Origin: Triplophysa rosa
Lineage: Eukaryota; Chordata; Actinopteri; Cypriniformes; Nemacheilidae
Reading direction: 5' to 3'
DNA length: 64,000 bases
Assembly: GCF_024868665.1 (NCBI RefSeq)
Contig: NC_079900.1
Coordinates: 3,715,573-3,779,572 of the forward strand
Positions 1 through 64,000 of the stretch are shown in pieces (positions within the stretch are counted from its first letter, which is position 1; each line of letters begins with the position of its first letter). Both the position numbers and the translations under genes were made by a program. Under the pieces are notes generated by a model. That model was not told where the DNA came from and did not search any database. It worked only from the letters and a program-made list of their open reading frames with translations.

Positions 1-577
1 GAGGAAGAGAAAGGTGACCACGTGCCGCAAGAGTGTGTGCTGTCTTGAGGCCATGTGCTGATGGCAACTGTGTGTGTGAGAGAGAGAGAGAGAGCCAATG
101 TTAGAGAATGAGTCATCCTGTAGGAGCTCCGCATCGCACACACAAACACAAACGCAGTGTAAACGAACGAATGGAAAACACATTATACCATCATCCAAAT
201 AAGAGAATGACAAAGAGAGGTGGAAAGAAAACAACATTGTTTTTCTCCATCTTTTTTTGTAAACAGATGGAAATAGCGCACACGCACGAGCACAGCTTCA
301 GTCCTACGATCATCTGAGCAGTATAGGGTAAAGTTCAGCGTGGCCCTGAGACGCAACAGTTGGGTAAATGAGAGCTGCACGAGCCGCTCAGCAAACCAAC
401 TGTCATTTTTCATCAGAATCGGTTGATATGTGTGCATTTACCATGCTTATTTGGTGTAAAAATTGTATGAAATTAATAAATAATAAACATGGTAAACATG
501 TTAAATGGAGCAGAGATGGTCCTTAGCAATATTATATATTATATTTTTTTAACAAATCATTTTTACCTGGTCTCTTA

Positions 578-846
578 CAGTGAAAGTTCACCCCAAAATA
601 ACATTTCTGTCATCACTTATTAACCCTCAGGTTGTTGACACTTTGTTCTTCACAAAAGATATTTTGAGAAATGTCTCTATGGTTTTGTGTCCACACAATG
701 GAAGTCAATGGGGGTCAATGTTGTTTGCTTACCAACATTCTTCAAAATATCTTCTTTTGTGTTCTGCAGAAGAAAGAAAATCATAAAGGTTTGAAATGAC
801 AAAGAGGGTGAATAAATGACAACATTTTCATTTCTGGTTGAACTAT
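578..846. repeat. Foldback MITE, 'TTCACCCAAAAATG' family, copy 1
   Basis: The left end reads AAAGTTCACCCCAAAATAAC and the right end carries the inverted counterpart (CATTTCTGGTTGAACT). Between them is the phrase about a CTGTCATCA motif, ATATTTTGA and TTCTTTTGTGTTCTGCAGAA seen in the other copies. It is a non-autonomous element with no coding capacity. Confidence 0.65.
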
Positions 847-884
847 AAACCGTTACATTTATAAAGATGATAAAAGCATCTCAT

Positions 885-1095
885 GGGCGGTTTCATCGAA
901 CGCACTGGCCCGAAGTTAACTTCCGCTCTGTGTTTGGTTATAATGTAACAGTTTATATGAATATTTTATTGTATAATAATTGTATTAAATTAGTTAAAAA
1001 CTACTCAACAGTTACTGAATCTTTGTGGAGGTCTACCGGACCTAAGTTTGGGCCATAACGTTTGTTTGTTGTTGGCGCTGAAACCGTCTATAAAT
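885..1095. repeat. Short TIR element, 'GTTTCATCG' family, copy 1
   Basis: It begins GCGGTTTCATCGAACGC and ends with the inverted version GCTGAAACCGTCTATAAA. Shared internal words with the element at about 4930-5415 include TAACTTCCG, GTCTGTGTTTGG-like text and TACCGGA. The two are related copies about 4 kb apart. Confidence 0.55.
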
Positions 1096-2529
1096 GATTT
1101 AAATAAAACGAACTGTAAAGACTAAATTATGTAAATATAGCCTTGTTAGTTACACGGTTTGGGACAGACACATTCTAGCAAAAACAAAAAGGATTGAGAC
1201 AAAATCAAAGACATTTATCAAACTATTTAGAAAATGTAGTGACTTTGCACACCCACAGTAGAGGGAGGGAATATTTGCCTTTTTCCTCAAACAGAACAGC
1301 TCAAGGTCAGTGAAATAAAGCATGGAGATATCTCTTCCCGTAGATTTTAGGGTCCTTTAGGTCTGACGAAGCAACTCAGGGACATTTATCATTCTGTCCT
1401 TCAACTAAACAGTTCATTTAGAGGCGGTGAAAAATGAGCAATCTTCCTATTTTCAACTTCCTGGCTGCAGGTTTTACTTTGCCTGTAATTTGTATCATCA
1501 ATCTTCCCCTCGGTAATGACAAGCGCTTTAGTCCCAACTGATACGACAACACCCCCCGCACTACAGACACCCCACATCTGCGGCATGATAAATCTGTTTT
1601 TAATTTCAGTCAACATCAGATTGTCATCTCATCTAGCACCTTACACAACATTTTTTTAACAAAGGGGTCGACAACAACCTTTCTCTATAGAGGACTGCTC
1701 TGCATAACTTTAATTATTATTTGATTGCTTTCATTTTTCATTGTAAACATGGGCTGGGTCTGACAATGAGAACATGTGTTTTGTCCACGGTTGAATGTAG
1801 GTCAACTGTAGTTTGCTCAGGAATTGGACCGTGTTAAGGAAATATGTGAAGTGGGGTTGTCTGAAACATTAAGATGATTTTCTTTCGGAGCTTTAGGATT
1901 CTGCAATACTAAATTATCGTGATCTATTGTGATCGCACATGAGTAAATGCCTGCGTTTGTGAATGCAAGAAAGCTATTATGTCGTTCTTTAAGTTATTGT
2001 TAGACGATGCAGGTTAATAATATAAATAGGTACACGTGGGTGTGTCTATACAAAACAGCATGAGTAAATGTGTGTGTGTAAACTTCCTGTGTGAACTAAA
2101 GAATGCATTCACGTGGCTTTGTTTTGCAGCTACGCTCTTCCTTATAAAAGGCAATTACTCTCTAAATAAAAAGTGTGTCCGAGGTGAGAAAAACAAAACA
2201 TTATGAGTCACGTGATTCGCAATAAAATTAGTATATTGACTTCCTATAAACTAATAAAACAACACAAAAGTAATAAAACGATACAATCGATGTGAAAACA
2301 ACCATTTCACTACCACCAATAAAAAGATCGTCCTTTACAGTCAGTTCCAGCAACGGACGATAAATAATTAAAATTACATATCGAGTTTATCCTCTTCTAT
2401 AATCCTCAGTAGGAAGCAAAGTTTGTATTCCACCTATATTTGGATTGTCCCAACCCTGCTGAAAAAAAAACAATAGGAACAATCAGAGAAATTCTTATGG
2501 TTTGCATTGAAATACCATTATACCATGGT

Positions 2530-3290
2530 CTGTTTGAATACTCCATTCTGATTGGCTGGAAGGTGTGCATTAAAACCCTTTCACGCACGGGTAGCTCCAG
2601 TCAGTTTGATTACATTTAAAATTAAAGGACAGATTTTTTCACCTGTTTTATCTAAAATAACACTGTAAACGTCAATAACAGCTTTAACTTGGCAAATGAC
2701 CATGGTATAAGTGGGATAATCCACAGCTAGCCATGCGTTAAATAAGGGATAATGTACAGGCAGCCGGTTGTTATCGCAGAAATAAGCTTATTTGGCGATA
2801 ATAGCCGGCTGCTTGTACATTATCCCGCTTATTACACGGCTACTTGCCACATGAGAAAAAAACTGGACATTAAATGTGAATTTGAAATATTTTATTAGGT
2901 CATTTTTACTGAATGCAGACCTTCCGCAAGGAAAAGCCATTTACTTTTGGTTTTACGGTAAGAAATGACGTTCAAATGTCATGAACAGGCAATTTGGTTT
3001 AATCATTTGTAAATATAATGTCATATACTGTACAGTATGTTATGTGTATTTATATTTTATTTGTCAAAAAAACCTGTCAAAATGATTTGCTGCATCCGGG
3101 TTACCGTGTGTTATTTGTTTTGAGAGGTTGTTAACTGGGAATAACAAACCTGCAAATGTCGCGACTGGCCAATCAAAATCAAGCATTCCAGCCGTGTAAT
3201 AAAGGATTTTAATGCACTTGGCGGAGGCGACCACCCGACGTGTCGCGCATTAAAACACTTTAATGCACGGTTAGCTGTGGATTATCTCTT
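2530..3290. repeat. Foldback element with a long near-perfect palindrome
   Basis: The outer ends are inverted relative to each other (GTGCATTAAAAC-type text near 2565 and its complement near 3200). Inside, 2737-2836 is a near-perfect hairpin centred on the 14-bp palindrome AAATAAGCTTATTT at 2780-2793. The arms carry GGGATAATGTACA and GCAGCCGG with few mismatches. No coding sequence. Confidence 0.6.
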
Positions 3291-4929
3291 ACTTATGAAC
3301 CATCAGCTTTTCCCATTAAAACCATTACAAAATTCCTTCACAAATTTCAAATCACAAACCTCCTTTGGGCATTATTACAATAGTCAGTAGCCAGGTAACT
3401 CCCCACCAATAGAATTCATCAACAGTAGACACAGTTTCGATTTCCATTAAAACCAATACAATTCCCATTCTAACCATTAAATCCATTATAGTTTCCATTG
3501 TGTTTTATGCAGGGTTCTTTTTTTTTTGCAGCAACTCCTTTAAAGTGAATATTACAGGACTGTAAAACACTACTGAGGGATCACATGAACCTAAAGTTCA
3601 GATTTGTGTTTACCAAGGGTTTTAACCTCAAATATGATGTCACATTGTAACTGAACCTGCAATCCCGGCGCTTTGAGTCTAACAAGGAAATTTTGTCAGA
3701 CAGCACGTCTACACTGAAAGATTTACGACATGAAACAAGAATGCTGCTGTGATCAAACACTTACACAATTATACACAACAAGCATGCAACCTTGTGGAAT
3801 GTCAAGGAAACGTTATAGTTCAGTTGTGTCGCTCACTTCCAGTGTTAAATTCTCAGACTTCTGGCTGTGATTAAGCGTTGGGCGCTTCATATCCCCCGTC
3901 TGCTCCCACGCTGCGGCCCACTCAGGGCCTGTCTGGACTCGGCACTGCACCGCACTGATTCAGGTCCCGCTCTACTCTGGCAATGAGCCAGCGGTGAAAA
4001 TCCCACAGACCTGCCAGAGAGTGAGTCAATCTTTCCCACCCAGACACACGCTGAACATGTTGGAATGTGGCCTTTTTATGTCTATGTCATGGCCGGCTCG
4101 ACATTCCTTATTTATGTCTATTTACTCTTTTGTAAAACTTTTTAACTTTCGTCGCCATACCTCAGTGTAAAAGATCTCATCAAATGAGAACAAGCTAATA
4201 GGACATAATATTATTTCCAAATTTAAAAAGGCAGCAAAAAATGTAACATAGACCACCAAAACTATTTAACCTAGAGTGTACATGCTCTTTTAACTTTTAT
4301 AATCGTGACACGTGCCTATCAGGCTTTGACTTGTGCGCCATCTGGTGGCCGAAATGCGCACTTACATCACTGTTTCTGCTTGAACAAGTTAATCTATTTA
4401 CAAGAAAACTCGTTTGCGTTTTTCTTTAAATTCGTCAGTGCGGCAAAGATTTTCACTTTATGCTACACATTATGTTTTTATCAATATACACAAGGAAACC
4501 CTCTGGTTTGGTAATAAAGCAACATGTGTGACTAATGCAGATAACATCATACCGGGGACTTTCCAGAGTGAGCTCATTCAAAGCATTAAAACCACAGATA
4601 CAGCATAGAAAAGCATAGATATACAGAGGTACTGTCAGGTTAAATGACGGGATTTATAATGGGAAGTAAGAAATGAGAAATCCCTGCAGCTTTGATTAAC
4701 ATTATGTAGCGATGCTAGGCTACATGTGACATTTGCTCATATGTCACTCACCCGTCAGTCCTCTCCTGTTTCCATCATCTCTCTCACTTTTTCTTCAATT
4801 CACCTGACAGCATTAAAGCAAATATTTGACAGTTAATTGACAATCATAACAACACAATCAAAACTAGTGTTTTTTTTACTTACATTCATCTTTTCCTTTT
4901 GTCACATTATTTAGCTAAAATACTTGTTT

Positions 4930-5415
4930 TGCCGTTTCATCGGACGCACGCGCGCCTGACCCCCAGCTAACTTCCGGTCTGTGTTTGGCTAGTGTCTGAT
5001 AATATTACTATTCATCTTTTATTTAAGTTATGTTAATATTAATTTGTATTATTATTTAACTGTATAATAAGTGTATTAAATGAAGGATTTGTTTAATTTT
5101 GCTGTACGTTCATTTTATTAAATAAACAATTTGTTGACTGGGTCCTGTAGTTCGGTCGCATTTATAGAAACCGTTGGTACACTGACATCTAGCGGTTGAG
5201 CTTGGTATCGCAGTCTAAATGTAAAATATTGGAGAGACAAGTTTAGCCACGTGAAGTAACGGTTCCTCTCGGTTTCTTTTGATTGTTATCAGAAATAATC
5301 TACAAGCACTCTATTGTTTGTGAAGGTGTACCGGAAGTTCAGTTGGGGGGGGTCACAAAAGTGCGCATGCGCAGTAACGTTTATTTATGTTGTTAAGATG
5401 AAACCGTCTATAATT
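4930..5415. repeat. TIR element, 'GTTTCATCG' family, copy 2
   Basis: The left end is GCCGTTTCATCGGACGC and the right end is GATGAAACCGTCTATAA, an inverted pair matching the smaller copy at 885-1095. No open frame resembling a transposase was recognised. The interior holds AT-rich sequence and a short G run. Confidence 0.6.
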
Positions 5416-6889
5416 GGTAAAACCACATGTAGTAAAAATAACTTCCACGTCTTTTGCTTCAAGTTCATTAAAGTGGATTCACTGCTCCATGTATCCCTAA
5501 AGACAAAAGAACCAATCAGTGTTCTTCACTCGTTAACCAGTCTGTGCACTTAACCAGAACACGTATCAATCGATCTTGATTCTACATTAGGATGGGTATA
5601 TATATCTACATGTAGGCCTATATCACTATATAATACTAACATATTTAATGCAGAAACAATGTGCAAAATGCAATATATATATATATTGTACATGCATACT
5701 TGTTCCACTAGGGGGAGCACGTGTTACAATTTTCAAATAAACTGCGCAATACCAGTGTTCCCTAACTTCTTGAATATGAATTTATTACATTATACATCAA
5801 ATATAATAAACTTTCCTTTGGGTACAATATTTTTTTATTACCACAATATCACATAGGAAAACGTCTCTAAAACAAAGGGATTATTGAGTGATAAAGCAAT
5901 ATATATTGGCCTAATCAATATAAAACAAAATCAATGATTTTCAATTATTTAAGCTTCTTTCTGTACTCTCAGATCGCTCAGGCTGGTATCAGATTGAATT
6001 TATTCAGTCATTGTTTTCAGGGCTTTATGTTAAGTGATCCGTCAAATTTGAATCTCAAGTTTTTACATTATGACAAAAAATAGCGGTTTCATCAGTGAAA
6101 TGTCACAAGGGCTCGGAATACATGGAGTGCAAAAAAAGGAAAAGAAATCAAACAAAGTCTTTCAAGTGTTATTAAATATGACATCTCATTGCTTCTCTAT
6201 CATACAATTTACAATGTAAGAAAATATGGATAAACTCTGTTAATACTAAAATATGTATATAATATTATTTATCTTTTACAGTGTACTCTTTTACAGTAAG
6301 ACATTTTACATATTTTACATTTTAGTCTCTAAAAACACAGATTGACCAATTACAGTCATATATTGAATTCAATGCAGATTAAAGAGGAAATAAAGAATAT
6401 TACTGTGAAAAGAGCCATCAAACATACAGTAATATTACTACACTACCTCACATTATAAACCATCAAACCTGCAGTTATTTAAAAACTACACTGAAATGAT
6501 GTCACATGTGACAGTAAACAAGAAATGGAGCAACAGCGTCACTTTACACTGTGGGAGTAACCTCTTAACACACACACACACAATCAGAAGGAACATTGTG
6601 AACCGATCATGTTTCTTTTCATTATTGTCCATCATCACATATGCTTTTTAGAAACTGACCTTCACAAACGTCCCATCCCAGGCCTCTAGGTGTCTGATTG
6701 TGTTTCAATACAAAACTAGTGGATTATTATATACCTGGAGTGATGATCTTGCATTGTCTCATTATGATAAGACGAAATAGAGAGAGTCTGAAAAAACGAT
6801 TTGTTCTTCATGTCAGACATACGTAGCTATTTGGGTCTGAGAGACATCTTGGCAAGAAAAGTTTTTGTGTTTGTATCACTCCTCCAGAC

Positions 6890-9800
6890 TCATCGTCCTG
6901 AGGACAGTGAGACAGAGCGGGTGAGATGTTTCCTCTGTCCTTTTGGGCATTTCCGCAGAACAAAGTCATAGTTGGCGGATGTTGACATGGCATAAAATAC
7001 ATTGGCCTTCTCTGGAATATGCAATTCTACGAAAAACAAAATATTCGTTAGGATTGTATGGATGTATCCTGGAAAGTTTAAAATCCTAAATTGATCATTT
7101 TCATATAAACATACCGAAAATGTCTAAAAATATAAATACAAGTTTGAATAAATATTGCACTCTTATACATTTAATTTAATATGTTTTACATAGTCATAAA
7201 ACTTAATTTCATTCATTGTTAATCTGAAAACACTGCAAAAAGATGCTGTTTATATTTTGCACAATTTTTCAGAACAAATGCACAATAAAACAGAATTCGT
7301 TTTTAGTACCTCTGCCTTGGGCCAGAAGTTGTACGAGAGTGAACTCTTGCTCACTTAAATCCTCCAGGTTATGTTTCTGTAAAGCTCTCTGGATTACCTG
7401 CGCGGTCTTATCCTGACTGGTCAACTGCACAATAAGTCATAAAAAATCGATTACAGGTCTTAACCATAAAATCAACTGTCTCTAAACCAACCAGACAAGT
7501 CTGATTTCTGTGATGTTGTTGTACATAACAGACAGGCTTACGGAAACACTTTCCCTGGGGTAAAAACTCACCAAGATGCTCTTGTACATGTTTCCATTGT
7601 TGCAGAACTCCATGCTGACCCTGATGATGCAGGAGTCATCCACCTGCCTGTTGTAGAAGGCGAGTGATGTCATAGAGGCAGAGCGTTTGTGGGCGGAGAC
7701 CAGGTGAGGGTCAGGTGATGCCGAGGAGGATGAGGATGGACTGAGATCTTGCTGTGAGCTGGAGGAAGAACTAGACCTAGAATGGGAGGGTAAGGCCTCG
7801 GTCCTGTTCTGACCGCAGCCGGAAAGAGACTAAAGACAGAAAAAACAGTGATGTTTTAAAATCCATTTCTAACAAATGCAGTGACCAAGCTTTGTTAGTC
7901 TATATTAATTTATGTCATTTATATATAAAAACAGATGACTGTACCAATGTCATGAGCGTCAGGGTTTGAGATGCCGATATCTCTTCCATCTCGGAGCTGC
8001 TGGATCCAGAGGAAGACAGGCTGATCTGATCTGCATTCTTTTTTGATCCATCGTTCCCGGACAAGAGCCTGTAAACACACATCGACGTTAGATTGACCTG
8101 ATGGCATTATTTGTTTTGGATCCTGCTTACTTCCACTGTTGCTGGATTCAGATAAACCAGAAGAAATGCTGCGTGCAAAAGTTAAACTGTAGGACATTGA
8201 ATAATTACTCACGAGGAGAGCTTCTTGGTGAGAGCTCGGTGATTCCAGCCGCTGCTGGATGATGGAGAAGAGTCATGAGACGTCTCAAGCTGTCTGGAAA
8301 GTTCATAGCTGAGGACGATGATGATGCACAGAAACATTTCAAATTCAAAAAAGGGAAGTGATGTCATATCAGAATTTTTGATTCAATTGAAGGTGCTCTT
8401 AATAATCTAAAATTGCAATGGCATTTTGCAGAAGCAAAACATTTTTTTAAACACCCATATATTTACATTCACATTTAGTCGTTTAGCAGACGCTTTTATC
8501 CAAAGCAACTTACAAATGAGGTAACAACATAAGGACAACAAAAAGCATAAGTGCAGTAAAACTGGTCTCATATAGCCTGCCACAGAATACAAAGTTAAGG
8601 TTTTTTTTGTAAGGATAGAAAGTGTAGAAAAGAGATAGAAGTCAGAACTGATCGGTCAGGTGCTGACGGAAGAGATGTGTTTTCAGACGATTCTTAAAGA
8701 TGGCTACAGAATCTGCTGATCTTGTAGCAGCATATATACAGTATATATAGTTAGTTACCCAAAAATTAAAATTCTGTCATCATTTACTCTTGTCATTGCA
8801 AACCTGTATGACTTTCTTTCTTCTGTAGAACACAAAAGATATTTTGAAAAACAACCCGGGACCCCATTGACTTTTATGGACACAAAACCATAGAGACATT
8901 ATGATTCTGTGTTCCTCAAAAGAAAGAGTCATATATAGGTTTTGAACGACATTAACAGCATAAATGCTGAGTTTTTTGGATCTGGTTTCTTATCTCTTCT
9001 CTACTAACCTAAATCAACTTTTGCATGCAAATACAAAACATAATAATAACTCACATTTTTATGCTTATGGATTTCCAAGAAAATATTATAGAATATAGCA
9101 TATTATGGATTTTCCAAGGAAATATTGATACAAAACCATTCACCCATGTTACTGTTCAATGTAACTCATCAATGGTACAGCAAGCTTCCAGCTATCGAAC
9201 ATGTTAAGAACGTTGGAGCTTGCTGCAGCACGTCACTTCAACGTCAGTCTCGTCCGGTGTAGATGGGGTGTTAAAAGTGATACTTCACCCAAAAATGAAA
9301 ATTCTGTCATCATTTACTCACCTTCGAGTTGTTCCAAATCTGTTTACATTTCTTTGTTCTGATGAACACAGAGAAAGATATTTGGAAGAACTCTTGTAAC
9401 CATTGACTGTCACATTTGATGTCAAAAGTGCCCCAGAACGGTTTGCTGTCCTACATTCTTCAAAATGTCTTCTTTTGTGTTCAACGGAACAAGAAAAATT
9501 AAAGTTATTTTTCTTACTATGGTAGTCAATGGGGGGCAAAATCAAGCATTCTTCCAAATATCTTTCTCTGTGTTCATCAGAACAAAGACATTTACACAGA
9601 TTTGGAACAACTCGAAGGTGAGTAAATGACAGAATTTTCATTTTTGGGTGAAGTTTCCCTTTAAGACTGCATTGTATTCTTATTTACACTTCATTTCATA
9701 ACTTTAAGAAAAGCACCTGGGGAACAATATTGATTTTTCTGTGTGCATTCACAAAAGCCTGTGTAGATCTATCACGACTCGCGCTGTAATTCTGATTCAT

Positions 9801-12800
9801 ACAGCTATCATCTCACCTCTCCTGATCCGTGAGAAGCTTCTGGTTCTGTATCCATGCAGTGATCTCAGGATGATCGGTTAAAACATACTGACAGCACGAG
9901 GCTTGCAATTGTCGGATCTGCCTTAAAATCTCATACTCCTGAAGAGGAGACGATTTCCGAGAAATCCAGTGTGCAGGGAGAAGAAAAAATCAAACCGAAA
10001 CAAAAGAGTGTTACGCAAGAAACCCTGCACAAATGAATGGTCATTAGATGAATATCAGCCTGATAAGAGTGTTGTTTATACATAAGCATATCAGATCAAA
10101 GCCTCATAGTGTTTAGAATGTGTACGAATAACAGCTGGACAAAGAAAAGTGGCCATGGATACAGGCAGTCAACACAAAGAAAGACTTACCCTTCGCCTCT
10201 TGTCGAAATTAATAAGGCCACCCTGTTGATGATAAGATATACAGTATAAAGCTATAATGATTTAATGCCTGCTCATTGTATGGTCAGAGAATGTTGAACC
10301 CAATAAAAATGAAACTAAATAAAACGTAAACCAAAACATTTGGTACATTTGGTTTTGACCTTTCCAATATGGTGGAACAGCTCATAGAAAGAGCCACTAA
10401 TGAGGCATCTATGTGTACTATATAAAGTAGTCTGAAGTCTGTTGCTATGGTGTTGCTAAGGTGGTTTAAGTGGTCTTTAGCATGTTGCTATGTGGTTGCT
10501 TGGGTGTTCCGAGTGTTGTTAATGTTTTGCCCTCAGAGTGACCAGCCTCCCATCATTCCTAAACACACAAGGTTTCAGATTCACCTCCACAATGTCTGGC
10601 AGGGCAGTGTCCAGCATGGTCAGTGCTGTGAGGTATGTCCCCAGGTACGGTACCATCCCTCCAGAGGTGCTCTGTAACAAAATCATTCTGTCATCAAAAT
10701 TGTTTATATAAAAATGATTGATATAAAAAGTGTGTCAATACCATTTGTCTTGTAAGGCGACATCTCTTGGATGTTTTTGTGGTAGTGTTATCCATGTCAG
10801 ATTGGCTGCCATCCTAAAACATGGTGAGACAGCTCCTCATAAGGGTAAATAAACATCAACCATCATAAAATCAAGAAAAAAGTATGTATTGTAAGTACAC
10901 TGTAATAAAATGTTCCCTGAGGAGTACTAAAGGTGCTTTCGGGTGAACATCAATCAAACAATTCAAGCACATTTTAGACAAACAATCACACGTGTTTCAT
11001 TTAATATTATAATTGGATTAAACTATGACATAAAATTCTTATATTTTAAATGAAATGAAATTTGAATTGACCTAAAATGGATTAAAACATCCTTAAAACT
11101 GCCAACTTGACAGCTATTCTCACATATGTGACCCACCACAAAACCAGTCATGAGTAGCACGGGGATTATTTTTGGCAATAGCCAAAAAACATTGTGTGGG
11201 TCAAAATGATTTATTTTTCTTTTGCCAAAAACCATTAGGATATTATGTAAAGTTCATGTTCCGTGAAGATATTTTTTAATATCTACCGTAAATATATAAA
11301 AACGTTATTTTTGTGAGTAATATGCTATGCCAAGGACTTCATTTGGACAACTTTAAAGGCGTTTTTCTCACTATTTCAACTTTTTTGCACCCTCAGAGTT
11401 TTAAATAGTTGTATCGCGGCCAAATAATGGAAAGCTTGTTTATTCAGCTTTCAGATGATGTATCAATCGCTTTTGAAAACTGGTTTTGTTTTCCAGGGTC
11501 ACATTTATAATTGTTACTCCAAAAATAAATGTAATGGTTCAAAAACTAGCAGTTGACAAGCTCTTCTAAACTTTTTATTGGTTAAAAAATATTTAGTTAA
11601 TGCACGTAACTAAATGTATTGGTGCCAAACCCACAGAAAACATGGCGACCAACAGTAATGATTTATGAAAAAAATCAAACGAGTGAAAAATGAAGAAACA
11701 CGGTGACCGCCCGATACTGACGCAAACGATTTCTTACATCCACAAAGATTTCTCTGCTGCTCAGGACGCAGTTCTCATCTGGGAATGTTTCACACAGGTT
11801 CTCAAAGACAGACATGGTCTCTCTGCAAAGAGATTTACAAAGAAATATGCCTTAAACAAACACATTCTTCCAGGTTATCTCTTAACTTTCCATTTGTGGA
11901 GTTTATTTGTACCTGCTGACAGCGGCCCAGGTCTTCTTCAGCCTGTAGATGGGGTTGGATTGAAGGGCCGACAAAATGGCCCAGAGCGAAGAGAAGTTCT
12001 TTAGCGCCCTGCACCCCTAGTTGTGAAAAGAAGAAGTTGGATGATATTCTATAGATGATTGTTTCGTTATTGTAACATATACAACAGGCCTTACCTGTGC
12101 AACTCTGACCCATTTCTCAATGACTCTGGCTCTATGTGTGGTTCTGGAGGCGGGGCTCAGAGGTAAAACTAGGTTGGACGAGGGGCAAAGCAAAGAGGTG
12201 ATGACCCGGTTGGTGATGGCATTGAACTGGGCGATGGTGGCCCATATAGTAGGAGAAAGATTCTCTTTCTTGTCTCGTTGAGACCACACACATCCCAGAC
12301 ATTGGAAGGGAATCACCTTCATAAACAGTTCCTATAAATACAACATTAAAAGATGATCACAAATTCGGGGATCGGAAGGAACCAATCAAACGCGAGCAGT
12401 GAACGTAGGCACTCACGGCGTCCATGCGAGTGAGCTGCTCTGCCACATCCGTTACGGAGAAGTCCATGAAATCCGTCTGACTGGATAAATGATCCGAGTC
12501 CTTCTCCCGATCCAGGTCCGGATGTTTTGCATGATCAGTTGATCCGCTGGCCACAGCGACTGAATTACACGCAGAAGAGTTTGAACTAAATCGTTTGAAC
12601 CAAGTTCTTGACTTTAAAACTAGAACAACATTTTCACATGTTCACCAACCTTATTTCAACAAACCCAAACACACAAAATTGTAGGATGTAGGTAGGGAAC
12701 AAACAACACGTTTTCTGATTGGCTAAATCGTATCGTGTTGGCCCCTCCCTCTTTCTAGTTTAAGGACTTTAGGGCGGTTACGGAGACGGGTGTAATTTTT

Positions 12801-15800
12801 CAAAACACCTATTTCAGTGATGTCTGTTTGATCAGTATGTACATGGTATTTTCATTTAGTTTACAGCTTTTTTTAAAGCGATATGAAAGCAACAACAACC
12901 TTCGACCTGGAACTTCTTAAGGAGCGCTTCGTAGCGTTTAGCCAATGGGAAGAGAGCGGTGTATCTCCTCAGCTGTAAGCTCATGAGACGCAGAGACGAA
13001 TGCATGGGAGGATCTCTAAAATCCTCACTGAACTCCTCCAACCACATCTGAAGCAAAGTCCACAATGAGCTGCGAATGAAAAGAATATTAAAACCACATT
13101 TGCAAAACTGTATATGAGCCATATGAGACATGCTTATTGCCGCAATTTAATTTTAACTAGAGATGCCGAATAGAACTGCCTATTGAAAATTATTTTTTAC
13201 ATTTTCGGCCTGCCATTGTTCAGACAAAATTAAGTATTTTAATAAAATATTCAGCTTTATTGTAAACAAATATTATAACTAACAGTATAATCAATGTATG
13301 TATTGTAACAGTCGTGAAGACGAAAGACAGTGTCACGAGGGAACTCGGGTGTAAATTGGAGACTTGATATAAAAAGGTACAACAAACAAGGGTCAAAATC
13401 CACAAAAAAAATAAAATAAATTAAATTCAAAAACAGGGCAACATCCACGGAAACGAAAACATAATAATCCAACAGGCAAAAATCCAACACAGTTACTTCC
13501 ATACCAGACAACACACAATGGGCAAATGAGAGTACATAGTGTCCGGATGATAGGGTGCAGGTGTGAACAACAATGAGGGACAGGTGACAGTCACTGATGA
13601 GGGAGCGTGGCAAAAGGTCATTCTGGGGCAAAAACGGGGAACAGGCAAAGGACCGATGGAAGTGTCACATGTATACTACTGTATTGTATTAAGAAGTATT
13701 GTTCAAACAGATGTTTTGTTTTTACTCAGAGCAGCGCACTGTTGCTCAATTCGTTTTAATAAAAAAAATCTGTTTTTATTTTTACCTCTTAGTGTACTTG
13801 ATGCTGTCAAGCGCAGAGGCAAGGTGGTCCCTAAAAGATGAGAATAAAAAGTAAATTTCATTATATACTCCACTTACAAACTACCAATTAAAAGTTTTAA
13901 AACACTCACATTTTCCAATTTTTTTAATTAGTCAACTCATCAAGACTATGGAATAACACATAACGTTGGGCATTATGTTGTGACTGCAAAAATATCAAAT
14001 AAAACAAATTTTTACATTTTAATTGTCACTTTTTTATAATTTAGTTATAAATATCATTGTTATATTTATACATATATCATCTTCAGTGTGGTCACCTTTT
14101 GCCTAGAATTTGCAGAAAACATGTTTTCAACCAGCTTTTTTGGTCTCACCTGCTCTTCAAACAATGTTGAAGGAGTTTCCATCTATTCTTATTGGCTTTT
14201 TTAAAATTATTTTACAGACACCCATTTCAAAAACACTTTTATTCAATAACATTTTAGTTTCGCTATGAAGTTGATCTTTGCAGAGATATATTTTTGTCTC
14301 CAAATCTAATTTCAGATATTTAAGCATAAACTTTCAGATCTAAAGCAACAACTTTTCGAAACTACAACCTTTGACCGACAGTGAATCTGAACTTAAACAA
14401 TACCGCGCAGTACCACCATTGAATTATTTCAAAATTTGATATCAAGTCACTGATCTTCAAATAAACCATGCCAAGACAAAGGGACACTATTTCATTTAGA
14501 ATATTATTTCATTTAAAACAGCAAGCAATGCAACATGGTGGATATAACACCAGTCTTTCAAAGACTGAAAGTGATTGAAGAGATAGATTTAAAGCTCAAG
14601 GCAGGGGTTTATTTTTAGTGCAATGTGATATTTTGTAATTGTCTGGAATCTATGTGGATAAAGGTAAGAGGCTTCAAAGTCTAAAGTTTGAAATAAAGCT
14701 TGCTATACATACCGTCAAGATACACCTCAGTTATTAATGCATGACTTCATACGAATTCATACAAAAATACCCCATAAACATGGATCCAGTTTTTAAATTT
14801 GAGTTCCAGGAAGTGACCGGGTGAACACATATCATATGAACTAAAGACAAACAAGGAACTCTACAGAAGTGAGACGTACACAATACAAACACAACACAAA
14901 ATACTTTCATATGCATGACCCTGCAATCGAACAAACACACCTTTGGAAGAGCGTCTCGATGAGTTTGTTGGAGCTGGTAAAGGTGCGATACGTGGACAGC
15001 AGGATCCTCTCGTAGTCTTGTTCCTGACAGCAGGGATCCAGGAGGTGAGACACCAGCCTGTCCAGCGTGGCGGCTTTCAACCTGCGCACCTTACATGTCC
15101 TGTACTGAACGAAAGCCTCGGTGGGCTCGGCCGACTGTTGAACGGGCTCTCTGCGCAGGGTGACCCCAAAAACCGCCCCGTCTTCGTGCTCCTCACCCCA
15201 CTTCTGAACGGGCTCCTGGGTCAAACACACAAACATTATGTATTCTTAGACTGGGCTAACTTTTCTTTTAACATTATCATGATGCCATGGGAATTTTGAA
15301 ATGTAAGAAATGATGTCATTCATGCACTGACAGCTCGCAGCGTGATATGCTGTACTTCATACTGAAAATAAAATAAATTTGCGTAAAAATATAAAACTTT
15401 CCCCTTAGACATTCTTGCAAATTTGAACCTTAAATCATAAAGTTCATAACGATCTTATCTGTCACCACCCAGAGAAACAATTGCTCGCGTTATTGCTCAG
15501 AGGTTGCTCTTATTTGATGGAGTTCATTTAACGATCAACTTATTTTCAGATGTTTAAAAAATAAAAACGCTACAATGAATATAGACTGTATACCGGATCT
15601 GGGTATATTTGATGAGAAATGCTTCTGTTCATATTAAGATCTTCAATAATATTGACTTTGGTTTGCACACTTAACAAATCTGAAATCAGATGACATTGTT
15701 GAGATCTCTTCTAAAACTTGATTCTTGTGAGATTTCGCACTTTATTTCCCATGACAAATATATGAGATGAAAAAAAATAAAATGAAAGACATCGAAAGAT

Positions 15801-18363
15801 GAAAATAAGATGAAAGATGAAAATAAAGACATCGCATCTGTTTTATTCTTATTGGGTAACCTTTTAATAAACAGCGGGATGCAAACTAGACAGCCGAGGA
15901 ACAAAATAGCTGATCCCTGTTCTAATATACTAAACACTACGCGTAATGGACTTTTTCTAAAACAGCCAGTCAGCTAAAAGCATCCTGGATCTACAAACAA
16001 ACACATGAGGACAAAGAGTCATTATTACATGCTAGAGTCGAACTGACTCGCAGGTGATGTCACTGCATCATTAGGGCAAGTCCACACGTGTATTAATGAG
16101 TCAGGATTAGATGTAATGCTGAGTATTGACTGTAAAATACTATAATAAACTGGTGTGTCACCAAAGACCATCAATTATGGCCCATTATTGAGGGGTTAAA
16201 AGAGTAAACAAGAGGAGAAAAAGCAAAACAAGAGACTCAAATCTAAAGCTGTAAGGATATGAACCTGTGGTTAATACTGAGTGCTGTTTTACCTGACTGT
16301 ACAGCAAAACAAAGAAAAGAAAAACCTCGCCACCATAATTGTGGGCGATCTCTAGGGTGTTGTTGGACAGATGCTAAGGTGTTTTAATGTGGGATGTGGA
16401 CGCTAGGATGTTGAGGGATGTCTGGATGGTTGTTTAGAGGTCAATGGGCAGAAAAAGAAAAATCACATGCAACGAAGATTTTAATTATTTCCTCCTAGAT
16501 ATCAATGAGAGCAAATGGAAACTTTTTCGTCTCAGACATTGCTCCTGAGAAAAACAGGCAGAAATCTCTTAAATGTCTCCTTTAGAGTTTTAGAAGAACT
16601 CTTAACAATTTCACAAACTGAGCTCAGATTTGCAGTCTGTAATCAAGTCAATAATATTAAAGATATCAATATAAATCCAAAGTAAAATAAAATAAAACAA
16701 GATATGAAATGAAATAATAAAATAAGAAATTAAATAATAAAATAAAATAAACAAACAAACAAATAAAATAAAATAAAATACAGCTATTACAAATTACAAT
16801 TTCCTTCTCAGAATATAACCTGTCCTGATGAATTAGCGAAATGAAGTGTCTTATGATTTATTCCAGTTAACAAAGCAGAAGATGAAAACCCGTCCACATC
16901 TCAACAGCGCCGCAGTTCAAAGGACATGCACCTGGGTCATTGTATTATCAGCCTGGGGCACAAAACATCTCATTATGTATACAAAATGTATCACTGAAGC
17001 TGTATAATGACACAAAACATTTAAAGGGATACTTCACCCAAAAATGTTGTTGTTCTGTTGAACACAAAAGAAGACATTTTGAAGAATGTAGTTCTGGGGC
17101 ACTTTTGAATACCATTGTATTTTTTCCTACTATGGTAGTCAATAGGGGCAAAATCTGTCTGGTAATAAGCATTCTTCCAACTATCTTTCTCTGTGTTCAT
17201 CAGAACAAAGAAATTGATACAGATTTGGAACATCTCGAAGGTGAATAAATGATGACCGAATTTTAATTTTTGTGAGAAGTATCCCTTTAAATGTGACTCT
17301 ATCATCTATGTGAAATCTGTCAACTTAGAAATACACTATCGTATTTGGCCTCAAACGAACTAACTTCTCCAGCTCACCTTCTCTAAAAGAACATTGTCAT
17401 TTTTCGAATGTACCTTTGAACTGCATGCATAACATTCAGAACATTTTTACTCGATCACACCAGGTCACAGGCATTTGCCATCTGATAGGAGCACACATGA
17501 GAGGAACAGGCTGTTACTCTACATAAACAGTACGTACAGTAACTCACCATTATTTCATATGACACTATACAGATGTCACATTACAGCAGATTTTCTTTAA
17601 AGAACAAAAGAATGTAAAAATTAGAATCAAGATTATTGCAGAAAAGCCGAATTGAGACTCCTGCCCACTAGGTCATTTATGCCGTCTTAGCCTCCATTGG
17701 ATTGCCCACATCCAGCCGTAATATCACAGTGGCCAAAACAGAGGCACATGACGCACAGCCCTGAGCCTTAGACCGGTGGATGAGATGTTAATAAGTTTAG
17801 GAACAGGTTGCACAGAAAAATGATACAGCACAATGTGATTAAATCAAGGTGGAAAACAGGTTTTGCATTGTCATGCAGAATGCAGGTAACTGTCATGTGT
17901 CTTATACAACACTGTGTACTTATGTAATAGCATACTGGGGCAAGTTGTCACAAACAACAAGCCACTGCTATAGAGAAAAAAATATTTGTGCATTATAAGG
18001 CAGTAAACTTCATGTTGTGTTGGAAATGCCCTTTCATTATAAATACATTCAGAAATAAAAGCAGACATGTTAAAATATTGTACTGTGCTCCTCTCTCTGA
18101 CCCACATAGTGTATAATGGGCTCTTCTGTCATCATAATACAGACACTGACTGCTGATTTATTGCTGTCAGGTGCTGGGACAAGCATCTTAACATGATATG
18201 TTTCTATGTTTAAAGTGTCTAGGCTACAGTATGCAATGCAGACAAAAGTGCTTGTGCACAGCAGGAGGTGTTTGACTTTATAATCTGTGTACATTATGTA
18301 AAAAGCGTAGACATATGAAAAAAACATGCATTATCTTACCATTGTCAATTCCCATTTTCCCAT
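6890..18363 (-). CDS. rgl3: Ral guanine nucleotide dissociation stimulator-like protein (RGL3-like), 17 exons
   Basis: A Ras-effector exchange factor that loads GTP on Ral GTPases. Exons, 5' to 3': 18340-18363, 14941-15215, 13786-13830, 12900-13069, 12417-12559, 12095-12331, 11913-12016, 11738-11822, 10742-10813, 10585-10671, 10190-10222, 9817-9938, 8213-8308, 7945-8068, 7572-7829, 7310-7424, 6890-7026. All phases agree and give 708 aa, close to my recollection of about 710 for human RGL3. The N-terminal REM part has [17 protein letters not shown] and [18 protein letters not shown]. The CDC25-type GEF domain runs from about residue 205 ([12 protein letters not shown]) through [30 protein letters not shown] and [13 protein letters not shown] Ser-rich linker follows, then the C-terminal Ras-association domain from about 608 ([39 protein letters not shown]). 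The first exon, encoding MGKWELTM, is the least certain: it fits in phase but is short. RGL3 rather than RGL1 or RGL2 rests on the GEF wording and the slc44a2 neighbourhood. Confidence 0.88.
8458..8530. repeat. SINE/LINE 3'-tail fragment
   Basis: It carries the widespread fish tail TTTAGCAGACGCTTTTATCC followed by AAAGCAACTTACAA. The same tail appears in the opposite orientation at 53255-53320. It lies in an rgl3 intron. The family name was not determined. Confidence 0.6.
8750..8955. repeat. MITE, 'TTCACCCAAAAATG' family, copy 2
   Basis: The left arm (CCCAAAAATTAAAATTCTGT) and the internal phrase TTCTGTAGAACACAAAAGAT match the family. The right inverted end is decayed. It is intronic in rgl3. 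Confidence 0.55.
9270..9665. repeat. Foldback MITE, 'TTCACCCAAAAATG' family, copy 3
   Basis: Both arms are intact. The left end is ACTTCACCCAAAAATGAAAA and the right end CATTTTTGGGTGAAGT is its inverse. The arms extend inward through a TTTGTTCTGATGAACACAGA region and its complement. It sits in an rgl3 intron. Confidence 0.75.
11125..11510. repeat. Abundant fish dispersed repeat with TGTGACCC ends
   Basis: It begins TGTGACCCACCACAAAACCA and closes with CCAGGGTCACA, an inverted terminal pair. The interior has AATAGCCAAAAAACATTGTG and ACTTCATTTGGACAACTTTA, text I recognise from a very common cyprinid repeat. It is intronic in rgl3. Confidence 0.65.
17022..17292. repeat. Foldback MITE, 'TTCACCCAAAAATG' family, copy 4
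   Basis: It begins AAAGGGATACTTCACCCAAA and ends in the inverse AAGTATCCCTTTAA. It lies in the first long intron of rgl3. Confidence 0.7.
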
Positions 18364-18800
18364 TTCCACGAGAATGCTGTTATGACATAATCCTTTCCAT
18401 GAGTCCAATGTACTGTAACTAGATCGCAGGAAATCAAAATCTTGATGGTTTAATGCATTGCATAAAACGTTTCTTCTGAATCTCACCGCAGCTTCGAAAG
18501 TTAGATTTCAACTATTCAAGAAACGACAATGAAGTTAAAACCGCCGCTGTATAATTAAATAATGTAAACATTGTGGTCAAATAAATGTGGTTTAAGCGAG
18601 ACAGAGTCCCACAAATGGTTCGCTGTACCTGCGCTCTTAAGGGGAGCACAAGGTGGGAGGCGCTTTCAACACAGCAAGACCGCTCCCATTCGCAAGCGCT
18701 TGACGCGTTCTTCTGATTCGCGGAGGGAATCCGGACGCCCAGCTCGGCCAATCAAAAGCTTTGTTTATGCGAGCGGCTCTACAACGCAAACAAAATGCCG
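18364..18800 (-). promoter_or_regulatory. Probable rgl3 5' region (CpG-richer)
   Basis: Immediately upstream of the proposed first coding exon, 18600-18790 is noticeably richer in CpG (CGCTTGACGCG, GCGGAGGGAATCCGG) than the surrounding AT-rich DNA, as expected near a vertebrate promoter. No TATA box or specific factor site is claimed. Confidence 0.35.
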
Positions 18801-21599
18801 TGACTTTCTTGTAAAATACATGGTTTTTTACACGCTACACGCTAATTTGCATATTTATTGCGTCGCGATTGAGTCTCCTGTGTACCAAGAGGCAGATTTA
18901 GATTTAAAAAGTAATCTCTCTTTATTAACCAGTGGTTCACAACATAGTAATACGATTGTTAACGTTTAAAACAAATTAAAACATGTAATGGAAATAAAAT
19001 ATTTATGTAAATAAAAACAAGCAAGAATTGATGAATTCTTAGAAAATAATGCACACCCATTGTCTCAACAATAAGAAAATACTAGGCTACTTTACATACT
19101 AAATAAGACATTTTGTCCCTTACAAAAATACATTTGTCCTCCAACTTCTTTAACTATGTGGTTACTGTAGTAAATAGTAACCCAAACTTACAAGTTTACT
19201 ATTGTTTCCCTATTGAGATATTTGTAGTAAAACTAGGGTAATGTAATACCAATAAATCTGTCCCAAAAAACTGTTCACTACACTTAGTTTTTAGTTTTTG
19301 TGAGGCAACAAAAACTAGCACAGCTCTACATGGGGATCACAACTGTGCCATTTTCAAAATGTAATGATTTATATTTTCTTTTACTTTGAGTATTTCTTAT
19401 TTTCTATTATTTTCTATTGTCTTTATCCCATCAGAGAAACACTCCTATAAACCACAGAGACATTTTCTTCCGTCTTGATCTAGTCCCATATCAGAATGAA
19501 CTGCCTGAGGGAAGAGGTCTTCTGGTTGGTGCACATCCGAGGCCAAGAGGGGTGTATGTGTGTCTGTCCCGTGGGATTTGTGTGACGCGGCTACTGCCGT
19601 CACCGTGGATCATCTGATCTTAATTGCTACTTGCCAAATAATATTTCACACATCGGTGGAGGCATGTGGCCTTCATTAGGGCAGATGGCACACTCAATCC
19701 TATCTTACGTTAATAATGTATTTTAGAAGAAATTAAGTTTTAAAATTAGGCATTATAGCTAGATACAATAATAAACTGTGGTCAACAACAAATGCGTTAT
19801 GATATTCCTGTGTTATTCTTACAGTACACAAAACGCCCAGATTTAGCACAATGTCTTGAAATCTGAGCTCTGATGAACTTTATTAAAGGTGTGTGGGTGA
19901 TATAAAACTGGGTTATAGTGTAACAGGAAGACACTAGCCCCTGGAGATGTGAGTATCATGGAGATCGGTGTAGATCACAGTGGGAATTGTGCCTCTGTAT
20001 TGTTCAGAGTGTTCAGTTTTTTATACTGTGGTCACAGTGTGGTTATTTGTGGCACATGACCTCCCAAGGGTCATAATGGGAAAGTAGATCGATCAAGTAC
20101 ATTACCTTTGTAGCATTCGGTTTGTCTTACAACCTAATTAAATCATGTTTTGTATTTTATTACTGGTTTGCATAACATTAAACTAAGAGAACAATAGGAT
20201 ATTTGTGGGTAAAGGTTGGTTGGTTTGGGATGTATTATTACTGTACAGTTCTCCGTATGAAATAAGAGCTTAATTTCTATTTTAAAGACAATGTGACAAA
20301 GTTTACTATGGATCTGTAGAAAAATGTCATATGTAAAATGGTTTTTACATACATGTATCTATGGTATTATGCTACATACTGTAAGCTTATCTTTAAATAA
20401 ATATGCGTGCTAATTTGTCAAAAATGAAAACCTATGCAACTTCCAGGTGAGTTCAGAGCTCATGCACCACCTCTTATAGTGACTTTTATTTTGACAGCGC
20501 CTCCTAGTGGATGACTATGAAATGGACAGAATCTCAAAAGTTTAGCACCTATTTGTGTGAAAATCTCACTTTTCTAAAATAATTAAATATTCACCTCTTT
20601 ATGAGATTTCCTTTTTTTATGTATAGGTTATAACAAAACGTGTTGATTAATATGCCTTCAAATGACTTAAAGTGATAGTTCACCCAAAAATGAAAATTAT
20701 GTCATCAGTATTCACCCTCTTGTCATTTAAAACCTGTATGACTTTCTTCTGTAGAACACAAAAGATATTTTGAAGAAATTTGGTAACCGCACAGCACTGG
20801 ACCCCATTCACTACTATTGCATGGACACAAAACCAGCGAAGGGGGCCAGTTAACAACATTTTTCAAAATATCTTCTTTTGTGTTCTACGGTAGAAAGTCT
20901 TACAGGGTTGAAATGACAAGAAGGTGAGTAAATGATGACAGAATTTTCATTTTTGGGTGAACAGTCATTATCTCATAAGAAACATTTTACACTATACGTT
21001 ATTGTACAAAATTCTTTATTTACCACATATTGAAGCACACACATGTAACAAAACTATTAAAACGTTCTCCGCTCAATCTAAAGTCTTAAAAGACAAGATG
21101 ACTTCAGCTGTATTACCTTTATACAGATACGTCAGTCAAGTTCTTAATTTTCATAATGTATAGAGAGCTGCATATAAAGCAGTGGGCATGCATATGAAAT
21201 ATGTAACTGCTGCCATTGTTTTTATTATGTATTGTAATCAAGTCAACCATATGAATGAATTTCAATTCATATGACAAACAGCACAATATGAAGGTGATAA
21301 AAATCCATCTATAAAAATTATACCGAATGTAACACATTTAACACTATGAACTACATCTCGAGTGTCAAAAACAACAATGCAAAAATAAGCATTTGGGAAT
21401 CAAAATGTTTGGCAGGTGTTACAAAATACATATAAATAGAATCTTAGCGCTTTACCTCATTCTCAAGTAATTTAGCATTTGGTAGTGCTGTATTTAAAAC
21501 GTTGATTTCTGGGTAAGAAACCGAGGTCAATCGTTGTTATAGAATCTCATCAGTTGAATAGATCGTCTGAAACAGCCCAAAGACTGAGCTCATGTCAGA
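18801..21599. other. Intergenic region between rgl3 and slc44a2
   Basis: It lies between the 5' end of rgl3 and the distal stop codon of slc44a2. It should contain the slc44a2 3' UTR just below 21600. One foldback MITE is at 20665-20965. A 66-codon open frame at 19417-19617 has no recognisable domain and no evident splice partners. Nothing else could be supported. Confidence 0.5.
20665..20965. repeat. Foldback MITE, 'TTCACCCAAAAATG' family, copy 5
   Basis: It runs from AGTGATAGTTCACCCAAAAA to the inverse CATTTTTGGGTGAACAGT, with TTTGTGTTCTACGGTAGAAA inside. Confidence 0.75.
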
Positions 21600-21697
21600 C
21601 TATTTGGCCTGGTTCTTCTTCTTCAGGACATTGAGAAGATTCTCGGTCATAAAATAAGGCCGTTCTGCGCTGCCATCATTCCTCTCCAGGTCCTCCA
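21600..21697 (-). CDS. slc44a2: slc44a2 distal alternative last coding exon
   Basis: It reads from CACAG acceptor to TAG and encodes [17 protein letters not shown] then [15 protein letters not shown]. The split codon with exon 24776-24860 (TGCTTCT|) is in phase 1 and gives FLCFLEDLE. The tail resembles the usual SLC44A2 C-terminus (short and Lys-rich), so this is probably the canonical ending. Confidence 0.9.
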
Positions 21698-24600
21698 CTG
21701 TGTTAAATGGAAATGTGAGAAAAGTTGTGAGGAACACACAAAACAGGTTAAAGTATCATGGAGTAGATGAAATTAGCACACTGGAAAACAGCAAACAAAG
21801 AGATGACTTGAATTCAACAGATAATGCAGATTGACCCAAGCGTCTTGCACATTGTTTATTGCACAGAATACTACTTACAGTATTAAGTAAAGATTACAAA
21901 ATAGAAAATAGCCCAAGAGTCAAGAACAGCAAAATTAGACAGTCAGGTTAAACATGGTGGTTATAGAAAGTTGTAGAAGATTATTACATAAACCTCAAGG
22001 CAATATGGTTTTTGTTTTGTTTTTAAACTAGTTGTGCATTGCTACCAAGATTCAACGACTGACACAAAACTTTTAAAGTGCGTTAAGAGATATGGCTTAC
22101 ACAATATCAATAATCATGGTTACTAATATCAAAATTATTGTCTGTATATTGTGATACCCCTAAAAGAAATAGACTTTATTTTAGAGACATTTCAAAGTTG
22201 TGCTGTTCAACTGATAAACAAGTGAAAATGCAGGATATTTTTGAAACAACTGTTCTCTGCAAACACATTAGCAAAGCTTTTTTATTCCCAATATTTCGTC
22301 CTCGTTTGTGGAAGATTCTGAGCAAAACAAAAAAAAGTGAATAACATGTCGGCGAGTAAACTGACAGAATAGACCTATTTCACAGCATGACGTGTACAAA
22401 CCGGAAGTAGTGTAAACGCTTGTCCAGTCGATGCTCTAGCTCCGTGCACTTCACTTTACAGTTGCGGAGACCAGAAGAAGTTCGGAATGTAGCGCTCCCT
22501 TTATGCAGGGCTTGACATTAAGCATTGTCATGTGGTTGTCCTTCGGACAAGTAAACTTGTCATTCACTTTTTAAAAATTACTTGTCCAACGATAAAAAAA
22601 GATATTTCATTTGAATTATAATATAATATAATCAATATAATTGTTCCGGATCTAGATTGGTCAAGTTTGCTTCTAAGCATTTTAACTAGTGTACGCTTTG
22701 GCCACCTGAATTTGGTTATAGGCCTACTCTCCGTGACTGCTATAAAACAAAGGCAAGCAGTAATTATTATTAGTGCTAATGCTGTAGGTTAACTTTTTTT
22801 GCACCTAGCACTGGTGCTACAGAGATTTAAAGTTTGGTAGCACAGACCAAACTGTAGGAGCACAAGTATACATCGTCTGTTGTCATCATTAAAAAAAAAA
22901 TGCAAGTGCTGTTACATATTAATGTTACATACAGATGAATAAATTACGGCCATATAATTTTTAGATTACCTATATTTGTTTGAATATTTCTCAGTTGTGT
23001 ATTTTTCCTTTTTAACTATACAATAGTGGTATATTTGTCCACATAAATTACTGTAGTATACTATAGTAAACTGCAGTAAAATTCTTAGATACTATAGTGT
23101 TTTTGAACTTTACTATAGTATACAGTGTTTATCAATTCACTACAAGGGCACTACAATTTTCAAAAGCAAATACTATAGTACACCACCGTATTTTTTGTGT
23201 TCAATTTAACGGGACTTTTATTTTGACGGGTCTTCGGGAAGACGCTTGTTTGCCGATAGCTTCACTCAAACAGTAAAACGCTCGTAAAGTAAACTCTCAG
23301 AGCAACTCTGACTGGAGATGAAGTTCATGTGTTCACATCCTCATACAGTGCAGATGCAGATAAAATACTCGACCATCACTCGTGTTGTATGTTAAACTGT
23401 GCACATAATTCACTCAGAACAGCCAGATGACATTTAAATAACAGGATTCCACGTCCGCATGCAGTTACATGGACTTAGTGCGATGCGCCATTGATTATTG
23501 TCACACACAACAAGCACCACCACGACAAACGCATTTCACACAAACACGCTGCTCTGTCTAATGCACATATTCTTATTATTCTACATATATGTCGCACTGT
23601 TGTTATTTTTTTATCAAGTTACTTAGTCGGGAAAGTAAAGTTATCTCTCACTTGCCCATACAAAACATTCACTTGTCGGGGACAAGCGTTAATGTCGAGC
23701 CATGCTTTATGCTAATTTGTCTAACATGTATCAGACCTTGATAATAAGTAAATCGCTCAAAAAACAGTTTTTGTAATGTTTGTTTTCCCTATTTTTACAT
23801 CTCCCAGTAAACCATGAACAAATCGGACAACATATGCTACCGTGCTTTGGTAAATAAAACGAATGCCTGTGAGAAAACAAGCTGAACGAATGAAAGTTCT
23901 TCCCTACTTCCGGTCTCTATCGCCATATTGTGAAATAGGTGAATCCATCTTTATTCTTTTCCGTTCTTTTGAACACATTTACCAATCATTTCAAACTTTC
24001 ACTTATCTGCGATTGCTTGCTAAATAGCAATGGGTCTTGCGTGTATTTTGTCTTCGACATAAAATTGAGATTATACTTCCATTACTGCTTGCGAAAGTCA
24101 CTGTTCTGTTTTGTACGGGGCTGTCAGCTGCATGGTCTCCTCGCGTGAGGCAGGGGTTCGAGCCGCCGGGTCATCCAGGTCCTTGGTCAGAATCTCGCGG
24201 AGAGTAGCGGTCATGTAATACGGGCGTTCCGCGGAGCCGTCGTTACGCTCGAGGTCTTCACCTTTGTGTCGTGTTAGTGGGTTTAAATGGGGAGGTGTTT
24301 TATAAGAGTAATCATATGGGATTTGTGATAAGTATATAATGTGTCATTTATGATGATGAGATTGTTGTTTGGATTGTGATAAACAGATGTTTAATATGGA
24401 GTGGATAAAAAAAGGAACAATGAAAGACAGAAGAAATAGGCACCAAAAGGAAAAAAGAGAGAGAAAGATTCAGGTTAATACAGGAAGGTAGACAAGCTTT
24501 GAAACCCCAAACATCAGATTAGAAACTCCTCACACCAGAATATACTTGGTTTAGAAAGTCTTGAGAGGTTTAATATGAGCAAACCGAGCTACATGCACAG

Positions 24601-27600
24601 TCATGCAGAGCAAGCCAAACATTTGGAAACAATACACTTCCCTTCAGGAACGTGAATATCTCTATATTTCTTGTACTGTACCATTCTTTTTTATTTGATT
24701 TTCTACATTTAATAAATCTACCACAACAGAATTTGATACTCATACTCATGTATACATGTAAAGATCAGTACTCACAGAAGCAGAGGAAGAGTGTGTCCAC
24801 GCACATAGCGTAAACGCTGAAGAATCCATGAGCAATAAGATATGAACCCACCAACACCGTCTGACGAAAGAACAAAAAACGTATATCATCAAAACATTTA
24901 GGGCCCTATTTTAACAATCGAAGCGCATGGTCTAAAGCGCATGGCGCAGGTTTCCGAATCCACTTTTGCTAATTTAACAGCAGAAAAAAATGGTCGGCGT
25001 GCCAGGCGCATAGTCCAGAGGGGTTTTACCTATTCTCGAGTCATGGGTGTGTTTTGTGCATAATGTGAAATACACCAATAAGAGTCTCATCTCGCATTCC
25101 CTTTAAAAGCTAAATGAGCTTGCACCATTGCGCAATCGCTATTTTCATGGCGGCGTTTGCAAGAGCTAAGACTGAACGCTTCTCGAGAGGGAAACGCGAG
25201 CAGACCATCTACGGGACAAACCGGATATTTATATTTATTATTTATGCACACAATAATGATCCTACGTCAGGCAAAATACACTTGTGTCGCGCCTGGCGCC
25301 GGGTGTACCATAGGGCCCTTTATGCTTACACATATATACATACTGTACACAAGTTACCAGAAACAATATAGTGTTCATTTACATTACACAAACATACCAA
25401 AATAGGAACCCAGTAGTAATGGAGACTGGGTGCTGCGCCCTTAAAAGCATCTGTGTGTCCTGAGAAAAAGAAGAACGCGAAGATACCTGAAAGCAAAGGA
25501 GAGATCAGAACTGCTCAATGTTTAAAATAACAAATTGATTGTATAAACTAAGCAAAACCTTTTTGTTTCTCTGAACAAGTTTTAAATAGCATCTTAATGC
25601 AAAGTATCTCAGAAAAGCATACATACCCACAAGACCCACGATGAGGAGTTTTCCAAGAAACAGGATGAAATCTGTCACCTTATCCACGACTACCACCCTA
25701 AAAAAACAACAACATTAAACTGTAAAACATGCTGTAGTTTAATGACGCTCCCTAGTGAGCCTATACTTTGGTACCAAATTTGACAGAACTATTGTGTCAT
25801 CCGAGGTCACCGACCTGATGACATTTCTCATCAAGAGGAAGAAAGCATCCCGGGCAGAACTGCAGAAGTTTTTCCCGTGAATGGCCACCTGTGACACAGA
25901 AGACACAAAGAAAATTCGCTTTATTCAGTTCACATAGAATAAAACCACTTGAGCCCTTTTCATACAGAGTTCCTGAAAAATACAGAGAAAAATGTGTCCC
26001 AGGATTTGTCCCGGGATCGTTGGATTTGGGTTTATTCACACTGCCAGTGAATTTCTGGAATCTGTGTGTGCGCGTTCATACACATCCCGTAAAGATTTGG
26101 ACGTGTAATATACACTGCAATGTAATGTTATGTGCATTTTTTTTGGTCGTGAAAATAGGCCTGTCATGTTGAAGGATATTCCCCTGCAGTGTTTTTAGGT
26201 GGCTAAATAGCAGAATTTGCCATTATTACCACCTTCCTCTATTTAGTGCCAAATAGGCCTAAATAATCTCTATATTTGGGTTATGATTCCGTAGCATATA
26301 TTGTTGCTTTTTTTTGCAGACGACAAAGACGTCAGTTTTAAAACAAACTTTTTTTATTTATATTTTTATTGGTATATGCAGAACAACGAAGAGCAATGAG
26401 GCACAAGAACGCAAGTTAGGCTTAAGAACAATTTTAAATGTCATATGAAAATAAATAAAAAGCTAATTGTTTAGGTTTGTTTGGTGCAAATTTACAGAGC
26501 TTCGATGAAAAATTATAACGGAAGTAAAAATGAGTAATAACATACCATAATGTAGGCATTCCTGTTCAGGAACTTGATGAACTTCTCCAGGCACCAGAAA
26601 CAGCATTTCAGACAGCACATCAAGAATTTGGCAAATTTATTCTCGGCTCCTGTGCGCACAAAGCAAAAAGACAAAAAAGTTAAAAGACAAAAGCAGATCA
26701 AGCGAAACAAACAGGACATTCATGGACAGTGAGAGATATAAAGAATGATGTACAGTCGGCTGATTATTATTACAAACTACAAAACACAGAGTTCTAGTCC
26801 AGAAATTTATTCAGAATAAACCCCACTTACGTTCCTTCACCGAGCTACTAACTGTAGGTAGAATCACTTCACTGAGACATGGCCAATTACACAGTATCAA
26901 AATCATTATACAAGAATTTGGCAGCAAAATGCTGCGTTCGCCCAATCGGAATCGAGCGTTCCGGAAAGCTGTATTTTTCCTGGAAAGTGTAATTACCGTC
27001 AATGATGCGGTGAAATCTGTTCTCTTACCCTTGAGTTTGTGATCGACATACTCCAGCAGAACCCTGATAATCTGGATAATGGCGAGGATGAGAGAGCCAA
27101 ACGCTAGAGAACCCGTGTGATACCTGCACATGACCAAAATGAATTTTAAAGGTGAATGAGATGATTTTGCTCATTTTCAACAGTGCAAGGCAACATAAAT
27201 GAACAAAAAGCCCAAATATTCAATTTCAGTCTTATTAAAAAAAAGTGCATCATTAGTGAATCATTAGTGAAGCATTACCTAAGGGATCTTCCCAGAGAGG
27301 CACAGAGAGGGAAGGTGGGCATGTCTTTAGATTTATTTAAAGCCCAGTAGTAGGAGGCAAAAGCACCTGCCAGAGTCATCTGACCCAGGGCAGTGACGAA
27401 GTTGGCACACCAGAAGAACAGGAAGACGTTGTAGAACTGAAAGAGGATCAGGTACTTGTGGTACGGCGTCTCCCCACCATAGAAAGCAAAGAGACACTCG
27501 GAGCGTGGACAGTCTCTCTTTATCTCAGACAGGGTGAAGTTCTACAAAAGCAGAGGAAAATAGAATTGGAGATCATTCATTTTATAACATTTGGTAAAAT

Positions 27601-30600
27601 ACATATTACAATATTTTGCCACAAATGCTTTTCTTGGGTCTGTATCTATTGTAGATAAATGGTAGTGTGTGCCCAAAATAACACCAGGTGCTGATAGGGC
27701 ATGAGGATGCATTTTCGAGCACAAACCTCAGGGTTGCACGTTAATCTGGAATGGGAACACACGGTTTCATTGAAGACTTTATAAACCGGTTCACTGGATG
27801 TGGAGAGAAAGCTGATCATGACAGTTAAGGGTTACCAACATGATTTCCGATGACAAATATCTTAAATACTGCAAACAATTAATTTTACAGTGGATTAATT
27901 TGCTTGATGAGTCAGAAGTTAAGAATGTACTATATTTCGAGCAAAATTAAAATATTGTTATGTAATAATACCACCAACAACTTGAATTTGAATGTTTGAA
28001 TATGTTTTTGTTTTGTGTTGCAAGAGCAAAAGTAAGCTAAAAAATGGACATGTTATTTTTCACAGTCGCTTCCTTCGGATTCTGATATTAGGAATGCGTG
28101 GTTGAAGTTTATTTTTAAGTACGTTCCTGCTCACGTGGGTGAAACATTGAGCATTTGTTCGCGTCATTTCACCATGGATTCCTTTGTGAACAAGGCGCTG
28201 GATTTGCAGAGAGACTAAAATTAAAAAGCAGTGGTGCTGTGCCGTCAATATTGGATCCGACAGGAATGGCGCAGCAATCTTACGTGAGTAAAACATATTT
28301 GTACTATGCGTCACTATTGCTTTGTTAGAGATCGCTTGATATGCCCTGATAATGTGTGACCTAACGTTACGCGTCTAACCAAATTCACAGAAGGCTCCAA
28401 CTAAGTTTACTACGCAAACTGCTATCCAATCATAGCGGTGGGCGTTTACTTCCAAGTCTTCAATGCGGCACGCCCATTCAAACCGAGCGTTTGATGAGAC
28501 TGCCTCAAAACCCGGGTAGAAAATAGCCTATTACTTACTGATTTTGATGTTTTCGAATGTAAAAACCACACAAACGTCATAAGTAGACCTCATACAACAG
28601 CATAAAACAATAAACAAGCCCAGTTCAGGACACCTTTAAAGAGATCATAAGACATCAGCTGCTGTCTAAAGTCCAGTGTTGAATGTTAAAGGGACAGTTC
28701 ACCCAAAAATACAAATTCTGTCATCATTTACTCACCCTCGAGTTGTTCCAAATCTACATACATTCCTTTGTTCTGATGAACGCAGAGAAAGATATTTGGA
28801 TGAATGCCAAAGTAGGAAAAATGACGATTGTAGTCAGAAGTGCCCCAGAACTGTTTGCTTTTCTACATTCTTCAAAATGTCTTTTGTGTTCAACAGAACA
28901 AAGATATTTATAGAAAGATTTTGTTTACTATGGTAGTCAATGGTGGCCAAGAACTGTTTGGTTACAAGCACTTTTCCAAATATCTTTCTCTGTGTTCATC
29001 AGAACAATTTAAACAGATTTGGAACAACTCGAGGGCGAGTAAACGAAGACATTTCATTTTGGGTGAACTGTTCGGTGAAGTCGAACATCTTCTCAAGAAG
29101 GATACACGGCAGTGATGCCCCAGTAAGCGATGACCACGGTCAGGAGGAGGAATGTAAAAATAGGGTAGAAGAGTGATGACATCACATAACCGATGGCTCT
29201 GAAAGAGGTCAAAAAACAGGTCAGTAGGACTAAATCATCTTCATTTATCAACGGCTGATAAATATTGAGGCGAAAGCAACAGACCTGCTGGCTTCTTTCA
29301 TGAGCTCGACAGCGATACGGATTCTGTTCCTGAGGAAGATGAGGACCAGGATGATGATCAGCTCCACGATAGCAAGAATGATGACTGCAGGGAGAAACAT
29401 GACAAACAGGACATCTCGATATGAACTCATATGTAGTACAAGTAGAAAAATTGTAACGCAACGTTTAAAATTCTGATCACTTTAACGACATAAGTGGTCA
29501 ACTGACTGAAGGCAAGCCAGGTCTGTCTGATGTGCAGGTACACAGTGAAGTCGGGTTGAAATCCCAGCTGCTGCAGGGTGACATTAGCACCAGATGTGTC
29601 CTTCAGAGTGATATACTTATAACTGCAGTGACCGATACCTGAGTAAACAACACACACAATGAAACTATTGTTTTTTCCTTTAACCTGATCGTACAACAAA
29701 TGAACGTATAATGACTGTACCGTATGCAATGACAACAATGACCATGAGGATCATGACCCAGACCATGATTCCAGCCAGAAAACGCAGAAGAACGATGAAG
29801 ATCAGACTCACTACCACAGCTATCAACAAACAACTAAAGACACAGATGATGAACTTCATGTCAAATACTGATGAATGGTTTTTGAAACTAGGAGATATAA
29901 TGACTATTATAACCACTTACATTAGGATCCAGTACCAAGACCTTGTGTAATCTTCAAAGATCTTCATTGCAACTTGTCGACCCTCCATGACTATCGTGGC
30001 ATTCCTGTGATCAAAGCAAATGTGGATTGACAATCAATAGCTCTCTTAAATTCTTTCTTCATCTTCATTTGTTGCATGCACAAACATACAGTAGAATCGC
30101 TGGCTTTTTTAAGGTTTGCCATTTGTTACAGTCAGCAAAATATATGACCAAGACGAATATCAGACCGATATAAAAAACGTATTTTATATAAACAAGTTCT
30201 TACTTCACTCCGGCAACAAGGTCTTTGGCATTTCTCTGGTTTCCCTCTCCGTCATCAAACGTCTCTTTATCACCCACTGTGATGACTTCCCCCTTTTTGC
30301 CCAGAGATGGAAAGCAGCGTTGCAAAACTTAGAGAGAAATATCAAATATTAGTTGTGTTCAAGCGATATCAAAAAGAAACTTCATCTGCAATAATCACAA
30401 TAAATATTTAAATAGCAATATTTGACAACAGGAGTCTTACATGCTTTGCTGGAAACCAGGACAGACGGGCACAGTTTTTGTTTCAAAATGTCTGGCACAG
30501 TCTTTATAAGAGAGTGAAAAGTGATGAGTAAGTAGACATTTACAGGCGTTACAATGGCTGCAAAAAGATTTCAAACTTACCTTCGTCCCTGGGTCTTCTC

Positions 30601-33600
30601 TGCAAAAACCTTTGTAATACGTCCATTCCAGTGGATTTTTGTTGGCGGTAAACAGAGTCATTGTACGATCCGGGCATTTCTCTACACACACCTAAACACA
30701 GATTAAAAACAAAAAAGACGTTGCAAGGACCGAAGGATAAAAGGTCAATGATGACCCATGTATTTGCAGGTTTCATCTATTATCTTGGAAATAAATACTG
30801 CTGTTTTGCATTACTATTACTAACCCAGTCTTGCAAAAATATGTATGAACTTTTCAATATTGAAAGAGATATTGCAAAATCTGTCTGCTATGACATTCAG
30901 TTCATTTATCATTGATCGATTTTCACCACAAGGGGAGTAAAAACAGTGTAGGTCGCATGTTCCAACGTAGCCAAAAATAGAGCGGGGTGTGATTTAAGGA
31001 AGGAGACAAACCTGTGGGGTGGGACACTGGAACTCCAGCAGGACCATGGGGCTGGCACACTTCATGATGTTAAAGTAAAACAACAGGGGCTTCTTCCTGC
31101 GTCACATATTACAAGAATAAACACATGTCATCATTCAAAGAGTGACGCTGAGACAACAATGACAAAAAGTGCAAATCCATGATATTCTCAAGTTCGGTAG
31201 TGCTTACTCCAGATTTCCCTGTCCACAGAACTGCCCCGTGCTGTCTGTAGGGTAGATCACCTTCCGTGGATCTCCATGAGACCAGGCTGACGAAGAACAA
31301 TACAAATTATTAATAAACACACAGCAGGATTTCAAGTTTACACCAAATGTACACACATAGAACTCAACACATACAAGTTAGGGCTGTTCAACGATCAACC
31401 ACATGCAGAATAAAAGTGATTATAATATGCACTGTGCATATTTATTTTGTATTTATAAACACATACACGTATATATTTAGGAAACATTTGCATGTATATA
31501 ATAGTAACATATAAACATTTATTCATTTCATATTTTTCTTAAATATAAACATTTATGTGTACGCGTATACACAGTAAATACAAAATGAATATGCACAGTA
31601 CACAGTCGTGTTTTATAATGTAAACACAAACTTTTATTCTGGATGCGCTAACGAGCCCTAACCGCAGTCATAGCGTTTTTGTTTTTACATCCAGTTTATC
31701 AGGAACGGCTGATGCATACTTCTTATCTTAGAAGGCTGTTTTGTGGTACTTATGTTAACCCTTTAAAGCCATCGTCGCCGACGCATTTTACCAAGCGGTG
31801 TTCATTTAACCGTAACTCTTCAACCATTTATGCCATCAAAAACATTTGAATTGCTCCTAAAAGCAGACAAATTGAGCTTTTTGAACATGTATGTATTACG
31901 GTAATCACTTGCGTCTCATAAGCCATTTGCTGCAGTTTTCGTGGAGAGCGGTAGAGGGCAGATATGAACAGGGAGTGACGGAGTGCGACAGATTAGAGAG
32001 TTTTTGAGCAAGTAAAATAAAATGAAAATAGGCAAACGAAACATGGCGAAGAGGAAATATACAGCATCAGAGGTGATTGAGATACTTTTTGATCATGAAA
32101 CGGATGGTGTGCGAGACTCTTCAGAACCGGAGTCTGCATATTCAGAATATGCTGTTTGTGTGCGTGCGTGCGTGCATGCCTTCATGCACATGCTTGGATT
32201 TGTATGGATGCGTGTGTGCTCTTATATGCGTGTATGTGCGCACATGTAACGTTATGCGTGGACATACACAGTGCATGTGTATATCCGAGTGTGTTTGTGT
32301 GCATGCGTGCATGCATGTGTGTGTGTGCATGCAAGTGCATGCATTCATATGTTGAAGCATGTGTATTTGTGTGTATGCATGTGTGTTTGTATTCATTCAT
32401 TTGAGTGAATGGAGTGAAAAGTGCAAAAAACGTTATGCGTGGACATACACAGTGCATGTGTATATCTGAGTGTGTTTGTGTGCGTGCATGCCTTCATGCA
32501 CATGCTTGGATTTGTATGGATGTGTTTGCATGTGTATATCTGAGTGTGTTTGTGTGGGTGCGTGCGTGCGTGCATGCACATGCTTGGATTTGTATGGATG
32601 CGTGTGTGCTCTTATATGCGTGTATGTGCGCACATGTAACGTTATGCATGGACATACGCAGTGCATGTGTATATCGGAGTGTGTTTGTGTGCGTGCGTGC
32701 GTGCATGCATGTGCATGCATTCATATGTTGAAGCATGTGTATTTGTATGCATTCATTTGAGTGAATGGAGTGAAAAGTGCAAAAAAAACGCCTGGTGTCA
32801 AAAAAGGCTCCTGAATGAAGACTATGTACACGAGTGACACTAAAAAGACTTTTTTGCATGTACTACAGTATATTCTTCATTTCTGAAGTGCTAGATTCTT
32901 TCGTTCTTTAGTTTTTTGAGAATGTCTGAATAAAAATCTGTAAAGATGTATTTATATTTTTTGAATTTTTGTCTATTTAAATTCTATTTACAAACTCACA
33001 ACATACAGTAATAGTGAAAACCCTTATTTTATTGAAAGACCTTTTGTTTTCCGAAAAAAAACGATACCTTGCACATGATGATAGGACATTGTGTTAGAAT
33101 TTGACAGTCAAAAGAACAAAATCTGTGAAAACAACATATTTTCCCTTTAGGCTCTAAAGGGTTAATATGGGTGTTCAGAGTGTGTTTTTCAGCTTGATAG
33201 ATTGTTGGGTAATAGCCAAATGTGTCAAAGTCTCACATCCCAACAAACTGTCCCGCATCCTTCAACACACAGATGTACAGTTGCGTTTGTCAAAGCAAAG
33301 TTGAAAAACAACTTACCCACAATTCCCACTGCGAGGTACCCCACGATGGCCACCAGGAAGAAGATGCAGCAAATAATGTCTGTACATCCTCTGTGGTGTA
33401 AAGAGAAACGGCCCATTATATATAAAAAGTGGTCAACTTGATCAACTTTTGGATGAATTTTGGTGTTGCAGACATATCACAAAGGGCTGCGACAAAACCC
33501 TGACTGTCGGCCAAATCTGTCCTCATTTCATTCACAAATTCGATGTTGTGTGAGCTGGTCTCCAGCAGTCACAGACGCTGCGATATTTTTAAACCCGTTT

Positions 33601-36600
33601 GATAGTATTATTATTATGTAATCAAGAAAGGCGGATCAAGTTATCGTTGGGAGGAATTCAAAGCTGCTAGCATATATACAATAACATTACAGAGCTAAAT
33701 ATAAATGTTAAATATAAAAGTGTGTAAAGCTCATCTGAAATGAACACGTTTGTGTAACAGAATATGAAAAAGGCTTCAATAACACTTCATCCCAGTATGT
33801 GGCAGAAAAGGCATAGCTGTTCTGCCAACAACAAACCCCATAAAATTAGAAAATTTTACTGTACAAACTTTACGTGAGATTTCAGTTTTTTTCACTGTTG
33901 GTGAAGATTGCCTCTTGACCAGTTTTGCAATTTGTGCACTTTGTTGTGTGATTAGACAACTTGTTGCTTGTATTAAGCGCCATTAATAAATAAAAACGTG
34001 CTCTTTTCTTACCTGTTGTGGATAGGCCCTGTGAAAGTGGGGTCATATTTTTTGGGCTGTCCTGTAGGGAGAAATAAAACAGTCAGTCCGTTACCGGGTC
34101 ATTATAAATCATCAGCATGGTTTTAGTATGGAAACCAGTTACATTTCATAGATACTCTTTAGGCTTTTGAGAAACACAATTGCAGCTTGTGTTGAAGCTT
34201 ACATTCCAGATGAGTGACGGGAGCTTCTGTGGAAAAGACGCCTCATACATATACTCAGACCAGATCATCCAGCAACACAGGACACGTGACCACCAGAAGT
34301 ACTGTATCATTATAACACCACCAAAACCACAGCGGAGCTGGGAATTCATTTCACTCGGGCAGACGTGAAGACAAGCCAGAACTACAATTGGCTTTCTTTG
34401 GCTCAATCGATTAAAGAAAGAAGTTCATGGGATGATGAGCCTGTTTTAGCTTAGCTTTCTAAGCCAAGCATCACGGTCACTATTGCTTAGATTTAGCTTT
34501 ACACAAACCTAACCCGAAGGGTGACGAGTCTTACATGTCACAAACATATCAAATAATATGAGTCTGATAGATTAGGTTAAATAAACAGTGGCTCCAAAGG
34601 TATTTAAGCCACACCTATGTATCCCTTTCATTACAATACAGATTACATTACAATAGAAAATGTGAACACAAGTTGCATTTATTTTTGAAGAATGAAACAC
34701 ACTTTACAAGCAAAACATTTCGAAAAGGCATTCGTATGCACACAGTAGACGTATCTTTTGCAATAAGAGCAAGTTTTTAATGGAAAGTTTTACGTTCTGG
34801 ATGTCTAACAGTACTGCGGTTACTGGAACTAGAGATGGAAATTACTTCTCGGAGTCATTTTTAGTTTGTTTTCAGAGAAGTTTTAAGGTCGTTTGTTTGT
34901 TGTCTAAAGTAATGAAACGTAAACACTTTTTAAGTGCACGTCCTAATACAATCTGGTGCCACAGTACTTCAATAATGTAAACAGACCCTCTTTAAACCAT
35001 AAACAGATGTGGAAATGCTCTTATTCTCAAACCACAAAACACTCAAAGCAGATCTTTTCCTTTCAGTTTCTCAATTGTGTTTCTGATCACAGAGAGTGAA
35101 AATGTGCTGGTGTTTATGTATGAAAAACAAAACAAACAAAGCTATTGCGCTTTAAAACATGCATACAACATGTACATCATCTTAACATCCAAGTTCATTT
35201 GATTGCAGGCTTTCTTTAAAATTAAATGAAGATTAAAACGACAAAGTTCTACTATATAATACCTTTAATTTGGTACTGAATACTTTTGAAAGCATTTTTC
35301 TTCACAGTGATTTTTTTCCTTCTAAAATAGAGTAGATTTCTGAAATGTAGTCGACCTCGACCACTTCATGAGAACATGACACTGGAATCTCTGCTGTGGC
35401 ATTTCAGCCTGTTGTCAACATCCACACCCACAGTCTTTCAAAATGGAGTGCTTTAGTTCCCAGGCAGCGGTGTATTGTCATACTTACATAAAAGCCGATC
35501 CATTAAAGATCAGTTTCACCAGACAAAGGCAAAGCACAAGACACACACTAAAACTTACACGTACTAGAAACTGATTGTATGTGTTGTATGCAACAGCACC
35601 TGTAATATGGTACTGTAATGTCCTTGCATTAAACTAGACCGACTGCAAGTCACTAAAGTCTCTGCAGTCAGTAAAGTCATTACCCACGTAAATAAAAACT
35701 CAACTTTACATGTGACAAGTTAACCAAGGCAAACAGTGAGAGCTTCGATTTTCGTAGCGGCTTACAAATCATTCCCACACCCCCGTAACAATGAAAACAC
35801 ACAAACGTGCACATAAGACGAGATATATAATCAGTTAACATTACCATCCTTTTTGTAAGCATCTTCCTCCTCCGGCATCTTGACTTTTAGCGTGTCTATC
35901 TGTTGATCTGATAGTCCTACAGCCCACTATCTGACTGTCACTTCCTGTTCTCAGTCGAGAAAATAACCGACCGCTGTAGAAAACTGGTCAAACCAGTGTC
36001 AAACAGGTCTACAAAGGGGACGAACCTATTCAAAACACTACAACATCAGATTTCCCTTATTTTAACTCTTTGCCCACCAGCGTTTTTCAAAAAGTTGCCA
36101 CCGTTTTTGATCATTTCCACAAAACTTTTATGTGCTCCAAAATATTTTCTACGATATGCATGTGCAATAGAGCTGCACGATAATTTATCGCGATACCACT
36201 AAATCCTATTGAAATCAAGCTGGCTGCGATATGCAATGTGTCGATATTTTTTTAATGCGTAGCTTGTCCGTGAAGCACGGCTCTGGGATCAGTAGGAAAT
36301 GCTGCTCAATCTAAAAGCAGTGCGAGTTTGAGTCGCTTATAACGTGCATTTGAAAAAGCAACACCCGTCAAACACGATCATTATAAATAATATACTTTAT
36401 TATCATAAAAATACTTGATGAGTAACAGTGATAAAAAGATGTCCATAGGCATTTCTTAGATTCTAGAAGGTGTTATGGTCTTCTTCTGCAGTGCGTATTT
36501 GGAGTTTCCGCACGAGAGCGCCCTCTGGCTTTCGGATGCAGCAGCATTTTCCCGTACCTCACGCAAAAGCTGTGCATAAATCACGTGATATTTATCGCCG

Positions 36601-39134
36601 GTTTATCGCGACAGCCCTAATGTGCAATATATCAAGGAATATAAAAAGGAAGGCCTGAAAAAAAAAACAAGTCTATAATGAGAAAACGTTTTTACGCATT
36701 CTTTCCAACTTTTGTGTTCCTCAAATCAGAAAGTGACATGGGGTTGGAACAACATGAAAGTGAGTAAATTATGTTTTTGAATAAATTGCGTTTATCGCCT
36801 TCGGTCTACAACTTTAGCTTTGATTCAGTACCAAATCTAAAAATGACATTATTTTTTTCGGTTCCACAGAAGAAAGTCAACATGAGGGTGAATAATGACC
36901 GAATTTTCATTTTTGCGTGAACTGTTCCTTTAACAATGTATGACAATCTTTTGAAACACTGTAACAGCGATCACAAGGAAAAGTTAAAAAAATAAACAAC
37001 ATATTTTAACACAGTCTGTATAAAAACGTACTTCAAATTGTGAAAATGAATGTCCAAAATAGTGGCCATTAGTGTAAGCATGTAAAAAGAGCATTGGAAA
37101 TCAAATCAATAGCACTTCCTTTTTACATAAGGAGTAATGGAAGGAAAGCTGTTCACTAGCCTAGTGTCATCACATAATAAATGCTCTTACAGAGACTTGA
37201 GAATTGATCAAATATTACTGTAAATGTTCTGTGGCTGACAGTAATCCAGGGAGAATAGAAGTCAAAAACACACAATTAAGACATGATATACTATTTGTTG
37301 TGAGGAAATTGAAATAAAACCCCAAACCTCACGTTAAATCTTGGCTGTTTCCTGTGTTCTTGATAATAAGGAAACGCTCTGATTAATTCAGGATGTTCCT
37401 AAAAATTTTACATGAAAGTCTAAACCTGACTTTAACTGGAATTATTTACTGTACACTAGACTAGTACACAAAGAATTGTGTGTCCAAACATTTCACTGGT
37501 AGAGTCTGGCACAACTGTAATACTGTTAAAACAGTTAGAACTGGTAAAAAGTAGCTTGCTCATAACATGTCTGTACTACATGAGAAGTTATTCCTTCCTT
37601 CCATAATTTAAAACATCTGCTCAATTGCTCTGGCCGTGGGCCTGCAGAGGCTAAAATAGCACATAAATACAGTACAGCTCAGAAATATCCTTTATATCTT
37701 GCAAAACACCACCCTATAGCCTACCCTTTAATTGCATCCAATTTGACATGTGGGCACACTGGCAGCGGGCAGGCCTCCCATAACATAGTCCCTTGACTTC
37801 AGTACTGAACTGCAAGAGTTACTAAGAAAAGTAGAGCAAAATGTTAACTAAAAAGGTAGCGTTTCTACAAATATTAGCCGTAAATTTACTGATCAAATAA
37901 AGCTTTCAGAGTAAAATTCATAGCAAAGTTGACAACATTCATGACCTTACTGCATGTAAGCATTAATGCTGGGATTTGGTTTTAAGATAGTTGGATTAAC
38001 AAATGACAGAGGGGAAGAAAAAGCGTTCTCGTAAATAAATAAAGATGCTTTATAGAAAACGAGGACGAGAATGTGCTTAGATATTCCATATGGCAAACAT
38101 GCTTGAGCTATTACGTTAACGTTATTCAAATGTTATCTAATGGCTTGCAGAAGAACCGATTCTATATGTCCGAGTTAGACCGCATTGTAACTATTGTTGT
38201 ATTATTGTGCCAAGTGTTTTCATTGGTATCTTCCACACCTAAGGGCACTCACAACAGACAGACCATGTGCATGCAATTACACCAACCACAATGCACCCAC
38301 TGTCAATATGCCAAGGAGGGATTTTAGTCATGGCCAACACCCAACAGCTGCGGGTTCATATGCCTATGTGAAGTTTCACATAATTGCTGTTTGTTGTGGT
38401 ATGACATTTCCAAGATTTGGAAATACAATAGAGGTATAGTAAACAAGCCCACCTATCCACAAAGCCTGTTTTTACAATCTGAAAAAATGTTTTTGTAATA
38501 ATAAAACTAGGCGTATGAACCATTGTAACATTTGTTTGGGACATTGTGCATATAAAGGTGTATGGAAGTATAACAGAAAGGCACAACCCTTATTTAAACC
38601 ACCTCCATATTTACAGCAAGCAGAAATAGGTTATTTGTCCAAATGCGTCAAGTCACAATATTTTTAAACATAACAGTTCAACAATTTAAATACAATACAA
38701 TGCAGCACGTGAAATAAGTTAATTACAGTCCAAAATAAAATCTGACAAAACACAACTAACGTTATACTGCATCTTTAAATAGCGGATATTTTAATAGGCG
38801 TTGCTCTACTTACACAACTAACCAATGCACACACACACACACACAATACCTTTAAAAAACAACGTGTGTTTCACCACAACACGACATGTAGACTCAAATA
38901 TAGCAAACACATTAGCTGAGATTTCTGGCTCTATATACTGGGTAACATTACACTCTATAAAAAAACATACCCAATATAGGCAAAGTATTAAAATCAGTTT
39001 CAGTTTCAGTTCTGTAATAATACGCGAAGTTCTCATTTCGACCATGAACTTTCACAACAGTAACACGAGCAAACACGCGACACTAAAGACGAAACAAACT
39101 TACCGTATTTGGGTCCTTCGTCCATCACGTCCAT
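21600..39134 (-). CDS. slc44a2: Choline transporter-like protein 2 (SLC44A2)
   Basis: A multi-pass membrane protein of the SLC44/CTL family, linked to choline transport at the plasma membrane and mitochondria. Exons after the alternative first exon: 34013-34061, 33317-33390, 31208-31286, 31012-31096, 30581-30691, 30441-30501, 30204-30327, 29921-30004, 29721-29833, 29507-29638, 29285-29384, 29106-29198, 27727-27811, 27279-27541, 27029-27123, 26546-26649, 25815-25888, 25627-25697, 25398-25486, 24776-24860, then an alternative last exon. Phases agree throughout. Exon 39104-39134 with the distal last exon gives 699 aa, near the 706 aa I recall for human. Seen: [20 protein letters not shown] at the N-terminus, the first membrane span ([18 protein letters not shown]), a Cys-rich extracellular loop with VCVEKCPDR and several N-x-S/T sites, the span block [20 protein letters not shown], and the family-typical [20 protein letters not shown] and [17 protein letters not shown]. 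Orthology is firm. Confidence 0.95.
22506..23704. mobile_element. hAT-like non-autonomous element in slc44a2 intron
   Basis: The left end CAGGGCTTGACATTAA and the right end TTAATGTCGAGCCATG form imperfect terminal inverted repeats. Both sides are flanked by CTTTATG, a 7-bp direct repeat (8 bp with one mismatch), as expected of the 8-bp target duplications made by hAT elements. No transposase frame was found in its 1.2 kb. It separates the two alternative last exons of slc44a2. Confidence 0.6.
24098..24261 (-). CDS. slc44a2: slc44a2 proximal alternative last coding exon
   Basis: It has a CAAAG acceptor in the same phase as the distal exon and its own TGA stop. It encodes (C)[16 protein letters not shown] followed by a longer tail, [29 protein letters not shown] and TAPYKTEQ. 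The first 16 or so residues match the distal exon almost exactly while the DNA differs at many third positions, so this is an old exon duplication under selection rather than an assembly artefact. Using it gives 721 aa. The Thr/Ser/Glu-rich tail differs in character from the Lys-rich distal tail. Confidence 0.82.
24898..25320. repeat. TIR element with TAGGGCCCT ends
   Basis: The left end is TTTAGGGCCCTATTTTAACA and the right end CCATAGGGCCCTTTA. The ends are inverted and flanked by TTTA on each side. The interior holds AAGCGCATGGCGCAGG and CGCCTGGCGCCGGGTG. It lies in an slc44a2 intron. Confidence 0.6.
28689..29075. repeat. Foldback MITE, 'TTCACCCAAAAATG' family, copy 6
   Basis: It begins GGGACAGTTCACCCAAAAAT and ends TTTTGGGTGAACTG. 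Internal phrases on TTCTGATGAACGCAGAGAAA are shared with copies 3 and 4. It ends about 30 bp from the splice donor of the slc44a2 exon at 29106-29198. Confidence 0.75.
32043..32160 (+). pseudogene. piggyBac transposase N-terminal remnant
   Basis: The frame begins [19 protein letters not shown] and continues with an acidic, Ser-rich stretch ([10 protein letters not shown]), the composition seen at the start of PGBD/piggyBac transposases. It then dissolves into repeat-encoded Cys/His/Val/Met. The catalytic Asp domain is missing, so it cannot be active. Confidence 0.6.
32150..32795. repeat. Higher-order TGTG/CATG minisatellite
   Basis: Repeated modules include ATGCACATGCTTGGATTTG (three times), GTTATGCGTGGACATAC or a variant (starting near 32250, 32431 and 32640) and ATTCATTTGAGTGAATGGAG (twice). 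They are joined by alternating purine-pyrimidine runs. Spacing between equivalent modules is about 180-210 bp. Open frames across it on both strands are repeat artefacts. Confidence 0.8.
35845..35878 (-). CDS. slc44a2: slc44a2 alternative first coding exon B
   Basis: It encodes [11 protein letters not shown] plus one base, with a GTAATG donor in phase 1. That joins in frame to exon 34013-34061 ([10 protein letters not shown]). It lies 3.2 kb inside the first intron of the other form, so it implies an internal promoter. The acidic start parallels one of the two known human SLC44A2 N-termini (recalled, not checked). It gives a 700-aa product. Confidence 0.75.
36168..36619. mobile_element. hAT MITE with perfect 8-bp target duplication
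   Basis: ATGTGCAA occurs immediately on both sides. The termini are TAGAGCTGCACGATAA on the left and TTATCGCGACAGCCCTA on the right, an inverted pair of hAT type. It is 452 bp long with no transposase frame. It is in the slc44a2 5' intron, about 300 bp upstream of first exon B. Confidence 0.8.
36690..36935. repeat. Partial MITE, 'TTCACCCAAAAATG' family
   Basis: Only the right arm is clear: AATTTTCATTTTTGCGTGAA then CTGTTCCTTTAA, preceded by TTTCGGTTCCACAGAAGAAA. The left arm is decayed. Confidence 0.45.
39104..39134 (-). CDS. slc44a2: slc44a2 alternative first coding exon A
   Basis: It encodes [10 protein letters not shown] plus one base with a consensus GTAAGT donor in phase 1, joining to exon 34013-34061 to give [12 protein letters not shown]. 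There are two in-frame ATGs (39134 and 39125). The upstream one was chosen because it is first; either would work. CpG-rich DNA lies just upstream at 39200-39350. Confidence 0.8.
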
Positions 39135-39943
39135 TTTAGAGTTAGTACGTTTATACTTAAACTACAAACTACACTCTGTGCTGGAATATACCTCAGTGCT
39201 CGTGCTCGTGCTCGTGCTCGTCTCTGGTCTCTCCATGAGAAACTGCCGAGTAAAGGGGATCCACCACGAGTCCTCTAAAACCCTCGGGGTGGGTCCAACT
39301 GGCCAGCCAACGGCGGACGTGGCGGTTCCTGATTGACAGTTATGTACACCAATCATTGGGTTTGTTCGTATCTGACAAAGACGCTGTTTTTGATAAATAA
39401 TTAATATAATATTAAACGTGGAAAATAGCCGTTATGGTATGACGCGGTAGCGCTAGGAGGTATTTGTTGCAGCATATAACTGATATGAAGGAAAAAACAG
39501 ATTATTCTGCGTCATCACTCAAAATGGCCCCTTAGAGGTCGATTTATTTTGTTTTACTGCAACTGACTCTGTTGTTTATTATTTTGTAAAGCATATCTGT
39601 AAATTGTAACTCACAGGTCACGTGCCTGTTCGGCTGGGTGTGTTCGACTTCATGGCAGGCGGCGCTGCGCAGAGCATACTGATTGGCATTTGAAATTGGT
39701 ACCGCGAGAGCGATTCAACAACAAACGGTGCTGCTGCAGTCTGCTCTCAAATGATTCTCGCGTAACTTTGATGTCATCATGTCGATCGGTCTGCGCAACA
39801 CTGCATGACGTTGAACACGTCTTTTCCTGACCGCGGTTCTTCTCCATCTTCCGCTCGAAACGCAGGGTTATCCGCTCCTCAAGAAGCTAATCTCTGCAGC
39901 AAATTGAATGTCGAGGTCCAGAGTTGGCGACCCCTGCTCTAAG
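39135..39943. promoter_or_regulatory. Probable shared head-to-head promoter region (slc44a2 / CARD-kinase gene)
   Basis: slc44a2 exon A is transcribed leftward from about 39134. A likely 5' UTR exon of the CARD-kinase-KEN gene ends at 39943 with the donor CTCTAAG|GTAAAC. The roughly 800 bp between includes CpG-richer pieces (39240-39330, 39650-39850) and a (GCTCGT)n tract at 39198-39222. I saw no convincing interferon-response or TATA element by eye. Confidence 0.4.
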
Positions 39944-40022
39944 GTAAACTAAATGACTTCTGACGTTTCATATAAACTACAGATGGTATAGATGTGACTC
40001 ATATATTTTGCTTTTTATGTAG

Positions 40023-40069
40023 GAATAAGTGTCTTTCTCTTCCGTTTTTGCGACATTGGACCCAATACT
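40023..40069 (+). other. Probable non-coding 5' UTR exon of CARD-kinase-KEN gene
   Basis: It is bounded by TATGTAG| and |GTAAGTAGG. A related sequence starting AG|GAATAGA occurs upstream of the paralogue at about 46522, and an earlier UTR exon ending CTCTAAG has a counterpart ending at 46407. It precedes the coding start exon by about 120 bp. Confidence 0.45.
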
Positions 40070-40200
40070 GTAAGTAGGTTTTACTCTTACTTTTCAGGTC
40101 AAGCAAAACGTTGGCGATGCAGCTGTTTGTTGTTATTTTTGATCAAGTAAATCATGCAAGTAGATCATCTTGAGGTTTTGTTTTACAGAACTGAACAGCA

Positions 40201-43200
40201 ATGGCTCATCAGGGTAAGTTTTTTTTTTGTATTTCACTAGAACATCAACATGTTATGTTTTTATTGACTCATGGTGTCACACATGTTCAATACTTGATCC
40301 TTACCGTATAGTAACTGTGAAAAAAGGTTTACAAAGAGAGCCTGGGGAGTTCCCTATTTTTTTCAAGATTTCTAAAGTAGTTTTTATTTCTTTCAGATTT
40401 TGTAGATTTCCACTTTGCAGTTCTGATCAATCGAGTTACTAACGTGATGCCCATTGCTGATAAGCTGTTAGAGAAAAGAATGCTTTCCACGGAGAATTAT
40501 TCGAAGATCAAAAACGAAAAAACTAGTCAAGGCAAAATGAGAGAGCTCTTACCTGTTGTAAAATCTGGAGGACCTGAAGTAAAATCATACTTTTATGAAG
40601 TACTAAAATTGAATGAACCTTACCTCGTTCAAGACCTTGAAAGTAAGAGTGAAAATAGTAAAATATGAATTTATATAATTTGGAAGACAATTTCTGAAAT
40701 CTTTTCTGTTGGTGTGGTATTTTAGGTCCCTCCTCACAGGCCTCTTCTGGTGTACTGCAATCTCAAGAAGAAACACAAGATACGCCTGAGGATGTTCTCA
40801 TGTGGAACCAGTCCTCTAAAAAGCACAGCAGTACAATCAAGGAGTTGCAGAATGACCGCTTAAAAAAGTTAGTTGGCAGCATCTACTTTTCTAGAAATGA
40901 GAAATACTTCATTGGCTCAGGAAGCAGTGGAACACAGGTCTATCTTGGCCTGAAAACAGACGGTACTGAGGTTGCCATCAAACGAATAACGAAGAATCCA
41001 CTGAACAACAAAACCTTTGAGAACGAACTGAAGCATTTACAAGATTTAAATCTCGAGAGCAAGAACATAGTCAGATATGTGGACTTTGCAGAAGATGATG
41101 ATTTTTATTACCTTGCACTACAACTTTGTGAATGTGATTTGGAGAGCTACATGGAAGACCTCCGTAAGCCAGAACATAAAGACAAAAAAGACGCTGCTTT
41201 GAAGAAAATAGTAAAGGACGTGCTTATTGGCCTTCGAGATCTTCATCATGGTGAAGTGATACATCGGGATTTAAATCCTAAAAATGTTTTGATAGGTATG
41301 AAAAGTAGTTTGTATAGTCATTTAGTATGTAAAGTTACCTTTCATTGATATAATAAAGTAACATCAAAACTCTTCTCAACAGATTCAGGAAATAATGCAA
41401 GGCTTGCTGACTTTGGCTTAAGTCGCAAACTGGAGGAGGGCAGCGCTGTGTATACCGCGAAAGCTGGTACCAGAGGCTGGGAGGCCGTGGAGACCCTTGG
41501 TCCTTCTGGAGACAGTAGATACAGAATGAGCTCAGATGTCCAGGTTTGTAAATTGAATCAATCGCCGTCATATAACCTCTCAAGGGTTCAAACTGAGGTC
41601 CAAGAAGTGCTTCAGGATCTGTGGAGCGTTTCAAAAACGAGAATGTTGATCTTTAGAATTACACATCTAAAAGTAGTAAAATAATGAGAAAACAAGACTG
41701 TCAACTCAATTTAATAGAAGGTGTTTGTCCTTCGTCTATAAATTAAAGTACAGCTACCAGAAATGTTCACGAGGGATCATCTTATTTGAAGATCTCAGGA
41801 CTTTTTTACTCTTTTCCGTACAATTGCAGATTGCAAAAATAGAGGATCAACTCTTAATATTGCTATTGTTTTATTCTCACTGTCAGATCAGTTTGTGCTT
41901 CACGGGTTGTTATTTATTCTAGGTTGCTGGGATGTTAATGTACTATATCCTCACTGATGGGAAACATCCTTTCGATGTAAATAACTCGGATCGAGAGACT
42001 AACATTAGAGAAGGGAAGTACTCTCTTGATGATGCCCTTGATATAGTAGCACAAGATCTCATAAAGAGAATGATCAACATAGACCCGGCACAGAGACCCA
42101 CCATGGATGAGGCCCTACAGCATCCTTACTTCTGGGATGATGTCAGGTAAATGATATGTAATGTCGTACATAGAATAGAATCTTCGAGAAAATATATCTG
42201 AGGAATAAAATGTGTTATACTGTTCGTGAAGTGGTGATGTTTGCCACCTGGATAATTTTGTGATGCATCTTCTGCTCGATGTTCAGCTGCAAACTGTACA
42301 TTTCTTTACTTTTTCTTGCTCAGATTCTTGTTTCCTCTGTTTTTACCTGTTCTGTTCTTCATGCCTTCTTACTCACAAAAGTGATTTTCCTACTGTCTGG
42401 ATCTTGGGTCTTGACTTCTGGGTCTCATCTTAGCATCTGTCTTGAGCTGTAAGTCTGAGAACTCAAAGGAACATTTCTTTCATCGTTTGCTTTAATTCAT
42501 ACAATAACTTATCTAAGCAGGCTGAAATTGATCTCAATTTACATATGTCATCAGAAGACGTGCAATAATATTGCCGCAAACTCAAAATATTGCTCACTTA
42601 CCTGTACTCTTCTCTGCAAAATTTTATTTTCTTCAGGAAAGATGCCGTTCTTAGGAAACTTGGAGACAGAGAGGAAGTACAATGCTATGTATATTTAGAA
42701 GAAATATACAACCTCTACAAGCAGATGGAGAACCGTGCGGGAGGAAACCCAACAGCAACATTGACCCTCGACGAGGCCATTGAGCATTTAGAAATTCCGA
42801 AAAATAAAAGGTAACTTATAAACAGTGACAAGAAACCTGAGTTATCAAAGTATATCTAATATCAAAGGAAAATGCTGATTATAAGTGCATTACATGTACC
42901 ATGTACACTCTTAAAATAAAGGTGCTTAAAAGGTTCTTCACAGCGATGCCATAGAAGAACCATTTTTGGTTCCACAAAGAACCATTCAGTCAAATGTTCT
43001 TTAAAGAACCATCTCTTTCTTACCTTTTTATAATGTAAAGAACCTTTTTTCGCCACAAAGAACCTTTTGTGAAACAGAAAGGTTCTTCAAATGTTGAAGG
43101 TTCTTTATTGAACCATTTACACAAAAACGGTTCTTCTATGGCATCGTGAAGCACCTTTCTTTTTAAGAGTGTATGTTTTTGGTTTTATTACTGTAGATTG

Positions 43201-44013
43201 ACAGTTAGATTAACATTAATTTTCACTACCTTGATTTATTTTAGCAGATCCTTTAACCAGAGCGCCTTTTTTTCAGGGAGGAGGTCAGAAAGGGTGTTCA
43301 TAAAGCAGTGGGTGATGATGTAGCAAAACTTAAGACCTTGTGTGACACTGCAAAGAAATACAGTGTGAAGAAAAGCTTTTCGACTTGGAAAACTGATGTA
43401 AGTAAACGCATCAAACAGCAAACTTGCCAAAACACTAGAGATGAGTTTTCCTCTCCCTGTTCAAACCATTGTATATCAAAATTATATTGTTATTAAATAA
43501 AATGTTAGATAACATTTGCCAGCGAACAATGGTCAAGTTTGTAAATACCTCTTGTTTTTAACACTGAACATGAACATCTGCAGTTACTGAAAAGTGGATG
43601 TATTTGCAGCTTTCGCAGATATGGACATCACCCAAAGACATCAACCAAAGGGCACCGGAGGACTTACTTGTCCTGTTTCGTTTTATGCGTAACAAACTGG
43701 TGCATGAGTAAGTGATGTGGAGTTGGTCTCTGAATTTAGATCCTAGAAGTTATTTGAAGCTCATCCTAAGAAATGGCGTTTGTCTTATACAATACTGCCA
43801 AAACCTCTCATAATTATGACATACAGATATGATTTTGAGGAATTAATCACTGCTTGACCTATACTTTATTGTTGCAATTAAATTAAATCTCACACTTTTG
43901 TTTCCTATCCCAACAGAAAACTTCGATTTGATGAGAAGAAATTGCTCAATCAATTCCCAGATTTCTTTATAAGTTTACACAGGCTGGCTAAAGAGCTGAG
44001 CTGGGATTACTGA
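40201..44013 (+). CDS. CARD - protein kinase - KEN ribonuclease domain protein (IRE1/RNase L-like), 9 coding exons
   Basis: Predicted cytosolic sensor or effector, 567 aa, with no signal peptide or membrane span. Exons: 40201-40213, 40397-40642, 40726-41295, 41383-41543, 41923-42146, 42637-42810, 43277-43397, 43610-43707, 43917-44013; phases all fit. Residues 5-86 are a CARD close to that of ASC/PYCARD (DFVDFH, LINRVTNV, KTSQGKMRELLP, EPYLVQDLE). A Ser/Gln linker follows to about 130, then a kinase domain: GSGSSG loop 150-155, VAIK Lys172, HRD 266-268, DFG 286-288, GWEAVE in place of GW-APE. Residue 270 is Asn where kinases have the catalytic-loop Lys (HRDLNPKN). From about 405 the KEN domain has STW, then RNKLVH (530-535), matching the RN-x3-H of IRE1/RNase L, and the terminal FPDFFISLHRL. 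It lacks the ankyrin repeats of RNase L and the luminal domain of IRE1. The start is supported by the paralogue's identical exon design (M-x-x-Q, phase 1). The domain assignment is strong; the function is inferred. Confidence 0.88.
40397..40642 (+). CDS. CARD-encoding exon of the first kinase-KEN gene
   Basis: A single exon encodes the whole death-fold domain with phase 1 on both sides, so it can be exchanged without a frame change. The wording is closest to the ASC CARD: FVD-x-H at the start, R-V-T-N/E-V in helix 1, T-S-Q-x-K-M-R in the middle and PYLV-x-DLE at the end. The equivalent exon of the paralogue (53963-54232), in the same phases, encodes a PYD instead. Confidence 0.9.
40676..42150 (+). 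repeat. Kinase-block duplication, copy A (partner 55551-57034)
   Basis: Exons and introns are nearly identical to 55551-57034. Identity starts upstream of the acceptor (TTTGGAAGACAATTTCTGAA) and runs through introns 41296-41382 and 41544-41922 to the donor at 42147, where it drops sharply. Non-coding DNA is as similar as coding DNA, so the block is a recent copy or conversion tract. Confidence 0.85.
42905..43176. repeat. Hairpin MITE, 'AAAGAACC' family, in KEN intron
   Basis: It begins ACTCTTAAAATAAAGGTGCT and ends in the inverse AGCACCTTTCTTTTTAAGAGT. Long arms repeat GGTTCTTC / GAAGAACC, including GATGCCATAGAAGAACC and GGTTCTTCTATGGCATC. It is a common fish hairpin element sitting about 100 bp before a KEN exon of the CARD-kinase gene. 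Confidence 0.75.
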
Positions 44014-44064
44014 AGCTGCATAGTCTTCATTTCTTTTTTTGGGAGCAGGACATTTTAGGATCTG

Positions 44065-44690
44065 AGTTTCTTAAAAGTCACTGCTGTCATGGCTCTGCTT
44101 CCTTAGTCATGTTTTTCTTGGTCCTGTAGCAGAGCCATGGCAAAGCCTTAGGTTTTATGTGAGAAGACCATGAGATGTTTGTTTTTTGACATCTCATTTG
44201 TTTTCTCAGGTCTTGTCATTGGCCCCGCCCCTCTCGTTTCCTGTATTGTCTCCCTCTTGTGTCTTATGTTCTACACCTGCCCCTGCTCGTTATCCGTCGT
44301 TTGTCTCTCCCTTTATATTCCCTCATGTTTCTTTGTCTTGTGCTGTTGGATTGTCTCATGTGCCTGTGTTCGTGTAGTCAAGTGTTTGAGAGATTCTGTC
44401 CTGTTTAATTCTCATTGTTGTGAGAATTTTCTGTGTGTGCTTCTTCTGTGCCTTGGATTATTTTCATTTTGTCATAGTAAGTCAGTTAGTTTATTTCCAG
44501 TGTTCTGTAGTTAGTCCAGTCAGTTTAGTGTGCCTGTCTAGTCTGTTTATTATTTATCCTCAGTGTTTTACCCCCTTGTGGGTTTTTGTTTTGTGTTTCT
44601 TGTTAAGAAATAAAGCTTTGTGTTAACCCCTTCACTGCCGTTGCCTGCATCTGGGTTCTTCATCCACGCTCAACCGTGACACACTGCGGC
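44065..44690. repeat. Dispersed repeat supplying a likely polyadenylation signal
   Basis: T/C-rich repeat starting just after the CARD-kinase stop codon. It contains an internal hairpin (CATGGCTCTGCTTCC near 44088 and GTAGCAGAGCCATGG near 44127) and ends near CCACGCTCAACCGTGACA. AAGAAATAAAGCTTTGTG at 44605 offers an AATAAA signal for the upstream gene. The 114-codon frame here (44170-44514) is low-complexity repeat translation. Confidence 0.5.
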
Positions 44691-44999
44691 AAGTTTGTTC
44701 TTCCGAAGCGCCTTCTTTGTTCTCATCATTTAAACGTTAACGGTCATTTCTTTTTACCTCACTGCCTGATTTTACTTTAGCGGTTTATTAATATTCTTTT
44801 CTTTACTTTATACCTTACAGATGTGAGAGTAAACATATTTTAGTGATTTTCGATCGATTTGGCTCGTTTAAATGAACGGACCCTGATGTTTGTGATTGTG
44901 ACTAAAGCTTTTGATTGTTGTTTCTAAAAACGGACAACCTGCTAAACTTATGTGGTAAGACAAGAATATAATGTTAATTATTTTTTTACATTTATATAG

Positions 45000-45500
45000 C
45001 GCTTTTCTGGGCACTCAAAGCGTTTTACATGGAAGGGGAATCTCCTCAACCACCACCAATGTGCAGCATTCACCTGGATGATGCGACGGCGCCAGAACGC
45101 CCACCACACACCATCTTATTGGTGGAGAAGAGACAGAGTTACGAAGCCAGTTAGTACATATGGGGATGATTAGGAGGCCATGATGTATATAGGCGAATGG
45201 GAGAATTTGGCCAGGATGCACCCCTTCTCTTATTCGAAGGACATCCTGGGATTTTTAATGACCACAGAGAGTCAGGACCTCGGTTTAACGTCTCATCCGA
45301 AGGACGGTGCTTTTTGACAGTGTAGTGTCCCCATCACTATATTAGGACCCACACAGACCACAGGATGAGCACCCCCTGCTGGCCTCACTATCACCTCTTC
45401 CAGCAGCAACCTAGTTTTCCCAGCAGGTCTCCCATCCAGGTACTGACCAGGCTCAGCCCTGCTTAGCTCCAGTGGGCAACCAGTCTTGAGCTACAGGGTG
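45000..45500. repeat. Dispersed fish repeat ('TATATAGCGCTTTTCT' family)
   Basis: It starts with ACATTTATATAGCGCTTTTC followed by TGGGCACTCAAAGCG, a phrase I recognise from a very abundant teleost repeat. The rest includes AGGACACCCCCTGCTGG-like and CCCATCCAGGTACTGACCAG text. It is non-coding. Confidence 0.65.
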
Positions 45501-45784
45501 ATAAACCTAAACATCATTTTTTTTTTATCTCTGTCAATAAATATCTGCTTTAAATCCTCTATAGTGTGTTGAAGACTTTGATTATTTATGTCTACTGTAT
45601 AAATAAAATATATGATTGTGTTTTATAATCGTTATACTGTGTTTTATACTTATTTGAATAGAGAATTACTCCAATTATGCAGAAATTTTTATCTTTAACG
45701 CACAGATTAAATCACAAATTAATTTAATCCTCCATGTGAGGTATGATAATTGTTTAAATTAAATAAATAAAAAAGATTTTAACA

Positions 45785-46040
45785 ACGTGACTGTTTGGTC
45801 TTTAGGACGTGCTCATCACGTCCCAGAAACGTTATTTGGTATGTCGCTGCGACGAATATGGTATGTTCCAGGTATGTCTTCAGGAGGTAATCACCATGTC
45901 CCAACCAGGTCCAATGTTACGTCGTCAGGACGAATATGGGAATCACAAAGTTACGTCGCTGGAACGTTATTATGGTACGTCGTGGCAACGAATATGGTCC
46001 GGTCCAGGTACGTCGTCACAACGTAACTGTGTTAGCTGGG
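45785..46040. repeat. Array of ACGTCGT/AACG-rich short imperfect repeats
   Basis: The words ACGTCGTCA, ACGTCGCTGG, AACGTTATT and CGAATATGG recur at short intervals (for example 45840-45870, 45915-45945, 45960-46020) in both orientations. CpG is unusually frequent for this AT-rich area. It lies just upstream of the likely 5' exon of the PYD-kinase gene. Confidence 0.55.
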
Positions 46041-46249
46041 AATGTATTGCATATTATGCATCCTTCCTAGTCAAATTAAACACACAAAACTGATTAATAT
46101 TGCCTCTCTAACACTCATCAGACAAAATTTTATACATTTAATCATTAAGTAATTAGTGCATTTATTGTGTTGGTATTTAGTGAAATTTGTTGCAAATACA
46201 GCTGCTTCCACTGTCTCTTCCGCTTAAACCCATTCAAACAGACTGACAG

Positions 46250-46407
46250 TTTGGAACTATTGGGAGGCGGGATCTCCATATGAAGATCAACGTGTGTCGC
46301 AACTCTGTTTTTCAACGGCTCTGGGTCTGTGCAACGCCTTTCCTTTGTCGCTGTTTGACTTCCGCTCCACATTTAATGCAGAGTTAAGCCGCGTCTCATA
46401 CTCTAAG
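46250..46407 (+). other. Possible 5' UTR exon of PYD-kinase-KEN gene
   Basis: It ends CTCATACTCTAAG|GTAAAATACTTCTG, closely paralleling CCTGCTCTAAG|GTAAACTAAATGACTTCTG at the matching place upstream of the CARD gene. Both are followed by TTTCATATAAAC. CTTCCGCTC also occurs upstream in both. The 5' end is not defined. If right, the first intron region of the PYD gene spans 5.7 kb of transposons. Confidence 0.45.
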
Positions 46408-46639
46408 GTAAAATACTTCTGTAATTTCATATAAACATAAGATAAGTACTTATATATATATTCGACACAGTACAGCATATGATACACAGTTATATGTTTT
46501 TACGTTTCTTTGCCATTTTAGGAATAGATCGTGACCTCGAACCTGGTTTTACTTCACTTTTATGCAGGCAATAATTTTCTAAGTAGGTGTTTTGTAGCAA
46601 TTTCTATGTATTATTCACATTTACAATATCGGTCAAACG

Positions 46640-47010
46640 TTTAGTTTAACTTAACTGAAATCTATTATATGTTTTATATAATGCAGTGAACTTATGCAAA
46701 ACCACTGGTAGAGTAAAGGCTGCTTTATGCTCGACGCTTCCGCAAGTAATTTATTTTTACTTTTTAGGCTTCCGCAAATTCGCTTGGGTGCGCGCGGCAA
46801 ACGTGACTTCGTCGCGGTGTTGGCGGATGTTCGCTTTGCTTTCTGCACTGCGCGGCAGTGTGCACGGCTTTTTTTGTAACTGCGCGCGCGGCAACCCATC
46901 CGAAAACGAACGAGGGGGATACGAGTCTAGCCGAGCAAGCATGTCTTTACATGAACAATGCAGACTCTTTATCCAATACGTTTTAAATAACCTATGTGAA
47001 GTTTAATATG
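46640..47010. repeat. GC-rich element (GTAAAGGCTGCTTTATGCT family)
   Basis: It begins near GTAAAGGCTGCTTTATGCTC and has a CpG-dense core (GCGCGCGGCAAAC, CGTCGCGGTGTTGGCGG). Similar GC-rich wording in inverse sense occurs at 50810-50995, ending in a GCGAAATGTGAATCAGGGC tail. The two sit outside the inverted repeat pair at 47.1-50.7 kb. Frames across it are artefacts. Confidence 0.45.
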
Positions 47011-47139
47011 TTTTCCGGGGACTGTTCTGTTTCTATTACTATAGTTTTAACAGAAACATCATATAACATCATATAACTAATGTTCCTGTAGTGAGACAAT
47101 AGTAAATTTGTGGTCCCGATGATTTATACTACAAATACT

Positions 47140-47880
47140 AAAGTAAAATTGCTTGGTAAATTGCGCTGTTCAAGCAAACCACTTCTTTATGGAGGACCAG
47201 GAGAGCCGATTAGAAATAAAATGAAGAATCAATTGATCTTCTTCTTTTCATTTCGGCTGTTCCCTTCAGGGGTCGCCACAGCGAATCATCTGCCTCCATC
47301 TAGCCCTATCCCCTGCATCCTCTTCTCTCAGACCGACTACCTTCATGTCCTCGAAGAATCAATTGATCAATTTAATAATTAAAACATAAAAATGTAAACA
47401 AATAAATAACTTTTTAATTGAGAAATTAATAGACTAATTTAAAATGGTTTATTAATTTGTTTTTTCAAAATGTAGTTTGAACAATAAAACATTACATAAA
47501 AAATCATTTTTAAATGTATAAATAAATAGATACATTTAAAACTGTTTATTTAATTCATGCTTTAAAACGTAAAAAATAAAACAATAACAATTGCATTTTT
47601 TAAAAATTGCATTTTAAAAAAGCATTTGCCAAATGCTTTTCTCTCTCTATTTGCCAATTGCTTTTCTTTGTCGTTTTGCCAAATGCTTTTCTTTATCCAT
47701 TTGTCAGTCGAGTAAAAAATGCCACTGGACAGTACACACGTGGGGGCAACCAATCAGCTTTCGGCTCAGGTTTAGGATACACCCCTTCTCCCATATGTCA
47801 TACGAAGTAGATGTAAGGCGGAATTTCATTGGACCGCAAGAAAGACCGCCATTAAAACAGTAACGTTATACCTTGCGCCA
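47140..47880. repeat. Inverted repeat arm A of a 3.6-kb foldback structure
   Basis: It carries TATGGAGGACCAGGAGAGCC, GATTAGAAATAAAATGAAG, the AT-rich ATTAATTT tracts, GCATTTGCCAAATGCTTTTC and GGCAACCAATCAGCTTTCGG. Each occurs as its reverse complement, in reverse order, at 50205-50735. It contains a 114-bp insertion at 47239-47352 that arm B lacks. Confidence 0.75.
47239..47352. mobile_element. 114-bp insertion with 16-bp target duplication
   Basis: The sequence GAAGAATCAATTGATC occurs on both sides (47223-47238 and 47353-47368). The opposite arm (about 50680-50695, reverse complement) has the uninterrupted site with a single copy. The inserted sequence includes TTTCGGCTGTTCCCTTCAGG and GGTCGCCACAGCGAATCATC, a common fish short repeat. 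A long target duplication suggests retroposition. Confidence 0.75.
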
Positions 47881-47884
47881 TAAC

Positions 47885-48010
47885 TACATGCTCTCACTAA
47901 ATCCTTGGCGTTTCGAGTCAGATCCGTGGGCGTGGCTTTTTGGTTTTGACTAAATCCTTGGTGTTTCAAGTCTTACAAAACCTTTACCCCAACCCCCACT
48001 TAAACAGAGA
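47885..48010. repeat. CTCACTAAATCCTTGG-type element, partial copy
   Basis: CTCTCACTAAATCCTTGGCG, GAGTCAGATCCGTGGGCGTG and GACTAAATCCTTGGTGTTTC match the complete foldback copy at 61565-61795, with the CCCCAACCCCCAC tract that follows. Confidence 0.65.
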
Positions 48011-48301
48011 TGAAATTATATACCAATATTTATCCACTTGGACATTGTTGTCCTCATTTTACTTGTCAATTAACTTTTTTTTCCAATGTCTTGTTCTGTT
48101 CTGCGCCTCGGGATGTTTCTTTGCTCGATCCATTTGGTCATGTGACTGTCACAGAGTGAGCGGTTGACATAATAACTTGATCAAATATATTTGTTGAACT
48201 CGTTTAAAATGCTAGACAAAAATTTTAAGCGTCTTATACAATTGTATATACTTAACGTATTATATAATTATGTTTTATTAAAAAAAAACTTCAAATAATA
48301 T

Positions 48302-48312
48302 TCTTTATAAAG

Positions 48313-48347
<35 letters not shown>

Positions 48348-48350
48348 AGG
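48302..48350. repeat. (GAAA)n/(GA)n microsatellite
   Basis: An uninterrupted AAAG run of about nine units followed by GAGAGAGAGA. Confidence 0.9.
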
Positions 48351-49144
48351 CACAAGTAAAAGTAAAGTTACACAGAGATAAACATGTTTTATTTGATATG
48401 ACACCTAAAAGCAATGGACAATTGTATTCTGGGGTCACTGGTTCAGAATGAAATTGATTTGTCTGCTGCTTCTTTGCCTAACAGTTAGGTGTCACTAGTG
48501 AGCAAAGCTGAATGAAACTTCGGGTAATGAACCTTTTGATGAAGGAATAGACTGCGAAGTCTCAGTGGTTCAGGAGGCAGGCATCATTTTGCCATCACTA
48601 CCATTAATAACAAGGCGTTTGTTCCATCGCATTGCATCCAGGGGCAGAATTTCTGTTTATAAATGATGTTTTATTAACAAACTTCGGGAGGAGCATGTGC
48701 AGATAATTAACCCGGCTGGCTTTCAATCACAGTAATCACCTAACCAGCACTACACATACCAAGCAGTCCTACCTTCAGTCTCTCTATTATCTCTCGACAT
48801 CCCTACTTCACACCGACTCCTCACCTTTAATCCTTTTTTCCACCTCTGCACCGGGGATAAGCCCAGGGTTCGGGCCCACTCCGGACCTGGGGCCCTCTCC
48901 CCGGTCAAGGGGCGGGTGCTCCGAGCTTGGGAGTGATAATGAGATTGGAGCTCCCTCCCCGGGACAGCACACCAAATACACTTACCAGCCGTCCCACTTT
49001 ATTATCAGCTAAGGTGAACTTGTGAATGGGTTATAGTATTTTTCTGCACTGCTCACGTGCGGTGTAATGTTAAACAGGGTGTAAATTAAAAATGGATTGC
49101 AGGAAGCTTTCCAGGCAGCATTACAATACCAACCTGAGAGTCCT

Positions 49145-50190
49145 TGAATCGCTCTCGCAGACTAGAAGAATCTAGAGTCACGAGAACCGTTTCTGTCGGG
49201 CATGTCCGATTTGTGAACCGTCGGACCGGTTGCCGGTTCGCGAATCGCTTCTTCGGACACGAACCGGTTGCAACAGCTTTCGATTCAGCAGTACACGAAC
49301 CGAGCTGCTTCTTTCGGACACGTCCGATTCAGAACCGATGATACTGCACATGCGTGTAATTTTAAAAGCAGATAAAAAGCAAGTCAGATATTTTTATAAA
49401 ACAGAGGTGTGATACTATAAAACACATTGGAAAGATGTTTAGGACTTTATTACTGCTTCATCACTGTACGTAAACCAATCTGCAGCGCCGTTTACGTTCA
49501 TGCCACTGCTAGAGCGGTTCTCGCTCTTGAGTCAAGAGCCGGTTGCAACAGCTTTTGATTCAGCAGTACACGAACCGAAGAGCCGCTTCTTTCAGTCACG
49601 TCCGAGTCGGTCGTGAGTGAGAACCGATGAGCTAATGATAGTGAGCATGCGTGATTCACCGTGAGGCTACAGAACAGTGTGGACAACTGATGCTGTGCTA
49701 ATGTTACGAGCGCACGTGAACCGAGGACTTAAATATATGGAGCAATCTGGCAAAGCGTAAGTTTATTTAATAACACATAAATCGTATTGAATTATGCATG
49801 GATCATATAGTTTCTGTAAAATGCTGATGAAGATGAATTATTCACTTTTTATCTTTAAGACTTAAAATGTCATAGTTTGCTGCTGCACTTCACTGTGCCT
49901 ATTTGGGTGCTTTAGTTGCAAAACGTATATGTAAGAAACGTGTCAGATCATGACATGATGTGTTAACTGACAGAAGTTATGATTACTGGTTTTGGTTTAT
50001 ATTTGAATGTGCCGAGTGTATTTTAATCCCAGCCGGTCGGGATGATACTAGACTTGACGCGTTTCGTCAGGGCAAGTGACGTCATTACGTCAGAGCGTAA
50101 GAGAATCAGTGAACCGGTCTTTTGAACCGGTTCATTGAAACGAACTATCCGAAAGAACCGGTTCGCAGAAAAGAGCCGGACTTCCCATCA
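49145..50190. repeat. GAACCGGTT-rich element cluster
   Basis: GAACCGGTT or close variants recur throughout. A block with GCAACAGCTTTCGATTCAGC and AGTACACGAACCGA appears twice in the same orientation (about 49268-49340 and 49543-49630). The right edge has TGAACCGGTTCATTGAAACG. It lies between the inverted arms at 47.1-47.9 and 50.2-50.7 kb and reads as the interior of a composite or nested element. Confidence 0.55.
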
Positions 50191-50204
50191 CTAGATGTCA
50201 TGTA

Positions 50205-50735
50205 GTTATGGCGCGGAAGGTTTAACGTTACTGTTTTAATGGCGGTAGGTCTTTCTTGCTGTCCAATGAAATTCCGCCTTACATCTACTTTGTATGCCAT
50301 ATGGGAGAAGGGGTGTATCCTAAAACTGAGCCGAAAGCTGATTGGTTGCCACCACGTGTGTACTGTCCAATGGCATTTTTTACTCTATTGACAAATGGAT
50401 AAAGAAAAGCAATGGCAAATAGAGAGAGAAAAGCATTTGGCAAATGTTTTTTTAAAATGCGATTTAAAATGCACATAAAATTTTTATTGTTTAATTTTTT
50501 TACGTTTTAAAGCATGAATTAAATTCATGCTTTAAAAAAATTCTTTAACGTTTTATTGTTCAATTAAACTACATTTTAAAACACAAATGAAATAAACCAT
50601 TTTAAATAAGTCTATTCATTTCTTAATTAAAAAGTTATTTATCTGTTTACATATTTATGTTTTAATCATTAAATTGATCAATTGATTCTTCATTTTATAT
50701 CTAATCGGCACTCCCGGTCCTCCATACTTCTTCTC
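50205..50735. repeat. Inverted repeat arm B of a 3.6-kb foldback structure
   Basis: Reverse complement of arm A: CCGAAAGCTGATTGGTTGCC, AAAGCATTTGGCAAATG, then AT-rich tracts and GATCAATTGATTCTTCAT, then CGGCACTCCCGGTCCTCCAT. It gives the unoccupied site for the insertion in arm A. Confidence 0.75.
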
Positions 50736-52105
50736 CACGCTAATACGTGCTGGTTAGTTGACTCGATAACTCTGAGTCGCCCTCTGTCGTTTCAAAGAAT
50801 AGCACAACGACATGCGCGTCAAATATAAACGCCTCGTTTGTTTGCGGAGGTGCGCGTGCAGAGCGCCAAATAGGGAGCGCCGCGGTCGCGACGCACACAT
50901 TTTTTCTAGGCGCCGCATCAAAATGGAAATAGTTCAACTTTACAGAGTGCCACGTGCGCGGTCGCAGTTTTAGACGCGAAATGTGAATCAGGGCTAAACA
51001 TGCATTCGGTGTCCACTCTTGACCAAGACTTCGACCTTAGTACCATCAATCAGGATTTCCTTTTTATTACTTTTTTACTCGTGTTATTGTTGATGTGACT
51101 CATATCTTTTTGTTGTCCTAGTTCTGTTAGGTTCCACCATCATACATTTTTTATAAGTGTGCCTACAGTATATAGAGTGGTGCAGAGATGACATGATCTT
51201 TTTGTATGCATAACCTGGAAGCGAGATAACATTTTAACACTTTCGGTTCCATCGCCCCAAAGTCAAAGGTTTTTTTTAAATGGTTTTTGGTTAAATGCCT
51301 AAAATAAGGTTTGTGGATACAAAACCTATAAATATTTTCATGTTTTAACCTATGACATAAAACACACCTGTTATAACCCACTCGTGATTTTTAAACCTTT
51401 ATCGTGTCTTAAAAACGGCAGTTGCAAGTTGCTAAAATGACTTCATCCTTTGGTGGGGACGTTAGACATCATGACACATAAATTTCACAAATAATGCAAC
51501 ATGGACACAAATCTCTAAAAACGTGGATGGGGATTCATTCACGGAGTAATTACTTACCAGGGAACACATTTTTAGTAAAGTAGGGGTTGTCAGAGGCTTG
51601 GTGGTGACTTCAATATCGAGTGACCTGTAGTGTTGTGTGTTTATAGCATCATGCTAGCTTTTTACTTCTGTCAATTGTAACAAATGTTGAGTTCCTCTGT
51701 AAATATTATTTTGATAGACAAAACATGTAAGTATCATAAACCTTTGTTAATCACAGAGCTTATTTTTTGTGATCTTCTTATGGGTTTTTTCCATAGACTT
51801 TTGGTCATCTCTGCAGTACTCTATCACTTTAACATCCCAGTGCCAATGCTGTAGCACAATGTCACTTTAAAATTCCAGTGCACTCCATTTGTGTTTTAAC
51901 TTAGGCCTATATGTTGTAAATTGTATATATTGTATAGTCCTATAACTGTGTATAGAGTTCAGTCCTACAATATTACCTCGACATAAGCATTTAAGGGCAC
52001 AGTTTTCCCTTGTGTTAACTCTGCAAATGACAAATAAATGTCTCTTGTCATTTCGTAACTTTTGTCATTTTGTAAATTTGTAACACACAGGAGTAAAGAG
52101 AAACA

Positions 52106-55100
52106 ATGGTAGATCAGGGTAAGTTTTATTCACTGAACCATTACACAACATGTAATGTTAATTTGTAGTTAAATTGTACTACTACTACTACTACTAGTAA
52201 TAAATATAGCTGCAAGCAGCAATTACGGGGTCAAGCCCAGCAATTGCCCAAAGGGAAATATTGTGGACATGTCAGATGATCAGATTTTGAAAACCAAGTT
52301 TAAAAACAGGGAAATGCACTTAGGACACAATAAAATTGCTTATAACGTTTGACCACTAGGTGGTGCTGACACCAAATTTTTATGAGGCAGACAACATGTG
52401 CCAGTAATGATACTTACGTGTCAATACACAAAAGTGTCGCGAAGATACAGCTACATGACCTTAGAAGTCATTGACACAAGAATCGCTTGACCAATAAAAA
52501 AGCTTTTGAATTTTTTTATTTAGGGATCTCTCTAGAAGCCATATACCAAATTCAGTGCAAACCAGACAGGTTTTGTAGGAGTTTGAAAAAGTGTGTTTTC
52601 TATATAATTCAATATAATGGACAGGAAGTATGGTTGAATATGACAATTTTGATATCAATGAACTCGGCTTGAGCCAATAAATATACTAATGTGAATCCTA
52701 TAACATTATGTTGATTTCCTCACGTTACAAGCATTTTAATACATTTCGTTATATCTCTTGACCACTAGGGGGTGCTAGCTTGTAACTTTAAAGGTCCTAT
52801 CAGAACTTGACCGTGATGAACCTTACGAAGTTTTGTAGCATTTCACCATTGCATTTGTAAATACTGCATTTTACAACAAAATTCCAAATGGGCGACGCCC
52901 AGACCAAGCAACATTGGGTATTAATTGACTCGCATGACTCAAAGAACCAAATGAGACCAAAAGTTTTCAAGTTATAAGCAAAATAGCCATCTTTATATCT
53001 CTGGACCACTAGGTGGCACTGTGCCGAAAATGTGTATGTCGAGTATCTTCATAAGGGCAAACTTCATGACTTACTTTAGGAGTTAAATAAAGTTTTAAAT
53101 GAATGCATATAGAGTTGCCAAAATTGGAAATGGGTCAGATCTGCATCCAGCAGCAGCTGCTGTGACTCCTGTCAGTAATGTTTATCAAAGAACAAAAGAA
53201 AATAATAATTCAATGTGTTTGTAGCTTTAATGAGATTTCTTGTGTATTTAATGTAGAATTTTGTAAGTCGCTTTGGATAAAAGCGTCTGCTACATGACTA
53301 AATGTAAATGTAAATTTAGCGGCGAAGACTGTAAAGTGTTTGATAACCTTCAATTTCTGTATATTTCCTATCTGTTAGATAGGTAGGAAAGGCATAGAAA
53401 AATAAAAGTTTTTTTTAAAGACTAATACATTTTAAAATTGATAACTCTCCATTATACTATAGGCTATAATTAATGTAAAAATTAAGAAAAAATTGCATAC
53501 ATAAAAAGTTGCGATTTTATTTAAAAATATATATATTTTATGGTTATTATTTTAATGGATTGACAACACTAACTGTTATGAATGAATATATGAATAGAAA
53601 ATCCAGATTTCATTTTACCTTGCTTATAAAGCAAAAGAATCTTAAAGCTCAAGTTGTAAAAAAACCTGAGATTGTAATTGTGATGATTTAATGTTGAAAT
53701 ACACAAAACAGCATGATGCTGAATTATTGACATGCATTCGACCCTACAGGACTAGACTAGACTCGCCGAGGCTCATATAACCAATAACAGCTAATGAGTC
53801 ATTCTTGTAATGCACATCAATTTCTAACAAATTTATTTACATTAAATAAATAATCCCAAATATAGTATGTTGCACCCTGAGCCAAACATGCATCAGCAGA
53901 TTAAAAATCCCTTTGTTAAGAAAGTTTTTTTTTAGTGTCTCATACTTCATTATCTGCTGCAGGTGAAAGATCTGTGCATCTGATTCTTCTGGAGTGCCTG
54001 GATGATCTGAAGTCAGAGGATCTCATAATATTCACATGGCATTTGACTTCAGAAAGTAATTATGGCAAAATCTCCAAAAGCAAGCTAGAGAATAAAGCGA
54101 GGTGTGATATTGTGAGTTGTATGATTGAACAATATAAAGAGGACGGTGCTGCAGAAGTCACTCAGTTGATTTTGAAGACAATGAAACAAAACAATCTTGC
54201 AAAAAAACTGCAGGAAGAGCTCAACGTGAGAGGTAAAGATGAATGTTTCTACAGCACACTATAACCGCACAGACAACTTTCCCCTGATACTCATTTACAT
54301 ACAGTATATTCAGAATGATTGATGTAAATATTACAACCTCACAGCTCTGTTTTATTTTCTACAGATTAATAAACCATGATGAGTCACAAAAAGCTGATTT
54401 GCCCTATAAAAATGTATTTGAATTGAAGAGTTGTGCAAGGACAACCTCTCCTATGTAACCACATAAATAAATAAACAGAGTTGCTCTAAAATGACCAAAT
54501 TTGTCTGCATCACCTAAAAGTACAAAGAGAAAAGCAGATTTTCAAAGCATTTATCTTAGTGATAGTTCACCCAAAAATGAAAATTCTGTCATCATGTACT
54601 TAATCTTTTGTCATTTCCAAACTGTATGACTTTCTTTCTTCTGCAGAACACAAAGAAATTTGTTTATATGTTTATTGTGAAAATGGTCTCATTTTACCCT
54701 TCTTTAAATCCCTGTATATTAATGAGCCAGGAAGGGTCGTAACAGTGAACATACAATCAAAGTCAATGGGTACCATCGGTTTTTGGTAACCAGCATTCTT
54801 CAAAATATCTTCTTTTGTGTTCTGCAGAAGTCAGCAGGTTTGACGTGGCAAGAGGGTGAATAAATGATGACAAAATTGTCATTTTTGGGTGAACTATCAC
54901 TTTAAAGCGATAGTTCAGCCCGGAATTAAAATTGTTGTTTATTTGTGCCTCATATATGGACGTAAGTGGGAGCACATAATATATCCAACACAAGCATGAT
55001 CCCGCGGCTCCTGGTGACATGTTGACATCTTGTGAAGCAAATTGATAATTTTTTGCACTAAAATTAACGTCATTTCTAAAATTATGAGCAATATTTTACA

Positions 55101-58100
55101 GTTTCCGCCAAACGTCCTTTCCTGATCGCACTTCCTCTGTTGCATTCAAAGATGAACGGACACTGGTGTGTTTACAGGGTAGAAAGAGGATGTGTGTGCA
55201 GATCTCAAGATACGTCATTTATGCGTCAGGACGTTTGGCGGAAGCTGTAGAATACCACTCATAATTTTATATAAATTTATTGTAAATAATGATCGTTTCG
55301 CTTCACAAGACAACAATATGTCACCAGGAGTCGTGGGATCACGCTTGTGTTGGATATATGTGCTTTTAGAACTCTTAAAGATCTGGCACCCGTTTACACC
55401 CATTGTGTGAAGCACAGAGGGCTGCGGATTTACCTAAAAATTGTCTTTATGGTTTACTCAAAAAAATGTCACCTACATCTCAGCTGGCCTAATGGTGAGT
55501 AAATAATCACAAATTGTAATTCTGGGCTGAACTATCGATTTAATTGATGTAATTTGGAAGACAATTTCTGAAATCTTTTCTCTTGGTGTGGTATTTCAGG
55601 ATCCTCCTCAAAAGCCTCTTCTGTAGTACTGCAATCTCAAGGAGAAACACAAGATAACACAGGCACACCTGAAGATGTTCTCATCAAGTGGAACCAATCC
55701 TCTAAAAAGCACAGCGATACAATCAGAGAATTCAGAAATGACCGCTCAAAAAAGTTAGTTGGCAGCATCTACTTTTCTAGAAATGAGAAATACTTCATTG
55801 GCTCAAGCAGTGGAACACAGGTCTATCTTGGCCTGAAAGGAGATGGTACTGAGGTTGCCATCAAACGAATAACGAAGAATCCACTGAACAACAAAACCTT
55901 TGAAAACGAACTGAAGCATTTACAAGATTCAAATCTCGAGAGCAAGAACATAGTCAGATATGTGGACTTTGCAGAAGATGATGATTTTTATTACCTTGCA
56001 CTACAACTTTGTGAATGTGATTTGGAGAGCTACATGGAAGACCTCCGTAAGCCAGAACATAAAGACAAAAAAGACGCTGCTTTGAAGAAAATAGTAAAGG
56101 ACGTGCTTATTGGCCTTCGAGATCTTCATCATGGTGAAGTGATACATCGGGATATAAAACCTAAAAATGTTTTGATAGGTATGAAAAGTAGTTTGTATAG
56201 TCATTTAGTATGTAATATTATTACCTTTTATTGATATAATAAAGTAACATCACTGTTCTCAACAGATTCAGGAAAGAATGCAAGGCTTGCTGACTTTGGC
56301 TTAAGTCGCAAACTGGGGGAGGGCAGTGCTGTGTATACCGCGAGAGCTGGTACCAGAGGCTGGGAGGCCGTGGAGACCCTTGGTCCTTCTGGAGACAGTA
56401 GATACAGAATGAGCTCAGATGTCCAGGTTTGTATATTGAATCAATCGCCGTCATATAACCTCTCAAGGGTTCAAACTGAGGTCCAAGAAGTGCTTCAGGA
56501 TCTGTGGAGCGTTTCAAAAACGAGAATGTTGATCTTTAGAATTACACATCTAAAAGTAGTAAAATAATGAGAAAACAAGACTGTCAACTCAATTTAATAG
56601 AAGGTGTTTGTCCTTCGACTATAAATTAAAGTACAGCTACCAGAAATGTTCATGAGGGGATCATCTTATTTGAAGATCTCAGGACTTTTTTACTCTTTTC
56701 CGTACAATTGCAGATTGCAGATGTAGAGGATCAACTCTTAATATTGCTATTGTTTTATTCTCACTGTCAGATCAGTTTGTGCTTCACGGGTTGTTATTTA
56801 TTCTAGGTTGCTGGGATGTTAGTGTACTATATCCTCACTGATGGGAAACATCCTTTTGATGTAAATAACTCGGATCGAGAGACTAACATTAGAGAAGGGA
56901 ATTACTCTCTTGATGATGCCCTTGATATAGTAGCACAAGATCTCATAGAGAGAATGATCAACATAGACCCGGCACAGAGACCCACCATGGATGAGGCCCT
57001 ACAGCATCCTTACTTCTGGGATGACGTCAGGTAAATGATTGAATAATATTTCACAAATTTAATTAATGTTTTACTTATTTGTTTGGTTGGTTTCATGGAA
57101 TGGAATATTTGAGAAAATATAGGAATAAAATGCGTTTTCACTTTTTTTAAAACGATGGTCACACACACTGCTTGATCTTTTCATATTTCTTCTGTTTCTT
57201 TCCAGTTCTGTTCACGGGTTCTTTCTCAGACAAAAGCAACTCTTTGGCTTTTCCTCTTGTTTCTTGACTTTAGGCTCTTTATCTTGGAATCTGTCTTCAT
57301 CTGTGAGTCTGAGAACTTCACCCAAAAAATACATTTACAACATTTACTTAAAGCCATACATTAGCTTATTACAATAGCTTATTTAAAGAAATAGACAACA
57401 AATTACTGTAAGTTTTCAACTCGTATGGTGTCTGTGGTCCATAGCCACAAGACACAGAAACAATGAGGTGTGACTTCAAGTGTCATTCTAAGGCCATTTC
57501 TAAGTGTAATACCAGTGTATAATATCTTACATCTGGGTCTGTTTCAGATCTGTTGTTGTGTGACTTCAGAAGACTTAGCCAAAGCCTAAAACATTCTCAA
57601 CTACTCACCTACTTACATTCTTTTATGCACAATTGTATTTCCTTCAGGAAGAAAAGAGTCCTTAAGGACCTGGGTGATAGAGATGAAGTACAAAAATATG
57701 AGCTGTTAGAAAAACTTTACAACCTCTTCGACAACAGCAAGAACAGTAGTCGGGGAGAAGACCCAACAGCCAAACTGACCATTGATGAGGCTTTTGCTCA
57801 GCTTAAAATCCAAGCTGAAAAGAGGTTATTTAAAAATGCATAATACTGTAATTTCAAATGTTTATAAAAAATGCCATTTTTATTACGTTGTTTATTTAAG
57901 GCTTGATATGCAGACGTCCCTGTTTTGCTGCTAATTTTACTTGTATGTATTTTTTTACTGTAGGAACGATATCCTCAGTTTAGTGGGTGAGGATTTAGCA
58001 AAGCTTTATAAGCTATGCGACAATGCAAAGAAGTACTGTGTGAAGAAAACCTTTTCTAATTGGAAAACAGATGTGAGTAACAGCATCAAATAGCACAGCT

Positions 58101-58508
58101 CGCCAAAACGAGCTTTACTTTTTTTTGCAACAAAATCGTTTTGTTTTTAATTGTATGTTAACATACTGTTAAGGGTACGTGTTTTTTATATTCACAGCTT
58201 TCACAGATATGGCCGGACATTAACCAAAAGCTCCCAGAGGACTTGCTTGGCCTGCTGCGTGTTTTGCGCAACAAAATGGTGCATGTGTAAGTTAGGGATG
58301 GGGTTAGGGATACAGAGGTAGTATCTGAATTTTGGTGTAAGATTGTCTGCAGTTATATTTACTCTTCCTCTTTTGTTTGATGTCCGACAGAAATCAAGTA
58401 TTTTATGAGAAGAACATGCTCAACCATTTCCCAGATTTCTTCATAAGTTTATATGGGCTGGCCAAAGACCTGAGCTGGGATATTGATGATGCAGAGGAGA
58501 CACCATGA
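52106..58508 (+). CDS. PYD - protein kinase - KEN ribonuclease domain protein (IRE1/RNase L-like), 9 coding exons
   Basis: Tandem paralogue of the CARD-kinase gene, 579 aa. Exons: 52106-52118, 53963-54232, 55600-56178, 56266-56426, 56807-57030, 57648-57824, 57964-58072, 58198-58286, 58391-58508; phases all fit. Residues 6-94 form a pyrin domain (LLECLDDLKSEDLIIFTWHL, ISKSKLENKARCDIV, ILKTMKQNNLAKKLQEEL). The Ser-rich linker is longer than in the paralogue (extra DNTGTPED). The kinase keeps VAIK, HRDIKPKN and DFG, so its catalytic residues look intact. The glycine loop is one residue shorter (IGSSSG against IGSGSSG) through a 3-base deletion. The KEN domain spans about 416-579 with SNWKTD, RNKMVH (535-540) and FPDFFISLYGL; it ends IDDAEETP. 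One donor is weak (AGAG|GTTATT at 57825). Likely role, inferred: PYD-mediated clustering activates RNA cleavage. Possible alternative: an inactive regulator. Domain assignment is strong. Confidence 0.88.
52205..53170. repeat. Dispersed repeat starting ATAGCTGCAAGCAGCAATTA
   Basis: The opening ATAGCTGCAAGCAGCAATTA followed by CGGGGTCAAGCCC is a very common fish repeat. It also contains three variants of TTGACCACTAGGTGGTGCTG at about 52350, 52758 and 53002. It fills the first coding intron of the PYD gene. Confidence 0.6.
53255..53320. repeat. SINE/LINE 3'-tail fragment
   Basis: TTGTAAGTCGCTTTGGATAA, then AAGCGTCTGCTACATGAC: the same tail as at 8458-8530 in the opposite sense. Confidence 0.65.
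53963..54232 (+). CDS. PYD-encoding exon of the second kinase-KEN gene
   Basis: One phase-1/phase-1 exon encodes a complete pyrin domain. Features: the helix 1-2 signature LLECLDDL...F-x-WHL, basic and polar KSKLENKAR in the middle, and a C-terminal LAKKLQEEL helix. It occupies exactly the position of the CARD exon in the neighbouring gene. Confidence 0.9.
54555..54905. repeat. Foldback MITE, 'TTCACCCAAAAATG' family, copy 7
   Basis: It begins AGTGATAGTTCACCCAAAAA and ends CATTTTTGGGTGAACTATCA. It abuts another inverted-repeat element at 54906-55545. It is in the intron between the PYD and kinase exons. Confidence 0.75.
54906..55545. repeat. Foldback element with GATAGTTCAGCCC ends
   Basis: The left end GCGATAGTTCAGCCCGGAAT and right end ATTCTGGGCTGAACTATCG are inverted. 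Internal inverted pairs include TCCAACACAAGCATGATCCC (left) and ATCACGCTTGTGTTGGATAT (right). No coding capacity is recognised. Confidence 0.7.
55551..57034 (+). repeat. Kinase-block duplication, copy B (partner 40676-42150)
   Basis: Nearly identical to copy A through three exons and two introns; see copy A. Differences are mostly single bases, plus the 3-base deletion in the glycine loop and a short linker insertion. Confidence 0.85.
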
Positions 58509-60167
58509 ACATGACCCTTGAAATGTCTTCATTTAAAATTAAGCAATTTAGTAAATTTAGGTTTTTTTCTTTCTGTAAACACAGACGCTTTCCAAAGATA
58601 AACCACAAATGAATTCCTATCACATCTGTGTCAACTCAGATATCTTAGTAAAGTTGGATTTCAGACATTCAGATTTATGCAGTTGGCAGGTGCTGTTATC
58701 CAAGCGACAATGTTGGATTCACTCTCTACTTTTTTCTTAGTATGTGTTCCCTTCCCAGCGAATCAAGCTGCTAATGTTTATATTTAATGTTTATTATTCA
58801 TTTTTATTGTTTTTTTATCTAATAGGTTTTTACCCATTAGTGCTGTACTTTTAATATTATATATTGTTTTATTTAGACAATATGTAGAAAATGGTTTTGT
58901 TAAGCTTTCATTGCGTGAGTATGTTACAGCCTTAACTCATATTCTGTTCTTTTATGCTCCATTCACTTTTACTGTTGTAAAATGGTGTAGCCTGCTATTG
59001 ATGTATAATTCACAGCAGCATGTTTTTAAATATAGCACGAAATAAATTTGCACTAAAACGCATTGTTTTTTCAATTAAGAGGCATTTGTACACTAATATA
59101 GTGCTTTATATAAAACTGATAAAGTATGCAGTCTACATTGTCATTTACAGCCTGTGCCCACATGGTGGTGCTGTTGCCCTGAATTCATTCACACAGACAC
59201 AAAATAAGTTGTGATTTTGTTTATACATTGGTCAAATAATTTGTACAAATCTAAACAAGCTATAAGATATCATACTATTATAGATGACACAGGTTCACAC
59301 TTGCCCTGATCTACTCACAGGATTGCAATCTGAAAAGATTGCAAAAGATATGACGATGTGGGGATACGTGGCTAAATCTTGGAACATGGCTTGAAGGGTC
59401 TGTCCACCCCAAGACTGAGGGCAACAATTCCCCACGAGCATCAAAGGGTTTTTTCTCTATGTTGTAACCAGATTTGCTTCGGTCTGTTTTAATTGTAGGT
59501 TTTGTGAAGGATTGTGCAGGATTACAAAGATCTCATTCTATTTGTGAGAGCGCATGTTTGTACATTTGTGCATTACTATGTATAGAATAATTGAATTTAA
59601 CCTACATTCACTGTTTTCAATCGAAAGTATATTATTTACATCAGGTAAATAAACTGTGTAATTATAGGGTTTCCACTTTTTTGTTACACAGGTACTGTAA
59701 GGCTTCAGGGAGTTACCAATCTGGGTTTTACAACGGTGTTGTATCTTGCTGTCCATATTTAGAGAACAGCTCATTTGTGCTGTAAGATCCATAAAGAGAA
59801 TTGGCAACCAAATAAATTAGATGAGTTTTCAATAACTAATGCTTAGGGGGGAAAATCCTTAATCATACAATGGCCAAACATTAGTTACAGAGACAAACAT
59901 ACTGCTGTTACCCAAAGAAACAGAAACAAATGTATTTCATACATACAAATATGAATGCAAATTACGCTAATAAACTTGCTAATAGCATCCTTCTGTCTCT
60001 ATATCTGAACAATACTGCAATTCAGATTTCAACCTGTATAGCATTGTAAACCCATTAAAGCGTGTAATCAACTGTGTAAACAACATATCAATCATATTAA
60101 TGTACAGAATGCATTTGAACTGATAATAACGGTTAACTCATTATATTATCGCCGTTTAAAGAGCACT
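58509..60167. other. Intergenic region between the PYD-kinase gene and syce2
   Basis: The two genes converge here (plus strand from the left, minus strand from the right), so this holds both 3' UTRs. AATAAA occurs in CACGAAATAAATTTGC near 59040 as a candidate signal for the kinase gene. No other exon or element was convincingly identified. Confidence 0.55.
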
Positions 60168-61045
60168 CTACTGCTCTGTGACGTGCTGCAGGGTTTTGTT
60201 AACAGCTTTCAGAGTTTGACTGGCTTCCTGTAGCTCCATGCTAAACTGACTGCTTTTCTCCAGCACCTCGGACAGCTCACTGATGATGGCCTGAATCCCC
60301 TGACCACGCTGCTCATAATAGTCAAACATCTGCTCCCTCACCTGCTGACACATCTCACTCACCTGCGTAAACACACGGGAGCCAGAACATCTATGCAATT
60401 GTGTATAAAACTTGTTCAGGCAATATTTACCAGGATAATTACAATCCAGATTTAGATTGCATTTGTTTCCTATTTCTAAGCCTCTTGAGTACCTTTTTCG
60501 TGAGTTGCTCCTCAAAGCTGTTCATCACAGGTTGGTCCATGGCCCGGCGTTCATTGATCCTCTCGATAAGATCCTGTGCTCTCTTTCCAATGTCCTCTAT
60601 TCTTGAATTTGTGAGAGACAGTACGCTATCATGTTCAACAGTGCTTTGGTCCGGTGAACTTCTAGTTGGGGATTTTGAAACGCAGATACCGGAGTCCTCA
60701 CTGTGTGAGAGATGGATAAGATGACAACAATCCTTATCAATGAACAAACAACAATACAGTATGGTACATAACTAAGTTGTGCTTTACTGGCTCACCTCTG
60801 CTGTTCGATGCTCTCATCCAGCTTTACAAATGATAATGTTTCACCTGTTGAGGTACGCCCCTCATCTGACACCTGTATGGACAAGAAGTTCCGCATTAGC
60901 AAAACTACATCACTTCAACGTTACTATTAAACATTATTGTTCGTTTGTGTATCTTCTATACCTTTGCTGACGCATGGTGATGACCGGTTTTGGGTGTTGA
61001 ATGTAACGTTATGGACCCTGAACTTCCCAAAAGCTGCTGAGACAT
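60168..61045 (-). CDS. syce2: Synaptonemal complex central element protein 2
   Basis: A meiotic protein of the synaptonemal complex central element, which in mammals partners TEX12 to extend synapsis between homologous chromosomes. Exons: 60962-61045, 60796-60872, 60493-60700, 60168-60362; phases fit and give 187 aa. A Ser/Thr-rich, poorly conserved N-terminus (MSQQLLGSSGSITL) leads to the conserved core from about residue 90: NSRIEDIGKRAQDLIERINE then RRAMDQPVMNSFEEQLTKKV. A long coiled coil follows (VREQMFDYYEQRGQGIQAII, LSEVLEKSSQFSMELQEASQ), ending HVTEQ. This matches human SYCE2 in order and spacing (recalled KRAQELIENIN, LMTNFRNSLKTKV), though it is shorter at the C-terminus. Expression would be expected in germ cells; nothing in the sequence shows it. 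Confidence 0.87.
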
Positions 61046-62320
61046 GGCCTAAATAAACAAAAAATACACACGAGCGAACATTAATTATACAACATACTTT
61101 CCTTATATGCTATACTTACATTTATATTACATTATATAATCAAGATTTCAAAAATTAGCCATGGTTTTACTGCACATCAAACCAAACCAACCTCGGTTAC
61201 TATAGTTAAATCAGGATAACTAAACATTAACCATGTTTCTATAGTTACCATGGTATCCATAGTAAAACTTTGGTTATGCAGGTAACGTTACTCAATCTGC
61301 CAGAAACATGGTTAATTTTCGTAAGGGATGGCAGTCTTGAAAAATAACATGTTACCAAGTTAATAACGTCACCATATAGCGTCGCATCGTATTTAGGGGT
61401 CATTCGCAAGTTAACGGTACACGACACATGTGGAAAAACATTACTTTATTTAGTTTAGTTTGTGAGCCATGTTTTGTAATAAAACCGAGTAAACTTCAGT
61501 GCAATAAACAATGTAATTGTTTAATTTTTCACTTTGTTACACGTTTGCATGTATGTGATGTAAATTAGGGCTCTCACTTAATCCTCGGTGTTTCGAGTCA
61601 GATCCGTGGGCGTGGCTTGTTGGTTTTGACTAAATCTTTGGTGTTTCAAGTCTTACGAAACGTTTACCCTAACCCCCACCCTAACCTTACTCTAACCATC
61701 TAAACTACCTATCATTGTTAAAATTGACGAAAAAACACGTTTGGGTGATCACGTCTGACTCGAAACACCAAGGATTTAGTGAGTGCCGTAAATTAGCGGG
61801 TTGCTTAGCTTGTCTGACTGACTTTTCTTCAATTTAGCCAAACTTAACTTACTCGCTTCAGTACAGTGTTACCGTCAAGTAATGTGTGTTTGACTCTTTT
61901 TTTCATCGACCCTTTTTTTCTGGTGATATTTTCTGACGTTTATTAGAGGTATTTCACATTCGGCTACTCACACAGGATATAGATCCCTCCCTCGAATGAT
62001 GCGCGTCACCTGCACAGCACGTGAGCACGCTTCTCGGTGAACGGCGAGTACTTTGCTTGTTCGCTTGGTTGTCATGTATCCTGCTATTCGTGGTATTCAA
62101 AGCATGTACATTTGTAATTTACGTTACGTTATTTATTTATTGATATTACGGGACGTATTAAAGCACAAATATTTTTTGCATTTGGGATTTACGGAGCTTG
62201 CTGTTCGGTGCCTGTCGTTCTGAAATCTTAATAGCCTACACAGCGCGCGCGCACGCACACACAATAAAAATAAAGGGTCTTATTCCAGTAGGTTTTGATG
62301 GTATTTTTCTGGTTAATATA
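61046..62320. other. Region upstream of syce2
   Basis: It contains the likely syce2 promoter (not resolved), a tract of GGTTACTATAGTTA-type imperfect repeats at 61140-61330, and a complete foldback element at 61565-61795. A somewhat CpG-richer piece lies around 61990-62060. No further exon was recognised. Confidence 0.45.
61565..61795. repeat. Foldback element, CTCACTAAATCC family, complete copy
   Basis: The left end GGCTCTCACTTAATCCTCGG and the right end CCAAGGATTTAGTGAGTGCC are inverted. The interior carries a CCCTAACCCCCACCC tract. It is related to the partial copy at 47885-48010. Confidence 0.75.
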
Positions 62321-63921
62321 CAGTTAGGGCCATAAATATTTGGACAGAGGCACATTTTTTTTTGTTATTTTAGCTGTGTATCAATATGTTTTCGAGTTAC
62401 AGTTTTATAATAGATATTGTCTTAAAGTGCACACTCTCAGCTTTATTTAGAGTGTATTCACATCCAGATTATCTGAAGGATTTAGGAATTACAGCTCTTT
62501 AATATGAAGCTCCCCCCTTTTTCAAGGGACCAAAAGTAATGGGACAGTTGAATAAAAAGCTGTTTTATTCACATGTATGGGCCTTTCCTTAAATAATTTT
62601 GTCATAAATGAAGCATGTTAAAGGTCTGGAGTTGATTCTACATGTGGTGTTTGCATTTGGAAGCTGTTGCTGTGAACCCACATCATGGGGTTCAGGGAGA
62701 TCTCCATGCAAGTGAAACAGACCATAGTTAGATTTTAAAAACACTACACATCCGTCAAAAAGATGCCAGGAACATTAAGAGCGGCCAAATCAACAATTTG
62801 GGACATTCTGGGGGGGAAAAACACACTGCTGAGCTCAGTAACAAAACAATCCTAGGTGTCCATATGAGATAAAAGTGGTGGATGATGACATTATCCTCTC
62901 CATGATGAAGAAAAACACCTTCACAATGTCCGGACAAGTGAAGAACACTCTCCAAGAGGTAAATATGTCAATGTTTGTCAATCAAAACAATAAAGAGAAT
63001 ACAAGGAAAAAATAGAGAGGGTTCACAACAAGGTGCAAAAGCCTCAAGAATAGGATGGGTAGATTAGACTTCTGAAATAGCCGAACAAGCTCTAGAAAGC
63101 ATTTTTTTGGAGAGATCAAATTAATTTCAGCCTGCATAAGACTAAAAAGAATAAAAGATATGGAGAAGGCTTGGAATATCTCATGATATGAGCATACAAC
63201 ATCTTCAGTAAAATAGTGTTCAGGCAGTGTGATTTCATTTCCATGCATGACGTCCTCAGGCACTGGGTCACTGGTGTTTTTTTGGTGATGTAACAGAAGA
63301 CAGAAGCATCCGGATTAATTCTTCACTTGTCTGGAAGTTGTGAAGATGTTTTTCTTTATCATGGAGAGGATAATGTCATCATCCACCAATTTGATCTCAT
63401 ATGGACACCTAGGATTGTTTTGTTACTGAGCTCAGCGGTGTGTTTTTTTCCCCCAGAATGTCCCAAATTGTTGATTTGGCCACTCTTAATGTTCCCGGCA
63501 TCTTTCTGACGGATGTGTAGTGTTTTTAAAATCGAACTATGGTCTGTTTCACTTGCATGGCGATCTTGGCGATGCAACAGCTTCCAAATGCAAACACCAC
63601 ATGTAGAATCAACTCCAGACCTTTAACATGCTTCATTTATGACAAAATGATTTAAGGAAAAGCCCATACATGTGAATAAAACAGCTTTTTATTCAACTGT
63701 CCTATTACTTTTGGTCCCTTGAAAAAGGGGGGAGCTTCATATTAAAGAGCTGTAATTCCTAAATCCTTCAGCTAATCTGGATGTGAATACACTCTAAATA
63801 AAGCTGAGAGTGTGCACTTTAAGACAATATCTATTATAAAACTGTAACTCGAAAACATATTGATACACAGCTAAAATAACAAAAAAATGTGCCTCTGTCC
63901 AAATATTTATGGCCCTAACTG
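62321..63921. mobile_element. 1.6-kb foldback element with TA duplication (Tc1/mariner-like)
   Basis: The ends are CAGTTAGGGCCATAAATATT on the left and the exact inverse AATATTTATGGCCCTAACTG on the right, with TA on both sides, as for Tc1/mariner insertions. The two arms are each about 600 bp and mirror each other closely (for example CACACTGCTGAGCTCAGTAA against TTACTGAGCTCAGCGGTGTG). The roughly 350-bp centre is unique. Frames in the arms are short and broken; no intact transposase is seen. Confidence 0.75.
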
Positions 63922-64000
63922 TATATCCACCACATACATCATCACACCAACAAGCCAGTAGAGACCATCAGAGCATAGTTTCCTTTTAAAACGAATTTCC

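Follow-up and report, generated by a model that had tools for sequence, protein, structure and literature searches.

Neighbouring CARD-kinase-KEN and PYD-kinase-KEN genes in the loach Triplophysa rosa

Two neighbouring genes of the cave loach Triplophysa rosa (a nemacheilid, not a cyprinid) encode proteins in which a CARD (gene A) or a pyrin domain (PYD; gene B) precedes a kinase and a KEN domain, an architecture backed by sequence, profile and fold. Both lie on the + strand of a 64,000-nucleotide stretch of DNA, referred to below as the window. We give a probability of roughly 0.6 to the reading that A and B are cytosolic immune effectors of the order death fold, kinase, KEN ribonuclease, in which death-fold assembly would drive RNA cleavage and the N-terminal slot would be exchangeable.

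Gene structure and death folds

Gene models were set by hand from stop-to-stop frames and splice sites, and they give nine exons and 567 (A) or 579 (B) residues (Table 1). In both genes all intron borders are GT/AG, a single frame stays open and the entry phases are 0-1-1-1-0-2-2-0-2, the death-fold exon (exon 2) having phase 1 at both ends. The shared exon design that the initial annotation proposed for 40201..58508 is thus borne out, as is its placing of a CARD in one gene and a pyrin domain in the other. Regarding the M-x-x-Q start exons that it described, the one of gene A (M-A-H-Q) stands, the conceptual protein being identical letter for letter to RefSeq P0003 ("probable serine/threonine-protein kinase irlF [Triplophysa rosa]"), an exact match that also rules out a gene A pseudogene; the one of gene B (M-V-D-Q) is a proposal of the model and is in neither RefSeq isoform. 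RefSeq already holds both genes under irl/ire-1-like names.

The two death folds score well above the Pfam cut-offs (CARD PF00619, 57.6 bits against 23.9; PYRIN, 59.3 against 22.9), and both are modelled as helical folds. The nearest solved chains of the gene A CARD are 4irl (a GBP-like protein) and 5gpq (ASC), both zebrafish proteins, followed by ASC and NLRP1 CARDs. By sequence, the gene B PYD finds weak matches among solved chains, namely ASC (best E 0.00096) and AIM2 PYDs, while PYDs top the structural match list of its predicted model (pLDDT 91; TM about 0.8-0.87), with seven of the 124 matches at E<=0.001 (ASC, NLRP6, pyrin and others) and NLRP3 and AIM2 next (E 0.002-0.006). The nearest solved relatives of these folds can accordingly be found in ASC, NLRP1-type proteins and zebrafish Gbp4, and the Pfam scores, the PYD model and its structural matches together rule out a chance match. 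PYD and CARD do not occur together in one protein, as in an ASC-type adaptor; A and B carry one each. To see whether gene B keeps remnants of a CARD, or gene A of a PYD, the genes were searched with tblastn (E<=10); outside the two known exons, this gave only short chance-level matches (E 0.89 or worse).

The two RefSeq "ire-1-like" isoforms of gene B are 100% identical to our model over the parts that they cover (90% and 84% of B), and the full PYD is absent from both. X1 (P0001) starts at a Met at 54121, inside the PYD exon, and so has a partial PYD; X2 (P0002) takes another first coding exon without PYD, which sits just 5' of the kinase exon in possibly repeat-derived DNA. With the proposed 13-base start exon lying 1.8 kb 5' of the PYD exon, these isoforms would suit a gene that in practice makes no PYD protein, its PYD exon being rare or yielding a half-domain and its working product being a kinase-KEN protein devoid of death fold. 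We regard this as unlikely. In X1 itself the PYD and kinase exons are spliced together, and a predictor missing a 13-base exon must begin at 54121 because the PYD exon has no earlier Met. Furthermore, an acceptor-like cag stands 16 bases 5' of the ATG in the proposed start exon, the donor of this exon reads gtaagt, its M-x-D-Q resembles the M-E-D-Q and M-K-D-Q preceding CARD stretches in the loach relative P0004, and the PYD frame is open along its whole length, with a predicted PYD fold. We infer that the full PYD form of gene B is transcribed.

Within 2 kb upstream of the start of A or B, no kappa-B consensus was found; raw counts gave a single GAAANNGAAA site, 1.2 kb 5' of A, and four sites near B of the TTCNNNGAA type, a very common one, which amounts to no clear inflammatory promoter signal. 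Elsewhere in the window there are two inverted repeats. The arms of the first, at 47353-47890 and 50199-50691 between the two genes, are about 550 bases long and share 82% identity; those of the second, at 62316-62945 and 63319-63926, are about 630 bases long with 93% identity and may belong to a mobile element. Neighbouring exons on the minus strand include one with a RasGEF_N motif (14907-15245, 43 bits), one with a sub-threshold choline-transporter match (29093-29464, 18 bits), and coding-like exons at 60168-60771; the latter exons resemble a synaptonemal-complex central element protein, although their Pfam matches are all sub-threshold and to other families.

Table 1. Exons of genes A and B and associated features; positions are those of the window
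Feature	Positions	Strand	Basis or remark
Gene A, whole	40201-44013	+	nine exons
Gene A exon 1, ATG, M-A-H-Q, donor gtaagt, phase 1	40201..40213	+	conceptual protein equals RefSeq P0003
Gene A exon 2, CARD, phase 1-1	40397..40642	+	PF00619 57.6 bits
Gene A exon 3, linker and kinase to catalytic loop	40726..41295	+	PF00069 163.1 bits
Gene A exon 4, kinase, DFG and activation loop	41383..41543	+	gene model, Pfam
Gene A exon 5, kinase C-lobe	41923..42146	+	gene model, Pfam
Gene A exon 6, KEN begins	42637..42810	+	gene model, hhalign, fold
Gene A exon 7, KEN	43277..43397	+	gene model, hhalign, fold
Gene A exon 8, KEN, catalytic R-N-K-L-V-H at 43688-43705	43610..43707	+	motif alignment
Gene A exon 9, KEN C-terminus, stop	43917..44013	+	gene model
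Gene B, whole	52106-58508	+	nine exons; 58508 is the final base of the stop
Gene B exon 1 (proposed), ATG, M-V-D-Q, donor gtaagt, phase 1	52106..52118	+	in neither RefSeq model
Gene B exon 2, PYD, phase 1-1	53963..54232	+	PYRIN 59.3 bits; model pLDDT 91, like ASC and NLRP6 PYDs
Gene B isoform X2, alternative first coding exon, no PYD	55449..55494	+	RefSeq
Gene B exon 3, linker and kinase, loop HRDIKPKN from 56145	55600..56178	+	gene model, Pfam
Gene B exon 4, kinase	56266..56426	+	gene model, Pfam
Gene B exon 5, kinase C-lobe	56807..57030	+	gene model, Pfam
Gene B exon 6, KEN begins	57648..57824	+	gene model, hhalign
Gene B exon 7, KEN	57964..58072	+	gene model, hhalign
Gene B exon 8, KEN, catalytic R-N-K-M-V-H from 58267	58198..58286	+	motif alignment
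Gene B exon 9, KEN C-terminus, stop	58391..58508	+	gene model
Near-identical stretch in gene A, read as gene-conversion tract	40668..42155	+	95.5% identity
Matching stretch in gene B	55542..57039	+	95.5% identity

Kinase, KEN domain and proposed mechanism

The initial annotation had proposed checking the two proteins with the CARD, PYRIN, Pkinase and Ribonuc_2-5A profiles and had counted a failure of the last against its own reading. The first three exceed their cut-offs, while Ribonuc_2-5A reaches 16.7 bits in B, below the cut-off of 23.3, and has no match in A at E<=1; the same profile is matched at E<=0.05 by 18 of the 46 members of an alignment (A1). This literal failure is outweighed by profile alignment, fold and catalytic motif, which establish the exons as KEN: the domain stands right behind the kinase (hhalign 99.8%, E 2.7e-28), the predicted model of gene A aligns with IRE1 over residues 132-567, and the catalytic R-N-x3-H is present as RNKLVH (A) and RNKMVH (B).

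The kinase gives 163.1 (A) and 160.2 (B) bits against a PF00069 cut-off of 31.7 and is closest to IRE1 among solved structures (E 4e-40); an ncbifam scan of gene B returned kinase families alone, none close to cut-off. An ordinary IRE1 duplicate is ruled out, a death fold standing where the luminal sensor would be. The VAIK lysine is found in all 118 rows with a residue there, and the HRD and DFG aspartates in 119 of 119. The HRDxK lysine occurs in 118 of the 119 aligned rows, the sole exception being gene A (HRDLNPKN at 41262-41285, K to N), which lost it although the A and B kinases are otherwise near identical. Since this catalytic-loop lysine is lost, the gene A kinase may, judging from its residues, be weak or dead; the kinase of RNase L is itself a pseudokinase.

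The completeness of the kinase residues in gene B and almost all relatives, together with known CARD-kinase fusions such as RIPK2, could be taken to mean that the kinase is the output, the CARD or PYD recruiting the protein to receptors and KEN serving as a dimerisation scaffold only. We consider such RIPK2-like signalling improbable, because the ribonuclease motif is nearly invariant, a conservation that a scaffold would not need (H ranks 10th, N 11th and R 24th among 154 KEN columns in 72 rows of the branch), and because gene A has kept this motif while its loop lysine is gone. Among the 60 CARD-labelled rows, 10 to 12 of which have no residue at the motif positions, a catalytic residue is lost in 3 of 49 (R), 1 of 48 (N) and 2 of 50 (H); P0032, one of the two loach proteins closest to the KEN of gene B, has C in place of the catalytic R.

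In the preferred reading of A and B as RNA-cleaving effectors, the CARD or PYD would join or nucleate a homotypic assembly, be it an ASC speck, an NLRP1- or GBP-type sensor or a PYD protein like P0121 (see below). Such an assembly would gather kinase-KEN units into back-to-back dimers as in IRE1 and RNase L, and the dimerised KEN active sites would then cleave RNA of the cell or of a virus. The N-terminal slot would be exchangeable, and gene conversion would explain why the two neighbouring kinases have stayed so similar. CARD and PYD build helical filaments, the activation of IRE1 and RNase L is driven by oligomerisation, and KEN nucleases work as dimers or oligomers. The initial annotation suggested that death-fold filaments gather KEN domains and so set off RNA decay, a proposal that agrees with this analogy and with the catalytic residues; as a dimer- or oligomer-dependent KEN is fused to a filament-forming CARD or PYD, proximity-driven RNA cleavage would be the simplest output. 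Oligomerisation, RNA cleavage and the upstream sensor are proposed for A and B by that same analogy.

The likeness of the two death folds to those of ASC and related proteins would also suit decoys or inhibitors, known from other captured death folds, that bind and dampen ASC-type assemblies in the manner of CARD-only or PYD-only proteins, the enzyme part being vestigial. This seems very unlikely, given that the KEN motif and kinase residues are conserved among relatives and that dN/dS of the KEN exons is 0.41 or 0.55. The same ratio, with the open frame and consistent phases, makes a gene B pseudogene unlikely.

Relatives and history of the pair

Relatives were taken from the best 120 of 1023 matches, isoforms of a gene being counted separately. 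Among these 120, precomputed domains include CARD in 61 and PYRIN in one, P0038 from Onychostoma, the only other PYD-kinase relative of the kinase-KEN family among the matches listed. Since P0038 is devoid of two catalytic residues (R and N), these matches contain no intact PYD-kinase-KEN protein besides that of gene B. The kinase tree (115 rows, midpoint root only) separates an ankyrin/RNase L-like branch (46) from a CARD/PYD branch (69) with support 100/100, the KEN of the latter being longer by roughly 40-50 residues. Within the CARD/PYD branch, a tetra and catfish clade (98/85) stands against the cypriniforms (100/99), and CARD-kinase relatives are found, among the matches listed, in carps, tetras and catfishes. 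As both clades lie within this branch, the CARD form looks, from the tree, no younger than the common ancestor of otophysans, barring repeated capture of the CARD.

Other N-terminal associations were met as well. A UEV domain (best E 1.2e-47) precedes the same kinase chassis in P0047 and P0052 (Onychostoma and Labeo), and P0145 (Labeo), another PYD-kinase fusion, has a PYD ahead of a kinase with a Nek4-like name. P0004 (Misgurnus) shows three successive CARD-like stretches with kinase fragments in between and then kinase-KEN; here tandem genes may have been fused by the gene prediction.

The 95.5% identity of the paired stretches in Table 1 extends to introns and is limited to the kinase part. 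For the kinase, dS is 0.025 and dN 0.018 between A and B (NG86), against a dS of 0.68 and dN of 0.28 (NG86), or 0.55 and 0.30 (YN00), for KEN. In a KEN tree of 40 of the 119 rows (those with >=120 residues), gene B joins CARD-bearing Misgurnus and Paramisgurnus proteins (97/91) and gene A joins P0005 and the T. tibetana protein P0009, a long row (92/98). A and B as KEN sisters are rejected (p-AU 0.0017; 26 rows, hypothesis set after the tree was seen).

The PYD of gene B is 70% identical to that of P0121, a T. rosa "NLRP1 homolog" probably encoded elsewhere in the genome, with which it groups at 100/100 in the PYD tree; the G-E-R-S-V-H opening is shared by the PYD of P0121 and the PYD exon of gene B. 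P0121 carries PF13553 (FIIND) and ends in a PYD, and the precomputed domains of P0136, a relative from Salmo, are the same. The PYD of P0038 groups instead with cyprinid NLR-type PYDs (90/84), so that the PYD was captured at least twice. That the PYDs of gene B and P0038 go back to one capture is rejected by the PYD tree and by p-AU values of 4e-108 (kinase) and 5e-12 (KEN), obtained with 26 hand-picked rows for a pair chosen by domain label, the P0038 KEN being divergent and on a long branch. We read this history as an old duplication, a recent conversion of the kinase part and a replacement of the CARD exon of gene B by a PYD exon; on these trees, the gene B lineage was most likely CARD-bearing before it gained its PYD via a phase 1-1 exon exchange. 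For zebrafish NLR-B30.2 genes, one study describes gene conversion that differs between domains and groups that differ in their N-terminal death folds (PMC4852459).

Known systems and significance

The well-known animal kinase-KEN RNases are RNase L, switched by 2-5A that binds its ankyrin repeats, and IRE1, switched by ER stress. RNase L is built as ankyrin-pseudokinase-KEN, while A and B have a CARD or PYD in the ankyrin place and no ankyrin family among their Pfam matches; IRE1 (ERN1/ERN2) has a luminal stress sensor where the domain map of A and B shows a death fold and linker before the kinase. RIPK2 combines a CARD with a kinase in the opposite order and has no KEN. Fish inflammasome proteins act via ASC and caspases, whereas the death folds of A and B are fused to a kinase-ribonuclease. 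Zebrafish Gbp4, a CARD-bearing immune effector that offers a parallel, is reported to need Asc (PMC4932187). In a HEPN survey, the DZIP3 and CXorf38 families join animal HEPN folds to CARD or DEATH but are HEPN families other than KEN, and the KEN entry gives kinase, ankyrin, CCCH, UBI and BRCT partners, with no CARD or PYD (PMC3710099). The terms "RNase", "IRE1" and "kinase domain" do not occur in a teleost inflammasome review (PMC9978379). Full-text literature searches, taken by the titles and abstract openings of the matches listed and covering few subscription papers, gave nothing on CARD- or PYD-kinase-KEN proteins. The initial annotation knew of no earlier description of the pair. The PYD gene is its unusual member, but the pair is not a unique set of inventions, because CARD-kinase-KEN recurs in related fishes and gene A was already annotated.

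A wider and tentative reading, to which we give slightly less than an even chance, is that this RNase L/IRE1-like chassis of otophysans forms a family of inflammasome-gated RNA-decay receptors, in which phase 1-1 exons would swap the slot (CARD, PYD at least twice, UEV) and assemblies of ASC, NLRs or the like would directly set off RNA cleavage throughout the cell, either in addition to caspase activation or in its place. The CARD-to-PYD exon exchange is a natural experiment in immune-receptor rewiring, and the presence of CARD-kinase relatives in carps, tetras and catfishes makes the idea testable in aquaculture species and cell lines. A kinase-KEN branch switched by CARD or PYD would tie inflammasome assembly straight to RNA decay, and the A/B pair, as read from its sequence, suggests a fish immune switch that may turn protein clustering into RNA destruction.
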